Below, piece after piece: positions 1-64,000 of a stretch of 64,000 bases of DNA; within the stretch, counting starts at the first letter, position 1, and every line of letters begins with the position of its first letter. The translations under genes and the position numbers were made by a program. The DNA is from Chrysophaeum taylorii (taxonomy: Eukaryota; Sar; Pelagophyceae; Pelagomonadales; Pelagomonadaceae): NCBI GenBank assembly GCA_029834535.1, contig JAQMWT010000027.1, positions 109,723 through 173,722 on the forward strand, given 5' to 3'. Under the pieces are notes generated by a model, which saw only the letters and a list, made by a program, of their open reading frames with translations, did no database searches and was not told the DNA's origin.

Positions 1-446
1 AGCGAGACGCGATACTCGGCGTTTTTGAACATGTAACCCGTCATCTGAAGCTGGAACATGAGATTGGCGAGTCGCTCGGAGGTTGTGGCCGTCGTCGTTT
101 CCATCGCAAAGCCGCCCGCGTTTCCGAGGAGTCCCATGATCGTCTGCCTCACGGCTTCCTGGACGCGCTCCGGCGCAGTTTTCGCAAATCGTCCGATGAT
201 CTCCTTGGGCGACAGCGCGGCGACGAGCCGGTAATATTCGTTATCCTCCTCAAAGGGAAGAAGGGCCGTCGACGTCGCGTTCCGCGGGGCGAGTTGGAAC
301 TCGGCGTCTCGCGTCCCGTTGTCGGAACGGTAGCTCAGGGGGAGCGAGTCCTGCCCGGCGCTCATCACGACCCGCCGCGGCAGAGTCCCATGGTACACGA
401 ATCCCGTGCACGCGCTGAACAACACTATTATCGCCCGCCGCCGCAT
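1..446 (-). CDS. DUF760 family protein, partial (C-terminus beyond window edge)
   Basis: Reading the minus strand from an ATG at 446 gives an open frame of 148 codons that runs off the window edge. The part after about residue 70 matches the DUF760 pattern: a segment with SPKEIIGRFAKTAP, then QEAVRQTIMGLLGN, then MTGYMFKNAEYRVS. DUF760 proteins of plants and algae are mostly plastid proteins of unknown biochemical role. The N-terminus (MRRRAIIVLFSACTGF) is a short hydrophobic leader with a Phe after a small-residue stretch, which could be a stramenopile bipartite plastid signal; that part is inference. The start codon is only 23 bp downstream of the stop codon of the upstream gene on the same strand, so its promoter must lie within that gene or the two are co-transcribed. 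Truncated only by the window, not visibly broken. Confidence 0.8.
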   Translation of the reverse strand, partial: MRRRAIIVLFSACTGFVYHGTLPRRVVMSAGQDSLPLSYRSDNGTRDAEFQLAPRNATSTALLPFEEDNEYYRLVAALSPKEIIGRFAKTAPERVQEAVRQTIMGLLGNAGGFAMETTTATTSERLANLMFQLQMTGYMFKNAEYRVS

Positions 447-469
447 CTTTCGACTACCCCCCAAAGGGT

Positions 470-2038
470 TCAACCACCCACTCCCGCCTGGGGAGGGGGT
501 ACGTGTTCAGCAACAGGATCGTCGTGGTGGTAGAACTCCCCCATCGGCACCACGGGGGTATCATCTTCGACATCTGCCGCGAGGCTGCTGCTGCGACCGA
601 AGAGGCCATTTGGCGGCGGCGGCTGATCATCATACACCTCGTTCGTTGTTGCGCTCGGTTTGGGGATGTACTTCAGAGACGGCGGGCGTCGAGCCTGGCC
701 CAAGAGCTCGTCCACCTCGTCGCTGTTGATGGGCTTGAGGCCGAGGTAGGCCCCCACGGGGTTGATGAGGGGCCCACCAAGGACACCTATAATGCAACCG
801 AACAACGCGAGAGAGATGAGACCGATCATGCAGGCGAAAAGCTTGCCAGAGAATGAGGTGGGCGAGTGGTCGTGGATGTCGAGATTGTCGAGCTCGGCAC
901 CGGTGAGCTCGGCGAGAATGAGGTAGAAGCACACCTTGAATGCCCAGCCCTCGGCTGCCTCGAGGATGGCCCCGAAGACGGCAGAGAGCAACAACACGGC
1001 GACAGGGAGCACCACGAAGGTTATGAGCGCGAGTTTTTTGAGCGAGTCCACAAATTGGGTCTGGACTCTCGCTTTGTCGGCGATATCGACACAGGTCGCG
1101 ATGAGGTCGTCGAAGGCGACGTCGTGGTTGTCTGAGGGAAGGCCCAGGAGAGTGAAAACCTGGTCCGTGGGCGAGGGCACGCCCATGCCACGAAGCCCGG
1201 CCCGCAGTTGAGAGCGCGATAAAGGGCCAGACTGGTTGATGTCCATCGCCTTGAAGAGTTGACGTCGCCGCTGGAGGATGCGCCGCGCCAACCAGACGTG
1301 GTCGGTCGTTTCGCCGCGGAGCATCTCATCCTCGGGCACGACCTGGGCGAGATTTTTTCTTCTTCCTTTCAGCTGCGCTACTTTATTGGCCAACCCGACG
1401 TCCTCGTGCTCGTCCGTGCCCTCCATCTCCACGGGCAACGAGATGCGCCCCGTGTACGCGAGAACGGGATCAAGAAGTGGGCCTGATGCGATCCCACAAA
1501 CGCACCCAAACGATACAATGCCGACGAGCGAGAGGCACGCAAATACGATTCGCGATATATGGTTCGTTGCCGGCGACACGTCCGCCACCGTCACCGCCGT
1601 CCCGCTCAGCTCGGCGAGCGTCATCCAAAAAGCGTCGTGAAACGCGTGCCCATCCAAGAGCGCAAGAATGCCGCCGAGGACGATTGCGAGCGCCACGTTT
1701 AGTAAAGGCACGTACACGAAGATCATCTTTGCTAGCTTCCTGAGCGCGTCCTTGGCTTCGACGATGCTCTTGTGTCGTTCGCTGATCTCCCGCACCAACC
1801 CCAGCAGCTCCTTGAAGCTGATGCTGCCGTCGGCGTCGGCGTCGGCGCGCCGCACAATGTCTCGCGCGACGGCCTTAGCCTCAGGGGTGGCCATCCCGAA
1901 GGTCCTTGCCAAGCCGACGCTGATCTCCTGCGGCGTCAGCAATTCGTCGGCCTTCTCGTCCATCTCCAGAAACCACGTGTACAAAGACCTGCGCTCGTGG
2001 AACAGCTTGCGGCATACAGCTTCCGTGTTGTTGTCCAT
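470..2038 (-). CDS. Duplicated EF-hand plus two-TM pore-like membrane protein
   Basis: 522 residues from the ATG at 2038; the open frame continues upstream without another ATG. The protein is an internal duplication. Each half has an EF-hand region followed by two hydrophobic segments flanking a re-entrant-like stretch. The first half has a degenerate EF loop (about 27-38) and a canonical loop DADADGSISFKE (66-77), then TM, FWMTLAELSG, a D-x-S-P-A-T stretch, and TM. The second half has a near-canonical DINQSGPLSRSQ loop, then TM, ILAELTG, a S-P-T stretch, and TM. This TM-P-TM arrangement resembles tandem-pore K+ channels, but the TxGYG selectivity filter is absent from both pores and replaced by a shared AEL(S/T)G. 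A calcium-regulated channel-like or structural membrane protein is plausible; ion conduction is not supported. The C-terminal tail is proline-rich and acidic. Confidence 0.7.
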   Translation of the reverse strand: MDNNTEAVCRKLFHERRSLYTWFLEMDEKADELLTPQEISVGLARTFGMATPEAKAVARDIVRRADADADGSISFKELLGLVREISERHKSIVEAKDALRKLAKMIFVYVPLLNVALAIVLGGILALLDGHAFHDAFWMTLAELSGTAVTVADVSPATNHISRIVFACLSLVGIVSFGCVCGIASGPLLDPVLAYTGRISLPVEMEGTDEHEDVGLANKVAQLKGRRKNLAQVVPEDEMLRGETTDHVWLARRILQRRRQLFKAMDINQSGPLSRSQLRAGLRGMGVPSPTDQVFTLLGLPSDNHDVAFDDLIATCVDIADKARVQTQFVDSLKKLALITFVVLPVAVLLLSAVFGAILEAAEGWAFKVCFYLILAELTGAELDNLDIHDHSPTSFSGKLFACMIGLISLALFGCIIGVLGGPLINPVGAYLGLKPINSDEVDELLGQARRPPSLKYIPKPSATTNEVYDDQPPPPNGLFGRSSSLAADVEDDTPVVPMGEFYHHDDPVAEHVPPPQAGVGG

Positions 2039-3228
2039 GGCTTCGTTTTTGACTACAATTATTATTGTTATTAGCTTGTAGATAGCGTGTGTTTGCTCTC
2101 CATACTTTCGGGTGTGGGTGGGATATGTATCGTATCTGGTATGTACTTTTACCATATCCCGAAATGAGGAACTAACTAACTAACTTCAGACCTCTCCCGA
2201 GCATGGGAGCCAGGCCGGACCGACAGGTGCCAGTCCGGAATCACGGGCCTGTAGACGAGGAGCGCCGAAAGGTCGGTCGGCGGAGAGTGACCATCAAGCT
2301 TGTCGCCATGCGACGAGGAGACCGCGATGTGACTGACAACCAACTCGTCGATAACCTTCCGTCTTCGCCCCCCGGCCATACCCCGTCCCACCGCGAACGT
2401 TCCGGCTGCCAACCGGCCCGCCCGGGAGGCGAATAGGTGCCAACCTACGCCGGGAGGGCGGATGCTATTATTACTGTAGTGGTTTGAAAGGCATCTTGTG
2501 GGCGGGCTGGCAGAGAGGTGAGGTGCCCACCAGCTTCGTGCGAAGAGCCACCGATGCGTCCATTCTCTATGCTGTCCTCTTCGCGTCTCCGTGGTTTTTC
2601 ATTCGTTTTATGAAGAAGTGCGAGGCGCGCTCCACTCGTTTTGCGTCACTTTGTTGTCACCGTGGTCGGTCTTCTTCTTCGGGGGTGGCGTGCCTACTCT
2701 TTTTTTTTTTCTCCCCGTGGGTGGGCGGCCGAGCTTGGTGGTGTGGGCTCGTTGAACCTGCGGGATGAGGCGGAGACCTCGTTGGCCGCCGTTGCTGCTC
2801 TCCCGCGCACCTTCATCTCCGCAAAAAAATTGCACGTCTCTCTGAGCCGCGGTCGATCGAAGAACAATTTAATTCCTACCTACGAAGTGGTGGCCCTGGC
2901 GCCGGTTCGTAAGGTTCACCGTAGTAGTGGTGGTGCGCAGGACATCGCAGGACAACAAAGTTCTCTCGAGGAGGGGCGGCGACGGCGGCGGCGGCGGCTT
3001 CATCCAACTCCTCGGGCGACCCGCCCGCCTTTCGGTTCGGAACGCAGCCCGATAGAGAGGTATGGAGGAAAGGAAGCGGCGGCGACGCAGACGGTCTTGT
3101 TTGGTTCTTCGTTAGACGCGTAGAAGAAGGCTCTTATTGGGCAGGCGAGCTCAGATCGGTCTCGAGAGGAGGTCGCCGCGGGGATTATTAACCTTACAAC
3201 ATACACAATATCAAATATATGCAGATTA
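2039..3228. other. Intergenic, no gene supported
   Basis: This 1190-bp interval between two minus-strand genes has only short overlapping open frames without family signatures. It contains one copy of a dispersed repeat at 2164-2247 and a T-rich run near 2700. I see no tRNA or other RNA gene. Confidence 0.6.
2164..2247 (-). repeat. Dispersed repeat copy A with TTAG-type tail
   Basis: Read on the minus strand, this segment runs from CCCGTGATTC through a GGCCTGG/TCCCATGCTC core to GGAGAGGTCTGAAGT and ends in a (GTTA)n tail. It aligns with 17333-17426 on the plus strand with about 6 mismatches in 65 positions over the core. A unique body joined to a short simple-repeat tail is typical of the 3' end of a LINE or SINE. 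Upstream flanks of the two copies are not similar. Confidence 0.6.
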
Positions 3229-5688
3229 TTAGTCGTCGTCATTGGGGAGATCCGGCTGCTGCTGTTGTTGGTCCGCGGGCACATCCGCGGGAGGTGTGGG
3301 GGCGTCGTGTTCGGGGGGCGCGAGGGGGTTTCGACAGACGGGGCACTCTAAGTTGGTGGATCTGGAGTGTGAGGTGTCGACGTAGAGCTGGAGGCAGGCA
3401 AGGTGGAGTATGTGGCCGCAGGGAAGCTTGACAGGGACATGGTGGGTGCGGCGGACACGGTCTCGGTCTCGCGGAGGGTCGCCGCCGTCGTTTTCGTCGT
3501 CGTTTTCGTCGTCGTCGTCGTCCGGAGGTTCTTCGGCGAGGGGCGCGAGGCAGACGACGCAGCAGTCGTCGTAGGCCGTGATGTCGTCGGGCGTCGCGAC
3601 CTGGAAGAGGGAGCGGGCCTGGAGCGCAGCCCGGGCCTTGACCCATTGTCTGTGGAAGGATACGCGGGCGCGGAGCCTCGAGTGGGCCTGCTGCGCGAAG
3701 ACGGAAAAGAGGACGGAGCCGGTGGTGACGCGCGAGGCGCCCGAGACGAGCTCGACCGCGTACCAGACGAGGACGAGGGAGAGCTCGAGGACGTCGGTGA
3801 GGTACTCGACGTAGTAGGTCGCGACGCCAAAGGCGGCGGAGCGGGCGGCGGGCGAGGGGGGCCGGTAGAGGCGTCGAGCGCGACCGGCGCCGAAGACGAG
3901 GGCGGCGACGCGCGCGTAGGCCGTCGAGAGAGCCGGTCCGAGCTCGAAGACAGCGAGGGCGCAGTGGTGCGCGAGGGCCTGCGTGGTGCGCTTGGATGCG
4001 CGCGCGGCGAGGGCGACGAGCTGGAGCGCGGCGAGGGGACCGCGCGCGTCGTAGGCGGCGCGGACGAGAGCTATAGCCGCGGCGAGAATCGCGAGCTGGG
4101 TAGTCAAGAGGAGCGAGAAGAGGCGAACGTGGGTCAAGGCGCGGTCCCAGAAGAGGTCGGTCGGTGCGGTCACGAGGTGGGCGAGCCTCGCGCGCGCGAG
4201 GCGGGAGAGGACGCCGAGAGCGCTCGCGGCGAGCGTAGCGAACGCGGCCGCGACGGTCGCGAGCGCGGCGTCGCCGCGTCGTTTGCGGGGAGCCGTGTCG
4301 CAGACGGCAACCACGCAGAGGGCGATACCGCCGGCCGTTTCCTCCAAAACCAGCTTGCGGAGGAGAGCCGCCTCCTGGTCGCGGAGCCGGCCGAGGCCCA
4401 GGAAGCGAACGAGCTTGAAAGCGGCGATCGACGCGCGCCGAAACAGGTCCAAGAAACTCGCCGCGACCACCGCGGAGGCGACGACAAGGGTCGTGCCCTC
4501 GAGGCCAACCGAGGCGCGGACGGTGTCTTCGAAGTCGTCGCGGCTCACCACGAGCACGAGGTAGCCGCTGACGAGCACGAGGAGCGGCTTCGAGACGTCG
4601 ACCGACTCGGTCAGGTAACGCTCGGCGGCTCGTAGAACGGCCCCCAACGCCGCGCGCCGCCAGGGCCCCGCGAGCCGCGACACCAAGAGTCGCGGGAGGC
4701 GCCAGGGGAGCAGGGCGATCAGAGGTTCGACTTGCCCAGCGGCTTCGCGCCGCCGCCGGTCCTCGAGCCACGGGTCCTCCTCCTCCTCTTCCCTACCGAC
4801 GACGACCGGCACCTCGGCGATCAAGAGCGGCTCGAGGCGAGGTTGCGGGGGCGCGCCGAGGCCGTCCTCGCGGTCCTCGTTCAACAGCCGAATTTGCTGG
4901 GCACGGTCCTGCTCCTCCATGTCGAGGAGATTGCGTCGCAGGAGACCCCGCGCGAGGCGCCGAAACGCGAAGAACGCGAGCGTCGCTATCCCCGTGACCG
5001 CCGTGCCGACCAGCGCCACCGTCGCGCCGTCCTCCTCCTCGTCCTTCCGCGACTTTTTCGGGGGCTCCAGCGCGTTCACCACACCCATGATTCCCTGCGC
5101 GGAAGCGCGCTCGCACGTGTCCCCCCGCGACGCCAACAGCACGAACGGCACCCGTCCCAACGCCTTCTTGCCCGACGGATCGACCCTCGCCCACGCCGCG
5201 CGCTCCCCGGGCGGGAGCGTCGCGTTCGTCGGCTCGATCGTCCGCAGGTAGTCCACGTCGTCGGCGTGCGAGCTCACGTTCCGGAGGTCGCTCAGGAACC
5301 AGTGCCGGAGCCCGTTCGTCCACTCGAACCGGCTCACGTGCAACGACGACTTACCCCGACGAAACGCCGGCGCTCCGCTCACGTTCCCGATCAACTCGTA
5401 CCACCCGTCGATCTCGGGGGCCTCCGACCCCACCACGCACACGCCCGCCGGCGGATATATACCTTCCCGCAGCACCCAAAACGACGATGTGCTGTTCTCC
5501 TCCGCGTCACCCACCACGGCCTCCAGCAACGCGGCCACCGTCGCCTCCACCGACACCTCGCGCTCCTGCTTGAACCACTCGGCGTACAACCGACGCACCT
5601 CCTCCTCCTCCTCCTTCTCTCGCGCAGAGCACGCGACCCATATCAAGGCGACCACCACCACTAATAATAATGACCGCCTTTCAACCAT
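3229..5688 (-). CDS. Multi-pass membrane RING-H2 protein, putative E3 ubiquitin ligase
   Basis: 819 residues from an ATG at 5688. The N-terminus (LLLVVVVALIWVACSA) is a clear signal peptide or signal anchor. A luminal/extracellular region of about 210 residues with several N-x-S/T sites follows, then a TM helix, an acidic loop, and at least six hydrophobic segments between about 330 and 680. The C-terminus has a RING-H2 set: C710, C713, C757, H759, H762, C765, C782, C785. The first and second metal pairs are separated by a 43-residue acidic insertion (EEPPDDDDDENDD), longer than usual. The layout, membrane spans followed by a cytosolic RING, is that of ER or endomembrane ligases such as HRD1 and gp78, but I see no specific orthology. 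It ends in a poly-Gln and acidic tail. Confidence 0.75.
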   Translation of the reverse strand: MVERRSLLLVVVVALIWVACSAREKEEEEEVRRLYAEWFKQEREVSVEATVAALLEAVVGDAEENSTSSFWVLREGIYPPAGVCVVGSEAPEIDGWYELIGNVSGAPAFRRGKSSLHVSRFEWTNGLRHWFLSDLRNVSSHADDVDYLRTIEPTNATLPPGERAAWARVDPSGKKALGRVPFVLLASRGDTCERASAQGIMGVVNALEPPKKSRKDEEEDGATVALVGTAVTGIATLAFFAFRRLARGLLRRNLLDMEEQDRAQQIRLLNEDREDGLGAPPQPRLEPLLIAEVPVVVGREEEEEDPWLEDRRRREAAGQVEPLIALLPWRLPRLLVSRLAGPWRRAALGAVLRAAERYLTESVDVSKPLLVLVSGYLVLVVSRDDFEDTVRASVGLEGTTLVVASAVVAASFLDLFRRASIAAFKLVRFLGLGRLRDQEAALLRKLVLEETAGGIALCVVAVCDTAPRKRRGDAALATVAAAFATLAASALGVLSRLARARLAHLVTAPTDLFWDRALTHVRLFSLLLTTQLAILAAAIALVRAAYDARGPLAALQLVALAARASKRTTQALAHHCALAVFELGPALSTAYARVAALVFGAGRARRLYRPPSPAARSAAFGVATYYVEYLTDVLELSLVLVWYAVELVSGASRVTTGSVLFSVFAQQAHSRLRARVSFHRQWVKARAALQARSLFQVATPDDITAYDDCCVVCLAPLAEEPPDDDDDENDDENDGGDPPRDRDRVRRTHHVPVKLPCGHILHLACLQLYVDTSHSRSTNLECPVCRNPLAPPEHDAPTPPADVPADQQQQQPDLPNDDD

Positions 5689-5750
5689 CGCCGCAGTGGA
5701 ACGTACCTCAAGCCGACTACAACGGCCGGAAGGAACTCTTCACCAGACCA

Positions 5751-5779
5751 GAGCTAGAGCTAGAGCTAGAGCTAGAGCT
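5751..5779. repeat. (GAGCTA)n hexanucleotide microsatellite
   Basis: Nearly five uninterrupted copies of GAGCTA, about 65 bp upstream of the RING gene start codon. Confidence 0.9.
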
Positions 5780-5810
5780 GATGGGGGGTGGTAAAAGCTA
5801 TCTACTAAGT

Positions 5811-5876
5811 GGCAAGGCGAGGCAAGGCAAGGCAAGGCAAGGCAAGGCAAGGCAAGGCAAGGCAAGGCAAGGCAAG
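5811..5876. repeat. (GGCAA)n pentanucleotide microsatellite
   Basis: About thirteen copies of GGCAA with one GGCGA variant near the left end. Confidence 0.95.
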
Positions 5877-6463
5877 CAACTCCCAGGCTCGAAGTGCTTC
5901 CAGAATATATGTAAAACGGACGACACTCACCCATGACGAGGCCGTACGAGCCCTCAAGACGACACCATTGTCGGAAGCTCCCGCCGTTTCCCGCTGCTGC
6001 CGCTGCTGCTGACGTGAATGCTATGATGAGAGAGAAAGGGCGACTGTCTTCTTCTTTTTCTTCTTCTTCTTCTTTATTGTGGGGGAAATTCTGGCTGGCA
6101 CCGTACGGGTTCCGTCCGAGAGCGACGACGTGCTCGAATTGGTCGCGTTTTTGTGTTATGCGCCAGACCAGATACTGAAGGTTGGCGAATGCTGCTGCTG
6201 GTGGTGCTGCGCCGTAACTATAATAATGCCCAGTGCGGCAAAAACAAAAAAAAAACACTGTCACACAACCATATCGCACAAATCAAATGGCCAAACGGTC
6301 TCCCTCTTTCGCGCAAGGAAGCGCATCACACCTCAGGTGGGAAGAGTCTTTTTCAAAAACAAAACTGAGACAACCACACCGAAGAGCCACTACCATCAAT
6401 CACCCTCGTGCATGATGCGTTCCAATGTTGTTCTACTGTACAAAATTAATGCGTCGCGAGTGA

Positions 6464-7506
6464 CTACGGGAGCGCCGTGTCTCTGGTCGCTCCTTCGGAG
6501 TCGTCGGCGAGCGGGGAATAGGCGGGGACTCCCGTATCGGCGTCGTCCGGCGAAGGCACCTTGCCTCTCTCCTCCCGGGGGGCGGTGAGTTCGTGAGCAG
6601 CGAGAATCGCGACGATCATGACGCCGCCGATGATGGTAAAGACGGGCGGAACCTCACCGTAAATCGCGAAGACCCAGACGGGACCGAAGACGGCCTCGAC
6701 GAGACTGATGAGGCCGACCTGGGCAGCGGTGATATAGGCGGGCGCGATCGAGAAGGCGATGTTGACGGCTCCGACGGCGAGGCTATCAACGGCGATTGCG
6801 ACGAAGGCAAATGACGGCATGGCGAGGCTCGCGCTGGCGCAAGTCGCGGCGACGCCAAGGACGGCCGCGGCGAAGAGGAGACCGAAGGACGAGGCCAACG
6901 GCACCGAAATCTCGGGGGCCACCCGACTCGCGGCGCGGGCCGACGTCAGGAAGAGGGCCATGGTGAGGCTAGTGGTGATCGCCATGGCGTCGCCGTACGA
7001 GTTCCGTCCGCCACCAAAGTTTCCGGAAACGAATTCGGGAGCGAACATTACGAACAACGCGAGGACGGCACAAACGAGCGCGAAGATCGTGCGGCGTGGC
7101 AGGACGTCGTTCAAGAACACCCAACCAATGACGGCCGACCAGAGCGGGTGCATCGAATAGCACAATACTGCGGTCGCGGCGTACGTGTACACGAACGCGT
7201 ACGAGAGAAGAATAATCGACACAGCTTGGAGAGAGCCCATGGCGGTACACGCGACGATGCGTCGGCTGGCCGACGCGAAGGCCGACCGCTCGCAATAGAA
7301 GCCGCACACGACACCCATTAGGAGACACTTCCAAAACGTCATGGCTACGAGCTTCCCGCCCGCGGCGGACGCCCAGCGCAGGAGCACAGCGTCTGCGCGA
7401 CGCGCTCAACGCGGCCATGATTGCGACATCTACCTGGCGTCACCATCACGACCCCCGCGGTGGCAATCACAACGCCCTTGCGTTCTGGGGAGAAACCACG
7501 CATCAT
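6464..7506 (-). CDS. EamA/DMT family transporter, two exons
   Basis: CDS is join(6464..7392, 7434..7506) on the minus strand, 333 residues. Exon 1 starts at the ATG at 7506 and encodes MMRGFSPERKGVVIATAG plus part of the first helix. A 41-nt intron (7393-7433) with GTAGAT donor and GCGCAG acceptor splits an Asp codon, and exon 2 resumes with DAVLLRWA. The join restores the TPDAxLLRW motif that marks the end of TM1 in drug/metabolite transporters, which is strong support for the intron. The protein has about ten hydrophobic segments in two EamA repeats and a hydrophilic, acidic C-terminal tail. Substrate cannot be told from sequence. Its start codon is 48 bp downstream of the esterase stop codon at 7555 in the opposite sense of reading order, i.e. 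the neighbouring minus-strand gene lies immediately upstream. Confidence 0.85.
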
Positions 7507-7554
7507 ACTTCGTCTTCTGGGTTCTGGGTCCAGATCCGTTCTTCTCCTTCTTCT

Positions 7555-8927
7555 TCAAGCTTTTTCGATTAAAACAGGGGGTGTCGAGTAGTTGTTGAAG
7601 GCCATGCAAAAGAAGGCGGCCTGCTCGGCGTTGGAGGCGCGGGGAATCCTCGTCGCGTCGAGCCTCTCGAGGAAGTCGAAGTTGGACCTGAAGTTGTACA
7701 AAATTTGCTTCCCCCTATGGTCGGCGTCGTCGGTCACGAGGAACCGGCGATCGGAGACGTCGTCGGCAGTCATGTGGACGTAGTCGGTGTGGTAGACCAC
7801 ATACTTCAAACCCGCGGCTTCGGCTACCTTGGCGTAGGCGCGACCCGCGAGGGCGTGGTGGGGAAAGTCGGTGGGCGCGGTGCCGTTCAGGTAGTTTTTG
7901 ACGTACAACAAAGGGGGCGTGGCATAGTGGTCTCTCGCCGACTGCATTGTCTCGGAGGGGTACCATATTTTGGCCGCGAGGCCGCGCTGGAAGGGCGTCT
8001 CGTTGGGCCACACCTGCGTCCGTCGAAGCGTCCCGATGGTGACCGCGTAGAAAACGTCGTCGCCGCAATACGCGGCGACGGTCGCGTTGTTCCAGGTCGC
8101 GTTGCAGAGCGAGTAGTCGGTCGCCGTGGTGCACCTGCGACGAACGTGTCAACGACATCACACATAAAAGGGGACGCTGGTGCAAGCTGAAGGTTACCGA
8201 TCGTCGACACGCACGCAGATACGTCGAGGAAATCGGCGACGAGGACGTCGTCGCCAACGTCGTCGGCAAACATCGTCCAGACCTTGTCCAGCGCGTTGTC
8301 CACGGGGTAGTTGAGCTGCGCGTCCGTGTAGAGAATCCCGCGCACCGTAAAATGGGGCTTGAGGGCGTGCCACACCCACGCGAGATAGTGGATCTCGCTC
8401 CCGCCGGCCGAGCTGCCCATCAACCCGATCGCGCGTTCGTCGACGTCGTTCCGCGCCACCAGCGCCTCCAGTCCCGCGACAGCGTCCCAGGCGGCCTGGG
8501 TGTTCCACTCTTGCCTGCCGATGCGCGGCACGTAGTCGGCGAGCGCCCGCGCGGGATTTAAAGAGAGCTCTCCCGTCGTCTCGTCGATCTCGACAAACTC
8601 GGCGGGGTGCGGGGCCGCGCACCCGGTGCCGCCGTCGTCGCAATAATAGTACGAAGTTCCGTCGAGGCGGTAGTCGATGCTGGCGAAGGCGATGCCGCGT
8701 TCTAAGAGCAACCGGCACGTCTCGTCGCACTCGCCAGCGGCTGAGCCATGGAGAAAAGCCCCCCCGTGAAAATACGCCACGACCCCTACCTTGCCGACGG
8801 TGTTGTCGGGCTTGTAGAGGTAGTAGGTGTTGCATTCTCGATTCCCATCCGCCGCGAAGTACTTGCCGTATTCCACGCGCTCGATTACAATACCTGACAC
8901 GACAGCGGCGTACAAGGCGACTTTCAT
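7555..8927 (-). CDS. Alpha/beta-hydrolase, carboxylesterase-like, two exons
   Basis: CDS is join(7555..8134, 8215..8927) on the minus strand, 430 residues, ATG at 8927. The N-terminus (MKVALYAAVVSGIVI) is a short signal peptide. The oxyanion-hole motif FHGGAF lies near residue 54 and the nucleophile elbow GSSAGG near 170. The 80-nt intron (8135-8214) has a GTGCGT donor and CGCAG acceptor. Splicing there gives DVSACTTATDYSLCNATW and joins two frames that each carry conserved-looking sequence, whereas a donor at the nearby GTAACC would leave the wrong frame. Several N-x-S/T sites and paired Cys in exon 2 suggest a secreted or endomembrane enzyme. The acid and His of the triad are probably in exon 2 but I could not assign them with certainty. 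The acyl substrate is unknown. Confidence 0.75.
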
Positions 8928-9376
8928 CGGGTGAAAAAACCGAGGGTCTTGATAGGGTCCGAGGATGGATGACGTTCAGCCTACAATGCTGTAAAATCCC
9001 AAATGTAGGTTTCTCGGACAATCATTAGGGGGGGCAATTTAAGAAACCTGGGGCGCACGGGCACAGCGAAGCCGACCCGAACAACAACTCGCGGTTTTTT
9101 TTTTATGATCGCGGGATATACATCCAAGGGAGACACTCTGCGGTGGTCCGGACTTCATATCTCCAATTTCAGCACTGCTACTTGGTCATCGGAGGCACCG
9201 TGCTGGGCACTATACGATACACGTGAGGCGCTAAGGCGCGTTGCGGCGTCAACAATGCGCAGGGCAGCTGGGGGGAGGGCGCCGTTGAGTTTGGAGCGAG
9301 GAAGTGAGTCGGAGACGCGACCTCGGCAAGTCCGGGCCTGTCCGTGGCTCGTCTTGGGGCCCGTTGCGTCGGGACA
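8928..9376. other. Intergenic, nothing recognised
   Basis: 449 bp between the esterase start and the stop codon of the coiled-coil gene. It has an A/T-rich stretch near 9090-9105 and short open frames only. Confidence 0.6.
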
Positions 9377-10564
9377 TCACAAATCGTCGTCTTCTTCATC
9401 CTTGGGCTCAGCTTGCGGGCGCTCGGGATAGTCTTCCACGTCGACGAGAGGTTCAAGGTCCATTACAAAGCGCCAAGAGTCGGCCTTTGAGCCGTTGAAG
9501 TACGAGGGGCGGTTCGCGTTGAACCAGGTCTCTTTATCCTCCCTCTCGTAGACGAAGTAAATCCAGCCGTAACGACGTTGCCGCCCGTGCATCCCGGGTT
9601 TGCTGACTGCATCGACAACGCTCCGATGGAGCTTGCGATACTCATTCGGGTTCGAACGCGAGAGGCGAGCACGGGTACGTCTCTCGGTGGCCGCGGCCGC
9701 TTCGCTGGCCACCTCGTCCGTCTGCTGCCGGGTAGCCTCGAGCTCGGCAATCTTGGCTTCGAACTTCTCGGCGTCGCGGGAGCGCTGCTTGGACTTGGCG
9801 TCTTTGTGTCGGTTGATCAGCACCTTGAGCCGCTCCTCTCGAGCTGCGGCGACACAGACAGCCTTCTCCAGCTGCTGCAACTCGGCCTGCTCTCGGCGCT
9901 CCTCCGCCGCCGCAGCCACCACCTCAGCGTTGAGAGCGTCGTCGTGCGCTGCGTCGCGGTCTCTCTCCGCCTGCAAGGCGCGGTCGGACTGCGACTCGAG
10001 GCTGGCGCGCAACATCGCTAACTTCTTCTCGAGTTGCGACAGGAGCCGTTTGAGCTCCTTCGTGGTCGGGCTAGGCGGCGGCCCTCCCGACATCGAATTT
10101 CGCTTCGGCGGCGGCGACAGCAGCAAGGCGGCGGTGGACTGAGATATGCCGCGCGACTCGAGCCCCTCCAAGCCCACCTTGACGGTGCCATTCGTGATGG
10201 TTTTCACCGTGAACATCACCGTCCCCAAGCTCGAGTCATAGTGGAGCGATTCGACCGTGCCGTCGCACTCGTGGAAGTTACGGTGGGGCGATAGATTCTC
10301 GAAGACGTGGACCGCGTCGCCAGCCCGAATGTCTGTGTTCAGATGCCGCGTGAGCGCGTCGGAGAGTCGGCGGCGGATTGCGTGCACCTCGCTCGAACAG
10401 GCTTTCTTCGTCGGCGCGAAGTCCTTCCGGCAGAGAGCCGAGCACGCGTAAAAGGTGGGGGGAAGTTCGCCCGTCACGGACAGAATCCTCCCCAAGTCGA
10501 GGGACTCCCCCGCCCCCGCGCCTTGGAGTTTGTTCATGCAGCAAACGCACTCGCCGTCTCGCAC
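9377..10564 (-). CDS. Coiled-coil protein with Cys-rich N-terminus, function unknown
   Basis: The open frame codes for about 395 residues, but the codon at 10564 is GTG and the frame has no ATG between the upstream in-frame stop and 10537. So either translation starts at 10537 (about 386 residues) or an upstream exon is missing. Cys residues in GECVCC and in FYACSALC look like paired metal ligands, which favours an upstream exon. The middle (about 170-300) is a long charged alpha-helical coiled coil rich in Glu, Arg and Ala. The C-terminus has a compact aromatic stretch (YGWIYFVYERED, NRPSYFNG) and an acidic tail. I do not recognise the family. Confidence 0.6.
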   Translation of the reverse strand: MRDGECVCCMNKLQGAGAGESLDLGRILSVTGELPPTFYACSALCRKDFAPTKKACSSEVHAIRRRLSDALTRHLNTDIRAGDAVHVFENLSPHRNFHECDGTVESLHYDSSLGTVMFTVKTITNGTVKVGLEGLESRGISQSTAALLLSPPPKRNSMSGGPPPSPTTKELKRLLSQLEKKLAMLRASLESQSDRALQAERDRDAAHDDALNAEVVAAAAEERREQAELQQLEKAVCVAAAREERLKVLINRHKDAKSKQRSRDAEKFEAKIAELEATRQQTDEVASEAAAATERRTRARLSRSNPNEYRKLHRSVVDAVSKPGMHGRQRRYGWIYFVYEREDKETWFNANRPSYFNGSKADSWRFVMDLEPLVDVEDYPERPQAEPKDEEDDDL

Positions 10565-10881
10565 GTCGCTGCGTCGATGGTGCCGCGCAGCGGGCTTCTT
10601 CGCAGCCTTGGCCGGCGGTGGCCCCTCCCTCCGACGTTTTGAACGTTCAACACGCGCTCAGAGAGGCCTGTGCCGGGCGCGGTGGCCGTGCGAAGTTGTT
10701 GCACCATCTTTCGTACGGCTCGGGTGATGTACTGAAAATTTGAATAGTGGGCACGTTTCAAACATACCTCGCAAACTCATCGAAAAGAACCGAAGGGTTT
10801 TGGTGCCCTATCATCGGCTCGCTACAGCGGCGGCGGTGTTTCTTAATCGCCCCTAATAACTTTAGTATAACGCGGCTCTTT
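10565..10881. other. Intergenic, possible 5' exon of the coiled-coil gene
   Basis: 317 bp without a supported gene. Because the minus-strand coiled-coil frame lacks a convincing ATG, a short 5' exon may lie here, but no donor/acceptor pair stands out. Confidence 0.4.
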
Positions 10882-11448
10882 TCACTCGGCATCCTTAAGT
10901 GCGGCTTCGTGGTTGATCTCGGCCTGATTGCCGGGGCCCGTGACGTAGTAATCGCGGCGCCACGCGGCGTCACCGCCCTCCTCGTAGGCGGCGGCCTGGA
11001 TCTGCGGCTTGCCATCTTTGGGCGGGACGTACTCGGCGTAGGGCTTGTAGTCGAGGTGCCAGGAGGGCGTGTCGAAGTTGAGGTCCATGCCGCGGGCCTG
11101 GTTGTGCTTGACGCGATCGTAGAGCGCGGCCGCGGTCGGGGGCTCGACGACGTCGAGAGCCTCGGCTGCTGCTGCTTTCGCGGCGGTCTCGACGAGGCAC
11201 GCGCCGTCTGCGATGCCGCAGGCCTCGAGGGTCGCGGCTTCGTCGAGCGGCGTCCCCAAGTAGACGAGGGTGGCTGGGGTTCCGAAAATAGCCGCCTCGG
11301 CGACCTTGGCCTTGAAGGCGGCCACCGTCGTCGACGACGATACCTTAAAGGTCGACACCTGGCCCGACCGCAGCCGCACCGCCACCTTGAGTTCGCCGCT
11401 TGTCCGCGGCTTGAGCTTTGCACGCAGCCACTCGCTCTGGGCCAACAT
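10882..11448 (-). CDS. Ubiquitin-like (beta-grasp) domain protein
   Basis: 188 residues from the ATG at 11448. Residues about 19-88 follow the ubiquitin fold pattern: LKVAVRLRSGQVSTFKVS, then a helix (VAAFKAKVAEAA), then LVYLGTPLDEAATLEACGI and GACLVE. There is no C-terminal Gly-Gly at the end of the domain, so it is a ubiquitin-like domain rather than a conjugatable modifier. The C-terminal hundred residues are conserved-looking (MDLNFDTPSWHLDYKPY) but unassigned. It is head-to-head with the CDC6-like gene, with 153 bp between start codons. Confidence 0.65.
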   Translation of the reverse strand: MLAQSEWLRAKLKPRTSGELKVAVRLRSGQVSTFKVSSSTTVAAFKAKVAEAAIFGTPATLVYLGTPLDEAATLEACGIADGACLVETAAKAAAAEALDVVEPPTAAALYDRVKHNQARGMDLNFDTPSWHLDYKPYAEYVPPKDGKPQIQAAAYEEGGDAAWRRDYYVTGPGNQAEINHEAALKDAE

Positions 11449-11601
11449 CGGAAGACGGGTGACGTCAACGCGTGGTTCCTTCTTTCTCCCCGATTCGACG
11501 ACCTTGAGCCTCCCCCCCTATTTATTTTTTAATAATAAGAGCCTCAAGCAAGCCCTCGTTGTTGGTGCCAACCACCAACCGTCTCACCGTTGTTATTACT
11601 T

Positions 11602-12798
11602 ATGACGACCAAAAAGCGGGAGCGCGACGAGGACTCGGACTCGGATTCGGAATCGGTGGTGTCGGCCCTGCAGCTGTCGCACGTGCCGTCGGTGACGAAG
11701 CACCGCGAGAGCGAGTCGAAGCGGATCTGGGGGTTTCTGGAGGGCCGCGTCCGGGAGCAGGCCGGCGGAACGTTGTATGTGTGCGGGGGTCCGGGCACGG
11801 GGAAGACGCTGCACGTCGAACGCGCGCGGGCAGCCGTCGAGGGCATGGAGATTTCGACGGTGCGCGGGACGTCGTTCGCGAACGGCGAGGCGTTGATGTT
11901 CGCGGTCGCGCGCGCGCTCGCGCCGCCGAGCTCGATGGAAAAAATCGAGTGGGCGCGGCTGAGCGCCAAGGAGTGCGTCGCCGAGTTCGAGGCCAAGGTG
12001 TTGCGCGGCGCGGCCCGACAGCGCGGTAAGCGCCGGAACAAGGTGTTCGGTCTGGTTGTCGACGAGATCGACTCGCTCGTGGCGGTCGCGGGCGACGCGA
12101 CGCGCCGGTTGTTCGCGGTCGCGGCACGGCCCGAGAACCGGTTCGCGCTGGTCGGCATCGCCAACGCGATCGACCTTCCCCAACGCGCCCTCGGAGCAAA
12201 GCCCTCGGACACGGTCGTCTTCGAGCCCTACACTTTTCTGCAGCTGCGCGACATCGTCGCCGATCGCGCGGGCGACAAGTTCGAAGCCAAGGCTCTCGAG
12301 CTCGCCGCGCGCAAGGTCGCCGCGCAGACGGGGGACGCGCGCAAGGTCCTGGATATCTGCGCCAAGGCCGTCCGCCTCGCCTCGGGCGACGGAATCGCGA
12401 CGATTCGCCACGTCGTCGCCGCCCTCAAGGACTCGGCGGCGTCGCCCGCGTGCGCTACCGTCCAGACGCTCCCCGTCCACGCCCGCGTCGCCCTCGCCGC
12501 CGCCATCCGCCTCTCCGGGGCGAAAGGCCACTTCTCGCGCAAAGACCTTTTCCACGCCTACCAGCAGCAGTGCCCGGGCCTCAAAGCGGACATGGCTGCC
12601 GACGAAGCCCTGGCGCTTCTCGAGGCCACGGGCCTCCTCGAAGCGGTCGACGCGCGCCGCCGAGGCTCGGGGCGCGCCGCGACGACGACGGCCGTTAAGC
12701 GCAACAGGCGCAACGCTCCGACGGCGGCTCGCGCGCTCCGCCTCGCCGTCGACCCCCAGGATGTCCAGCCCGCACTCGGCAACCTCCCGAGCGCATAA
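11602..12798 (+). CDS. CDC6/ORC1-type AAA+ replication-licensing ATPase
   Basis: 398 residues from the ATG at 11602 (MTTKKRERDEDSDSDSES). Walker A is GGPGTGKT (about residue 59), Walker B is LVVDEIDSL (about 152), sensor 1 is VGIANAIDL, and the sensor 2 region is GDARKVLDIC. A C-terminal winged-helix-like region (SRKDLFHAYQQ) follows. This is the ORC1/CDC6 branch, which loads MCM helicase at origins in the nucleus. Length is shorter than animal ORC1 and there is no BAH domain, so CDC6 is the better fit. The acidic/Ser-rich N-terminus may be phosphorylated. No introns are visible. Confidence 0.85.
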   Translation: MTTKKRERDEDSDSDSESVVSALQLSHVPSVTKHRESESKRIWGFLEGRVREQAGGTLYVCGGPGTGKTLHVERARAAVEGMEISTVRGTSFANGEALMFAVARALAPPSSMEKIEWARLSAKECVAEFEAKVLRGAARQRGKRRNKVFGLVVDEIDSLVAVAGDATRRLFAVAARPENRFALVGIANAIDLPQRALGAKPSDTVVFEPYTFLQLRDIVADRAGDKFEAKALELAARKVAAQTGDARKVLDICAKAVRLASGDGIATIRHVVAALKDSAASPACATVQTLPVHARVALAAAIRLSGAKGHFSRKDLFHAYQQQCPGLKADMAADEALALLEATGLLEAVDARRRGSGRAATTTAVKRNRRNAPTAARALRLAVDPQDVQPALGNLPSA

Positions 12799-12842
12799 TA
12801 ATATACAAAACGAAAAAACGAACGAACGACCGCCCGCGTTAT

Positions 12843-12866
12843 AGATCGATCGATCGATCGATCGAT
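12843..12866. repeat. (GATC)n tetranucleotide repeat between convergent genes
   Basis: Six copies of the self-complementary GATC unit sit in the 134-bp gap between the CDC6-like stop (12798) and the phosphoglycerate-mutase stop (12933). Confidence 0.95.
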
Positions 12867-12932
12867 GACGTCGAGAGATGGGTGACAGAGGAATTAAAGA
12901 ACAAAACCGCCGTCTCGCCTCGGAAATTATTA

Positions 12933-15173
12933 TTACAGAAAGGAGGAAGAGTAGGCGAGGTCCGCCGCCTGAAGGTCCTCCTTCGCGGCTGCCTGGCGCG
13001 GTATCGCGGGCTTGAGGCGGATGATGGGGTCTTGCGAGGGCTGGCCGTCCGCGTCCATCTGACAGGTGCCGCCCCGGGTCGGATCGCAGGGCTTGAAGAG
13101 CAACTCGGCCGCCTTCCCAAAGTCGTAGCGGTCGATGGGGTTGTCGTATCCCCCAAAATTGCCGTCGTCGAGGAGCTTGAGACACTTCTGCGAGAGGCTA
13201 TAGATGAGCGGGAGTCCCGTCGGTATTTCGACGTCCGAGATCCGGTCCGGAGGGATCTCGCAGAGATGCATCAGGAGCCCCCGAATCGCATTCTCGCTCG
13301 ATGCGATCAAGACGTTGCGCTGCTGTTCGACGACGAGGGGCTCGATGACGTCGACGTAGTAGGGAATCGTCCGATCCATGCAATCCTTCAAACTCTCGGA
13401 TTTGGGAAAGTTCCGGGCTACGGTGATCCGGCCCTCGGCGAGGGTCCGCACCAGCGTCTCGCGAAAGGATATGTCGATGTCCTGGACGTACTTGACGTAC
13501 CTCTCGTCGTTGCCGGGGTAGTGGTGCGAAAACGTCGACGTCTTGGGCGGTCTCTCGGCGTATCCGCGGCGCCATTTCTTGAACTTTGCCTCGCCGTGCT
13601 TCTGCGCGATCATCTTCTTCGAGAGACCGGTCAAGCCGCCGTACATCCGCTCGTTGAGCCGCCACGTCTTGATTATGGGGATCCACAAGCAGTCCAACTG
13701 CTCGAGCATGATCCACGCGGTCTCGATAGCCCGCGAGAGCCACGACGTGTACACGACGTCCAGCTCGATCCCGTGCCGTCGCAGCAATTTTCCCGCGCTC
13801 GTTGCTTCCTCGCGGCCCTGCTTGGCCAGTCCCACGTCCTCCCACCCCGTGAACAACCCAAGCTGGTTGTGCGTCGTCTTTCCGTGCCTCACAATCACAA
13901 TCATCGGACCCTCGTCCTCCATCGCCTCGCTGCTCTCGGGGTGGTAGTGGTAGTGGTGATGGTGGTGGACCGCCGCGGCGGCGTCCCGCGGCTCCTCCTC
14001 GTTGAGACCCATCATGTAGGACGCGTCGTGGGTGCTGGCAGCGGTCGTGTGTTCCAAAGCCCGCGAGTCCCCGGCGAGCTCCATCAATTTCCGTTCCAGC
14101 TCGAGCTTGGCGAGCGCCCGGAGCGCCGGAGAGAGCGGCCCGCTCTCGCTCTCGAAACCCGGAATCTTGCGCTTCAGCTCGGATTCGCGGGCCAGCGCCG
14201 TTCTCAACAGGCCTTTCTTTTCCAAAAAATTCCCCCGCAGCACCGGATCGGCAACCGAGTCCTTGCTCTCGACTCTCCGCGGCGCGAGTCCCGACCTGCC
14301 GTCCGCGAAAACCCGGTCGAACTCGTACACGAGCGGGATCGCGTTCGGGATAGAGACGTTGACGATCGCCTCGTCGGATATGCGGTCGATGTGCTTCACG
14401 ATCCCACGCAGCGAGTTCCCGTGGGCCACCAGCAGCACGTTCTTCCCCTCCAACAAATCGTCCAGAATTCGAGAATTCCACAACGGCAACGTCCGCTCCA
14501 TCGTGTCCTGCAGACTTTCGCTCAACGGAATCATCTCCTCCGGCAAGTCCGCGTACTTCCGCTCCTTTCCCGGATAGTACGCGTGGTCCCGCGTCAAGGG
14601 CGGCGGCACGTCAAGGAGCCCGTGTCGCCACGACTGGACCTGAGTCTCGCCCTTCTCCAACGCGAGCCCCGGTTTGCTCAGCCCCGTCAGCGCTCCGTAG
14701 CACCGCTCGTTCAACCGCCACGACTTGTAGACGGGCCGGTAGATCTGGTCCAATTCCCGGAGCAATATCCACGTCGACCGAATGGCGCGCTTTAGCCGAG
14801 ACGTGTACGCCACGTCCACCGAGTACCCCGCCGCCAACAGCAGCCGAGCCGAGTGCTCGATTTCCCGCTCCCCCCGCGCCGCGAGGTCGGGGTCCGCCCA
14901 CCCGCTAAACGTCGAGTTCTCGTTCCACAACGATTCCCCGTGCCGCACCAATATCAACGATCCCGGCTTCTTTTTTCGGTTTTTTAACAACAACTCGGTC
15001 CGCCACCGCTCATTCTTTTTCTTTCCGAGTTGCTCGTACCTCACGCTAAACCCGTCGTCTTCGACGTACGACACGGGCCGTCGCACCTCACATCTTCTCT
15101 GGACAACCACCGGCGGCACGAGCCCGACTACAACACCCAAAAACAACAAGATCGGCACCAAACTCCTCCTCAT
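12933..15173 (-). CDS. Tandem phosphoglycerate-mutase protein, second domain degenerate
   Basis: 746 residues from the ATG at 15173. The N-terminus (MRRSLVPILLFLGVVVG) is a signal peptide or anchor. Domain 1 (about 72-330) has the 2,3-bisphosphoglycerate-dependent mutase signature: LVRHGESLWN near 76, RLNERCYGALTGLSK, and the second catalytic His in VAHGNSLRG (about 249). Domain 2 (about 420-650) keeps VRHGKTTHN and RLNERMYGGLTGLSK, but the second His motif has become IASSENAIRG, so that His is lost. The domains are joined by a linker with a His-rich run. The enzyme interconverts 3- and 2-phosphoglycerate. Domain 1 looks competent, while domain 2 is probably structural or regulatory. Destination (plastid, ER or mitochondrion) is uncertain; no clear ASAFAP motif. 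Confidence 0.88.
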   Translation of the reverse strand: MRRSLVPILLFLGVVVGLVPPVVVQRRCEVRRPVSYVEDDGFSVRYEQLGKKKNERWRTELLLKNRKKKPGSLILVRHGESLWNENSTFSGWADPDLAARGEREIEHSARLLLAAGYSVDVAYTSRLKRAIRSTWILLRELDQIYRPVYKSWRLNERCYGALTGLSKPGLALEKGETQVQSWRHGLLDVPPPLTRDHAYYPGKERKYADLPEEMIPLSESLQDTMERTLPLWNSRILDDLLEGKNVLLVAHGNSLRGIVKHIDRISDEAIVNVSIPNAIPLVYEFDRVFADGRSGLAPRRVESKDSVADPVLRGNFLEKKGLLRTALARESELKRKIPGFESESGPLSPALRALAKLELERKLMELAGDSRALEHTTAASTHDASYMMGLNEEEPRDAAAAVHHHHHYHYHPESSEAMEDEGPMIVIVRHGKTTHNQLGLFTGWEDVGLAKQGREEATSAGKLLRRHGIELDVVYTSWLSRAIETAWIMLEQLDCLWIPIIKTWRLNERMYGGLTGLSKKMIAQKHGEAKFKKWRRGYAERPPKTSTFSHHYPGNDERYVKYVQDIDISFRETLVRTLAEGRITVARNFPKSESLKDCMDRTIPYYVDVIEPLVVEQQRNVLIASSENAIRGLLMHLCEIPPDRISDVEIPTGLPLIYSLSQKCLKLLDDGNFGGYDNPIDRYDFGKAAELLFKPCDPTRGGTCQMDADGQPSQDPIIRLKPAIPRQAAAKEDLQAADLAYSSSFL

Positions 15174-16940
15174 CGCCACCTCGGTTTTTGGAAATGTTTT
15201 TTGCTTACGGTTGGCCGTGGGTGGCGGAATAAACGGATCCCAACAGCCACGTGGTGCTGTGACTGACGTGCTTGAGTTATAGATAATATCCTGGATGATC
15301 AGATCCGCAACGGTCTTTTTTTTTGGGAGGTGGTAACAAGTGCTACTCGGTTCTATATCCGAGTAGGCACCAGAGGTTGTTTTTGTCGGTCACACTCCTT
15401 TCGTGCGCGTGGCAGAAAGCAAGACGACGACAACATCTACAGTAAATACTGAGTGCTCTACATGATGACGATAATTTTGATAGAGGACGTTTGATCAAGT
15501 GTTGTTGTCATCCTGTAGAGAGACGCGCTGCGTGCTTCCCTTCGTCTACACCTTGCCTCATTTCTTCTTTCCGTCGAGAGCTTATCTCTTCCCTGCATCT
15601 TCATCTTCTTCTCCTCCTCCTTCTCTTTTCTTTTATTTTATTTGCCAGGCAGTAGCGTGCGGCTCTGGCCTTTGCTCGCCAATCCCCATTAGCGCGTCCC
15701 AGAGGATGACACAACCCGACTTTAGCTTCGAATAGTTGCCTCTGTCTGTCTCGCTGCCAGTGTGAAAGCCTGCAGGTGCAGAGTTGTTGTCTGTAGAAGT
15801 ATTGCTTGTGAGTAGCACGTGGTGAGGCGGGCGGTTCTATTTTTCTTTGACTGCCCACTTTCTTCTCGCGGCAGTCGTCACGACGCCTGGATATTTCGAC
15901 GCGATTGATTGCGAATACAGGACGAAAATGGTCAGGCATGTTCGATGCGCGAATTTTGGCCAACTCGGCGTGGGCCTTTGTGATGGAAGGAGAGGATATT
16001 CGTGGGTTCTTTGGCACAAGCGCCAATTGGGCCTGGTTGCGGTATCTGCTGTGGTAAATGTTGAGGAAACCTCGTCAATACCACGCAGGCCTTGGTGAAG
16101 CGGAATGCGCATGTTTCATCTCGTACCAAGTGCGTGCAAAAAAAACAAGCGTCCCAGCAACTAATAAATTGCTCCATTCCACGGCCAGCGCGCTAGACGT
16201 GTCGGGCGAAATATTCCACTTCTACTGGACCATCTTCCGTGTATCCAGCCGATATAGAAACATCGAAATTGGAGTCTGTCTCCGCCGCTGCTGTGTGTTG
16301 GAGTTTCCGCGAAGGTAAGCATGTTGCTCTCGCTCGCCTTGAAGGGCATCATAAAAGAAAGACGGGGACGTTAACGACATCCCAACCAAGCTCGTGCTGG
16401 AGCCTCAAGCTGATGACACACAAAGAGCCGGCCTCCGCCCAAACTTAGCATCTTCGGTGTAGTCGAATGGCCCGTCTATGTCGACAGTTTAATGCCGGGA
16501 TGCACCGTTTCGAGAAATCGGCGCTGTACGGGCACGCGACGTTGGATTCACAGACGTTGGCACGCAGACTGAGACTTTCGCAGGTGTTGTTATAGTGGGA
16601 AGCTGCGGTCTGGGCACTCGCGATGATAGTGCCGCGAGTTTTGATGTGATTTGCGACTCATAACGGCCATCAAAAAGTCAGGATCCGCAACAGCTATGGA
16701 GACCAGCGCAGCGCTCGCAAGCAGCGTGTCTTTCTAGTCGACACACGAAAATACCCAGGTGACGTTGGCGATGTCTCTCCGAACCCATCGGGACGGTTCG
16801 TGCTCTGCTGGTAATCGTGTTGATGCTCTGCTAGAGAGCATGTACGCACACTGTCATGAGACGCAATCCACGTTGGAAGCGTCTTGTGTTCCGAACTCCC
16901 CCCGCCACAACCGAGCCCCTTTGGCAATCGCACCAAACTG

Positions 16941-16970
16941 CTCAAACACTTCCTCGGGCAAGTGTTTGAG
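16941..16970. repeat. Perfect inverted repeat, 11-bp arms, 8-nt loop
   Basis: CTCAAACACTT and AAGTGTTTGAG are exact reverse complements separated by CCTCGGGC. It lies in a region without genes. Confidence 0.85.
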
Positions 16971-17332
16971 TATGCGGCACTTGGGTACTAGAAGTAGAGG
17001 CCCTTGCAGCTAGAAGACAGAACGGTTGCTGGGAAGGGCGGTAGTAATGAATGGTCTCCGTCAGTGGTCATAGAGAACCCGTTTTGGCCCGGGGTTTTGA
17101 ACGGATGGCGCGATTCATCCTTACGTCTGCACAATCTGTGAATTGAAAAACTGCCTCGCAATAGTGCCGCACATGAAGGTGATGTTGTAGGATCTGTGCT
17201 GGTGATTCACACTACGCTTGTCTTTCTGCTTGATAATATTGGCATGAAGGCGGCTCTTGCAGGCAACGACTGCGCCGTATTATGACTGCTGCCTGTACAT
17301 GGGAATCGGCGATATAAGTCTTCTCTTCGACC

Positions 17333-17426
17333 CCCGTGATTCTGGACCGGCTCCTGTCGGCCCGGCCTGGATCCCATGCTCAGGAGAGGTCTGAAGTAAA
17401 TTAGTCAGTTAGTTAGCTAGTTCTTC
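17333..17426 (+). repeat. Dispersed repeat copy B with TTAG-type tail
   Basis: This is the plus-strand counterpart of 2164-2247: the same CCCGTGATTC start, GGCCTGG/TCCCATGCTC core and GAGAGGTCTGAAGT, then TTAGTCAGTTAGTTAGCTAG. It sits about 385 bp upstream of the NACHT/ankyrin start codon. Confidence 0.6.
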
Positions 17427-17810
17427 TCTTCTCTCATCGAGAAAGTCGGAACCAATGAACACATCTGATGGCAGGCGCGTTACGGGCGTTCCATCAGACG
17501 ATGTATACAGCGCCGTGTGCTGGCTGTGACCCAGTGTAAGAAAGAGGTCAACGTTCGATGCCTCATACCAGCGATGGAAGGCACCGAGCGAAGACACGTG
17601 TGTGCACAACAAATACCAGATATCCTGTCGAGAAGGCGCGGTTTCGCAGGGTCCCAATGGTAGTAGGCGGTGGCGGTGGCGCCACTGGCCAGGTGCATAG
17701 GACTTTGGATACTGGATACATTTACTTCAAAAACTTCAGTTCAACCATCAGAAAAGGCTCGCCAGTCCGCCCGGAAGATGAGCGGAAGATAGGCGATCTC
17801 CCTTGGCGGG

Positions 17811-20800
17811 ATGGCAGAGGTCCGGCCGGCCGAGGAAGAGCGAGTGCACGCGATCGTCGACGGCGGGCGCGCCGCGAACGTCTTCACGAGTCTATCGGCG
17901 GTCCCCTTAATTGGAGGCGTGTGCGATGTAGCCAAAAAAATCTTGGATGACGTCCGGGAATACGAAGGTAATGCGGAGGACGCGGCAGAGGCCGGCCGCT
18001 GCGTCCTCGACGTCCTCGACTTCCTCCTCGTCCTCACGCGTCGCGAGGATGCGTTGCCTGAAAAGAGAGAGGACAAGGTGCGCGAGGCGATGGAAGACCT
18101 CGAGCTTTTGCTCGGGGATTTTAAAGCTGCCGTCCAAGAATTTGGCACGCGTGGCTTCTTCAAACGGGCTTGGAATTTGCGCAAGTACAACGTGGGAACT
18201 TTATCACGCATCGACGGTATGATCCGCGACAAGCTTGACTTCCTCGCTAACCTGTATGGCCTGGCACGAGATGCGCGCGTCGTCCAGCACTCGCCCCGAG
18301 TTATGCCGTATAAGCTCGAGGCGGTGCTCCTGAAGTACGTCGATGAGCGCCACGACAGCGACGAGAAAGCCCTCCAGGATGCCGCCACGGTGGGCGGGGT
18401 TCACCCAGAGGAGACCAGGGCGGCGCTCGCGGCGCTGGACTATAGCCAAGACCAGTCCCCGCCGCTGCTGGAAGAGAAGAACTATTCGCGTTTGAAGGAA
18501 CTAATCTTTCTGCTTAAGCGCGCCGTTGAGCGCGGTGACGCCGCTGCTGTTCGGCTTGCCGGTAAGACGGTATCCGAGGTGATGGCCAAAACGTGCTTAC
18601 TTACTATTTATCGAAAATGCCTCGTCGTGCAGCTGCTCGCGGCGAGCTTCGCTGACGACGCGAAGACGATCGGCGCACTACTCGAAAGAGCTCCTGAGAT
18701 CATCCATGAGATGTTGTCTGATGTCGGCGGGGCGGCGTTGGCACTCTCGGCGCTTCACATCTCGGCGATGCGCGGGAACATAGATGCCGTCAAGAAACTG
18801 AAGAACATGAACGGTGACTTCACCATCCCTGATGCGTGTAAGCGAACACCGTTGCATCACGCTGCTGCCCGCGGCCACGCCAAGGTTATCTCGTACTTTC
18901 TGCTGCACTGCGGTGTTGATGTCAATGCCAAAGATCGCGACGACTGGACGGCCCTGATGTGCGCCAGCCACGAAGGCTTCCTCAACGTCGTCGAGCGCCT
19001 CGTCGAGATTGGTTACGCAGACGTGAATTCCGGGTATGACGGTGACGACGGCGACGAAACTGCTATCGACTTGGCTTTGTGTCGCGGCCACACCGACATC
19101 GTAAATTATCTGGATGAGCACGGGGCACGAAGACTCTCACATCCGTTCTCGTTTAATTCAGACGGCTCAATGATCACGCTAACTTTTAGCCGCGAATTGG
19201 TTCGCATCAGCGTCGGTCGGACATCAAGCCTGCGTCTTCAACTCCCGCTCGCGGGACTGCTCGGTGCTGACGACGAGAAGACCGCGCACGTCGGCGTTTC
19301 AAATGGCGGTGAGATTTCGGCACGTCATCTCGATTCGCCCTCGGTCAAGGAGATAGACTCAGCTGTATCTGGCGACGTGTTGCGTTCTGCGTCGAGTACT
19401 GTTGACGGTGCCGTTGGCACGGGTTTCCCGACCAAGCACTATCTGCCTTTCGGCATCGGGAAGCTCTACCCGGGGTACCTCGTTTCTTTACCTACGACTG
19501 GTCGTCCAATCTTTGAGGTTGTCGACTTCATCGCAGAAGGGGGTTATGCCGAAATTTACGTTGTTCGATCGATGACTCACATCGCGACGTTGCATGCCAT
19601 GAGGCGCGTTCGCTTCGACGCTCTCCGAGGAGGGACCTCCGGCACCAAGAAGAAGAAGATCATCGAAGAGATTCGACTTTTTCGCGAAATCTTGCTCCTG
19701 GCCGAGCTCGGCGCGCATCCTCATATCGTTTCGCTGCACTACTTCGTCACGTCAAATACTGCCGAGTATTTACTATTTACGACACTCATTGACGGGGCCC
19801 GCGTTCTAGGACGACTTGTCTCGAGTGGAGATCTATACGACGGGGACACGAGCGCCGTGCGTGTGTCTATCTCTTCATTGCTTCAGCAGTTGGGCTCGGC
19901 GATCGCGTTCTGTCACTCGTGCGGCGTGCTGCATCAAGATGTCACGCTCAATAACGTACTGGTCGATAGCAAAGGCCGTGCCTATCTTGGGGGATTCGGG
20001 AACGCGCGCCGCGGTAACGGTGTTGACGCTCAGCTTCGTGCCCCGCTCGAGGGATGCACGCGTGCTTATGCGTCTCCTGAAGTTATCGCGGCGCTCGACA
20101 TGTCATCTCGTCGAACGCGCGACGTACCAATTGTTTCGCCTGCTGAGACGGACATCTGGGCTTATGGCGTTGTCGCGCTGCACTTGTACCGTGCTGACGA
20201 GGAGACAATTCCTGCAATAGACGTGAACAAGATTCTCGAATCTACCGTTGTTTTGAAGCCACCGGACGCAAGCTGGACACAAATCGATGTAAAGACGTGG
20301 CTGCGAAAAAACTCGCTTTCTATCCCGTCAAACACACTTGATGGCGCATCATTATTTGAATTGTTGCCAAACAACCTCTGCGACGGTTTGCCATGGATTA
20401 AAAAAAAACGTGATCGAGTGCGATTGCGCCGAATGCTCTTGGCGCCACCTCCCGCCATGAGCACTCTCATGCAACAGTGCCTCGCCCCGGACGTCAATGG
20501 AAGGCCAACGTGCGGCGAAGCCCTGCTCGAGGCGATAGAACTTCCCATCGCAGCGGTGTCTTGTGCTGCCGCTGAAACCGATGACGCCGCACAGAAGCTG
20601 CTCAACATCGGCCGAGCGGTGGTCGAGCTAAACGATGTCGAACTTGCATGCAGGGTGTGCAGGGCTCTCGAGGCCACGGGAGCAAATAGTAGCGACATGG
20701 CGGACTGCTACGCGCTCGTCGCCTGTGCGCACTTACGATCTGGCGATAACGAGGAGGCAACGAAGGCGAGTGACAGGGCAATAGAGCATGACCCTGCGCA

Positions 20801-23800
20801 CGGCGGTGCGCTTTTTATCAAAGCGGAGGCAACGCACCGTCGCGACCCAAGTTTGTCAGGCTCGCTATTTGTCGATGTTGTCTGCCAGGCGCGATTGTAC
20901 GATGCGAAACTCTTCGCCTTACCGTGCACCCTTGAGAAAGATAGCGTTGCCTACCTCAAGGTTACCAAAGACGAAGCGGACTCGGCGCGTGATCTCGTCA
21001 CCAACGACCGAGTCTCGGTGTCGAAATGTGTTAGGGAGCTCCCTCCGAGCGTTGTGATTCGAAGCGACGTCAAGACTGCAGACTCTCGGCTTGAGCCGTC
21101 GCCGTTAAGGATTATGGCGGGTTCAGTCCCTCACCGCATCCGGGCCGCTCTCACCAACGTCGTGTGCAGCAGCGAAAGCGTTGAAGCGGCGATGCGCACT
21201 GGTCGCGTTGTGGTCGAAGGGGCTGCGGGTTCGGGAAAGGGGTGGACCCTGCGCGCTCTCGTCGTCGCGCTCTGCGAGAATCAGCTTGACGACGCCGATT
21301 CGAATGCGTCGCAGCTCGTATTCCCTTTGACAATCTCTCTCGCAAGCATTGAAGATCCCGAGAGCGACTGGCTCGGCCGAGCGATTGACGACGCTCAAGA
21401 CCATTGCGAGGTCCTTCGATTAGCGCGGGTCGAACGACGCCTCGTTCTCTGTCTCGACGGCCTCAACGAAATTACGCCGCTTACTCGACAGTCGATTGTC
21501 AAGAAGATCGTGAAGTACTCTCGAAGTTGCTTGCTGACCGTCGTCACTTCGCGCCCCATGGCTGGGAACGTCGACGAATTCGCACCGCACGGTTTTAGTT
21601 TTCTAAACATCGCTCAAGTCAATCCAAAGCACCTTGAGGCGCTTGGGCTTCCCAAAAAAATTTCAAGCCTCGTCGAGACTCCGCTCGCCTTCCGTCTCGC
21701 CTTGCTCGCTTTGTTTCCTGGCGGAGGTTCGACAGCGACGCCGCAGGCAGTGCCAGCTATTCACAGTTGTTTCGACATACTCCGCATCGCAGACAAAGAG
21801 TTTATGGCCCGCTCTATGAAGCTGGCACAACAAGATGGAACGCTTGCCGTTGCGCGCGATGTTCTGTGCGATTGCGACCCCGTCGAAGTACGTGGAGTCT
21901 TTGAGCGGCTCGCACTCATGGCACACGTGGATCGACGCGTCTTGCTGCAACGTGCCGACTTTGAATACTTAAACTCACCGCGCGTGGCTGCGGCGATCTG
22001 GAGCCTAGCGCGGTCCGGACTTCTTCCTCCACTCGCGCCACGTGGCGACTCTGCTGTAGCTTTTTTCAACCTGACTTTCCAGGAATATTATGCTGCGAGC
22101 ATCCTTGGGCCTGACAGTCTTCTTGACGACGCATTCGATTTTGGCGACCCATGGTGGGAGTTGCCCGCGCTCTTTGCGTTCCAGCTCGCGGACCCACACG
22201 TACGAAATCGAGTGCTCGAAGCCCTAGCTTCGAAGATTCCCAAAATACGCGTCGGCGAGACGGTCGAAGTGAAGGCGAAAGAAAAGAATGCTTATTTCCC
22301 ACGCGTTGTAGTAGCACCTTTGGATTCCAATGGCAAAATTGGCGTCGACCACCGAGGGTCGCCTACTGAACTTGTCTCCGTGCAGCGCGTGCGTCGAGAC
22401 GTAGCGAGCGTTGCGGCGCTCGCGCGCCGTGCTGCCGCAGAGGGAGTGACTGCTCTTGTGGCTGGGCTTCTCGACCATGGTGCCGACCTCATCACACCAG
22501 TCGATTCCAATACGAAAGATAGCGCCCTGCATGCGGCCGCTCGATTTGGCAGGTCCGAGTGTGCTAGAGTTTTGGTTCGCGCCGGCGCGCGTCCGTTTTC
22601 GCTTAACAGATTTGGTTCCACACCTCTTTATCTCGGCACGTCGAAGGCCGTTGCAGTATACTATCGAGCGGAGATGGTTCGCGTCTTTGAGCCTCCAAAG
22701 TGCGATGCGGAACTGGCAGCCCATCCACTTTTTTCACAAGTCATCACGTGGCTTGACAGCGAGAATGAATCATTCGACACTATTCCCGACAACGAGTGGG
22801 ACGACGACGCACGTTTGTATGCGTTTGCACAAGTTTGTGATCGCAGGCGAACGCGTGCCGCGGCGGCATTAGCGGCCTCGATTGATTCGCCGAATAGTTG
22901 TTTTGGCGGTGGCGTCAGCATGCCGCTTCACTTCGCGATCGTGAATTCGTGCTCTTGTGCCCTAAGCATACTTCTCGAACGCGGGGCGCGACTGGACGAC
23001 GGCGCGGGTAAAACAGCATTGGAACTAGCATCGAGGTTCAATTGCATCGACGCGCTCTCACTGATCGTCCAAAACATTGAAGATGGAGATGACTTTCTCG
23101 CGGACGCGCTCTTTCCATGTGCACGATTCGGGTTTGTCGAGTGCGCGAAGATCTTGATCGCAAAAAAGGCCGACGTCAACAAAGCGAGAGCCAAAAATGA
23201 TGGGTCGACACCTCTTCACTTCGCGTCTTGGAATGGCCACGTCGAGTGCGTTGGGCTGTTGATCGAGGCGGGTGCCGAGGTTGACAAAGCGCGGACTGAT
23301 GTTGGTGCGACTCCGCTTCACGTGGCATCTCAAAACGGTCACGTCGAGTGCGCGCGACAATTGATCGACAACGGCGCCGACGTAAACAAACAGCTGGCAA
23401 AAAATGGCCTGTCACCGCTATTCGTGGCATGTACAGCGGGCTACGTCGAGTGTGCGCGGCTGCTGATCGCGAACGGTGCCTATGTCGACAAATTTTCGGC
23501 CGACGGAGGCTGGACCCCGCTTCACCAGTCGTGTCGAAAAGGCCGCGTAGAGTGTGTGCACCTTCTGATCGAGATGGGCGCCGAGATTGACAAAGCATGG
23601 ACAAAAGATGGGGTGACTCCGCTTCATGTGGCGTCTAAACATGGTTTTGTTGATTGTGTGCGTGTTTTGATTACGAATGGCGCAGAGGTCGATAAGGCGC
23701 TGGCCAGCGATGGCTCGACGCCTCTCCACATGGCATCTCACAACGGCCACCTCGAGTGCGCGCGTCTCTTGATCGAAAAGGGTGCCAAGGTCGCCAAGAC

Positions 23801-25892
23801 GTTGACGATCAATGGTTCGACCTCTCTCCACCTGGCGTCTGAGAACGGCCGCGTCGAGTGCGTGCAGCTCTTGATGGAGAACGACGCCACCACAGTCGAC
23901 AAAGCGCGGACCAACGATGGCGCGACCTCGCTTCACGTTGCATCTAAAAACGGGCACGTCGAGTGCGTGCGGGTCCTGATTGAGAATGGCGCCACGGTTG
24001 ACAAGGAGTTGACCAGCGATGGCTCGACCTCGCTTCGTCTCGCATCTGAGAACGGCCACGCCGAGTGTGCGAGGCTCTTGATAGCGCGGGGTGCCAAAGT
24101 CAACAAAGCGCGGCCTGTCGACGCTTCCTCTCCGCTTCACATGGCGTCTCATAACGGCCACTTCGAGTGCGCGAAGCTCTTGATCGAGGAAGGTGCCAAG
24201 ATCGACGAAGTGCTAATCGTCGACGGATCCACGCCACTCCACCTGGCGTCTGAAAGCGGCCACATCGAGTGCGTGCAGCTTCTGATCGAGAACGGCGCCA
24301 CGGTGGACAAAGCAAGGGTCGACGACGGCGCGACCCCGCTTCACCTTGCATCCGAGAGCGATGATCGCGTCGAAATCGTGCGGCTCTTGGTTGCAAAGGG
24401 CGCCGACGTTAACAAGAAGTTGACCGACGATGGTTCGACTCCGCTTCGCCTGGCGTCCGACAACGGCCACGTCGAGTGCGTGAAGCTCTTGATTTCAATG
24501 GGCGCCGGGATTGACAAAGCTTCGACCGACGATGGCTCGACGCCGCTTCACATGGCGTGTCATAACGACCACGCGGAGTGCGCACGTCTCTTGATCGAGG
24601 CGGGAGCCGACATCGACAAGAATTTGACCACCGATGGTTCGAGTCCGCTCCACTTGGCGGCAGAAAACGGCAACGCGGCGTGCGTGCAGCTCTTGGTCGA
24701 GAAGGGCACCAAAGCCGTCGATGCGAGGACCAACAACGGCCTGACCCCGCTCCGCCTGGCGTCCGAGAATGGCTACTGTGAGTGCGCGAGGCTCTTGATT
24801 TCGAAAGGCGCCGAGGTCGACAAAATAGCGATCGACGACGGTTCGACTCCGCTTCACGCGGCGTCTCGGAACGGGCACGTCGAGTGCGCGCGGCTCTTGA
24901 TTGCTCATGGTGCACGCATTACCAAAACGAGGACTGGTGATGGGTCGACCGCGCTTCACCTAGCGTCCGAGAATGGCCAAGTGGAGGGGGCGCGGCTGTT
25001 GATCGACGCGGGCGCCGATGTCGCCAGCGCGCGAACCAAAGATGGCGCGACGCCGCTTCACTTGGCTTCGGAGAACGGCCACATGGAGTGCGTGCAGTTG
25101 TTGATCGAGAAGGGCACCGAGGCGGACGGAGGGAGGCTTTCCGACGGCGCGACGCCGCTCCACATGGCGTCTCACAACGACCACGTCGAGTGCGTGCAGC
25201 TGTTGATCGACATGGGCGTCGAGACCGACAAGCCGAGGCTATCCGACGGCGCGACGCCGCTTCACGTAGCCTCCGAGAGTGGACACGTCGAGTGTATGCA
25301 GCTATTAATTGCGGAGGGCGCCAAGGCCAACAAGGCGAGGACGACCGACGGTGCGACGCCGCTGCACATGGCGGCTCAGAACGGGCACGTCGAATGCGTG
25401 CGGCTTTTGATCGCGCACGGTGCGGTGGTCGACCTGTCGTCGACCGATGGTGGCGTGACGGCACTTCACATGGCGGCTCTGAACGGCCACCTCGATTGCG
25501 CACGGCTGTTGATCGAGAAGGGTGCCGAGGTCGACAAAGCGAGGACCGACGACGGCGGGACGCCGCTGCACATGGCGTCTCAGAATGGGAACGTCGAGTG
25601 CGCTCGGGTGTTGATTGGCGAGGGGGCCAAGGTCGACACTCCGCGGAGCAACGACGGGTGGGCCCCTTTGCACCTGGCGGCCAATAACGGACACGTCGAG
25701 TGCGTGCGGTTCCTGGTTGGGGCGGGTGCCGACGTGCGTGCGAAGACGCACCAGCGTCGCACGCCGCGCGACGTGGCGATCTCGCGGGACGTCCAGAAGA
25801 CGCTCTCCGAGGCGGAGGCGACCTCGCGCGCGGGGTCCTGCTTGTGTGTGTCAAAAAGCAGCAGCAAGGCCTTCAAAGTCTCCTACTGGTAG
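17811..25892 (+). CDS. Giant NLR-like protein: helical bundle, ANK, pseudokinase, TPR-like, NACHT, 25 ANK
   Basis: 2693 residues, one uninterrupted exon from the ATG at 17811. Domains in order: (1) about 1-150, an all-helical domain with SAVPLIGGVCDVAKKIL and FFKRAWNLRKYN, resembling the MLKL/HeLo-type four-helix bundle; (2) about 307-441, four ankyrin repeats; (3) about 568-910, a kinase fold with IAEGGYAEIY, but beta3 Lys is Arg598, the catalytic loop is HQDVTLNN (D710 kept, Lys replaced by T712) and DFG is GFG (728-730), so a likely pseudokinase; (4) about 920-1020, TPR-like helices; (5) NACHT ATPase, Walker A GAAGSGKG (1137-1144) and Walker B LCLDGLNE (1213-1220), extending to about 1500; (6) an isolated repeat near 1571 and another near 1704; (7) 1797-2648, 25 ankyrin repeats, then a partial cap. 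An NLR-type sensor/cell-death role is inferred from architecture. It sits beside a gene-poor block, with lower GC than its neighbours. Confidence 0.85.
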   Translation: MAEVRPAEEERVHAIVDGGRAANVFTSLSAVPLIGGVCDVAKKILDDVREYEGNAEDAAEAGRCVLDVLDFLLVLTRREDALPEKREDKVREAMEDLELLLGDFKAAVQEFGTRGFFKRAWNLRKYNVGTLSRIDGMIRDKLDFLANLYGLARDARVVQHSPRVMPYKLEAVLLKYVDERHDSDEKALQDAATVGGVHPEETRAALAALDYSQDQSPPLLEEKNYSRLKELIFLLKRAVERGDAAAVRLAGKTVSEVMAKTCLLTIYRKCLVVQLLAASFADDAKTIGALLERAPEIIHEMLSDVGGAALALSALHISAMRGNIDAVKKLKNMNGDFTIPDACKRTPLHHAAARGHAKVISYFLLHCGVDVNAKDRDDWTALMCASHEGFLNVVERLVEIGYADVNSGYDGDDGDETAIDLALCRGHTDIVNYLDEHGARRLSHPFSFNSDGSMITLTFSRELVRISVGRTSSLRLQLPLAGLLGADDEKTAHVGVSNGGEISARHLDSPSVKEIDSAVSGDVLRSASSTVDGAVGTGFPTKHYLPFGIGKLYPGYLVSLPTTGRPIFEVVDFIAEGGYAEIYVVRSMTHIATLHAMRRVRFDALRGGTSGTKKKKIIEEIRLFREILLLAELGAHPHIVSLHYFVTSNTAEYLLFTTLIDGARVLGRLVSSGDLYDGDTSAVRVSISSLLQQLGSAIAFCHSCGVLHQDVTLNNVLVDSKGRAYLGGFGNARRGNGVDAQLRAPLEGCTRAYASPEVIAALDMSSRRTRDVPIVSPAETDIWAYGVVALHLYRADEETIPAIDVNKILESTVVLKPPDASWTQIDVKTWLRKNSLSIPSNTLDGASLFELLPNNLCDGLPWIKKKRDRVRLRRMLLAPPPAMSTLMQQCLAPDVNGRPTCGEALLEAIELPIAAVSCAAAETDDAAQKLLNIGRAVVELNDVELACRVCRALEATGANSSDMADCYALVACAHLRSGDNEEATKASDRAIEHDPAHGGALFIKAEATHRRDPSLSGSLFVDVVCQARLYDAKLFALPCTLEKDSVAYLKVTKDEADSARDLVTNDRVSVSKCVRELPPSVVIRSDVKTADSRLEPSPLRIMAGSVPHRIRAALTNVVCSSESVEAAMRTGRVVVEGAAGSGKGWTLRALVVALCENQLDDADSNASQLVFPLTISLASIEDPESDWLGRAIDDAQDHCEVLRLARVERRLVLCLDGLNEITPLTRQSIVKKIVKYSRSCLLTVVTSRPMAGNVDEFAPHGFSFLNIAQVNPKHLEALGLPKKISSLVETPLAFRLALLALFPGGGSTATPQAVPAIHSCFDILRIADKEFMARSMKLAQQDGTLAVARDVLCDCDPVEVRGVFERLALMAHVDRRVLLQRADFEYLNSPRVAAAIWSLARSGLLPPLAPRGDSAVAFFNLTFQEYYAASILGPDSLLDDAFDFGDPWWELPALFAFQLADPHVRNRVLEALASKIPKIRVGETVEVKAKEKNAYFPRVVVAPLDSNGKIGVDHRGSPTELVSVQRVRRDVASVAALARRAAAEGVTALVAGLLDHGADLITPVDSNTKDSALHAAARFGRSECARVLVRAGARPFSLNRFGSTPLYLGTSKAVAVYYRAEMVRVFEPPKCDAELAAHPLFSQVITWLDSENESFDTIPDNEWDDDARLYAFAQVCDRRRTRAAAALAASIDSPNSCFGGGVSMPLHFAIVNSCSCALSILLERGARLDDGAGKTALELASRFNCIDALSLIVQNIEDGDDFLADALFPCARFGFVECAKILIAKKADVNKARAKNDGSTPLHFASWNGHVECVGLLIEAGAEVDKARTDVGATPLHVASQNGHVECARQLIDNGADVNKQLAKNGLSPLFVACTAGYVECARLLIANGAYVDKFSADGGWTPLHQSCRKGRVECVHLLIEMGAEIDKAWTKDGVTPLHVASKHGFVDCVRVLITNGAEVDKALASDGSTPLHMASHNGHLECARLLIEKGAKVAKTLTINGSTSLHLASENGRVECVQLLMENDATTVDKARTNDGATSLHVASKNGHVECVRVLIENGATVDKELTSDGSTSLRLASENGHAECARLLIARGAKVNKARPVDASSPLHMASHNGHFECAKLLIEEGAKIDEVLIVDGSTPLHLASESGHIECVQLLIENGATVDKARVDDGATPLHLASESDDRVEIVRLLVAKGADVNKKLTDDGSTPLRLASDNGHVECVKLLISMGAGIDKASTDDGSTPLHMACHNDHAECARLLIEAGADIDKNLTTDGSSPLHLAAENGNAACVQLLVEKGTKAVDARTNNGLTPLRLASENGYCECARLLISKGAEVDKIAIDDGSTPLHAASRNGHVECARLLIAHGARITKTRTGDGSTALHLASENGQVEGARLLIDAGADVASARTKDGATPLHLASENGHMECVQLLIEKGTEADGGRLSDGATPLHMASHNDHVECVQLLIDMGVETDKPRLSDGATPLHVASESGHVECMQLLIAEGAKANKARTTDGATPLHMAAQNGHVECVRLLIAHGAVVDLSSTDGGVTALHMAALNGHLDCARLLIEKGAEVDKARTDDGGTPLHMASQNGNVECARVLIGEGAKVDTPRSNDGWAPLHLAANNGHVECVRFLVGAGADVRAKTHQRRTPRDVAISRDVQKTLSEAEATSRAGSCLCVSKSSSKAFKVSYW
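23199..25754 (+). repeat. Coding minisatellite: 25 tandem 102-bp ankyrin units
   Basis: 2556 bp encode exactly 852 residues: 23 repeats of 34 residues and two of 35 (units 7 and 12). The consensus is DG(S/A)TPLH(L/M)AS then NGHVECVRLLI then a variable GA-x-V-D-K turn. Most ankyrin repeats are 33 residues, so the uniform 34-residue period is a private signature of this array. Variation concentrates in the last six residues and at a few helix positions, while the DNA of units stays very similar. Confidence 0.95.
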
Positions 25893-26330
25893 TGTTTTTT
25901 TTTTTTTTGCAGTTGTAGGGAACGATGTCATTCGTACAACAACTTTTCTTCTCTCCTCGGGCTGGTTTTGAAGCCGGAAAGTTTGCGGTATATGGGCGGT
26001 ATATGGATGGTCTTGGGACGCTCCGTGTCGCATGGCGACAGGCGCCAACTCTCCCCCGGCGCTCTTTTCAGCGCCGCACGTCCCGTGATTCTGCTGATCC
26101 CGTTGGGATCAATCACCGATTATTCTTGCCCGAATGGAATTCGAATTCGAAGATGCGGGGAAATCGGCAACAAGACGTCTGTCTTGTTTTGAAGCCCCCC
26201 CCCCCCCGGACTGTACTGCACTTAGTACTTAGTACTTAGTACTTAGTAATGTACTGGCGGTGGTGGCTCAAATTGCTATCGGGGGGGAATTCGAAGAAGC
26301 GAGGAAATATCTCGGAAGCAAGACTGGAGG
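25893..26330. other. Intergenic between the two giant genes
   Basis: 438 bp with a T-run just after the ankyrin gene stop, a C13-type run near 26195-26207 and a heptanucleotide array. No gene seen; probably contains the 3' end of one gene and the promoter of the next. Confidence 0.6.
26221..26248. repeat. (CTTAGTA)4 heptanucleotide repeat
   Basis: Four exact CTTAGTA units, about 80 bp upstream of the NRPS-like start codon. Confidence 0.95.
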
Positions 26331-29300
26331 ATGATGGCTGTCCACGAACTCCCGTTGGACTTTGGTCGGACGTCGGCGTGGGCGACCGCGAGGACATCGT
26401 CCGTGGGGGTGGAGAAGGTGGAATCGACGAGCGCGGTGGTGTCCGCGTTCGCGCGCGTGATGGCGACACACCAGCGTGCGGAGCGCGTTTTCGTGTTGGT
26501 CCGCGAGAAGGATGATGTCAAGGTGGCGGTTGTCGATGCAAAAAGAACGAGCGTCGAGTTCCGTCCGTTCAGTCCGGGGAACAACGTGGACCCGAGCTTC
26601 CACCCGGTGTGCCAGAGCGGGGTGACGGTTGGGCGTCTCTCGGCGGCGACGGAATTTCCGGAATCGTCGCGGTTCGCGCCGCTCGACGTCGAGCTCGTGG
26701 TCGACCCCACGGAACGGGTCGCGTCGATCGTGTACCGGTCTGACTTGCTCGAAGGCGTGTCTGCCGAGCGGTTGTTGACGCAGACGGCGTGCGAGCTGAG
26801 CGGGGAGGTTCCGGAGCGCGAGTTGGCGGGCGCGAACGCGACGGCGGTTCCGCGGCGCGAAGAGGCGTGCCTGCACGATCTGCTCGTAGAGTCAGCGACC
26901 AAGAATCCCGAAGCGGTCGCGATGCGGTACGACCTCGCGCGGACCCCCACGACCTACGGCGGGCTCCTGGGTGCGATCGCGCGGGTCGCCGAGAAAATAT
27001 CTCCCGTGGAGCCGGACGAGAGGGTCGCTCTGTTGGTCGCGCGCGAGCCGTCGATGATTGTCGCCGTGTTCGCGACGCTGGTCGCCGGCGCGGCCTACGT
27101 CCCCCTCGAGCCCGACTACCCGCCGCAGAGGCTCGAGACGGTGGTCGAGGATGCCTCGGCGCGGATCGTCGTGACCCAGCGGCGGTTCGCGGACTTGGTT
27201 TCTTGGGGGGCCGAGGTCGTGACGTGCGACGACGAGGAGGTCCCTCGGCACGATCCCGAGGGTCCAGCGCGGGCCCGGATGGCCCGCGGCGATGCCGTGC
27301 GGTCGCACCACCTCGCGTACGTGTTTTACACCTCGGGCACCACGGGCAAGCCCAAGGGCGTGTGCGTCGAGCACCGCGGGGTCGCGCGGCGCGCGGCGTG
27401 GTTCCAGCGACGGTACCCGTTGTCTCCGGGAGACGCGATGCTCGTGAAGACGACCTACACGTTCGGAATTTCCGAGTTCGAGCTCTTCTGGCCCACCACC
27501 GTTGGGGCCGAGTTGCTGATCGCGAGGCCGGACGGCCACAAGATAGCCTCCTACGTCGCGCAGCTTTCCAAGCACGCTTCGGCGTTTTGCTTCGTCCCGA
27601 GCGCGCTCGCGGCCGTCGCGGACGCCGCTCGCGACGAGTGCGAACCCTCGGACTACGACATCAAGGTCGCCATCTCGTGCGGGGAGCCGCTGTCGGCCGC
27701 CACCGCCGCCGCCTTTTTTATGGCTTTTGGGGGGCGGGTCCTCTCGAACGTCTACGGCCCTACGGAGGCCGACATGACCTTCTTCGAGATCAAGAGTTTA
27801 GAAGAGGCCAAGGCGCTCCGTCGCGCGCCCCCCATCGGCCGCCCGATGGACAACGTCGTCGTCTACCTGCTGGACGACGCGCTCCAGCACGTCCCGCTTG
27901 GCGCCCCGGGCCATCTCCATTTCGGGGCTCCCGCGCCCGCGCGCGGCTACCTGGGCCTCCCGGACCTGAACGAAAAGTGCTGGGTCGACAACCCCTTCTA
28001 CCCGCCGCCGCCGCCGCCTTTTTCGCCAAAGGATGATGACGAAAAAGTGCCGCCGTGTCCCAAGTTGTACGCGACGGGGGACCTCGCGCGCTGGCTCCCG
28101 AGCGGACAGTTGGGCTTTTGCGGCCGCGTGGACGCGGGGCAAATTAAGCTCCGGGGCTTCCGGATCGAATTGGACGACGTTTCCGCGGCGCTCAACGCGC
28201 ATCCCGACGTCGAGGTCGCCGCGGCAAAGGTCGTCGACCCCGACACACCCCGGGCTCGCCTGGTCGGCTACGTCGTTTCTGCTGCTGCTGCTGCTGCTGC
28301 TGCAAAACAAAAGCCACGTCTTATCGTCGAAAAAACCACGGCCGCGGCGGCGGTGGTGGAGCCGTCTTCCCTGGCGACGGACGCCCTCGAGCGCGCCAAG
28401 GAGATGCTTCCGGCGTACGCGGTTCCGTCGGTCGTCGTCGAGCTCTCGCGGCTGCCCGTCACCGCGCGCGGCAAGCTCGACCGCGCGGCGCTTCCGACCC
28501 CCGCGGCGACGCGCGCCGACGAAGATGACTTCGTCGAGTGCGTGAGCGCTACCGAGCGCCGCATCGAGGCGTGCTGGCAAGCCGTGTTGGGGCTCGACCC
28601 GACGACCCCCATCTCGGCGACGGCAGATTTCGTGACTCTCGGGGGAAACTCCTTGCTCGCCGGGCGCGCGACCACAAAGCTGCGCCACGACCTGGGTGGC
28701 GTCCAGCTCCCGGGCACGGCCATGTACATGTACCCGACCATCGCCGAGCTCGCCGCCTTCGCCGACGCGCAGCCCACCTCGCACTCGGCCGCCAAGCTCG
28801 CCCAAGAGGAGGAGGAGAACCAAGACGAGAACGTCGAGTATTACGCGGGGCATTCGAGCACCGCGCCGGGCGCGGTGGTCGGCCAGGTTCTCGCGGTCAT
28901 CTTCGCGCTCTGCTGCTCGGATTTACTCCGCACCCTCCCGACCGCGGTTGTCGCGTGGCGCGCGTACCAACGGCGCGGGGCGCTTTACGCGGCCTGCGTG
29001 GTCGCGCCCGCGTGCTCGCTCGCGACGCCCGTCGTTCTCGGGATGATCGCGGTATTGGCCAACCGCCTCGCGGCGCCGCGGTGGCGCAAAAAGTCGCGGA
29101 AGCGCATCAAGCTCTGGAGCCGCGAGTATCTCGGGTGGCTCGTCGCAAAGCACGCGACGAGCGAGGGCGCCGCGGCCGTGTCGACGCTCTTCGGGGGCAC
29201 GAGCCTCGAGTCGTTATTTTATCGACTTTGCGGCGCGACCGTCGGCGAGGGCGTCGTCTTCGAATCCGGGTGCGTCCTCGAGGACCCGCAGTGCGTGCGC

Positions 29301-31967
29301 GTCGGCGACGGCGTCCGCGTCGGCCGCCACTCTCGCGTCTCGGCACACTTTTTCCAGGACGGTTACCTCGTCCTCTCGAGGACGACCCTCGAGCCGCGTT
29401 CGCGCACGCACCCCAGGAGCTGTCTCGGCGCGGGCGCGACGCTCCCGGCGGGCAAGACCCTCGGCGCCCTCGCGGCCGCCGGCGCCGGAGCCGTCCTCGG
29501 CGCCGAGGACCTCGACGACGACGACGACGGCGGCGGCGGCGGCGGTGGTGGCGATGATCATCGAAGAGACGACGACGCGGACGTCGCCCGCGGGAAACAA
29601 AAGAAGCCGGTGGTCCTCCGGCTGCCCCCCGAGAGGAGGAGAAGCACCCTGGCAGTAGAAGACGAGGGGGTATATCTCGTGGTGGGCGTGCCGTCGATCC
29701 TCGCGTGCGAGGCTTGCGCGACGCTGGTCGCTATCTTGGCCGCGCGCGCCTCGTACGACGCGATTGGATTCGTGCCGCCCCCGCCGTCGTCGTACTTACG
29801 GCTGCTTTTCGTCGCGTGGGTGTTCCGGCTGGTGCAGTGCGAAGCTTTTTTTGCGACGTGCGTCGCCGTCAAGAGGTTCGTAATTGGCACGTTTGTCGAA
29901 GGAGACGAGAAGGGCGAGTCGCCCGTGCGACGGTGGCTGTGGGACCGGCTCGCGCACCACGGACTGTTCGAGGCGGCGACGCGTCCTTACGTCAACACGG
30001 AGGTTCTCGCGGCAAAATTCCGGCTCCTGGGGGCGAAGATTGGACGGCGCGTCAACGTGGACGCGTTCGACTGCGTTGAATTCGACCTCGTCGAGGTCGG
30101 CGACGAGGTCGTGTTTGGGAGCTGCGTCGCGCTCGTCCCGTACCTCCCGGGATGCGGCGCGTCGAAAAAGATTTCGATTCGCAGGGGCGCCAACGTCTTG
30201 GACCACGCGGTCTTGCTCCCGGGTGTGATCGTCGAGGAGGCGGCCATCACCGGCACCGACACCCTCGGCCCCCGCGACTGGGTTTTCCCGGCGGGCACGG
30301 TCTCGACGGGTCGCGTCAAGGGCGAGCCGGTCACTCTAAAGTTTTCGGGCGACGTCGAGGCCGGCACGTCGCGGCTCCCCGCCAAGGACAAGGCGCGAGT
30401 CCTCAAGGCGCTCCGGCGCCACCGCGACCCGGCGACCTTCTACGCCTTCAACGCGTTTTGCGTCGCGGCCGCCGCTCTCCTCGAACCCCTCGACGCGCTG
30501 CGCGCCCTCGCGCCCCTCCTCGCCTACCGCGAGGTTGGACTCTTGGCGGCCGTGGTCGCCTTCCCCGCAATCGAGTGCCTCGCCGTCGCCGCCGTCGTCG
30601 CCGCCAAGCATGCCGTCGTCGGAGACTTCGAGGAGATCGACACCGAATATTACTCGGATCTCCACGTGAGGTGGGTCTTCCTCATGGCGTGCGCGTCCGC
30701 GATCGACCACCCGCTCGACGCCGTCCAGGGGACCTTCCTCGCTCCGATGCTCTTCCGCGCGATGGGAGCGACCGTCGGCCGCGACTGCTGCCTCTTCTAC
30801 GCCGCCGCCCTCGAGTTCGATCTCCTCACCATCGGGGACTTCGCGACGACGGGCGACGGATCAGACCTCACGTGTCACACGGTCGAGAATATGGTCGTCA
30901 AGTTCGCCAAAGTAACCATCGGGGACGGCTGCTGCCTCAACGCCAACGCGATCTGCATGCCGGGAGCCACGATGGATCGCCGCTCCACCGTGCTCGAGGG
31001 CTCCCAGGTCCTCAAGGGCGAAACGGTCGGCCCCCGCGAGGTCTGGCGCGGCCTCCCGGCCGCGAAGATCGGCGACAACGTCGACCTCGATCGCGCCTTG
31101 GTGCTCCGAGACGACGACGACGACGACGACGACGACAAAAACGCTGCTGCCGCTGCTGCTGCCCCCAAAAAAGACGACGACGAAGACGATGACGCCATGA
31201 TCGCCGCGCTCGCCGGCGTCCTCGGGATCTCGGCAGCCGCGGCGACCGATCTCCTCGCGGCCAACGAGCGCGGCGAGCCGCGCGCGGCTCGGGTCTTTCA
31301 CCAACTCGCGCGCCTCGGCCGACGCCTCGACCGCGAACCCAAGCCCCTCGCGCCCCTCGCCCGCCGACCGCCCCACCTCCGCCCCCGTCGCCTCGCAAAA
31401 ACCCTCGGAATTCCCGTCGACGACGCCCGCGCCCTCGTCCGCGATTGGCGCGATGCCGACCCGCGCGCCGAGGCGACCGTCGAAGACGCGCGCCTCCGCC
31501 TCTTCGCCGCCTTTGCCGGCTTGGACGGCCCCGACGCCGCGCGAAGCGTCTTCCGACAGGCGGCCAACGGCGACGAGGACGCTGCCAATCTCGTGCACGC
31601 CTACCGCCACTCTGGCGGCGGCGGCGGAAACCGAATTGCTGCTGCTGCGTCGTCCGGGGGCGGCCCCGCTTTCAAGGGCCCCCCTGCTTCTTCCGAGGGC
31701 CCCCCTGCTTCCGAGGGCCCTGGTTCCTCGCGCTCGGCGCGCCGTGCCGGACACAATAAGCGACACCCCCCCTGGCTCCCGCGCGTCCCGCCACCCCCCC
31801 TCGTCCCGCCACCCCGCGTTCACCCCGGCGGGCCGCCCGCCCCCGAACAACAACGCGAGCCGCGCGGCGACCCCTACTATCGCGACGCTGCCCTTTTTCT
31901 CGCCGGGGGGCTTGCCGTCTCCTTCTTCATCAACCTCGCCTTCCTCCTCAAATACACCTCCGCCTGA
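26331..31967 (+). CDS. NRPS-like synthetase: C-lobe remnant, A, PCP, three Pls-type C-terminal modules
   Basis: 1878 residues, single exon. About 1-185 resembles the C-terminal lobe of a condensation domain (SIVYRSDLLEGVSAERLL) with no HHxxxDG. The adenylation domain has A3 YTSGTTGKPKG (about 332), A5 NVYGPTEAD (about 473), A7 YATGDL, A8 GRVDAGQIKLRGFRIEL and A10 RGKLDRAAL. In A4 (YTFGISEFELFW) the residue normally Asp, which binds the substrate amino group, is Gly379. The carrier domain follows with LGGNSLL, Ser774. Then come three modules, each TM pair plus a left-handed-beta-helix-like soluble domain (about 930-1060, 1203-1350, 1447-1582). This is the TIGR02353 arrangement of bacterial epsilon-poly-L-lysine synthetase, where these modules form the peptide bonds. 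An acidic linker, a helical region and a C-terminal TM (FLAGGLAVSFFINLAFLL) are extras. It likely makes a short homopolymer or amide at a membrane; the substrate is unknown. Bacterial origin by transfer is likely. Confidence 0.85.
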   Translation: MMAVHELPLDFGRTSAWATARTSSVGVEKVESTSAVVSAFARVMATHQRAERVFVLVREKDDVKVAVVDAKRTSVEFRPFSPGNNVDPSFHPVCQSGVTVGRLSAATEFPESSRFAPLDVELVVDPTERVASIVYRSDLLEGVSAERLLTQTACELSGEVPERELAGANATAVPRREEACLHDLLVESATKNPEAVAMRYDLARTPTTYGGLLGAIARVAEKISPVEPDERVALLVAREPSMIVAVFATLVAGAAYVPLEPDYPPQRLETVVEDASARIVVTQRRFADLVSWGAEVVTCDDEEVPRHDPEGPARARMARGDAVRSHHLAYVFYTSGTTGKPKGVCVEHRGVARRAAWFQRRYPLSPGDAMLVKTTYTFGISEFELFWPTTVGAELLIARPDGHKIASYVAQLSKHASAFCFVPSALAAVADAARDECEPSDYDIKVAISCGEPLSAATAAAFFMAFGGRVLSNVYGPTEADMTFFEIKSLEEAKALRRAPPIGRPMDNVVVYLLDDALQHVPLGAPGHLHFGAPAPARGYLGLPDLNEKCWVDNPFYPPPPPPFSPKDDDEKVPPCPKLYATGDLARWLPSGQLGFCGRVDAGQIKLRGFRIELDDVSAALNAHPDVEVAAAKVVDPDTPRARLVGYVVSAAAAAAAAKQKPRLIVEKTTAAAAVVEPSSLATDALERAKEMLPAYAVPSVVVELSRLPVTARGKLDRAALPTPAATRADEDDFVECVSATERRIEACWQAVLGLDPTTPISATADFVTLGGNSLLAGRATTKLRHDLGGVQLPGTAMYMYPTIAELAAFADAQPTSHSAAKLAQEEEENQDENVEYYAGHSSTAPGAVVGQVLAVIFALCCSDLLRTLPTAVVAWRAYQRRGALYAACVVAPACSLATPVVLGMIAVLANRLAAPRWRKKSRKRIKLWSREYLGWLVAKHATSEGAAAVSTLFGGTSLESLFYRLCGATVGEGVVFESGCVLEDPQCVRVGDGVRVGRHSRVSAHFFQDGYLVLSRTTLEPRSRTHPRSCLGAGATLPAGKTLGALAAAGAGAVLGAEDLDDDDDGGGGGGGGDDHRRDDDADVARGKQKKPVVLRLPPERRRSTLAVEDEGVYLVVGVPSILACEACATLVAILAARASYDAIGFVPPPPSSYLRLLFVAWVFRLVQCEAFFATCVAVKRFVIGTFVEGDEKGESPVRRWLWDRLAHHGLFEAATRPYVNTEVLAAKFRLLGAKIGRRVNVDAFDCVEFDLVEVGDEVVFGSCVALVPYLPGCGASKKISIRRGANVLDHAVLLPGVIVEEAAITGTDTLGPRDWVFPAGTVSTGRVKGEPVTLKFSGDVEAGTSRLPAKDKARVLKALRRHRDPATFYAFNAFCVAAAALLEPLDALRALAPLLAYREVGLLAAVVAFPAIECLAVAAVVAAKHAVVGDFEEIDTEYYSDLHVRWVFLMACASAIDHPLDAVQGTFLAPMLFRAMGATVGRDCCLFYAAALEFDLLTIGDFATTGDGSDLTCHTVENMVVKFAKVTIGDGCCLNANAICMPGATMDRRSTVLEGSQVLKGETVGPREVWRGLPAAKIGDNVDLDRALVLRDDDDDDDDDKNAAAAAAAPKKDDDEDDDAMIAALAGVLGISAAAATDLLAANERGEPRAARVFHQLARLGRRLDREPKPLAPLARRPPHLRPRRLAKTLGIPVDDARALVRDWRDADPRAEATVEDARLRLFAAFAGLDGPDAARSVFRQAANGDEDAANLVHAYRHSGGGGGNRIAAAASSGGGPAFKGPPASSEGPPASEGPGSSRSARRAGHNKRHPPWLPRVPPPPLVPPPRVHPGGPPAPEQQREPRGDPYYRDAALFLAGGLAVSFFINLAFLLKYTSA

Positions 31968-32147
31968 TGATGCCGGTAGTCTCCTTTTTGGTTCGAAAGA
32001 AAGAAAGAAAAAAAAAAAAAACATCACATCACATCACACACTATATATGTAAAAACCATTCACCCGCCGGTGGCGCCTGCGGCTGCTGCTCCTCGATGGC
32101 GTCTTTTTTTTTGCCTGTCGCTGGCACACTGCTCTGCTTTGTCCTGT

Positions 32148-33017
32148 TCAGGGGGTGGTGGGCTCTTGGAGGTCTCTCGCCTCGCTCGTCGGATTTTCGT
32201 CGTCGTCGTCGTGGTTGTTCTCCAGGAGGTCGTCGACGTCCGGGAGGCCCGCGATCTGGAGCGGGAGGTGTCCCGTCCCCAGCAGGATCCGCGCGATCGC
32301 GAGGCTCTGGTCGGGGGCGGCCTCCTCGTCGTCGGTGTCGTCGTCGTCTTCGTCGGAATCCTCGAGTACGTTGTCCAAGTCCTCGACGTAGGTCCCCAAA
32401 AGCAACCTCGTCAAGTTGGGCGGGGAGTCTGGTGGCGGCGTGGCGTAGGCCGAGGCCGGGCGGCGACTCGGGACCTCGAGGCCGTGGATGTTGACGTAGA
32501 GCTCCACCCTGCGATTCGCAGCCCCTTTCGCGTCACCGAGCTCCCAGACGAGAGGGCGCGTGTTCGAGTACCCCCGGACCGTCAACCGCTGGTCGTCGAC
32601 GCCGTGCGACACTAGTACCGCCTTGACCGAGTTGGCCCGCTCGCGGGTGAAGGGGTACCCCATCGCGCGCGGCGCCTCGAGCCCGCAATGACCTTCGATC
32701 GACACCTTGATCGCCTCGTGCCGCCGCAGCACGGCCGCGAACCGTGCCAGCGGCTCGAGAGACCTCAAGTCCAGCGTCACCTCGCGGTACCGAAACCGGA
32801 TCTCCGTCGCCAGCTCGGCGAGGCTCTCCGCCAGAGCGATTTGCTCGAGAGTGCTCAGATCGAGCGTGTGCCCGCGCATCGTCGCAACGTATCGCACGGT
32901 CGTCTCCGACTTGAGAGACGCGCAAAACGAGCACACCGACCGCAACCGCGCGAGGCTCACGCCGTCGAGGTGCGTCGCGACCTGGTGCAGGCAATCAGAG
33001 TGGACGTAGAACGCCAT
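32148..33017 (-). CDS. F-box-like plus OmpA-like domain protein
   Basis: 289 residues from the ATG at 33017. The N-terminal 45 residues (CLHQVATHLDGVSLARLRSV) fit a loose F-box-like helical pattern. Residues about 95-190 match the OmpA C-terminal fold: VSIEGHCGLEAPRAMG, then FTRERANSVKAVLVSHGV, then RLTVRGYSNTRPL, then ANRRVELYVN. In bacteria this fold binds peptidoglycan through an Asp and an Arg near GYG..RA and RRVE. Here the RRVE part is kept. The last 80 residues are acidic and disordered. No signal peptide is visible, so the OmpA fold is probably cytosolic or nuclear and used for something else. The F-box call is weak; the OmpA call is solid. The gene converges with the NRPS-like gene. 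Confidence 0.75.
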   Translation of the reverse strand: MAFYVHSDCLHQVATHLDGVSLARLRSVCSFCASLKSETTVRYVATMRGHTLDLSTLEQIALAESLAELATEIRFRYREVTLDLRSLEPLARFAAVLRRHEAIKVSIEGHCGLEAPRAMGYPFTRERANSVKAVLVSHGVDDQRLTVRGYSNTRPLVWELGDAKGAANRRVELYVNIHGLEVPSRRPASAYATPPPDSPPNLTRLLLGTYVEDLDNVLEDSDEDDDDTDDEEAAPDQSLAIARILLGTGHLPLQIAGLPDVDDLLENNHDDDDENPTSEARDLQEPTTP

Positions 33018-33731
33018 CGTGTCAATTACGACGACGCAGAAGGCTGCTGGGAAGAAATCCCTCTCCCTCTAGCCTTACCCTTTGTTTTTCACGGAAGAAG
33101 AAGAAGAAGGAAGATATGCACGGATCTTGAAGAAGCTCACGTCTTTCGAAAAAGCCAGCTGCCGGAGCGCGCACCCTCGGCGGGTGCGTCCTTTTCCGTG
33201 CGAAGAACAAGAACGACAACAAGCGCTTTTCATTCCGAAGAGCTCGGTACGATATTCTCTCCTTTCTATCGGGGGGTTGTTTTGTTTGTTGATCTGGTCG
33301 ACCTACTACTCTAAGGGTTCGGCCCCGCACAGAAACAAAGATCGTCTTGATCCGTGGGTCCCCGATCTTAGGCGACGGGCGACTATGGGTGTCTTGTGCG
33401 GCGGCGGCGGCAGCGGCGGGAGATCGTTTGCGCGGCGGACTCGCCGCCAACTTAAGAGCCGCCAGGCATGGCACGCGTGACAGAAGACAAAAAGCACGTT
33501 GGGAACAACCGCGTCTTCTTCGGTCTCGTCGTCGTCGTCGTTTCCACCTAAGATAGATGCTTTGCCTGCGAAAGAAAGCGTGTGACTGACACGCCGGGCC
33601 CGTGTCGGGCGGGTACTACTTATTATTAATCGAGGGCGTCGCTTCACCCCCCCCCCCCCTGTCGTTTCCGCGAAGGACAACTATCCCCAAAAGAAAGAAG
33701 CTGGCGGCAAAAAAAAATCAAATTGAGAAGA
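33018..33731. other. Intergenic, nothing recognised
   Basis: 714 bp with a poly-C run near 33645-33660 and A-rich tracts. Short open frames on both strands have no family features. Confidence 0.6.
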
Positions 33732-34892
33732 TTAGTGGGCCTCGAAGAAGGGACGAGTGTATTTACCGGGGTCGGAGAGTTCGCCCCGCAAGGAGACCGC
33801 GAAGAGGGTGCGGACCGTTCCTGGTTTGTCCGGAAATTTGCCGAAGAGATAGGCGAGTTTGGTCGCGGCGGCTTCGGTGGTCATGTCGCCGGCCGAGATG
33901 ACGCCGGCGTCCTGGAGGGCCTGGCCGACGGCGTAGACATCGATCTTGACGCCGCCGACCTGGCACTGAGTGGTCGCGACCACGACGAGATCCCTTTGCT
34001 TGGCGGCAGTGAGGGCGTCGACGAGGCCCTTTCGCCTGCTGGGGGCGGTGCCGGTGCCGTAGAGTTCGACGACGACAGCTTTGAGAGTGGGACACTCGAA
34101 ACAAGCCAAAAGCGCCGAGTCGTCAAATCCCGGAACGAGGCGGAGGACGACGATCCCGGTCTCCATGTTTAACATGGGCGCGAGAATGCGGCCCGTCCAA
34201 GCGAGGCCGTTGTCGGCAAACGTGTCCTTAACGCAGACGCCGACCGTCGCGAGCGGTGGGAAACGCGGCGAGTCAAAGGCGGCGAGGCCCAAGGCGTCGA
34301 CCTTTGAGGCGCGGCAGCCACGAATCAGGCGATCGTGGAAGAAGATGCAGACTTCCGGCGGGGTCGGGGGTTGCTGGGAGACGCCGGCGGCAAAGATGAG
34401 GCTTAGCACGAGATTGTGACGGGCGTCGCTGTAGGCTTCGGCGAAGGGGACCATCGAGCCCGTCAAAACGACGGGCTTGGCGAGATCTTCGAGCATAAAA
34501 CTGAGGGCCGAGGCGCAGTAGGCCATCGTATCGGTGCCGAGGATGACGACGAAACCGTCGAAGAGGTCGTGGTGCGTCGCCACGTCCTTCGCGATCGTCG
34601 ACCAGTCCGTTGGGCCCATGTCCGCCGAGTCGAGGAGCGGCGAGTACTCGAGCACCTCGTACCCAGGCATCTTCGCGTCGCGGAGTTCGGGCATGGCGCG
34701 CATGCACTTGGCGAGGTAACCGGCGACGGGTTCGAGGAGTCCGTTCCCGTTGGCTTGCATGGCCATCGTGCCGCCCGTGAGGAGGACCAGGACGCGCTTT
34801 TTCTTTTTGGGAGTCCCGTCCTTGCGCGCGATGCTGACGAGGTTGCTGGCGCTGCCCGAGGACGTGACGCGCCGCAAGACGACCTCGCTCAT
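33732..34892 (-). CDS. L-asparaginase (bacterial-type I/II family)
   Basis: 386 residues from the ATG at 34892. The two catalytic Thr motifs are present: LLTGGTMAM near residue 40 and VILGTDTMAYCASALSF near 119. Other family landmarks are PVVLTGSMVPFAEAYSDARHN and a C-terminal small domain with VVVELYGTGTAPSR. It hydrolyses asparagine to aspartate and ammonia. There is no signal peptide, which suggests a cytosolic type I enzyme in nitrogen recycling. It is divergently paired with the KIN17 gene, with 66 bp between the two start codons. Confidence 0.92.
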   Translation of the reverse strand: MSEVVLRRVTSSGSASNLVSIARKDGTPKKKKRVLVLLTGGTMAMQANGNGLLEPVAGYLAKCMRAMPELRDAKMPGYEVLEYSPLLDSADMGPTDWSTIAKDVATHHDLFDGFVVILGTDTMAYCASALSFMLEDLAKPVVLTGSMVPFAEAYSDARHNLVLSLIFAAGVSQQPPTPPEVCIFFHDRLIRGCRASKVDALGLAAFDSPRFPPLATVGVCVKDTFADNGLAWTGRILAPMLNMETGIVVLRLVPGFDDSALLACFECPTLKAVVVELYGTGTAPSRRKGLVDALTAAKQRDLVVVATTQCQVGGVKIDVYAVGQALQDAGVISAGDMTTEAAATKLAYLFGKFPDKPGTVRTLFAVSLRGELSDPGKYTRPFFEAH

Positions 34893-34958
34893 TGTCGTCG
34901 GTCGCGAGAGGGTTATGTATGTATAAACATCAAAACAACACGGGAGAGAGAATTAATA
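34893..34958. promoter_or_regulatory. 66-bp divergent intergenic region
   Basis: The whole space between the asparaginase and KIN17 start codons. It must contain at least part of both 5' leaders and probably a shared bidirectional promoter. The right half is A-rich (CATCAAAACAACACGG). No TATA-like element is unambiguous. Confidence 0.5.
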
Positions 34959-36098
34959 ATGCCCAAGGCCGAGGTGGGGACCCCCAAGTGGATCAGCACC
35001 CAGTGGAAGAAGAAGGGGCTGAACAAGCTGCGATGGTACTGCGGGCTGTGCCAGGTGTCGTGCCGCGACGCGAACGGGTTCCAGCTGCACCTGGCCCACG
35101 AGAACCATCTGCGGCGCGAGGCCGAGGCGGCGGAGCGCGGGGCCGTTCGTGACACGGCGGCCAGGTACCTCGCCGACGAGTACAGCGAGGCGTTCGAACG
35201 GAGCTATCTGCGGTACTTGGTGCAGCACAAGCTTGGACAGAGGGTGCGGGCGCACGAAGCCTACAAGTCGATAAATCCGGACGACCGCCAGCACGACGTC
35301 ATGAAGAAGACGTGCTGGGGAACGCTCGGTCGCTTTATCGCGGACCTCCGGGAGCGCGGTGAGGTCGACGCCTGGCGCGACGACGACGGCTGGATCGTGA
35401 CAGTGTGGGAGGGGTGTCCGGCGTGCGCTTGGGCTTCGTTGCCCGACCGCGAGGCGAAGAAGATCCAAAGTAGATTGGACCAGCAGGACGCCCCGCTGGG
35501 CTGGGGGGACGTCGGCCGACTTTCGCGGAAGCGCGGCAGCAAAGACGACGACACCGAGGAGGCCTTCGACCGAGCGGCCAAAACGGCAGAAGACGACTAC
35601 GGCGAATCCCAGCCCCTTCCCGAGGACCGCGCCGTCGTTTTCGTGAGACCGGGGGGGGCAACTTCTTCTTCGAAACGACGACGGGGTTTTTTCCTTCCCA
35701 AGAAAGAATCCTCTTCAACCACCACCTGGCTGCGGGCGGGGCTGGTCGTGCGCGCGCGGGCCGGCCCTTCGTTTGCAGGTGGGCGCTTCGACGACGTCAA
35801 GTGCGTCGTGCGCCGCGTCCAGGACCGCCGCTGCCTCGTTGCGAGGCTCGACGACGAGACGGGCGAAGAAACCGCCGACCTCGAGGAGTCCAGGCTCGAG
35901 ACGGTCCTCCCCGCCATTGGCAAGCCCGTCCGCGTCGTGGCGGGGCCCCACGCGGGCGCCCTCGCCACCCTTGAGGCCGTCCACCTCGACGATTTCAACG
36001 CCACGGTGCGCCTCCTTTTACCCGAGGGGGAGTCGTCGGTCCTCCTCCCCTACGAGGCCATCTGCAAAGAAAAGGGTCCGTTGAATATTCTAAGTTGA
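34959..36098 (+). CDS. KIN: KIN17 DNA/RNA-binding protein
   Basis: 379 residues from the ATG at 34959 (the frame is open further upstream, but MPKAEVGTPKWISTQW is the standard family N-terminus). A C2H2-type zinc finger (WYCGLCQVSCRD...HLAHENH) spans about 27-50, followed by the KIN17 winged-helix domain (YLADEYSEAFERSYLRYL, DDGWIVTVWEG) and the C-terminal KOW/SH3-like tandem (WLRAGLVVRAR, GKPVRVVAGPHAGALATL). KIN17 is a nuclear protein tied to DNA replication, damage response and splicing complexes. Length agrees with human KIN17 at about 390 residues. A methyltransferase gene follows only 34 bp downstream on the same strand. Confidence 0.95.
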   Translation: MPKAEVGTPKWISTQWKKKGLNKLRWYCGLCQVSCRDANGFQLHLAHENHLRREAEAAERGAVRDTAARYLADEYSEAFERSYLRYLVQHKLGQRVRAHEAYKSINPDDRQHDVMKKTCWGTLGRFIADLRERGEVDAWRDDDGWIVTVWEGCPACAWASLPDREAKKIQSRLDQQDAPLGWGDVGRLSRKRGSKDDDTEEAFDRAAKTAEDDYGESQPLPEDRAVVFVRPGGATSSSKRRRGFFLPKKESSSTTTWLRAGLVVRARAGPSFAGGRFDDVKCVVRRVQDRRCLVARLDDETGEETADLEESRLETVLPAIGKPVRVVAGPHAGALATLEAVHLDDFNATVRLLLPEGESSVLLPYEAICKEKGPLNILS

Positions 36099-36132
36099 TC
36101 GTTGGGACAACGGGAATGCAAATGCGCTGGCG

Positions 36133-37131
36133 ATGACGTGCCACGACGACGATGATTTTCTTTCGGAACTCGTGCCCGGGATCCACGCCGAGTCGCTATG
36201 CGATGCCTCTGACGACGACGACGACGAGGTGTCCTCCGCGTCGGAAAAAAAGAGCGACGAGCGCATGGTCGCCGCTTTCCCGGTCTTCTGCTCCGGCGCG
36301 GTGACTACTCCTCGTGGCGTGGTGACTCCCCCCGGGCACCGCCGGAAACACCACCAACAACAACAACAACGACGACGGTATCACGGCGAGCTGCCGCCGT
36401 ACGCCTCGTGGGTCGACGGCAAGAGCGTCGTGTCGCACGAGGCGTGGCTCGGCACCACCCAGGAGGTGTGCGACGACCTCAAGTTTGTCAACTTCGACGT
36501 CGTCGTCTTCGAGACGCTGGGCGTGTCGATAGAGCAGGACGGGTCGATGGGAAAGGGCGGCCATGTTTGGGACGGAGCCTTTGTCCTGGCCGAAAACCTC
36601 CCAGAGATTGCCGGCACCGTTCTGGAGCTGGGGGCGGGCGGCACGGGCCTCGCCGGGATCGCTCTGGCAAGAAAGTGTCGTCCGGCAAAACTCGTTCTAA
36701 CAGAAGGCGACGACCGCTTGCTTCCGTTGCTGCGCCGCAACGTACGCCGCAACAACATAGAGGCCGAGGTCGAGCATCTGGTGTGGCCGATGGCCGACGA
36801 CGATCTCTTTTGGCACCCCGCGCGCTCGAGCGGAGGGCCCGTGGACCTCGGGACGACCTTTGACGTCATCATCGCTGCCGAATGCATCGCGCCCATCTAC
36901 GATCCCTCGGCCTTTGTTGCTGCGCTTCGCCGTCACAGTCACGCCAACACGCGCGTCTATCTCCTCGGCAAGGACGGTCGCTGGCCCGACCACGCCGCCC
37001 GAGTCTACGCAATGCTCGGCCTTTACTTCGACTTTGTCTATTTCGACCAACATCCCCCCTCCCGCATCAAGGCGCCCTACTACCGCCTGGCCGTCCTTGT
37101 GCCCAAACCGACGACGTCACCTGTGGCCTAA
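36133..37131 (+). CDS. METTL21/FAM86-type protein methyltransferase
   Basis: 332 residues from the ATG at 36133. The first 110 residues are acidic and low complexity with a poly-Gln run. The methyltransferase core has GHVWDGAFVLAENL (about 146), the SAM-binding motif I VLELGAGGTGLAGI (about 163), a VWPM segment, and FDVIIAAECIAPIYDPSAF, equivalent to the D-V-V-Y stretch of seven-beta-strand lysine methyltransferases. Target protein is unknown. Members of this family modify translation factors and chaperones. The start lies 34 bp after the KIN17 stop codon. KIN17 itself is lysine-methylated by a METTL family member in humans (METTL22), so a functional pairing is conceivable but not shown. Confidence 0.8.
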   Translation: MTCHDDDDFLSELVPGIHAESLCDASDDDDDEVSSASEKKSDERMVAAFPVFCSGAVTTPRGVVTPPGHRRKHHQQQQQRRRYHGELPPYASWVDGKSVVSHEAWLGTTQEVCDDLKFVNFDVVVFETLGVSIEQDGSMGKGGHVWDGAFVLAENLPEIAGTVLELGAGGTGLAGIALARKCRPAKLVLTEGDDRLLPLLRRNVRRNNIEAEVEHLVWPMADDDLFWHPARSSGGPVDLGTTFDVIIAAECIAPIYDPSAFVAALRRHSHANTRVYLLGKDGRWPDHAARVYAMLGLYFDFVYFDQHPPSRIKAPYYRLAVLVPKPTTSPVA

Positions 37132-37483
37132 GAATGGTGCTTTCTTTCCACACCTGTCTATCTATCTGTCTCTCTCCCTATGGTGGTAGTTACGTAGGGC
37201 GGCTAGGGGGGTGGGAGTCCGCAGCAGCTTGCGCTTTGTGTGTCGTCGGGTGGGCGCCACACATCGATTTTAGGGTGGGGCACCCCCGAGCGAGTCCCTT
37301 TGTAAACGAGCGCGTTTTCTTTTCGTGCGTTTGCTTGCTTGCAATATTTTGTTCGTTCAAAACGCGGGACGACGACTCTGGGCCCGAAGAAAAATAAAAA
37401 AGAAGAGGCGGGCATTTATTTCTCTTGGAGGGAGAAGAAACGGACAGAGCTCGAAGTGATGACGATGAAAGAAGAGAGATGCG
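37132..37483. other. Convergent 3' region, no gene
   Basis: 352 bp between the methyltransferase and CDC14 stop codons, containing both 3' ends. Nothing else recognised. Confidence 0.7.
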
Positions 37484-38740
37484 TCAGTAGGCACCGGCTT
37501 GGCGACGCCGTCTGAGCTCGTCGCCCTGCGAGGAGGAGGAGGAGGAGGAGCCCTGGACGACGGAGGCGTCAAGGCCGAGGTCGAGGAGTTTGGCCGCGAG
37601 CGTTTGGTACGCCGCCTGGGTCCTCGAGTTGAACGGAATCACTCTGGAGGGGGAGGATGCTTTGGAAGGCGAGTGGTGGAGGCGGTGCGTGGTGATGTCG
37701 GGGGAGACGAGGGGCTCCCCGCGGGCAGCGCGATAGGCGTCGCCCTCGCGCCAGAGGGCTTGCTCGATTTCCTTGAGAAAGTGCTGTTGCTGGCCGATGA
37801 CGCAGCCCGGGCGGCAGATGCGCATCCACCCGATGATCTCCTCCGCCGTAAACTTGAAATGCTTCATGAGGTAGCTGCCGATGCAAGTGCCCGTGCGGCC
37901 GAGGCCCGCCTTGCAGTGGACGCCAAAGGCGCCGGGCGTGCGCTCGGCGATAAGGATGAATTTTTTGAGGATGTGGAGCGGGGGGTTGGAGCCGTCAAGG
38001 TAGTACAGGTCGGCAAAGTCGGCGCCCATCGCCGTGAAGGTCGACGCCTTGTAGTAGGGCTTGTTGAGGCGCACCACGAGCGTGACGCCCTTGCGCACAA
38101 AGTAAGGGACGAAGTGTTCGGGCGGGAGCGTCCGGTAGCCGTGGTCTTTCTGGCGCGCGTCCGCGTCGTGCGGTCCGGCGAACGCAAAGATTTTGTCCTT
38201 GACGATCCAGTTCAAGTCGCCGTTCTCGACCGCCTCGAAATACTCGTATTCGGCGATGTCGAACGTGTCGAACTCGAAGAAGCCGTAGAACCGCGCTTTG
38301 CCAAGGCCGCGGAGGCAATCAAGAACGTCGAGGTGAAAGTTGCATTTCCCGGGCGTCGCGTCGTGAAAGGGCTCGAGGTCGAAGCACTCGACCGTCGAAA
38401 AGGCCTCTTCGGCGGTTCGCCCGAGGTACAGCATCTGCCACGCCCCGATCAGGAACGCGCCGTTCGTGCGCTGGTGGGGGTGAGTTGACGAGTAGAAGAA
38501 AATCGCCTTGCCCTGGAACTCGTGCAGCTTAGCGTTGAGCATCGCGCAGAACCGGTAGAGATGGCCCAGATTGAGCGGTCCGAAATCGAGAAAAAAGTTC
38601 CAGTACACGAGCTTGTCGTCGATCGAGAACCAGTGGCTGTTGGGCGGCAACGGCCTCGGCACCTCGTTGACCGCGGTGAAAACAAGCCGGTTCCGCAAGA
38701 TCACGCTCGAGTAGGGCGTCCGCTCGAACGACATCCGCAT
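37484..38740 (-). CDS. CDC14: CDC14 dual-specificity phosphatase
   Basis: 418 residues from the ATG at 38740. The N-terminal non-catalytic domain shows the CDC14 landmarks HWFSIDDKLVYWNFFLDFGP and LYRFCAMLNAKL. The catalytic domain has the signature HCKAGLGRTGT (about 291-301), followed by RICRPGCVIGQQQHFL, where the QQ and substrate groove residues of the family are recognisable. CDC14 removes phosphates from Cdk sites, with proline after Ser, in mitotic exit or ciliary function. A Ser-rich tail closes the protein. It is divergent from the four-TM gene, with 195 bp between start codons. Confidence 0.95.
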   Translation of the reverse strand: MRMSFERTPYSSVILRNRLVFTAVNEVPRPLPPNSHWFSIDDKLVYWNFFLDFGPLNLGHLYRFCAMLNAKLHEFQGKAIFFYSSTHPHQRTNGAFLIGAWQMLYLGRTAEEAFSTVECFDLEPFHDATPGKCNFHLDVLDCLRGLGKARFYGFFEFDTFDIAEYEYFEAVENGDLNWIVKDKIFAFAGPHDADARQKDHGYRTLPPEHFVPYFVRKGVTLVVRLNKPYYKASTFTAMGADFADLYYLDGSNPPLHILKKFILIAERTPGAFGVHCKAGLGRTGTCIGSYLMKHFKFTAEEIIGWMRICRPGCVIGQQQHFLKEIEQALWREGDAYRAARGEPLVSPDITTHRLHHSPSKASSPSRVIPFNSRTQAAYQTLAAKLLDLGLDASVVQGSSSSSSSQGDELRRRRQAGAY

Positions 38741-38935
38741 GACGCTCGTGGCTACGTTGTCGGCTTCTGGGCATCCATGTTAGATCCGCGTGCTAACACC
38801 TTCTTTGATACAATATCTTACCGTATCCTCAAAAAGCCTGCGCCTCCTAGATACTATGTATCATCATCTCGCGTACACTTATTTTATTCCCTAAATGTAT
38901 TTTGCCATTTTTAAAAAGAAAACAAGGTCGACGGA

Positions 38936-40158
38936 ATGATCGATGGAACCGAAACTCCAATACCTCGAGGAACGATCTCCGAGTCTCCGCGTTGCGTCCT
39001 CGTGACGCCCTCGCATAAACCTGGGGACGACGGGGGGGTCTTGCAAAGACAAGCGCCGTCGCCTGGTGTCGCGCTCCATGACTTTTTGGTACCACAAGAC
39101 AAGAACCGCGACCCTCATCCACCACCATCATCACCCGATGATGAGCGCAAGGAGCCTGGCGAAAGCGACTCGTCGAACGGCGGCGATCCCAAACCGTTGT
39201 TACGCAGGTCGAGTTCCTCCGCCGTCGACCTCTTTCGCGACCAGTGGCACCTCGCGAAGAAGAGCTCCGCCGAACGCGACGACGATTCCAGCTCCTCCTC
39301 GTTGAACGGGCTCCTTCCCAACCACGTGTGCGGCGAACTGGAAACCCGTGCCGAACGGTTCATGCGGAAGGCGAGCTTCTTCCTCGAGTCGAAGGAAGAA
39401 GAGCACCTGGCCGCTCCCCGTCCGGAACTCGACGACGACGGGTGGCCGCGGCGGCGCTCGACCTGCCGGGCCCTCCTTCGCAGGACGCGCGCGGTCTTCC
39501 GCTGGAAAGCACGCTACACCCACCTGCGCCACCACCATCGCCGCGAGGATATGACCCGAGAGGCGAGCGCGCGGTATTGGCTCCGGATCACGACGCGCCT
39601 CCACGCCGGGGCCGGGGCCGTCCTTCTCTTCGTGTCGATGATTGCCAACATCGCGTTCCGCGAAGCTTCTGCCCTCTCTGTGTCGAGCCACCTCCAGCAC
39701 AGCGTCACCTTTCGACTGTGCTCTCTCGCTGCCGTCATTCTCGCCGCCAAGAGCTGCAAGGGACGCCGCATGTACGGCACCAAAGTCCTCAAAAAAATAC
39801 CTCGGTGCGACCATCCTAGTATGACGACGACGATCCCTCTTACGTCTGCTCCTGCCCGCGCAGCTTGCTTTGCGCCAAGGCCGTCGACGTCTGCGCCTCG
39901 ATGCTCGTTTGGCTCACCCTCGCGCCCCTACTCTTCGGCTACGACTCGGTTTCGAGCGCGGCCGCGCTCGCCGTGCTCTTCCTCTTTGTCGCTGTCAGTT
40001 GCTTCCTCGACACCGTCGGCCTCGTAGTGTCGTGGTGCGCGATTCGTCAACTGTGCTCCTCGTTGCCGGAAATCGCGGTCGCAGAAGCGGACGCGGAAGA
40101 CGACGTCGAGCTCGAGTACTACGACGAGAAAGTGGGCGATCGCCAAACTATGGTCTAA
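38936..40158 (+). CDS. Four-TM membrane protein of unknown function, two exons
   Basis: CDS is join(38936..39804, 39864..40158), 387 residues. A 59-nt intron (39805-39863, GTGCGA donor, GCGCAG acceptor) joins KKIPR to LLCAKAVDV. Without it, the first frame loses its hydrophobic pattern exactly where the second picks it up. The N-terminal 215 residues are hydrophilic, Ser/Asp-rich and disordered. The C-terminus has four TM helices (for example AGAVLLFVSMIANIAF, LCSLAAVILAA, MLVWLTLAPLLFGY, AVLFLFVAVSCFLDTV) and an acidic tail. I do not recognise the family. Confidence 0.7.
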
Positions 40159-40294
40159 ATTATAGAAAAGAGACCACGCTCCGTCGAGGTTAAGACGGCG
40201 GCGTCCCTGCACACCCCGACTTGGAACCTCTCGCATGCGCTCTGCATGGCGCATGTCGCCATCACCACGAAAGGCCTGGGATGTCCGGCAGTTC

Positions 40295-40804
40295 CTAAAA
40301 CGAGGTCCTGGGAGATCTTATCCCCATCGTTCTCAGCTCGGCCGCGTAGCGCTCGGAGACCTTGCGCTTGGAAGCGCCGAGTTTTGCGGCGATGATGCGG
40401 ACGATGGAAGACCGGGAACGAATTTTCGTTTCTGGTAGGGTCGTCTTCGGGCGCGGCCCGTCCGTGATCGATGGACTTTGTTGTCCGTCGGTGGTCGATG
40501 GACTTTGTTGTCCGTCGAGTGGTCTCGCGGCGAGCGCGTCGAGGAGTTCTTGGCGGGCCTCGAGAGAGTCGGGGTCGCTGTACGAGGAGGAGCACGAGGA
40601 GATGGAACGCGAATCATGGGTCGACCGTAACCGCGCGCGGCGCCGAAACATGGCCCGAGGGCTCCGTGCTGCCGCTTCGCAGAGCTTAATCGTCTCGTGG
40701 GCGGGCACGCGCGTCTCGAATGCAATGCATCGGCGCCGTCGTCGCAGGATCCCCCGGGGACTGCGAGTGAGCGAGTCGGTGAGGACGCGTATATTGGTGT
40801 CCAT
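40295..40804 (-). CDS. Low-complexity hypothetical protein
   Basis: 169 codons from an ATG at 40804. The product is Arg/Ser-rich with two copies of a nine-residue unit (QQSPSTTDG and QQSPSITDG) encoded by a 27-bp direct repeat, and a C-terminal helix (IVRIIAAKLGASKRKVSERY) that looks a little like a DNA-binding helix. There is no family match and overlapping frames on both strands are also open, so this may be chance. Confidence 0.3.
   Translation of the reverse strand: MDTNIRVLTDSLTRSPRGILRRRRRCIAFETRVPAHETIKLCEAAARSPRAMFRRRARLRSTHDSRSISSCSSSYSDPDSLEARQELLDALAARPLDGQQSPSTTDGQQSPSITDGPRPKTTLPETKIRSRSSIVRIIAAKLGASKRKVSERYAAELRTMGIRSPRTSF
40468..40517. repeat. 27-bp period direct repeat, two copies
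   Basis: TCGATGGACTTTGTTGTCCG plus TCG occurs at 40468-40490 and again at 40495-40517, exact over 23 bp. Confidence 0.9.
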
Positions 40805-41064
40805 CGCTGCAACGACACCCCGCTGCTTCTCAAACCTGCTGACTCAGTCGGTCAGTCAGCGCTGTAACTGCATCTGGGACAGCTTCCTATACATCCCGAG
40901 AAGTCACTGAAGGTCGTTTTTTTTCTACTTCAAGTGCGAAATGTAGCCGAGTTGATGCTGAACCCGAAGAAGAATCTAAAAAAAACATTATTGATGATTT
41001 TTTTTATACAAGGAATGACAGAAAATTCCGTTGCGGAACATACGGGACGAAAAAGAAACACCAA

Positions 41065-41105
<41 letters not shown>

Positions 41106-41106
41106 G
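41065..41106. repeat. (GGC)n trinucleotide repeat
   Basis: About fourteen uninterrupted GGC units in non-coding DNA. Confidence 0.95.
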
Positions 41107-41636
41107 GACGTTCAGAAGACACAATTTGTGAGACACTACTACACGTGGTGTCCGACGGGGCACCAAGAGCACGTGGCGGTGAGGACGACCTCCGCGAAGT
41201 TGATTGACCATAGCACACTTGCGGGGAAACGCGGACGACGTCGCGATACGCTGACCCAACGCGAGTGCTCATCGAACGGCTGCTCGTCGACGGCCTCTCG
41301 AGCCCTTCGGGTGCTCTCGGCCCGCCCGGTTCCTCCCGGAGCGGCGAGACGCGCCATCCTGCGAAAAGTTTATCGGATACTACGCGAAATAAACCGGGGC
41401 CCCACACACACGCGTCCGCAGCATTCAGTGGAGAAGCAATTCCATCATGTATCTTAACAAGTTCCCGGCCGCGGAGATCGCGTCGCTCCCCGGAACGAAC
41501 GAACGAACGAAAACTCGGGGATTACTATCTACGAAATCGACCTCAGTCCAGCTACATAGAATATATAATGTAAACAAGCGTCCGGAGGTAGTCAGTCGCG
41601 AGTATGTCGCGGTAAAGCTTGGAAGAGGGGGCGCCT

Positions 41637-41669
41637 GTATGCATGCATGCATGAATGCATGCATGCATT
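41637..41669. repeat. (GCAT)n self-complementary repeat
   Basis: Seven GCAT-type units with one GAAT interruption, ending 14 bp from the stop codon of the voltage-sensor gene. It can form cruciform or hairpin structures. Confidence 0.9.
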
Positions 41670-41682
41670 CTAGTAGGTGTTG

Positions 41683-42696
41683 TCATATTTCTCTATTGAG
41701 AAATACGAGGGTACAATCGGCTTTGAGGGTGGCGAGGAGGCGAGGGGGTGGGTGGCCCTTAACACGCGCCTCGGCGACCGTGTGCTCGAGGAGCGCTACG
41801 AGGGCGCGGGCCGAGGTGACGACTCTCTTATTGGCGTTGTTCGGCTGTTCGAGATCGTCCTTGGTAGATTTCGCCGCGAGTTTCGCGCGGTACGTGACGT
41901 CGATGGAGGCCGCGTTGTCGATCTCGGCTTTGGCGAGGCGCTTGAGGTTTCCGGCGGCGGCAAAGACCGGCGTCGCGACGAGCGGGAGGTCCTCGTCCTC
42001 GAGGCGTCGTTTCTTTTTTTCCTCCCAGGGCCTCTTGGTGAGGGTCGCGTTCAAGTCGCGGGAGTCGGTGACGTCGATGAAAAGGGGCGCGATGTCGTCC
42101 TCGCTCGCGCGCATGGCGGCGCGCGCGGCCAATCCTTTGCCGGCGCGATTAAAAAAGTTTCGCATCTCGACCGCCGTGCGGGAGGTGTTCCGCGCCGCGC
42201 GACCGCACCGCGTCGAGGCCATGCCGTAGTGAATGAGCCGCGCGCCGCGCGCGGCGACCAAAGGAGTTGTGACTTCGACGAGCGACAGCGCAAAATTCGC
42301 GAGGATAATGCAGCCGTCGAACACGTTGGCCGGGTACATCAGTTGCTCCCGGTCGCTCGCGTAACATCGGACAGCGAGCTCGAGCACGAACAGGGTCGAG
42401 ATCATGAGCTCGACGGTCTCGAGTTGGTCGCGCGCGACCTCGGTCGTCGCGACCCACAACTGGCACGCGAACAGCACCACGTCCACCACCGTCAGCGCCG
42501 CGATCCCGCTCCAAAACGGACAAGACTCGATGATGGTCGCGACCTTCTTGCGCCGCTCCTCGGGGGACGACCACCACCCCGAGGAAGACGCCGCAACCGG
42601 CACTTCGACCATCATACTCTGCTGCTGCTGCTGGGATGAGTTCTTCTTGTTTTTTGTGACGACGATGCTGAGTAATTCGTCCTTGTCTGACGTCAT
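41683..42696 (-). CDS. Voltage-sensor-domain-only protein, Hv1-like
   Basis: 337 residues from the ATG at 42696; Met28/Met29 (ATG at 42615) are alternatives. Four hydrophobic segments sit at about 62-82, 95-112, 125-142 and 146-160, with no pore segments after them. Acidic residues fall where Hv1 proton channels have them: Asp72 in S1 (VVDVVLFACQL), Glu106 in S2 (FVLELAVRCYA) and Asp127 in S3 (NVFDGCIILANF). S4 is weak: Arg150 and Arg153 are near the right place, but the regular R-x-x-R-x-x-R ladder is not intact. The C-terminal 170 residues are charged and helical. An Hv1-like proton channel or a voltage-sensor relative is plausible. The 5' end overlaps or abuts the divergent RRP40 gene. Confidence 0.6.
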   Translation of the reverse strand: MTSDKDELLSIVVTKNKKNSSQQQQQSMMVEVPVAASSSGWWSSPEERRKKVATIIESCPFWSGIAALTVVDVVLFACQLWVATTEVARDQLETVELMISTLFVLELAVRCYASDREQLMYPANVFDGCIILANFALSLVEVTTPLVAARGARLIHYGMASTRCGRAARNTSRTAVEMRNFFNRAGKGLAARAAMRASEDDIAPLFIDVTDSRDLNATLTKRPWEEKKKRRLEDEDLPLVATPVFAAAGNLKRLAKAEIDNAASIDVTYRAKLAAKSTKDDLEQPNNANKRVVTSARALVALLEHTVAEARVKGHPPPRLLATLKADCTLVFLNREI

Positions 42697-43309
42697 TGAT
42701 GACGTCTCCCTTATGTATCTTCCAGCAGAGGGGGATCCCGTTGTCGGGATCGTCGACGACCGCGGCGAGGCATATCGCGTCGAGCTCCCGGGGGCACCCT
42801 TCCCGGGGTTGCTGGGGGTCCTTTCCTTTGATGGCGCCACCAAGCGCAACCGCCCAAACCTCCAAATCGGCGATGCGGTCTACTGTCAGGTGGCAGCGGC
42901 GAATCCGAACGTCGAGCCCCAGCTCACCTGCGCCTCCGAGGGTAAAGGCTGGATGACGGGCGAGGCGCGCTTTGGGAAGCTGGCGAAGGACAAAACCACC
43001 TGCATTGTCCGCTGCTCGCCAAAGTTGTGCGCGGTCCTCGAGACGACGCATCCTCTCCTTCCGGCACTCCGCCGACACTTTGGCGGCGACGACGACGGCG
43101 GCGGCGGCGGCTTCAAGCTCGCCATCGGCGCCAACGGCGCGGTCTGGATCCGAGCCGCCAAGACCCTCGACACCACCTGCATCGCCAACGCGATCCTTAA
43201 CGCCGACAAGCTCGACGACCCGACCGAGGTCCCGCCGATGGTCGACCGACTCGTCGCCGCCGTCAACGCAGACCACACCATCGCGGGCCGCTTTGCGGCG
43301 ACAACATGA
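42665..43309 (+). CDS. RRP40: Exosome cap subunit RRP40/EXOSC3
   Basis: 214 residues from the ATG at 42665; a second ATG at 42713 gives MYLPAEGDPVVGIV, close to the start of the family's S1 domain. The S1 part has DPVVGIVDDRGEAYRVEL, FDGATKRNRPNLQIGDAVY and VAAANPNVEPQLTC, a classic RRP40 run. The KH part has FKLAIGANGAVWIRAAK and TTCIANAIL. The exosome degrades and trims RNA in nucleus and cytoplasm. The N-terminal domain of about 60 residues found in yeast and human RRP40 is missing here, either truly or because of an unrecognised exon. Confidence 0.88.
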   Translation: MLSNSSLSDVIDDVSLMYLPAEGDPVVGIVDDRGEAYRVELPGAPFPGLLGVLSFDGATKRNRPNLQIGDAVYCQVAAANPNVEPQLTCASEGKGWMTGEARFGKLAKDKTTCIVRCSPKLCAVLETTHPLLPALRRHFGGDDDGGGGGFKLAIGANGAVWIRAAKTLDTTCIANAILNADKLDDPTEVPPMVDRLVAAVNADHTIAGRFAATT

Positions 43310-45668
43310 CCGGCTTGCCTTGCGTGTCAACGGATCTGCGCAGTACCTGTGGAACGCCGCGATGTATCGGCGCTGGGAGCTCCTAGCGGAAGGAAGGAAT
43401 CCTCTTGGCGACGCATGGTACATCTTGCTTGCTGCACGGGCGAGCGGTCCAGTTTTTTCTTTTCGCCCATACTCATCGCGCGACGACGAATGCACATGAT
43501 GGAACCCCCAGTACTATATGCTTGTCAGAATTTAAAAATTCATCATCAGAAAAAACGGGCGAGCTCTCCTTTAGTATGGGAGCAGCGGGCGCGCGTGCAA
43601 CAAACAAGGAACAATGCATAGTAGGGACCGGCGTAATAACAATAATAACAATAGTAATAATATAGTGGGCCGCTGTGAGGCTGGGCGACGGGATATGTGA
43701 TCCGCGATACTACTATCTCAAGCCGAGAACGGAAACCGCGGCGATGTCCGTAAAATCTCTTTTTTTTTTATGGAGGCACGGAACTCGGCACCATCTAGTA
43801 GTTAAGACTCGTCTTACTGTAGCACCCGACTGAGGAAAATAGATGCCCTGCCATGGCATGGTCCCCATCGAGTTGTCTGCATACAACGGACGACGGGGAA
43901 ATAAGGGGACGACTTCAAGCACATTCGGCAGGTCGTGTGCGAAAACGGCCCTACCATTGTTCGAATACCCCTATCAACAGCAACAGCAACACCTAATCCT
44001 CCACTCTCCGGCTGGCTTCTCTGGCATCTTGCCCAGGCGATTTTTTTCTTTTTGCCCCGTGTGTCGCTTACCCAAACATGCCATCAAACACAGGCACACC
44101 CACCTTCGTTCGGCGGCGGCGGCGGCGGCGGCTTCCCAACAAGTCCCCCGCTTGCCCCTCGCACCTATTTTTTTTGTGCATCATACGAAGTGTGACAAAA
44201 AAAAGCAAGCTGTGGGCCTTCCAGCAGCTCTTTCAGCTGCTCAATCAAACCGTGGATCAGGGATTTTCCTTTTCGCTTGAGCTGCGTGGAAGGCTACAAA
44301 CGTGCCGACTCGGAGTGTGGTGCCTTAACCGGGTTGTCGATTGAGGCGGGCTGAGGGGAGACGGGTGGTGGTAATGTAGTAAGAGCGTCGGCGAGGCGCG
44401 TAAAATCTAGATATGATGCACAAAAAAACTACGCAACGTTGCCAACACAGCTCGACAGAGCTCTCAATCTGCGAGAAAACGCTTTGGCTTGCTCGCAGCG
44501 ACGCGATCGAGGCCAATCGACGCTACGCGCATGAGTTAGTTGACGTCGATGCCGCGCCCTGGTGGTTCCCGTTGGAGGGGCTGCGGGTCGAGTGCATCGT
44601 GGTGCCGCGGCTCCACTGCCGCGGCTCCATTTGCAGCTCTAGCTCGTGATGGCAACGCGATTGTGGCAGCAACCCAAGTTCATCCGTCTAGGGGGCAACC
44701 AAAGATGCTGAGCAGGTCGAGCTGCTGGACGCAAATCTTTGAGAAGTTGTTGCCCGCACGTCATCGACGCCGAGCCGTCGAGAGTCTCATGAATGCCAAA
44801 CTGTCGGCGATCAAGAAGCCTATGGTCCTGAGGCGGCTTGGCCAGGTGCTTCCTATGCTTTTCGACAAACGCCTGTATTCTGCGGTTCGGCGACATCTCG
44901 AACCTTTTTTAGTCGCGCCAGCGCTTGCCCCGCGAGGGTATGGCGAGATGACCTCGACCTGCGCCCCGTAGGTGTTGAGTGCCGCCGGAAGATGGTCCGA
45001 AGACAACTCCATGACCGCAGGACCACACGTTACCAACGAAGTAATGACCCCGCCGCCACCGCCGCCAAAGGGCAGTGTTTGACACCTCTTTCGACGCGAG
45101 AGTCGCGAAATGATGATCTGGCGGCCGAGAACATGAAGATCTGGCGGCCAAAAACTCTGGTCGCCCGCAAGTTTCTCGACTAGGGTTGACCTGTTCGAGC
45201 GCAATCGCACACGCTGAGTCCGCGGCCACGATACTCCACAGCTTCAACGCCGCAAGCAAACCCATAGGCGTTGTGGATCGACACGTCTGAGTGGCCTCTG
45301 GGGCGCCTGTCGACTTCACCGCTCTTTATGCGGACGTACGTTGCCTGCCGCCGAAGCATTGACAGCAGAGTAAATGTGGCTCTGGTCGCCGAGGTGCGGC
45401 GTCGACCGGGCGCTATTCAAGGTCGCGCTAGGCGACCTCGGACATGTCTTTATTTCGTTGGGTCGTGCGCGGCCGATCCCCGCGACGCGAAAGAGCGCCC
45501 GTGCGGTCTCGATGTTCTGCTTCCGAACGCCTCGGAACGGGTTTAAAAAGAGAACACGCATATTCACACGGCTGCCCGCGGGCGAGCGGCCCCGCGCGCA
45601 TCCTTCCCTCCTTAACGCCGGGCTCCCAAGGTTCTCGCGAGCTTTCTAAAAAAAATGAGAAAAGCTTT
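43310..45668. other. Gene-poor block, possible coding relics
   Basis: 2.36 kb with only short frames. Some minus-strand fragments around 44760-45320 read like protein (for example HLPAALNTYGAQVEVISPYP and LLAALKLWSIVAADSACAIA) but change frame repeatedly and have no intact start. A plus-strand frame at 44413-44649 starts with ATG but is short and unrecognised. Old disrupted coding sequence is possible. Confidence 0.45.
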
Positions 45669-46382
45669 CTAGTCGGTGCACTTGGCATAGACGAGGACGA
45701 GGGCGTGGTTGGGCATACGCTCGAGGGCGATGCGGTCGAAGCCGAAGTCGGCGGCCAGGGCGTCGACGTCTGCGACATCCATAACCCCCCAGCCCGGAAG
45801 GTTTTTGCTCTTGAGGGTGTGGTCGAGGGCGCGGTTAGTGTCGCAGAGGAGATCACCGTCGATCGCGCAGGGTCCTGCCACGAACACGAGGCCGCGTGAT
45901 TTGTTGAGGACGGAGTTGGCACCTCGGAACAAGCCGCGCTTGGCCTCGGGGGACACGATGTGGAGAAAGTTGCATGCGAGGACGGCCCGGAACGGCCCTT
46001 TCACCGGCCAGTTGGAACTGACATCGACCGCAATCGCGGGCTTGACGTTTTGCAGTTGTTCGCAGTACGCGTCGATGCTTTGGAGGTTTTCTTCCACCGG
46101 GCTCCTCGAGAACAAGGGAGAGGCGCACCCGCTCCACTCCGAGGGCTGCCAGGAGACCGAGGGCATCGCCTTGGCGAGGTGAGCGACGTGCTGGCCCGTG
46201 CCCGAGCCCACTTCCAGGACGCAGCTGCAGCGCGGCAAGTGCGTGCGGAGTACGGTTGCCAGCGCTATCTTCTCGGCGTCGCAATGTGGCGACACGCGTT
46301 TTCGCTTGTCTTCGGGGTCGCGGGGAAACCGACCGTCGTCTTCCAGCTCATCTTGGCCGCACAGGCACTCCTGCGTGAACAT
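45669..46382 (-). CDS. DUF938/METTL26-like SAM methyltransferase
   Basis: 237 residues from the ATG at 46382. The core motif is CVLEVGSGTGQHVAHLAKAM followed by VSWQPSEWSG, the DUF938 fingerprint. Further family features are the SIDAYCEQLQNVKPAIAVDV stretch, NFLHIVSPEAKRGLFRGA and VFVAGPCAIDG. The family has a Rossmann methyltransferase fold, and no substrate is established. An unusual Cys-containing extension (MFTQECLCGQDE) precedes the core. No introns. Confidence 0.85.
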   Translation of the reverse strand: MFTQECLCGQDELEDDGRFPRDPEDKRKRVSPHCDAEKIALATVLRTHLPRCSCVLEVGSGTGQHVAHLAKAMPSVSWQPSEWSGCASPLFSRSPVEENLQSIDAYCEQLQNVKPAIAVDVSSNWPVKGPFRAVLACNFLHIVSPEAKRGLFRGANSVLNKSRGLVFVAGPCAIDGDLLCDTNRALDHTLKSKNLPGWGVMDVADVDALAADFGFDRIALERMPNHALVLVYAKCTD

Positions 46383-46916
46383 CTGACGCTACGGTTCTTC
46401 GCGAACGAAGATGTTCTGTTCCGCGCATAGATACCGAAAAGAAGGACAGAAATAAATAAAGAAACCGCGGACCTTTACTTCGTTTCTTTTCTTCTTAGTC
46501 ACTCTTGCAGGCAGAGCAGGGCTGATTTTTTATGTAGAGCTGTAGAACGAGGTAACTCGAGCGCCGATTGGCTCGTTTAGCTCGCTACACTCCAGCAACC
46601 ACGTATGGGGGCTTAGGGTAATCCCAGCGCCGTGGCGCGTGGAGCCTGCCTGTGAGCTTAATTAAAGCTTGATTCCTTTCTTGCGCTTTTCGCATCGTCG
46701 ACGAGGGGTGGGGAGGGCGCAGGAGACCGAGATCCTGTCGGCCTTAAAGACGGGAGCTTCCTTCCTTTATCATTCCCTCCTCAAAACAATAAAATTACTA
46801 GGGCTCTATATACAACGTCAGAGCCGTCATCGCTCGCCGTCATCACATTCCTAACGACTACTACTAAGACTACGACCAAAACAAGAAAAGGGCGTTCAAA
46901 AAAAAAAATCGTGGCG
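46383..46916. other. Intergenic, nothing recognised
   Basis: 534 bp between two minus-strand genes. An A-run lies beside the phytase-like gene's stop codon. Nothing else seen. Confidence 0.6.
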
Positions 46917-48167
46917 TCAGACGAGGTCAATGCTACGGCTGGTGCGTTTGTTGTCGTCGTCCCCCTCCTCCTCCTCAGGATCCGCAGAAGGGAGGCGGCT
47001 GAAATCGGCGACCCTTTGCTGGTCGCGCTTGCTGTCGACGGCGACGTCGTAGGAGAGCTCGATGTGGTCGGCGTCGTCGTCGTCGACTGCGGGGAGGGGT
47101 CGCGTCGAATAACACACGAAGGCGATACCCCCCGCGGCGATGGCGCCGCAGATGAGAATGCTGAGGAGCCAGAGGCTTCGGCGGCGGTCCGGGGTCGGGG
47201 TGGGGGTCACCGCGAGGGAGGGGAGGGGCGTGGGGGCGGGCGAGGGGAAGGGTGAGGGGTGGGAGGAGAGGTCATTAAAAAAAAAGTCGAATTCGAGCTC
47301 GACGAACTGCGTGCCGATTTGATTGGGATTGTTGTTGTCGTCGTTGACGAGGAGAAGGCGGCGGCCGTCAGGATAGAGGCACATCCCCTCATAGTTGTCT
47401 ACGGGAAGGTCGTAGGATTCGTCGATCGTCTCGAGGCCTCCTCCAACCGTCCACTCGAAGAGTTGCCGCTTGGTCATGTTTTCGTCGACTTCGAAGAGGC
47501 GAATAGTGTTTTGTTTTTGGACGTACTGTCTCTCCAAAACTAAAAGCGAAGTCACTAGGGACTCGAACTCGACGACGGGCATCGTCGCGCGGTACTCGAG
47601 GGTTTGGAGCACGGCCCCGCCCCCGAGGTCCCAAAGCAAGACGCGGTGAAAGTCTTCGTCGCGCAGAGGAGTTTCGGTCGTCGCCGCGACGCGGTCGTCG
47701 CCCCAGACGGAGGTGGTCGCGAGGGCCTCGAAGCCCTTGTTTTCGAGCACCCCCTCTAACACGACGTCGGGGATCTCGAAGACGGGGGAATCCAAGGCGC
47801 GTCCCGTCTCGATGGAGAAGGGCGTCACGGCCAACGGCGAGTCTCCGTGTTGTTCGGTGCTCACGAGAAGGGTATCCCCCGCGAGAGCGCAGCCCTCGGA
47901 ATCGAGATAAGTGTAGCCCGGGGCCGCGAGCGGAACACGAGATTCGAAGGTAATGTTATTGGCGTCGATGCGCGCGGTGAAAACCTCGCCGTCGTCGCCG
48001 ACGAGAGCGACGCGGTCGAGCTCGACGAAGCGACATGCCGAGATCTCGGACACGAGATTATTACCTTCGAAGGTGTATCCCACCGGGAACAACCAATGCC
48101 GCGCGTACCGCACGCTTCGCACCTGGAAGCCCGCGGCGGCGGCGGCCGTCTGTAGGAGAAGTCGCAT
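46917..48167 (-). CDS. Phytase-esterase-like (PF13449-type) type I membrane protein
   Basis: 416 residues from the ATG at 48167. The ectodomain is a beta-propeller-like region with repeated motifs of the esterase-like activity of phytase family: NKGFEALATTSVWGDD, ALDSPVFEIPDV, and NYEGMCLYPDGRRLLLVNDD. A Pro/Thr stalk (PAPTPLPSLAVTPTPTP), a TM helix (LWLLSILICGAIAAGGIAF) and an acidic cytosolic tail follow. The substrate is uncertain; the family is only loosely tied to phosphoester hydrolysis. The 5' end is odd: the chosen ATG lies inside a stretch that looks like an intron (GTAAGT at 48217 to CTACAG near 48149). If spliced, no ATG remains before the conserved part, so I kept the unspliced start. 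Confidence 0.65.
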   Translation of the reverse strand: MRLLLQTAAAAAGFQVRSVRYARHWLFPVGYTFEGNNLVSEISACRFVELDRVALVGDDGEVFTARIDANNITFESRVPLAAPGYTYLDSEGCALAGDTLLVSTEQHGDSPLAVTPFSIETGRALDSPVFEIPDVVLEGVLENKGFEALATTSVWGDDRVAATTETPLRDEDFHRVLLWDLGGGAVLQTLEYRATMPVVEFESLVTSLLVLERQYVQKQNTIRLFEVDENMTKRQLFEWTVGGGLETIDESYDLPVDNYEGMCLYPDGRRLLLVNDDNNNPNQIGTQFVELEFDFFFNDLSSHPSPFPSPAPTPLPSLAVTPTPTPDRRRSLWLLSILICGAIAAGGIAFVCYSTRPLPAVDDDDADHIELSYDVAVDSKRDQQRVADFSRLPSADPEEEEGDDDNKRTSRSIDLV

Positions 48168-48245
48168 CCCGAGTGAGTGAGTGAGTTTTTTTTCACTCGA
48201 GTGTATGTCGAACTTACCAACGGACCGCAAAATTAGTCTCCTCTG

Positions 48246-49889
48246 CTAGCTCCCAATGATGCTGCTGCTGCTGCTGAATGGAGGAGGGTTTTTGTTTTCG
48301 CAGAGGCGGGTATAGATGGCGACGCAGGCCCAGGCGTCGAGGACGGCGTAGGTGCGCTGGGGGAGGGAGAGGGGCCGGCGGTCCCAAGCGGAACATTGCT
48401 CCGCCTTGTCGAGGGGCTTCCCCAGGAGGTGGGCGGCAACGGTCGCGAGGCCAGGGGGGGTTTTGGTGCGCCCGAGGACGGGGTGGGCTGGATGGGCACG
48501 GACGACGAGGCGCTGGACGTCGAGGACGGCGGTGGCCGGCTTATCGGTGGGGGGAAAGAGCGTCGAGAGGCGGCGGAGGTCGTGGTGAACCGCGAAGCCG
48601 ACGACGACTAGAACGTCGTCGAGGGAGCGGTGGTCCAAGTAGAAAAGGGGGGCGACGTGGTCTCGGAGCGCGGCGCGACCCTTTTCGGACGCTCCGAGAC
48701 TCACGAGGTCGAGGATGACGGCGGCGTCCTCGGAGGCGAACTGGAGGACGGCGGGCCGGCCGTCGGCGCCCCACTCGGTGTCGAAGCCGACGACCCCCCG
48801 GAGCTCGGCGATGGCGGGAGCGACGGCTGCCGGATCGCCGACGAGTTCGGGAACGTCGTCGCGAGAAAACGCGTCGGTCCATCGGAGGTACTCCGTTCGC
48901 TCGACCTCCTCGACGTCGTCGTCGCGGCCCCAGAGGCGCGACAGTCTCCGTGCGAGCCAAGGGTCGTGGCGCCGGAGCTCGGTGATGGCGTGGTCGCGCG
49001 CGGCCTCGGAAGCTATCGAGTCGTCGAGCGAGTCGACGCCCGACACCACCCTCTCGACGAGCGCGTACTGTCGCTTCGCGCAAAGCTTGGTGATCGTGCT
49101 CCGGGCGTGCGCGAGGCGCGCCGGGACGGCACCGCCGAGGAGCCGCGTCGCGTAGGCGTCGGCCTGGCGGAACCGGCGCGCGGCCATCGCCCGCGCGACG
49201 AGGACCTCGGCCGCGTCGCGATCGTCGACGGCGACGTCGGCGGCGAGGTCCCAGAGGTCCCGCGCCACGCACCGCTCGACGACCTCGGTAGCCCGGAACT
49301 CGGGGGTCCAGGGCTTGAGGTGCGCGACCAGCGCGCTCGCGGCCGAGAGGGTTTCGGGCGTCGATCGGCCGAAAGCCGAGCGAGCGACGACCGAAAGTTC
49401 GTCGTCGAGAGCCGCCGCCGCCGGGAGCTGCTTGGCGAGCATCGCAGCGCACCGGAGGTCGGCACCGTGCGCGAGCCCGGCAGCGAGCGCGCGCGCCCCG
49501 ATCCCGGCCTCGGGCTGCGCGAGCTGGCTCACGACCGACGCCGCCTCGCGCAGCTCGGGTCGCGCCGCGCCGGCCACGCACGTCGCCGCCGCCACGGACG
49601 CCGCGGCCCCCTCGAGCCGCCAGGCCTCGAGGGTGATTTCGCGCAGCCTCGGCCACCCGGCGCCGCGAGCCAGCTCGAGCTCGCCCATCGCCACGGCAGC
49701 GCCGGAAGCCAGCATGGTGCACTCGTTCTTCGACTCGTGGTCCGGGGGAAGCGGGCCCCCGCCGCGCAGCTCGCGCACGGCACCGGCCACGCTGCGCAGC
49801 CCCAGTGCCGCTCGAGCGACGGTCTCCTCGTCGATCCCCCTCGCGGCGGCGACCGCGACCTGGCCCCACACTCCAAAGGCGGCGACCAT
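48246..49889 (-). CDS. Mut-7/EXD3-like DEDDy 3'-5' exonuclease
   Basis: 547 residues from the ATG at 49889. The C-terminal DnaQ-like domain has all motifs: GFDTEWG (ExoI), VVGFAVHHDLRRL (ExoII) and YAVLDAWACVAIY (ExoIII, Y-x3-D, hence DEDDy). GLATVAAHLLGKPLDKAEQCSAWDRRPL lies between ExoII and ExoIII, typical of Mut-7/WRN-like exonucleases. The N-terminal 350 residues are Ala-rich helical repeats, as in Mut-7. Relatives trim small RNAs or degrade RNA 3' ends. It ends in a Ser run and an SIIGS tail. The phytase-like start codon is 78 bp downstream. Confidence 0.8.
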   Translation of the reverse strand: MVAAFGVWGQVAVAAARGIDEETVARAALGLRSVAGAVRELRGGGPLPPDHESKNECTMLASGAAVAMGELELARGAGWPRLREITLEAWRLEGAAASVAAATCVAGAARPELREAASVVSQLAQPEAGIGARALAAGLAHGADLRCAAMLAKQLPAAAALDDELSVVARSAFGRSTPETLSAASALVAHLKPWTPEFRATEVVERCVARDLWDLAADVAVDDRDAAEVLVARAMAARRFRQADAYATRLLGGAVPARLAHARSTITKLCAKRQYALVERVVSGVDSLDDSIASEAARDHAITELRRHDPWLARRLSRLWGRDDDVEEVERTEYLRWTDAFSRDDVPELVGDPAAVAPAIAELRGVVGFDTEWGADGRPAVLQFASEDAAVILDLVSLGASEKGRAALRDHVAPLFYLDHRSLDDVLVVVGFAVHHDLRRLSTLFPPTDKPATAVLDVQRLVVRAHPAHPVLGRTKTPPGLATVAAHLLGKPLDKAEQCSAWDRRPLSLPQRTYAVLDAWACVAIYTRLCENKNPPPFSSSSSIIGS

Positions 49890-50389
49890 AATAACTTTCT
49901 TATTACTAATTATTATTATTATTATTATTAAAGGGTTAGCGGAAGGCAAGAAGTTGGCTCGCTGATGATGACTAGGGAGGAGTAGTAGTAGTAGTGTACC
50001 AATCCGAGAGGGACAAACTATATTTGTCGAGCGAGTGATGATTTTGAAAGGCGGCCAACGTCGCAGGTACTGCTGCGCCGGAATAATTCCTTCCAGGAGC
50101 CAAGCCCAAAAGGAGGACGCAGAGCGAGGCGCGTTGTGCAGAGGCCGTGAGGGTCAGCTTGTATGGAAAGAGAGGCTCGTGGTCGGTGGGTGGAAGTGGA
50201 GAGGCACCAGTCGTCTTGTCTTGTCTTGTGCTGTGTTGTCTGGTCCGGTCTTGTCTTGTCTTAGAATGAGAGGGGAAGTTTCTGGTTGAGGAGAAGAAGC
50301 GCCAGGTGTGGTGGGTGAACAACAACTTAAAAAAAAGAAGAAGGAGGAAAGTAGGAGAAGAGGGGGCGCGGGGCCGCTAATCGCGAGGT
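49890..50389. other. Intergenic with pentanucleotide repeat
   Basis: 500 bp containing an ATT run (about 49905-49930) just before the exonuclease start and a TTGTC array at 50211-50263. No gene seen. Confidence 0.6.
50211..50263. repeat. (TTGTC)n degenerate pentanucleotide repeat
   Basis: Runs of CTTGT with TGGTC and TGCTG interruptions, in the 3' flank of the Rac gene. Confidence 0.85.
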
Positions 50390-51784
<1,395 letters not shown>

Positions 51785-52312
51785 CGACGCCAACTCTTTT
51801 TAAAGAACAGGTGGACGACCCTTGGCTAGTCGTCGCCACCAAGAGGAGGAGGAGCCAGGGATCGGCCCGGGAGACACGCCTCGTAAAGAGCTCACCAGTC
51901 GCGACGGACTGGACAACAACAAAGACGAGATCTTTTTCGCGCGCGCCGCGCCGCGACCTCCCGCCCTCCCGCAAAAGAGGGTAAGGGATTAATGCTGCCC
52001 ATTTTTGCCTTACCTCACATAAAAAAAAAACCTGGCGACCCTAGTAGTAGGCCTAGAGGTCGGGGACACTGGCGCGTCCTCAGCATGCATCATTGTGGCG
52101 CGCGCTTTCCGTCGGACCTCATCTACTCCGAATGCCTGATGTGCTCCCGTTCGTTCGTTCAAACAACGCGACGTCGAAACGACGCGCTCGAGGGGAGGGA
52201 CGGACGGACTCTCCCTCCCTCCCTCCCACCCCCGGCTTTTTTGGGGGGGGACAAAACACCAAAGAGATGTCGTCATCAAATCAACAAATTAAAGCCGCAA
52301 TGGCCATCATCA
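51785..52312. other. Intergenic, nothing recognised
   Basis: 528 bp upstream of the CHMP6 gene and downstream of the glycosyltransferase-like gene. It contains a GGGAGGGA-type purine/pyrimidine run near 52195-52245. No gene seen. Confidence 0.6.
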
Positions 52313-53515
52313 TCATCGAGCTGGTGTATAACCGAGCCACGACTTGGAGGCGGTCGCGTTGAGCGCGTGGCGGGCCGCGAGAACGGTGTTGAGGAAACGG
52401 CCCTCCCAGCCGCAGGGCCCGAGGGCGACCTTGAATGGGGGCCGGGCGTCGAGGCGCTGCGTCCAGAGGTGTCGCGCGTGGACGGCGATGAACTGCTCGG
52501 CGAGCGCGACCGCGCCCGCGTCGTCGCCCTCGGCAGCGGCGTAGCGGCGGACTCCGAGCGCAGCGAGATCCTCGACGAGTCGTCGCCTTGTCGGGTTTGT
52601 GCCGGGCGGGTACTTGTCGTGACCGCTCCAGAGCCGGGAGCCGTCCGAGGAAATGTCGCCGACAAAGACGACGGTTCGGTCGTCGTCGACGAGCTTCGAG
52701 GCCGTCGAGAGGAGCGCGGCCGCGCAAGTGTCGAGGGCGTCGGGGGGCGCGAGCTCGGACCGCCACATGAGCACGTCGTAGTCGGCGGTGCCCGGGAAAC
52801 GTCGCGCGGCATTTCGAAGCGGCTCGGCAAGCCGCAGCGGGAAGCGCGGATTGTGCTCCTCGTCGCGCGCGAAGAGCGCCGCTGCTGCCTCGGGCGGCTC
52901 GTCGCGATAGGGCGCGAGGCTGAAGATGCCGCGGCGCGCGTCGTGCAGGACGATGAGGTCTGCACGGCGCGCGAGCTGCCCGAGCGCGCCGCGTCGCTCG
53001 AATTCCTCCGAGGAAGCGAACGTCGCTCGGCCGGACACGCGGTGGGGCGCGACGAGCGGCGCAAACGCCTCCAAAGCTCGGGCATCGAAGTAGGCCGTCA
53101 CATCGAGCGCGTCGCTGCGGTCGAGCTTCCCGATGACGCGCGCCGCCGCCTCGCTTCTCCGAGTCGCAGAGTCCATCGCCGCGCGGTGGCCCGCGCCCGG
53201 AGGGTCGCAGTAGAGCGCGGCCGCGTTCCCACGAAAGCAGCATGCGAGTTGGGAATCGCGCACGCAGGGTGCCGCGAGCCGGAAATCCAGGTCTCGAGCG
53301 GCGCGGGCGGCGGCCGCGACGACCTCGCGCCACCCGCTCGCACCCTCCCCCGGGAGCGTCAGCGTCACCCACACCACGCCGCGGCGCCGCGGCCGCGAGT
53401 ACTTGAAAATAACAAGTAAGAACAAAGGCGCGACGGCAACCCACCGCCACCGTCGCGCCCGTGGTGGTTTCATCAAGCCTCGATCATCATCATTTTCTTG
53501 CAGAGGACGCATCAT
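52313..53515 (-). CDS. Type II membrane protein, putative glycosyltransferase (O-fucosyltransferase-like)
   Basis: 400 residues from the ATG at 53515, with an alternative ATG at 53473. A short cytosolic Arg-rich tail is followed by a signal anchor (VAVAPLFLLVIFKY), so the catalytic part faces the lumen, as in Golgi transferases. In the luminal domain I see DYDVLMWRSELAP, then DTCAAALLSTASKL, then VVFVGDISSDGSRLW, a pattern like the substrate/donor-binding part of GDP-fucose protein O-fucosyltransferases, and a Cys-containing C-terminus (FKVALGPCGWEGRFLN). The family assignment is tentative and orthology is not claimed. It is divergent from the helicase gene. Confidence 0.5.
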   Translation of the reverse strand: MMRPLQENDDDRGLMKPPRARRWRWVAVAPLFLLVIFKYSRPRRRGVVWVTLTLPGEGASGWREVVAAAARAARDLDFRLAAPCVRDSQLACCFRGNAAALYCDPPGAGHRAAMDSATRRSEAAARVIGKLDRSDALDVTAYFDARALEAFAPLVAPHRVSGRATFASSEEFERRGALGQLARRADLIVLHDARRGIFSLAPYRDEPPEAAAALFARDEEHNPRFPLRLAEPLRNAARRFPGTADYDVLMWRSELAPPDALDTCAAALLSTASKLVDDDRTVVFVGDISSDGSRLWSGHDKYPPGTNPTRRRLVEDLAALGVRRYAAAEGDDAGAVALAEQFIAVHARHLWTQRLDARPPFKVALGPCGWEGRFLNTVLAARHALNATASKSWLGYTPAR

Positions 53516-53627
53516 CCTTACCACCCTCTTGACCCTCCACGGGCGGACGTCCGACGACGAGAGGATCGTCTCGTCTCGTCTCGTTTCGCCTCGTTTCGTT
53601 TCGCCTCGTCTCGTCGTCGGTAGACTA
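53516..53627. promoter_or_regulatory. 112-bp divergent promoter region with TCTCG/TTTCG repeats
   Basis: Between the glycosyltransferase-like and Hrq1 start codons. From about 53565 to 53617 it is almost entirely degenerate TCTCG/TTTCG/CCTCG pentamers, so the repeat makes up about half of the shared upstream region. Confidence 0.6.
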
Positions 53628-56600
53628 ATGGACTTTCGGCGCTTCTTCGGCCCGCAGAAACGGCGGGAGATGCTGGCGGAAACGGTGCCATCCGGCAACC
53701 CGAAGAAGAGGAGGTTGAAGAAGACAAGCGATGGTCTTCCTCCTCCCGATGATGATCGTGAGAGCGAGGCGCTCAAGGCGTGGGAGGCGTGCCGGGCGGT
53801 CGCGGTGTCTTTGGAGCGCATGCACGTGGAGCTGAGCTTGGAGGCGATTGCCAAGGCCTTGCCGACGGAAGGGCTGAAGAGGGCGTGCGTGGAGGTGCTC
53901 AAAAAGGTCGCGAGCTCGTGCGAGCGCGCCGTCATCGTCTCGGACAACGGTAAGGTCGTGTTCCCTCCCCTCGAGGCGAGCAGGCGTGGGCGCGGCGAGG
54001 CCGCGCGGACGGCGCTGGTGAGGGAAGCCCTCCTCGAGAGTCGTCGCGAAGCCGACGACATTCGAGTAACGAGGAGGAGGAGGACGACGACGACGACGAC
54101 GACGACGACGGGGATGCCGATGCAGCCCTGCGAGGAGGAAGGAGAAGAAGCAGCCATCGTTCGGTACTTGCGGTCGGTGCCGTTTTACGAGGACCAGATC
54201 GCCCACGTGGAGGTGGTGCCCCGGCGCGAGGCGAGGTTCGCGAAGACGACGACGGCTGCCGTACCGTTTCCGCGGCCGCTTTACGCGCACCAGGCGGCCG
54301 CGATCGACGCGGCGCTCGGAGGCAAGCACGTCGCGCTGTGCACGGGGACGGCGAGCGGCAAGACGCTCGCGTACACGCTGCCGGCGCTCGCTGCGGCGCG
54401 CGACTGCCGCGCGGGCTGCGTCGCCTTGTTCCTGTTCCCTACCAAGGCGCTCGCCCAGGACCAGGTGGCCAGTTTCCGGAAGACGGCGGCCGAGGTCGCG
54501 CCCGGCGCGAGCGTCGCGTGCCTCGACGGCGACACTCCCCAGGCCGACCGCGAGACCATCCGATTGTCCCCGCCCTCGGTCATCGTGACCAACCCCGACA
54601 TGCTGCATTTTACGCTGTTACCGACCGACGAGTGGCGCGCTTTGCTGAGGACGGTGCGGTACGTCGTCGTCGACGAGGCGCACGTGTACGTCGGAATTTT
54701 TGGGTCGCACGTCGCGGCCGTGCTGCGGCGCCTCGCCCGGTTGGTCGAGGGCCTCCAGTTCTTTTGCTGTTCGGCCACCATTTCGAACCCCCTCGAGCAC
54801 GCCAAGCTCTTGTTGCCCGTCGACGACGAAAAGGTCGTCGTGCTCGTCGACGACGACGGCTCGCCGCGCGGCGAGAAATCCGTGGTCATCTGGAACCCCC
54901 CCCTCATGCCCGTCAAGAACGACGACGACGAGAAAAAGAAGATGTCGTGGCGCGACCCGGTGGAGCTCGCGGCGCAGGCGCCGGCAGACACGTATTATCT
55001 GGCGGGGGCCGAGCGCGAACGGCTCGAGGCGATGCGACGGTCGCGGAACGAGATGGTCGAGGCGATGGCGCCCTCGGAGCGATTCGCGCGGCGGCGATCG
55101 TCGATCTACGAAACCGCAAAGCTCCTCGCGGCGCTGGTGACGCAGAACGTCCGGACGTTGGCGTTCGCGCGGACTCGGAAACTCGTGGAACTCGTCTTGG
55201 GCTACGCGAGAGATCTCGTTCCCGACGCGCTCAAGCCGAGACTCGCCGCGTATCGCGGCGGCTACGACAAAACCGAGCGACGACTCGTCGAGGCCGGGCT
55301 GTTTGGAGGCTCGCTCCTCGGCGTCGTCGCGACGAGCGCCCTCGAACTGGGAGTCGACGTCGGCGACCTCGACGCGACGCTCCATCTCGGCCACCCGGGG
55401 TCGATCGCGAGCTTGTGGCAGCAAGCGGGCCGCGCCGGCCGCAGACCAGAATCCCGATCCGTCGCCGTCGTCGTCTGCTGGGACGCGCCGATCGATCAGA
55501 CCTTCGCGCGGTGCGGCTCCAAGCTCCTCGAGCGCGGCGTCGAACCGGCAATTCTCGACGCTTCGAACGAGACCGTTATTCGAGACCACCTACTGTGCGC
55601 GGCCGCCGAACGCCCCGTGCCGCAGGGCTGCTTCGCACCCAAGGCCTGCTTCGACCACCTCGTCGCCAAGGGCAAGCTCGTCTGGCAACAAAAATGCGGC
55701 GCCTACGTCGCCCATCCCCTCGCCGCCAAATCGTGCTGTTCGAACGTCAACCTTCGGATGATCGATCCCATCACCTTCTCCGTCCGGCTTTCGACCTCCA
55801 AGGCCGTTATCGACGCCGTCCCCTACTCGCGCGCCTTCTTCGAGCTCTACGAGGGCGCGATATACCTGCACCAGGCGAAACCCCACGTCGTAACCAAACT
55901 CGACCTCAAAGCCTGCGAAGCTTGGGCGAAACCCCTCGCCTCGTGTGCCTACCACACCTCGTCGCGCAACCACACCGACGTCGACCCGACGAAGCGCCTC
56001 GAGACCTGGCGCGACATTGTTTCCACGGGCTGCGTCCACGTCACCTCCAAGGTCTGGGGCTTCCGCAAGGTCTGCCGCAAGACGGGCAAGACCCTCTCGC
56101 TCCACGAATTCTCCCTCCCCCAGTTGGAGATGCATTCGCGAGCCACCTGGATCGACGTCCCACCACAAGCCTTCGCCGACATCGACGACGCCGGTCTCGA
56201 CCACCGCGCCGGAATCCACGCGCTCAACCACGCCATACTCGTCGTCGCCCCCCTCTTCGTCGTCTGCGACGTCGGCGACCTCGCGACCGAGCACGTACAC
56301 CCCCACCAGCACCGCCCGCGCCCCGCTCGCGTCATCGTCTACGACGCGCGCCCCGGCGGCACGGGCGTTTCCGACAAGATTTTTCGACGCATCCACGCGG
56401 TCCTCGAGCAGACCCTCAACGTCCTCGCCGCCTGTCCCTGCCAATCCGCGTCCGGCTGCCCGGCCTGCCTCCACCTCCAGTCCTGCTCGGGCCACAACAG
56501 AGTCTTGGACAAAAGAGCCGCCGTCATCATCGTCGAGGCCATCCTCCGACAAAATCATCCAACCTCACCACCGCCAAACCTCCTGCACCCTGACGACACC

Positions 56601-56735
56601 ACGCCGCGCCGCCGCCGCCGCGCTGCCTCGCTCAAAACAGCCGGCGCCATGGACGGCCGCCGCGCCGTCGCTCTCCAATCCACCTGGGCCCCCTGCCTCC
56701 CGGACTTCACGCCGGCAGACCACGCGCACGAGTGA
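53628..56735 (+). CDS. HRQ1: Hrq1-type DExH 3'-5' DNA helicase
   Basis: 1035 residues from the ATG at 53628 (MDFRRFFGPQKRRE). Helicase motif I is TGTASGKT (about 240), motif II DEAH (about 350), motif III CCSATISN, motif VI WQQAGRAGRR (about 598). The C-terminal DUF1998-type zinc region has CPCQSASGCPACLHLQSC (about 933-950) followed by GHNRVLDKRAA. This order is that of Hrq1/MrfA, a RecQ4-like helicase in crosslink repair. The N-terminal 200 residues are basic and end in a Thr run (TTTTTTTTTG). Length is close to fungal Hrq1. It acts in the nucleus and there are no introns. Confidence 0.92.
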   Translation: MDFRRFFGPQKRREMLAETVPSGNPKKRRLKKTSDGLPPPDDDRESEALKAWEACRAVAVSLERMHVELSLEAIAKALPTEGLKRACVEVLKKVASSCERAVIVSDNGKVVFPPLEASRRGRGEAARTALVREALLESRREADDIRVTRRRRTTTTTTTTTGMPMQPCEEEGEEAAIVRYLRSVPFYEDQIAHVEVVPRREARFAKTTTAAVPFPRPLYAHQAAAIDAALGGKHVALCTGTASGKTLAYTLPALAAARDCRAGCVALFLFPTKALAQDQVASFRKTAAEVAPGASVACLDGDTPQADRETIRLSPPSVIVTNPDMLHFTLLPTDEWRALLRTVRYVVVDEAHVYVGIFGSHVAAVLRRLARLVEGLQFFCCSATISNPLEHAKLLLPVDDEKVVVLVDDDGSPRGEKSVVIWNPPLMPVKNDDDEKKKMSWRDPVELAAQAPADTYYLAGAERERLEAMRRSRNEMVEAMAPSERFARRRSSIYETAKLLAALVTQNVRTLAFARTRKLVELVLGYARDLVPDALKPRLAAYRGGYDKTERRLVEAGLFGGSLLGVVATSALELGVDVGDLDATLHLGHPGSIASLWQQAGRAGRRPESRSVAVVVCWDAPIDQTFARCGSKLLERGVEPAILDASNETVIRDHLLCAAAERPVPQGCFAPKACFDHLVAKGKLVWQQKCGAYVAHPLAAKSCCSNVNLRMIDPITFSVRLSTSKAVIDAVPYSRAFFELYEGAIYLHQAKPHVVTKLDLKACEAWAKPLASCAYHTSSRNHTDVDPTKRLETWRDIVSTGCVHVTSKVWGFRKVCRKTGKTLSLHEFSLPQLEMHSRATWIDVPPQAFADIDDAGLDHRAGIHALNHAILVVAPLFVVCDVGDLATEHVHPHQHRPRPARVIVYDARPGGTGVSDKIFRRIHAVLEQTLNVLAACPCQSASGCPACLHLQSCSGHNRVLDKRAAVIIVEAILRQNHPTSPPPNLLHPDDTTPRRRRRAASLKTAGAMDGRRAVALQSTWAPCLPDFTPADHAHE

Positions 56736-56876
56736 GTGATGACGGACGACCTTGTAAATTGAGGTCGTCGTCGACCAGTGACGCGACCGTAATAATTATT
56801 ATTGTATAGATAGTCTATGTATTATTATTATTATTACACGTCGGCTATTATCTTCTTTTGCCACGACGAAACAGGC

Positions 56877-57122
56877 ATGGTGGTCGCTAGCGTGACGGTC
56901 CTCGCGGCGCTAGTGCGAGCTCGCGGCGCTCGTCCCTCGGGCATGCCGACGCCCTTGCCATCACCGCTGCCAACTCCCATCCCGAGTCTCTTGCCGACGC
57001 GCTCGACGACGCCATCGCCGACCCGCAGTTGCTGGACGTGCTGTGCCGCCGATAATGTCAATCGGGACCTCTCGCCGCTGGCCTGCAGGGTTGCTTGCCC
57101 CACGAGCTTCTGGACCTGCGGC

Positions 57123-57156
<34 letters not shown>

Positions 57157-57452
57157 ATGATCACGCCATCGGCGTCGTCGACATCGTGCTTCTGGTCCTC
57201 GCGTCGTGCTTCGTAGGCATTCCCATCATTGTCGGGGTCGGCATCTACCTCAGGTTCCACTACGGCCGCGCAAGAATGCGAGACTACTTCGTAACTTCTC
57301 ATTTGCATAATCCGATCTACAGTCTCCGGGGTTCGGACGAGAGCTCTCTAGGCGGAAGAGACTCCGAGCTCGTCCCGAGAACCTCCGCCGGCATCGGCAT
57401 GCCAAGACGAGGTCCTGTCGTCTCGAGCCCGCCTCCTGCTGATATTACGTAA
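56877..57452 (+). CDS. Small Pro-rich type I membrane protein, function unknown
   Basis: 191 residues from the ATG at 56877. Signal peptide (MVVASVTVLAALVRARG), Pro/Thr/Ser-rich stalk (MPTPLPSPLPTPIPSLLPT), a Cys-rich segment (CWTCCAADN...CRVACPTSFWTC), an Asp run, one TM helix (VVDIVLLVLASCFVGIPIIV) and a cytosolic tail of about 60 residues. The stalk resembles the PTPLPS stalk of the phytase-like protein at 46917-48167, so the two may share a surface location. Family not recognised. Confidence 0.6.
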
Positions 57453-60400
57453 TAGGGATATACCACGACAGAGTTGATGATGACTAGCAACAGAAGCAGC
57501 AACGGCCGCAGGAGGTGGAGAACGTGCGACGGCAGCGATGGTCCTATTTCGGGCCTTTCAAGGGAGTGTAGGGTCCGCGGCCGAGGTCCATGGGCTTTGA
57601 AACCAATACGAGCGATGATGTGGTCTGCGCCATTTATACATCTCCACGTCGTCATCGTCGTCGTCTTGGGCGCGAGTGATGTCGGCGACGTGGAGAAGGT
57701 CCGTGGTGGTGGCCGTGTACCGTATACATTCTTGTCAGGGCCAAATCGTGAGGCCTTTGGCGACGTGCGAGTGGACGGGCCGCATCCAAGTCCCACTCGA
57801 ACTGATCGGTCGAACTTGTCGCGGCGCGTTTTCGACGACTCCTGCTCGGCACGTGCGCGAGGTTCTTTTTTGCGCGGCCGGAGGTCGTGCAGCAGCGTCG
57901 ATGCCTCGTCGGCAGCTTCCTGTCGGCGAAGAAGATTTTCGTGAGCAGAAGACGCGGCGTATTGGCGTCGCGCGGACTCGACTCAAGGTCCGCAACCTGC
58001 GTGACCGAAGCTCGTCGCAAAGATGCGAATAGTGCACGGTACTGGATCAGCTGGTCGAAACTGACCCAAATCAGCGCACGCGTCGACGTGTACATTTCGC
58101 TCTTGGTGTCAAAATCGTCATCCCATTCGTCGACGGGATCGTCGCCGTAGAGGGCTACGGCATATGGGTTTGGCGACGGCGGTGGTGCGCGCAGCAAGCG
58201 CGGCCAGCGAGGTGCGCCGTCGTCGAGGCCTGTCCGCTTGATGCATTCCGCGAGCACTGAGGCCCCTGCACGCGCGCGCCGCTGGCATCACCATAGCCTT
58301 CTTGTCGGCGGCGACCGACCGCGCCCGCAACACGCCGAGTGCCGGCACCTTGTCGAGGACGCCAATTTGGATCGGGAACAAGGTTCGAATTGCGCGTGGT
58401 CGCGAACACGCAGGTGCGATCGCTGACTCACCCGCCGAGGTCGCTGGCGACGTCGCGGTGCGTCACGTCGTCGAGAACGATGACGGCGCTGATGCCGACG
58501 AGAGCACCCGGCACTCGCGGCGCTTCGCGCTGTCGCCGGCGTCGGCGAACCGCCGTAGAGCTTCGGCTTCCATGAAACTCGCGACAGCGAAAAACGTCTC
58601 CTGGATTAATTCACGCAACGGTTGCGTCGCACGAGCAAGTAGGCGATGCAAAACGTGTTGGTAACTGACGGGCCGTATACGAGGTCGTTCGCGAGCGCTT
58701 TCGTGCCGCTCCCCATGATGCCGACTAAAATCTTTATCACGACACGGCAGGCGCGCGACAACACCGCCACACGGACCAACTCCTTCTTTGGGTTGGCGAT
58801 CATGTCGCTCGCCGCGGGGCAGGTGCTGGCGGCGCGGGAACGCCACGTGCGTCAAGAAGAGCGGCACCCCGACGGCGGCGCGGCCAAAACGGGTGCCTGA
58901 TCGGCCTCGTCCATAGGACCGACTGATAGGCACAGAACTAACTGCGACTTTAATTCCCCATGTCCAGCACCTCGGCGACTATGGGTGTTCTCGAGGCATG
59001 TTTGGCCGCCTCAAACGCCGCGCTCTCCTTGGAGCGTGGCGTAGAGCTCCTTGACGAATATGCCCGTGGTGTCGTCGAACGCTGCCATCCGCCAGGACGC
59101 CGCGCGCGGCGATTCGGGTTTCGCGCGGCAATCGCCGCCGACACACACCCGTTCAACAAAACGAGCGTCAGCTCGTGGGCGTCACGCTTGGTCCAGTCGA
59201 AAATAGCCACCGCGTCGATCCGCGCGACCTCTATATCGTAAACGCAATCGAGTCGTTGTCACGGAATCGCGCGGGACGAGGTGAAAGCGCACGGTTCGGT
59301 CTTCCAGTTCAGCACGTCGAGGTTCGCGAGCGAAATTAACTTGCGCGCGATGCGCAGGGAGCCTCCTCGTGCGCGCAGTTCGACCGTTTCCGCGGCAGTT
59401 GGATGCGCGGAAGGCACGTGGCTCGACACTCCATCTTCCGGAGTTGTCCGGGCCGCACTTGTGCTCCCCCCACACTTTCGAGCCGAGCCCGTCAAAGGAC
59501 ACCCCACGAGACCGGCACCGCCGCGTGTAGTGGCTTTGAAGTGGTCGGTGCGGGAGTTGGCTTTTCTTGGGTTGAGAATCTCGCCGCAGCAAACACTAAC
59601 GTGTCCTCCCTCATGAAACCGCACAGTTCCCCAGCAAGTTGAGCCTGTTGAAGCCACGGTCGGCAGCGCGGACATTCACCCTAGCGAGCGATTGTTCGCG
59701 CAGCCGCAGGTTGCGTTATTTGAGTCTTCGACCGTCCACCTTGTTGAACAACGTGATGTTCCGCGAAAACTTACTTCGCCCAATTCCAGCCCGTTGGGAT
59801 TCGCAGACCCGTTTGTCTTTAAATGTCGACTGCTAAGAGGGGGGTGTGTGTGGGGAGCATGAAGGATGTGGGTGGGTTTGTGGGGTATGAGGGATGTGCC
59901 TGACGGGCGGAGATAAGTACGCGGGACCTAGTCGGGGTCATCGCCGAGGCGTGGGGCAGGCGAAGAGAGGACGGGCCCCGCCCGTAGGTCGTACGCATGC
60001 TGCCGCCGGACGTATGTGCGACGAAGGGTGACGTCCTGCTGGGATCGGGCGGCCTGGGTGGGGTTCCCCGAGGCGGCGACATGGGTGAGGGCGGCGAGGG
60101 CACAGCGAGCCCGGCCTAATGCGTTGGCGATCCCCCACTCACGGTAGATGCGGCGAGTTTGGGCCGCCTTTGCCTCTGTGAAGTTGGCGCAGCCGCTTGT
60201 CACCCAGGTTCGCGCAGCGATGCGCTCTGCGCATGTTTGGGCGAGAGCGTGGCACCCGTTTGTCAATTAATGTGCGGATTTTTTTACAGAAGGGTTAATT
60301 TCACTTTTTCACAAGTGGTGCACCTAGGGCCGTCTTGACGACGTCGAAACTCGGGCCCGACAAAGACGGGGAGGAAGCGAGCATCCTACTTTAGTGTTGA

Positions 60401-61021
60401 TGTCGACGTCGTGGGGAAATCGAGAATGCGCGCAGAATCGCTAGCGCGCGTCCCGAGTGGCCTGGTTTCGTGGAGTAGACTGGGTGTAAGGAACACCTCG
60501 ATGCAGTGGGCTGGCCTTTATATACGGGTTTAGAACGGGTCCAAGCGCGTTTGAGCGTAAACCCGGTTTTCCCCCGCAACTGCAGATCAACCGCCCCACC
60601 AACACCGCTTGGCCACTTTCGAGTACTCCTCAAAAGGCGTCGATCGGCACCTGGTGAAAAACCGGGAAAAGTACCGACTAGCGAGTTTTAGGCAGCAGAA
60701 ACGTCTTGGGGCACTGGGTTTCGGGGGCAAGAACATCGAGTTTCGCGGGTCTCTTGGTGCCCTTGGTCGACTTTGGGGGTGCGTGTGCGGGAGTGATGTC
60801 AAAAAATAGTAATCATTACCCTGCAAGGATACTGGGGGGGGGGGAGCGAAGAGGTGGGTCCCAGAAAATGAGTCATAAACCCAAACGAACCAGAGCCATT
60901 CATTTCATCATTATTAAGCGAGCGAAGCAGTCAGCGACCGTTCTTCTCAAAATTTTGAGAAGACCACATCTTGTTTCACAACTAGAGTCCAGAGACTACA
61001 AACAAGAAGAAGAAGGAGATA
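57453..61021. other. Gene-poor block between the small membrane protein and actin
   Basis: 3.6 kb. The first 2.4 kb holds a probable disrupted minus-strand coding region (57500-59840). From 59850 to 60900 there are only short frames; those on the minus strand near 59928-60266 lack an ATG. The last 120 bp is A-rich and forms the actin 5' leader. Confidence 0.55.
57500..59840 (-). pseudogene. Probable relic of a Cys-containing multi-TM protein, multiple frame changes
   Basis: On the minus strand, protein-like stretches follow one another but in different frames: HKCGPDNSGRWSVEPRAF and LNWKTEPCAF near 59300-59480; AVAIFDWTKRDAHELTLVLL near 59190; a hydrophobic VVIKILVGIMGSGTKALAN near 58720; LIQETFFAVASF near 58600; LVGISAVIVLDDVTHRDVAS near 58480, followed by a GTGAGT that could be a donor; FPIQIGVLDKV near 58370; and ALIWVSFDQLIQYRALF near 58060. 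Stops and frame changes break it at least five times. Either a decayed gene or a gene with several short introns that I cannot place. The family is not identified. Confidence 0.35.
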
Positions 61022-62155
61022 ATGGCTGACGATGAGGATGTCCAGGCGCTTGTGGTCGACAACGGCTCGGGCATGTGCAAGGCTGGCTTCGCCGGCGACG
61101 ACGCCCCGCGCGCCGTGTTCCCTTCGATCGTCGGCCGCCCTAAGCACCCGGGCATCATGGTCGGCATGGACCAGAAGGACGCCTACGTCGGAGACGAGGC
61201 CCAGTCTAAGCGCGGCGTTTTGACCCTCAAGTACCCGATCGAGCACGGTATTGTCACGAACTGGGATGATATGGAGAAGATCTGGCACCACACTTTCTAC
61301 AACGAGCTCCGCGTCGCGCCTGAGGAGCACCCCGTGCTCTTGACGGAAGCCCCCCTTAACCCCAAGGCGAACCGCGAGCGCATGACTCAGATCATGTTCG
61401 AGACCTTCAACGTCCCGGCGATGTACGTGAACATCCAGGCCGTGCTCTCGCTGTATGCCTCGGGACGTACGACGGGCTGCGTGCTCGACTCTGGTGACGG
61501 TGTCTCGCACACGGTTCCTATTTACGAAGGTTACGCGCTACCCCACGCTATTGTGCGCCTCGATCTCGCGGGCCGTGATCTCACTGATTACATGATGAAG
61601 ATCCTCACGGAGCGTGGTTACTCGTTCACGACCACCGCCGAGCGCGAGATTGTCCGTGACATCAAGGAGAAGCTCACTTACGTTGCGCTCGATTTCGACC
61701 AGGAGATGAAGACCGCGGCTGAATCGTCGGCTCTTGAAAAGTCTTACGAGCTTCCCGACGGCAACGTCATCGTCATCGGCAACGAGCGATTCCGCTGCCC
61801 TGAAGTGCTCTTCCAGCCCTCGTTTATCGGGAAGGAAGCCTCGGGCGTCCACGACTGCACGTTCCAGACCATCATGAAGTGCGACGTCGACATCCGCAAG
61901 GATCTTTACTCGAACATCGTACTCTCGGGTGGTACCACCATGTACCCGGGCATTGGTGAGCGTATGACGAAGGAGCTTACGGCGCTTGCGCCTTCGACGA
62001 TGAAGATTAAGGTTGTTGCGCCACCCGAGCGTAAGTACTCTGTTTGGATTGGTGGCTCGATCCTATCGTCGCTCTCCACCTTCCAATCTATGTGGATCTC
62101 CAAAGCCGAATACGATGAGTCTGGCCCAGCGATCGTCCACCGCAAGTGCTTTTAA
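61022..62155 (+). CDS. ACT: Actin
   Basis: 377 residues, the canonical length, single exon, ATG at 61022. It starts [20 protein letters not shown] and ends [11 protein letters not shown]. Nucleotide-binding loops [14 protein letters not shown] and [13 protein letters not shown] are intact, as are the hydrophobic plug and D-loop ([12 protein letters not shown]). No substitutions in conserved sites are apparent. Third codon positions favour C and G, but codon choice (more T at third positions, e.g. GCT, CTT, CGT) looks more relaxed than in neighbouring genes, as expected for high expression. The 5' leader is A-rich (AACAAGAAGAAGAAGGAGAT). Confidence 0.99.
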
Positions 62156-62325
62156 GGTTTCTGTGTTCATTTCGGCGTCTTCTCTTAACAACAAATTTCC
62201 TGCCGACAGCTCCTAAGCGTGTCGCTTCATCTTTCTCCTGTGACCCTGTGATATCCATCCTTCATCTCCTTCCGTGGTAGAGGCATCTCGGCCTCTGCCC
62301 TACAGCCGTAGAGTATTAACTTATT

Positions 62326-62402
62326 CCGGCTGTTCTACGAACAGCAAGAATTTTTTCCTTTGACAGAAGAGTATTAAAATATCCGGCTGTTCTACGAACA
62401 GC
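62326..62402 (+). repeat. Two identical hairpins downstream of actin
   Basis: CCGGCTGTTCTACGAACAGC occurs at 62326-62345 and 62383-62402. Each contains a perfect 7-bp stem (GCTGTTC/GAACAGC) with a TAC loop at 62329-62345 and 62386-62402. Each copy is preceded by GAGTATTAA and followed by an A/T-rich run, so the repeated unit is about 57 bp. They lie 170-250 bp after the stop codon, probably in the 3' UTR or just beyond. Confidence 0.85.
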
Positions 62403-63577
62403 AAAAATATTCCGTGTGTGCCGTATTAACAAAGCCAAGAGTGTACAACAGTGCGCTTCTCTAAGTAGGAAGCACTAGATAGCGTCTTACGATGCATACA
62501 AGTTAGTAGGGCGCGTCCTAGTTCTTACCTTCTGAGCACGTTGTCCGTCGATGGAGCAGGCTCGCTAGGAAGTGAAGGTACAGGCAACAACGCCGACTTT
62601 GTCGTGCTCTGCCGGCACCGACTGTCCTGGGCAATGTTGTCGCCTACAGCCCCCAAGGGTAGTTAGCAACTGGATGTGATCCACCACGCAGAAAGCACGC
62701 GACAGGACCGGAATCCAAGTTCCCACCGAGGCAAGAGGCAGGACAGTTCCCTTGCCGTTTTCCCATGATCGCAGCAACGAGGGGGCTGCTAGAACCCCGC
62801 CCCGTCAGGATTACGCAAGCGTGTCCTGCAGTCACTGCCTTTCTTGACCGCGGACACAACAGACGCGGAATTTAAAGCAAGCCCCGAAGCGCCAGCAGGG
62901 CAAAGGGCAGAGAGTTAAGGCTTTCATTCCGTGAATACAACAGGTCGACGCGGACGTTGGGCCTTGAGCAATTCGAAAATGTGGGTGGGCGTGAAGATGA
63001 GTCCAGCCAAAAGAGAACGAGCCCACTTGCGTCAATACCCAGAGAAGCTATCGTACTCGACGTCGGCGACAGCACCAAGCGCTCTCTTGGTTGCCGCCTT
63101 AAATATCGCACCGGTTACGAGCCTTGAGGAAGGGGTAATATGATCTTCGAGCATCAGGATTTAAAGGAGATGTTGATGATGGTGAGCCGCGTGATGATCA
63201 TCTACCCTACAGAGCCGCCTCCAGAGCCACTCGCCTGCACTTCCCAGAAGCGCCAGTTATTTCTACGTAGCAGAGGTTGCTTGGGCGATACCAAGCGACC
63301 TCAATCTGAGAGTTGGGGTTCATCGTGTCGATGTCGTTAAGCACAGGCGGGTATCCGGGAGATAGACACCTGCGCCCTTCGTCCACCGTGAGCAGCAGCG
63401 ATGATGTGGAGATCGTCGAGGTCGTCGATTTCAGCGTCGTCTTCGACGTCGCACACGCGCACCGTCATTTATATTTTACCATGCAAGAAGCGCTAGGTCT
63501 AAGCACACAAAAATGGATTCTCAGACACGCGCTCGCGAACAACTTCGCCGAGACTCGTCGCCCGTGCCCCTCGATAG

Positions 63578-64000
63578 TCAGAGAAACCGGGGAGGACGAT
63601 AGTATAAGAAAGAGGGATTTGCTGTTTTCTTGGTTGCTGTCTTGCGTCGCTGCTGCGCCAGAATAACTGGCGTGGGCGCGACTCGACAACAGGAGAACAT
63701 GTCGTTGGCAGTGTCCTTCTCGAGAGGCCGACGCCGGATCACCTCCGACGACAAAGAGAGCGAGGTCCAGACGCTTCCGTCTCTGAATGCAGTTTGACAC
63801 ATTTTATGGGGCAGTAGTTTCTCTACGCTGGGCGCGATGTCCTTCGGATGGTCGGGTAAATCAGGATGGTCGGGTAAATCAGCGGCGTTGTCCGCTTGCT
63901 CGAAGTCGTTGATGGACGTGTATTCTCCTATGAACAGAATCCCAGGGCTCTGCGAGAACAATTCGGCGACTCGTTTTGAACGCGACAACCACGCGTGCTT
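63578..64000 (-). CDS. Possible partial gene entering from the right edge
   Basis: An open minus-strand frame of 141 codons runs from the window edge to a stop at 63578 with no ATG needed inside the window. Readable stretches include RVAELFSQSPGILFIGEYTS and DVWTSLSL-like residues, plus a duplicated DLPDHP unit. The C-terminal part is Arg/Lys-rich. It could be the end of a gene, or chance. No family recognised. Confidence 0.3.
   Translation of the reverse strand, partial: KHAWLSRSKRVAELFSQSPGILFIGEYTSINDFEQADNAADLPDHPDLPDHPKDIAPSVEKLLPHKMCQTAFRDGSVWTSLSLSSEVIRRRPLEKDTANDMFSCCRVAPTPVILAQQRRKTATKKTANPSFLYYRPPRFL
63846..63881. repeat. 18-bp tandem duplication
   Basis: GGATGGTCGGGTAAATCA occurs twice back to back, adding exactly six codons (DLPDHP) to the edge frame. 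Confidence 0.95.

What the first reader, a model, noticed from the sequence alone, without database searches (positions are those of the whole stretch)
17811..25892. Single-chain NLR-like receptor combining an MLKL/HeLo-like bundle, a pseudokinase, NACHT and a 25-unit ankyrin array
Seen directly: helical N-terminus with SAVPLIGGVCDVAKKIL, ankyrin repeats, kinase-like fold, NACHT Walker A/B, and a long ankyrin array in one 2693-residue frame. Known: MLKL is a four-helix bundle plus pseudokinase that permeabilises membranes; HeLo-type domains pair with NLRs in fungi; NACHT proteins act as ligand-triggered switches; ankyrin arrays are common NLR sensor domains. Inferred: this algal protein fuses an execution module, a pseudokinase relay, a switch and a sensor that other lineages spread over two or three proteins. 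I know of no described family with this exact order.
Basis: partly seen in the sequence, partly recalled or inferred. Interest (0 to 1): 0.93.

Follow-up and report, generated by a model that had tools for sequence, protein, structure and literature searches.

The report
NACHT-ankyrin receptor-like protein with dead kinase
A single very large gene in a eukaryotic genome joins an all-helical head, a probably inactive kinase, a molecular switch and a long recognition array, and so looks like an immune-type receptor, although its supposed cell-killing head could not be confirmed.

Summary
The 2693-codon frame at 17811-25892 is real and coding (longest open stretch in 200 shuffles 304 codons; best of six frames in 24 of 27 blocks). 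Pfam finds ankyrin repeats, a kinase fold and a NACHT domain, each above cut-off. The long array holds 25 regular units. The kinase is very probably a pseudokinase: beta-3 Lys is Arg598, DFG is GFG, two glycine-loop glycines are Ala; the HRD Asp is kept. The MLKL/HeLo-like head is not established: no Pfam family, no solved chain by sequence, low-confidence helices, no significant fold match, no better than shuffles against human MLKL. Best reading: a NACHT/STAND receptor-like protein with ankyrin sensor, in the style of fungal helical-head-NACHT-repeat NLRs, plus an inserted ankyrin-pseudokinase-TPR block that may be a relay or an integrated decoy. New variant of a known kind. Organism and relatives could not be determined with the collections at hand.

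The parts
17811..25892 (+). Whole open reading frame, 2693 aa, no intron needed
   Evidence: frame +1 best-scoring in 24 of 27 blocks of about 100 codons by codon usage of 10 other window genes
17898..18269 (+). N-terminal helical region, residues 30-153: predicted h1 30-50, h2 55-77, h3 84-112, short helix 116-122, h4 128-153; candidate effector bundle, identity unproven
   Evidence: low-confidence AlphaFold, (one search gives four helices, the short one merged into its neighbour); no family match
18300..18602 (+). Further predicted helices between the head and the first ankyrin block, residues 164-264
   Evidence: low confidence
18603..19130 (+). First, short ankyrin block, about residues 265-440, three clear repeat motifs (313, 346, 380)
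   Evidence: motif positions; tblastn similarity to the long array, best E 1.0e-5; block limits set by eye
19506..20525 (+). Pseudokinase domain, about residues 566-905 (Arg598 for beta-3 Lys; HQD at 708-710; GFG at 728-730; Ala575 and Ala580 in the glycine loop)
   Evidence: Pfam; alignment to CDK1; residues read
20700..20837 (+). Weak TPR pair, about residues 964-1009
   Evidence: TPR_16 E 0.0012 and TPR_2 E 0.0087, below curated cut-offs
21207..21566 (+). NACHT NTPase domain, residues 1133-1252, Walker A GAAGSGKG, Walker B LCLDGLNE, TSRP
   Evidence: Pfam E 4.6e-08 on the sub-region, 33.5 vs cut-off 26.7 bits; motifs
22071..22091 (+). LTFQEYY, residues 1421-1427, like a winged-helix motif of NACHT proteins (resemblance recalled, from no call)
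   Evidence: position
22413..23201 (+). Irregular ankyrin repeats leading into the array, residues 1535-1797
   Evidence: Ank hits protein 6; sequence; start set by eye
23202..25763 (+). Array of 25 ankyrin units, residues 1798-2651: 22 of 34 residues, two of 35, the last 36 as cut
   Evidence: DNA repeat families D1 and D2; unit statistics

Best explanation
It is a single-chain NACHT (STAND) receptor-like protein. Proposed mechanism: the C-terminal ankyrin array binds a ligand or guarded partner; this frees the NACHT domain to exchange nucleotide and oligomerise; oligomerisation clusters the N-terminal modules, with the ankyrin-pseudokinase-TPR block as a regulatory or bait section and the all-helical head as the output. 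Shown: frame, domain order, degenerate kinase motifs, intact-looking NACHT motifs, 25-unit array. Inferred: receptor role, oligomerisation, and that the head is the effector. That the head is an MLKL/HeLo-type membrane-active bundle is the likeliest single identity for it (about 0.45) but is not shown.
For: Pfam above cut-off for ankyrin, kinase and NACHT in one frame. NACHT motifs in place. Beta-3 Lys to Arg and DFG to GFG. Codon usage favours one continuous gene (24 of 27 blocks). Ankyrin units keep structural positions while positions 10, 23, 26, 30 and 33 vary most, as expected of a binding surface (inference). Head: the predicted helix order long-long-long-short-long is that described for MLKL and HeLo-likes in PMC9815663, with a short helix between h3 and h4; the same passage gives basidiomycete MLKL-likes an extra N-terminal helix, and one search has a weak one at 6-16 (passages). 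The head lies at the N-terminus of a NACHT protein, as HeLo-like domains do in fungal NLRs (PMC12258605).
Against: The head has no significant similarity to anything: Pfam, PDB sequences, PDB folds (best E 0.40 and 1.1; no entry titled MLKL, HeLo or RPW8 in the 50 rows shown of 373 and of 102), human MLKL by alignment (z 1.0 local, 0.7 global; 175 and 234 of 1000 shuffles score as high; its segments rank 62nd to 149th of 1011 segments of window proteins). The second model does not resolve the short helix. The NACHT region has no convincing PDB sequence match (two hits, E 0.71 and 1.3). A reverse frame scores higher than the gene's own in 3 of 27 blocks. No homologue was found, so conservation of the order is untested.
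Confidence: 0.55

Rival explanations
1. Integrated-decoy version: the pseudokinase is bait that mimics a kinase targeted by a parasite or virus; NACHT senses its disturbance, and the pseudokinase does not relay anything to the head.
For: Kinase motifs are degraded. PMC12258605 reads nine of the 12 kinase-bearing Sordariales NLRs as candidates for integrated decoys (passages).
Against: Those nine kinases lie at the C-terminus; here the kinase lies between head and NACHT. A related true kinase in the same genome could not be searched for.
Confidence: 0.3
2. The head is a generic helical adaptor or scaffold bundle, not a membrane-active one, and the protein is a signalling scaffold.
For: The best fold matches include generic bundles and adaptor helices (FAT domains of FAK and Pyk2, p130Cas, vinculin tail, talin), all insignificant. 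Net charge is negative in five of seven predicted helices.
Against: The model is of low confidence, so such matches are expected for any four helices (inference). Helices 26-50 and 55-78 have high hydrophobic moments (p 0.025 and 0.027, uncorrected for seven helices).
Confidence: 0.35
3. The frame is two or more genes, or contains stop-free introns, so the fusion is an artefact of reading genomic DNA.
For: No transcript data. Codon score is negative at residues 401-600, 701-900 and 1301-1700, and a reverse frame scores higher in 3 of 27 blocks, by 0.03, 0.14 and 0.31 log2 units per codon.
Against: No stop in 2693 codons, against at most 304 in 200 shuffles; frame +1 wins in 24 of 27 blocks; actin, 377 aa, is also a single frame in this window.
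Confidence: 0.08
4. Ordinary lineage-expanded ankyrin protein with captured kinase and NACHT parts and no receptor role.
For: Aureococcus, a stramenopile alga, is reported with about 760 species-specific domain combinations; the authors say such numbers are partly due to a cause that was cut off in the passage shown (PMC3499355). That this window is from such an alga is untested.
Against: NACHT nucleotide motifs look intact while the kinase motifs have decayed, which suggests the switch is used (inference).
Confidence: 0.2

Closest known systems
Fungal HeLo-like / NACHT / repeat NLRs (PMC12258605, PMC4986451, PMC9815663; passages seen)
   Same: Single chain, N-terminal helical head, NACHT switch, C-terminal repeats, often ankyrin
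   Different: Here an ankyrin block, a pseudokinase and a weak TPR pair lie between head and NACHT; the head matches no Pfam model up to E 10
MLKL and fungal HELL-kinase/pseudokinase proteins (PMC12881547, passages)
   Same: Helical N-terminus followed, further on, by a pseudokinase
   Different: An ankyrin block separates them here; NACHT and long array follow; no detectable sequence similarity to the human MLKL head
NLRs with integrated kinase domains (PMC12258605, passages)
   Same: A kinase fold within a NACHT receptor
   Different: Internal position and degraded catalytic motifs here; nine of 12 Sordariales cases are C-terminal and CHK2-like

Membership tests
NACHT STAND / NLR-like proteins | NACHT NTPase domain above curated cut-off | tested here: met
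   33.5 vs 26.7 bits on the sub-region; 30.0 in the whole protein
[quoted passage not shown]
   GAAGSGKG 1137, LCLDGLNE 1213
NACHT STAND / NLR-like proteins | C-terminal repeat array | tested here: met
   25 ankyrin units
NACHT STAND / NLR-like proteins | Ligand-triggered oligomerisation | not testable with these tools
   needs biochemistry
MLKL / HeLo / RPW8 four-helix-bundle superfamily | Sequence match to a family profile | tested here: not met
   0 Pfam families up to E 10 for residues 1-165 (HMMER filters may drop weak matches); human MLKL alignment not above shuffles
MLKL / HeLo / RPW8 four-helix-bundle superfamily | Four-helix bundle fold | tested here: inconclusive
   four to five helices, mean pLDDT 44.5 and 53.2; no entry titled MLKL, HeLo or RPW8 in the 50 rows shown of each search
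MLKL / HeLo / RPW8 four-helix-bundle superfamily | Membrane permeabilisation | not testable with these tools
   needs experiment
Protein pseudokinases | Kinase fold with loss of at least one of beta-3 Lys, HRD Asp, DFG Asp (criterion as in PMC4718504, passage) | tested here: met
   Lys to Arg598 and DFG Asp to Gly728; HRD Asp710 kept
Protein pseudokinases | No phosphotransfer activity | not testable with these tools
   some kinases without canonical residues are active (WNK, PMC4718504)

The most novel reading that the evidence does not exclude
A protist lineage, perhaps an alga, has a one-protein death receptor in which an MLKL-type membrane-active bundle, its pseudokinase latch, a NACHT switch and a 25-unit ankyrin sensor are joined, so that the steps from recognition to membrane attack occur in one chain.
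Probability: 0.25. Interest if true: 0.8.

Novelty: new variant of a known kind. Interest (0 to 1): 0.5.

Why it matters
To my knowledge immune-type receptors of microbial eukaryotes other than fungi are little studied (own view, not searched exhaustively). A single-frame receptor with a pseudokinase set between the N-terminal head and the NACHT would be a handy test of whether pseudokinases in such proteins act as latches (as in MLKL) or as baits (as in integrated decoys), and of how far the helical-head, NACHT, repeat plan spreads beyond fungi.

Tried and rejected
Relatives: the search for related loci with the N-terminal 310 residues in viral contigs gave one locus, L001, a 36-residue match (E 3e-4) on a contig whose frames look like phage genes (frames read by eye); taken as chance. 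The TPR-NACHT region, the kinase region and part of the ankyrin array gave no relative in viral contigs; residues 1-165 and the NACHT region gave none in genome contigs; the TPR-NACHT region gave none in phages. A single protein finds close relatives only, and these collections are viral, bacterial and archaeal, so this says nothing on algae. No paralogue within the window (one weak match, E 0.003, at 55898-56110 falls in the frame that is a DEAD-box helicase).

Kinase models of bacterial defence systems match the kinase (PADLOC mad6 E 2.2e-25, 87.6 bits; NCBIfam MADS6 53 bits against a cut-off of 460); taken as general kinase similarity, since Pfam Pkinase scores about the same (81.9 bits). 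This was not tested further. No NCBIfam model (up to E 1) or PADLOC model (up to E 0.1) matched the N-terminal 310 residues.

Recent amplification of the array was considered and rejected: mean pairwise identity of the 25 units is 0.54 (protein) and 0.65 (DNA), neighbours are no more alike than distant units (lag 1 to 9: 0.52-0.57), and at positions with the same amino acid (Met and Trp left out) the codon differs in 2418 of 5442 comparisons. For that count two 35-residue units had one residue dropped and the last unit was cut to 34.

Foldseek matches of both head models were set aside as uninformative because of low model confidence. Identification of the organism as a pelagophyte was not possible; GC-rich genes in single frames are compatible (Pelagomonas: 0.45 introns per gene, 63% GC, PMC9481584 passages) but not specific.

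Full report
Observation. The frame at 17811-25892 is a single ATG-to-stop run of 2693 codons. An in-frame stop lies at 17790 with no other in-frame ATG between. In 200 mononucleotide shuffles of the same DNA the longest stop-free stretch over three frames was 304 codons. By the codon usage of 10 other window genes, frame +1 scores best of six in 24 of 27 blocks; in three blocks (701-800, 1401-1500, 1501-1600) a reverse frame scores higher, by 0.03, 0.14 and 0.31 log2 units per codon, and several middle blocks have negative scores.

Setting. Neighbouring frames with Pfam matches are ordinary eukaryotic genes: actin, a dual-specificity phosphatase and an HRQ1-like helicase, a Cdc6-like ATPase and a KIN17-like protein. 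No tRNA gene was found in the window, nor any Rfam match at gathering score. No genome is held for it, so neither the organism nor paralogues elsewhere could be checked.

Anatomy. From the N-terminus: (a) residues 1-264, predicted helices; (b) a short ankyrin block, about 265-440; (c) a linker, 441-565, whose commonest residues are Ser, Leu and Gly; (d) a kinase fold, about 566-905; (e) a weak TPR pair, 964-1009, below Pfam cut-offs; (f) NACHT, 1133-1252, above its cut-off, with LTFQEYY at 1421; (g) irregular ankyrin repeats from about 1535; (h) 25 regular units from 1798 to 2651.

The kinase. Aligned with CDK1 and read: the glycine loop GEGTYG corresponds to AEGGYA; the beta-3 Lys is Arg598; HRDLKPQN corresponds to HQDVTLNN (Asp710 and Asn715 kept); DFG corresponds to GFG (Asp to Gly728); the SPE motif and a DIW motif are present. 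By the three-residue criterion quoted in PMC4718504 (passages) two of three classical residues are lost, so a pseudokinase is very likely, though activity cannot be excluded from sequence.

The head. Residues 1-165 give no Pfam family up to E 10, and residues 1-310 only one match at E 0.13, outside the first 165 residues. Residues 1-265 match no PDB chain up to E 10. AlphaFold without an alignment gives mean pLDDT 44.5 for residues 1-310 and 53.2 for 22-160. predicts helices 30-50, 55-77, 84-112, 116-122 and 128-153, plus one at 6-16. This is the order described for MLKL and HeLo-likes in PMC9815663 (a short helix between h3 and h4; basidiomycete MLKL-likes have an extra N-terminal helix; passages). 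One search shows four helices with the short one merged. Foldseek gives 373 matches up to E 10, none with E up to 0.001, best E 0.40; the 50 rows shown hold many generic bundles and no entry titled MLKL, HeLo or RPW8. The longer model gives 102 matches, best E 1.1, again with none so titled in the 50 rows shown. Human MLKL 1-122 aligns no better than shuffles (175 of 1000 as high in local, 234 of 1000 in global mode), and five head segments rank 62nd to 149th of 1011 segments of window proteins, the top ones being from the EF-hand frame at 470-2155. Helices 26-50 and 55-78 are amphipathic (p 0.025, 0.027, uncorrected for seven helices). The MLKL/HeLo identity is therefore a reasonable guess from position and helix order, not a result.

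The array. Units share a mean 54% protein identity; at positions with the same amino acid the codon differs in 2418 of 5442 comparisons, and neighbours are not closer than distant units. I read it as an old array. Variation is highest at unit positions 10, 23, 26, 30 and 33, which I read as a varied binding face (inference).

Mechanism. Best supported: ankyrin recognition, NACHT nucleotide switch, oligomerisation, clustering of the N-terminal part; all four are inferred from domain identity. Whether the pseudokinase is a latch for the head (MLKL-like) or a bait (integrated decoy, as proposed for nine Sordariales NLR kinases in PMC12258605, passages) is open.

Known systems. In Sordariales, HeLo-like heads go with T-NACHT (820 NLRs, 97% of those with that head) and T-NACHT/ankyrin is among the most frequent pairings (PMC12258605). 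'All-in-one' HeLo NLRs, and HELL domains in proteins with kinase/pseudokinase domains, are mentioned in PMC12881547 (passages). The general plan is thus known; the inserted ANK-pseudokinase-TPR block is what I did not meet in eight paper searches and in passages of eleven papers seen by the find function; no paper was read whole. That library lacks most subscription journals, and no eukaryotic protein database was at hand, so absence from print or from databases is not claimed.

Verdict. Real gene, domain order correct in the main, a pseudokinase well supported by sequence, head unproven; new variant of a known kind, interest 0.5.

Noticed in passing
window 26331-31967 (+): Next gene encodes an adenylation domain, carrier domain and hexapeptide-type C-terminal part in one frame of 1878 aa; it matches the Pls/PosA family NRPS terminal domain (TIGR02353 E 2.5e-55, 188 bits against a cut-off of 423). 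I take it as of the epsilon-poly-lysine-synthetase type, unexpected in a eukaryotic nuclear genome (own view).
   Followed up: partly
window 12933-15173 (-): Two phosphoglycerate-mutase (histidine phosphatase) domains in one frame.
   Followed up: no
window 53628-56735 (+): HRQ1/MrfA-like DEAD-box helicase with MZB domain in a single frame.
   Followed up: no
window 15001-26000: GC of the receptor gene and its upstream flank (0.51-0.63 per kb) is mostly below that of the rest of the window (0.52-0.71), and third-position GC of the kinase and NACHT parts (0.58-0.59) is below that of three other window genes (0.77-0.85); could point to different ancestry or weak codon selection.
   Followed up: no
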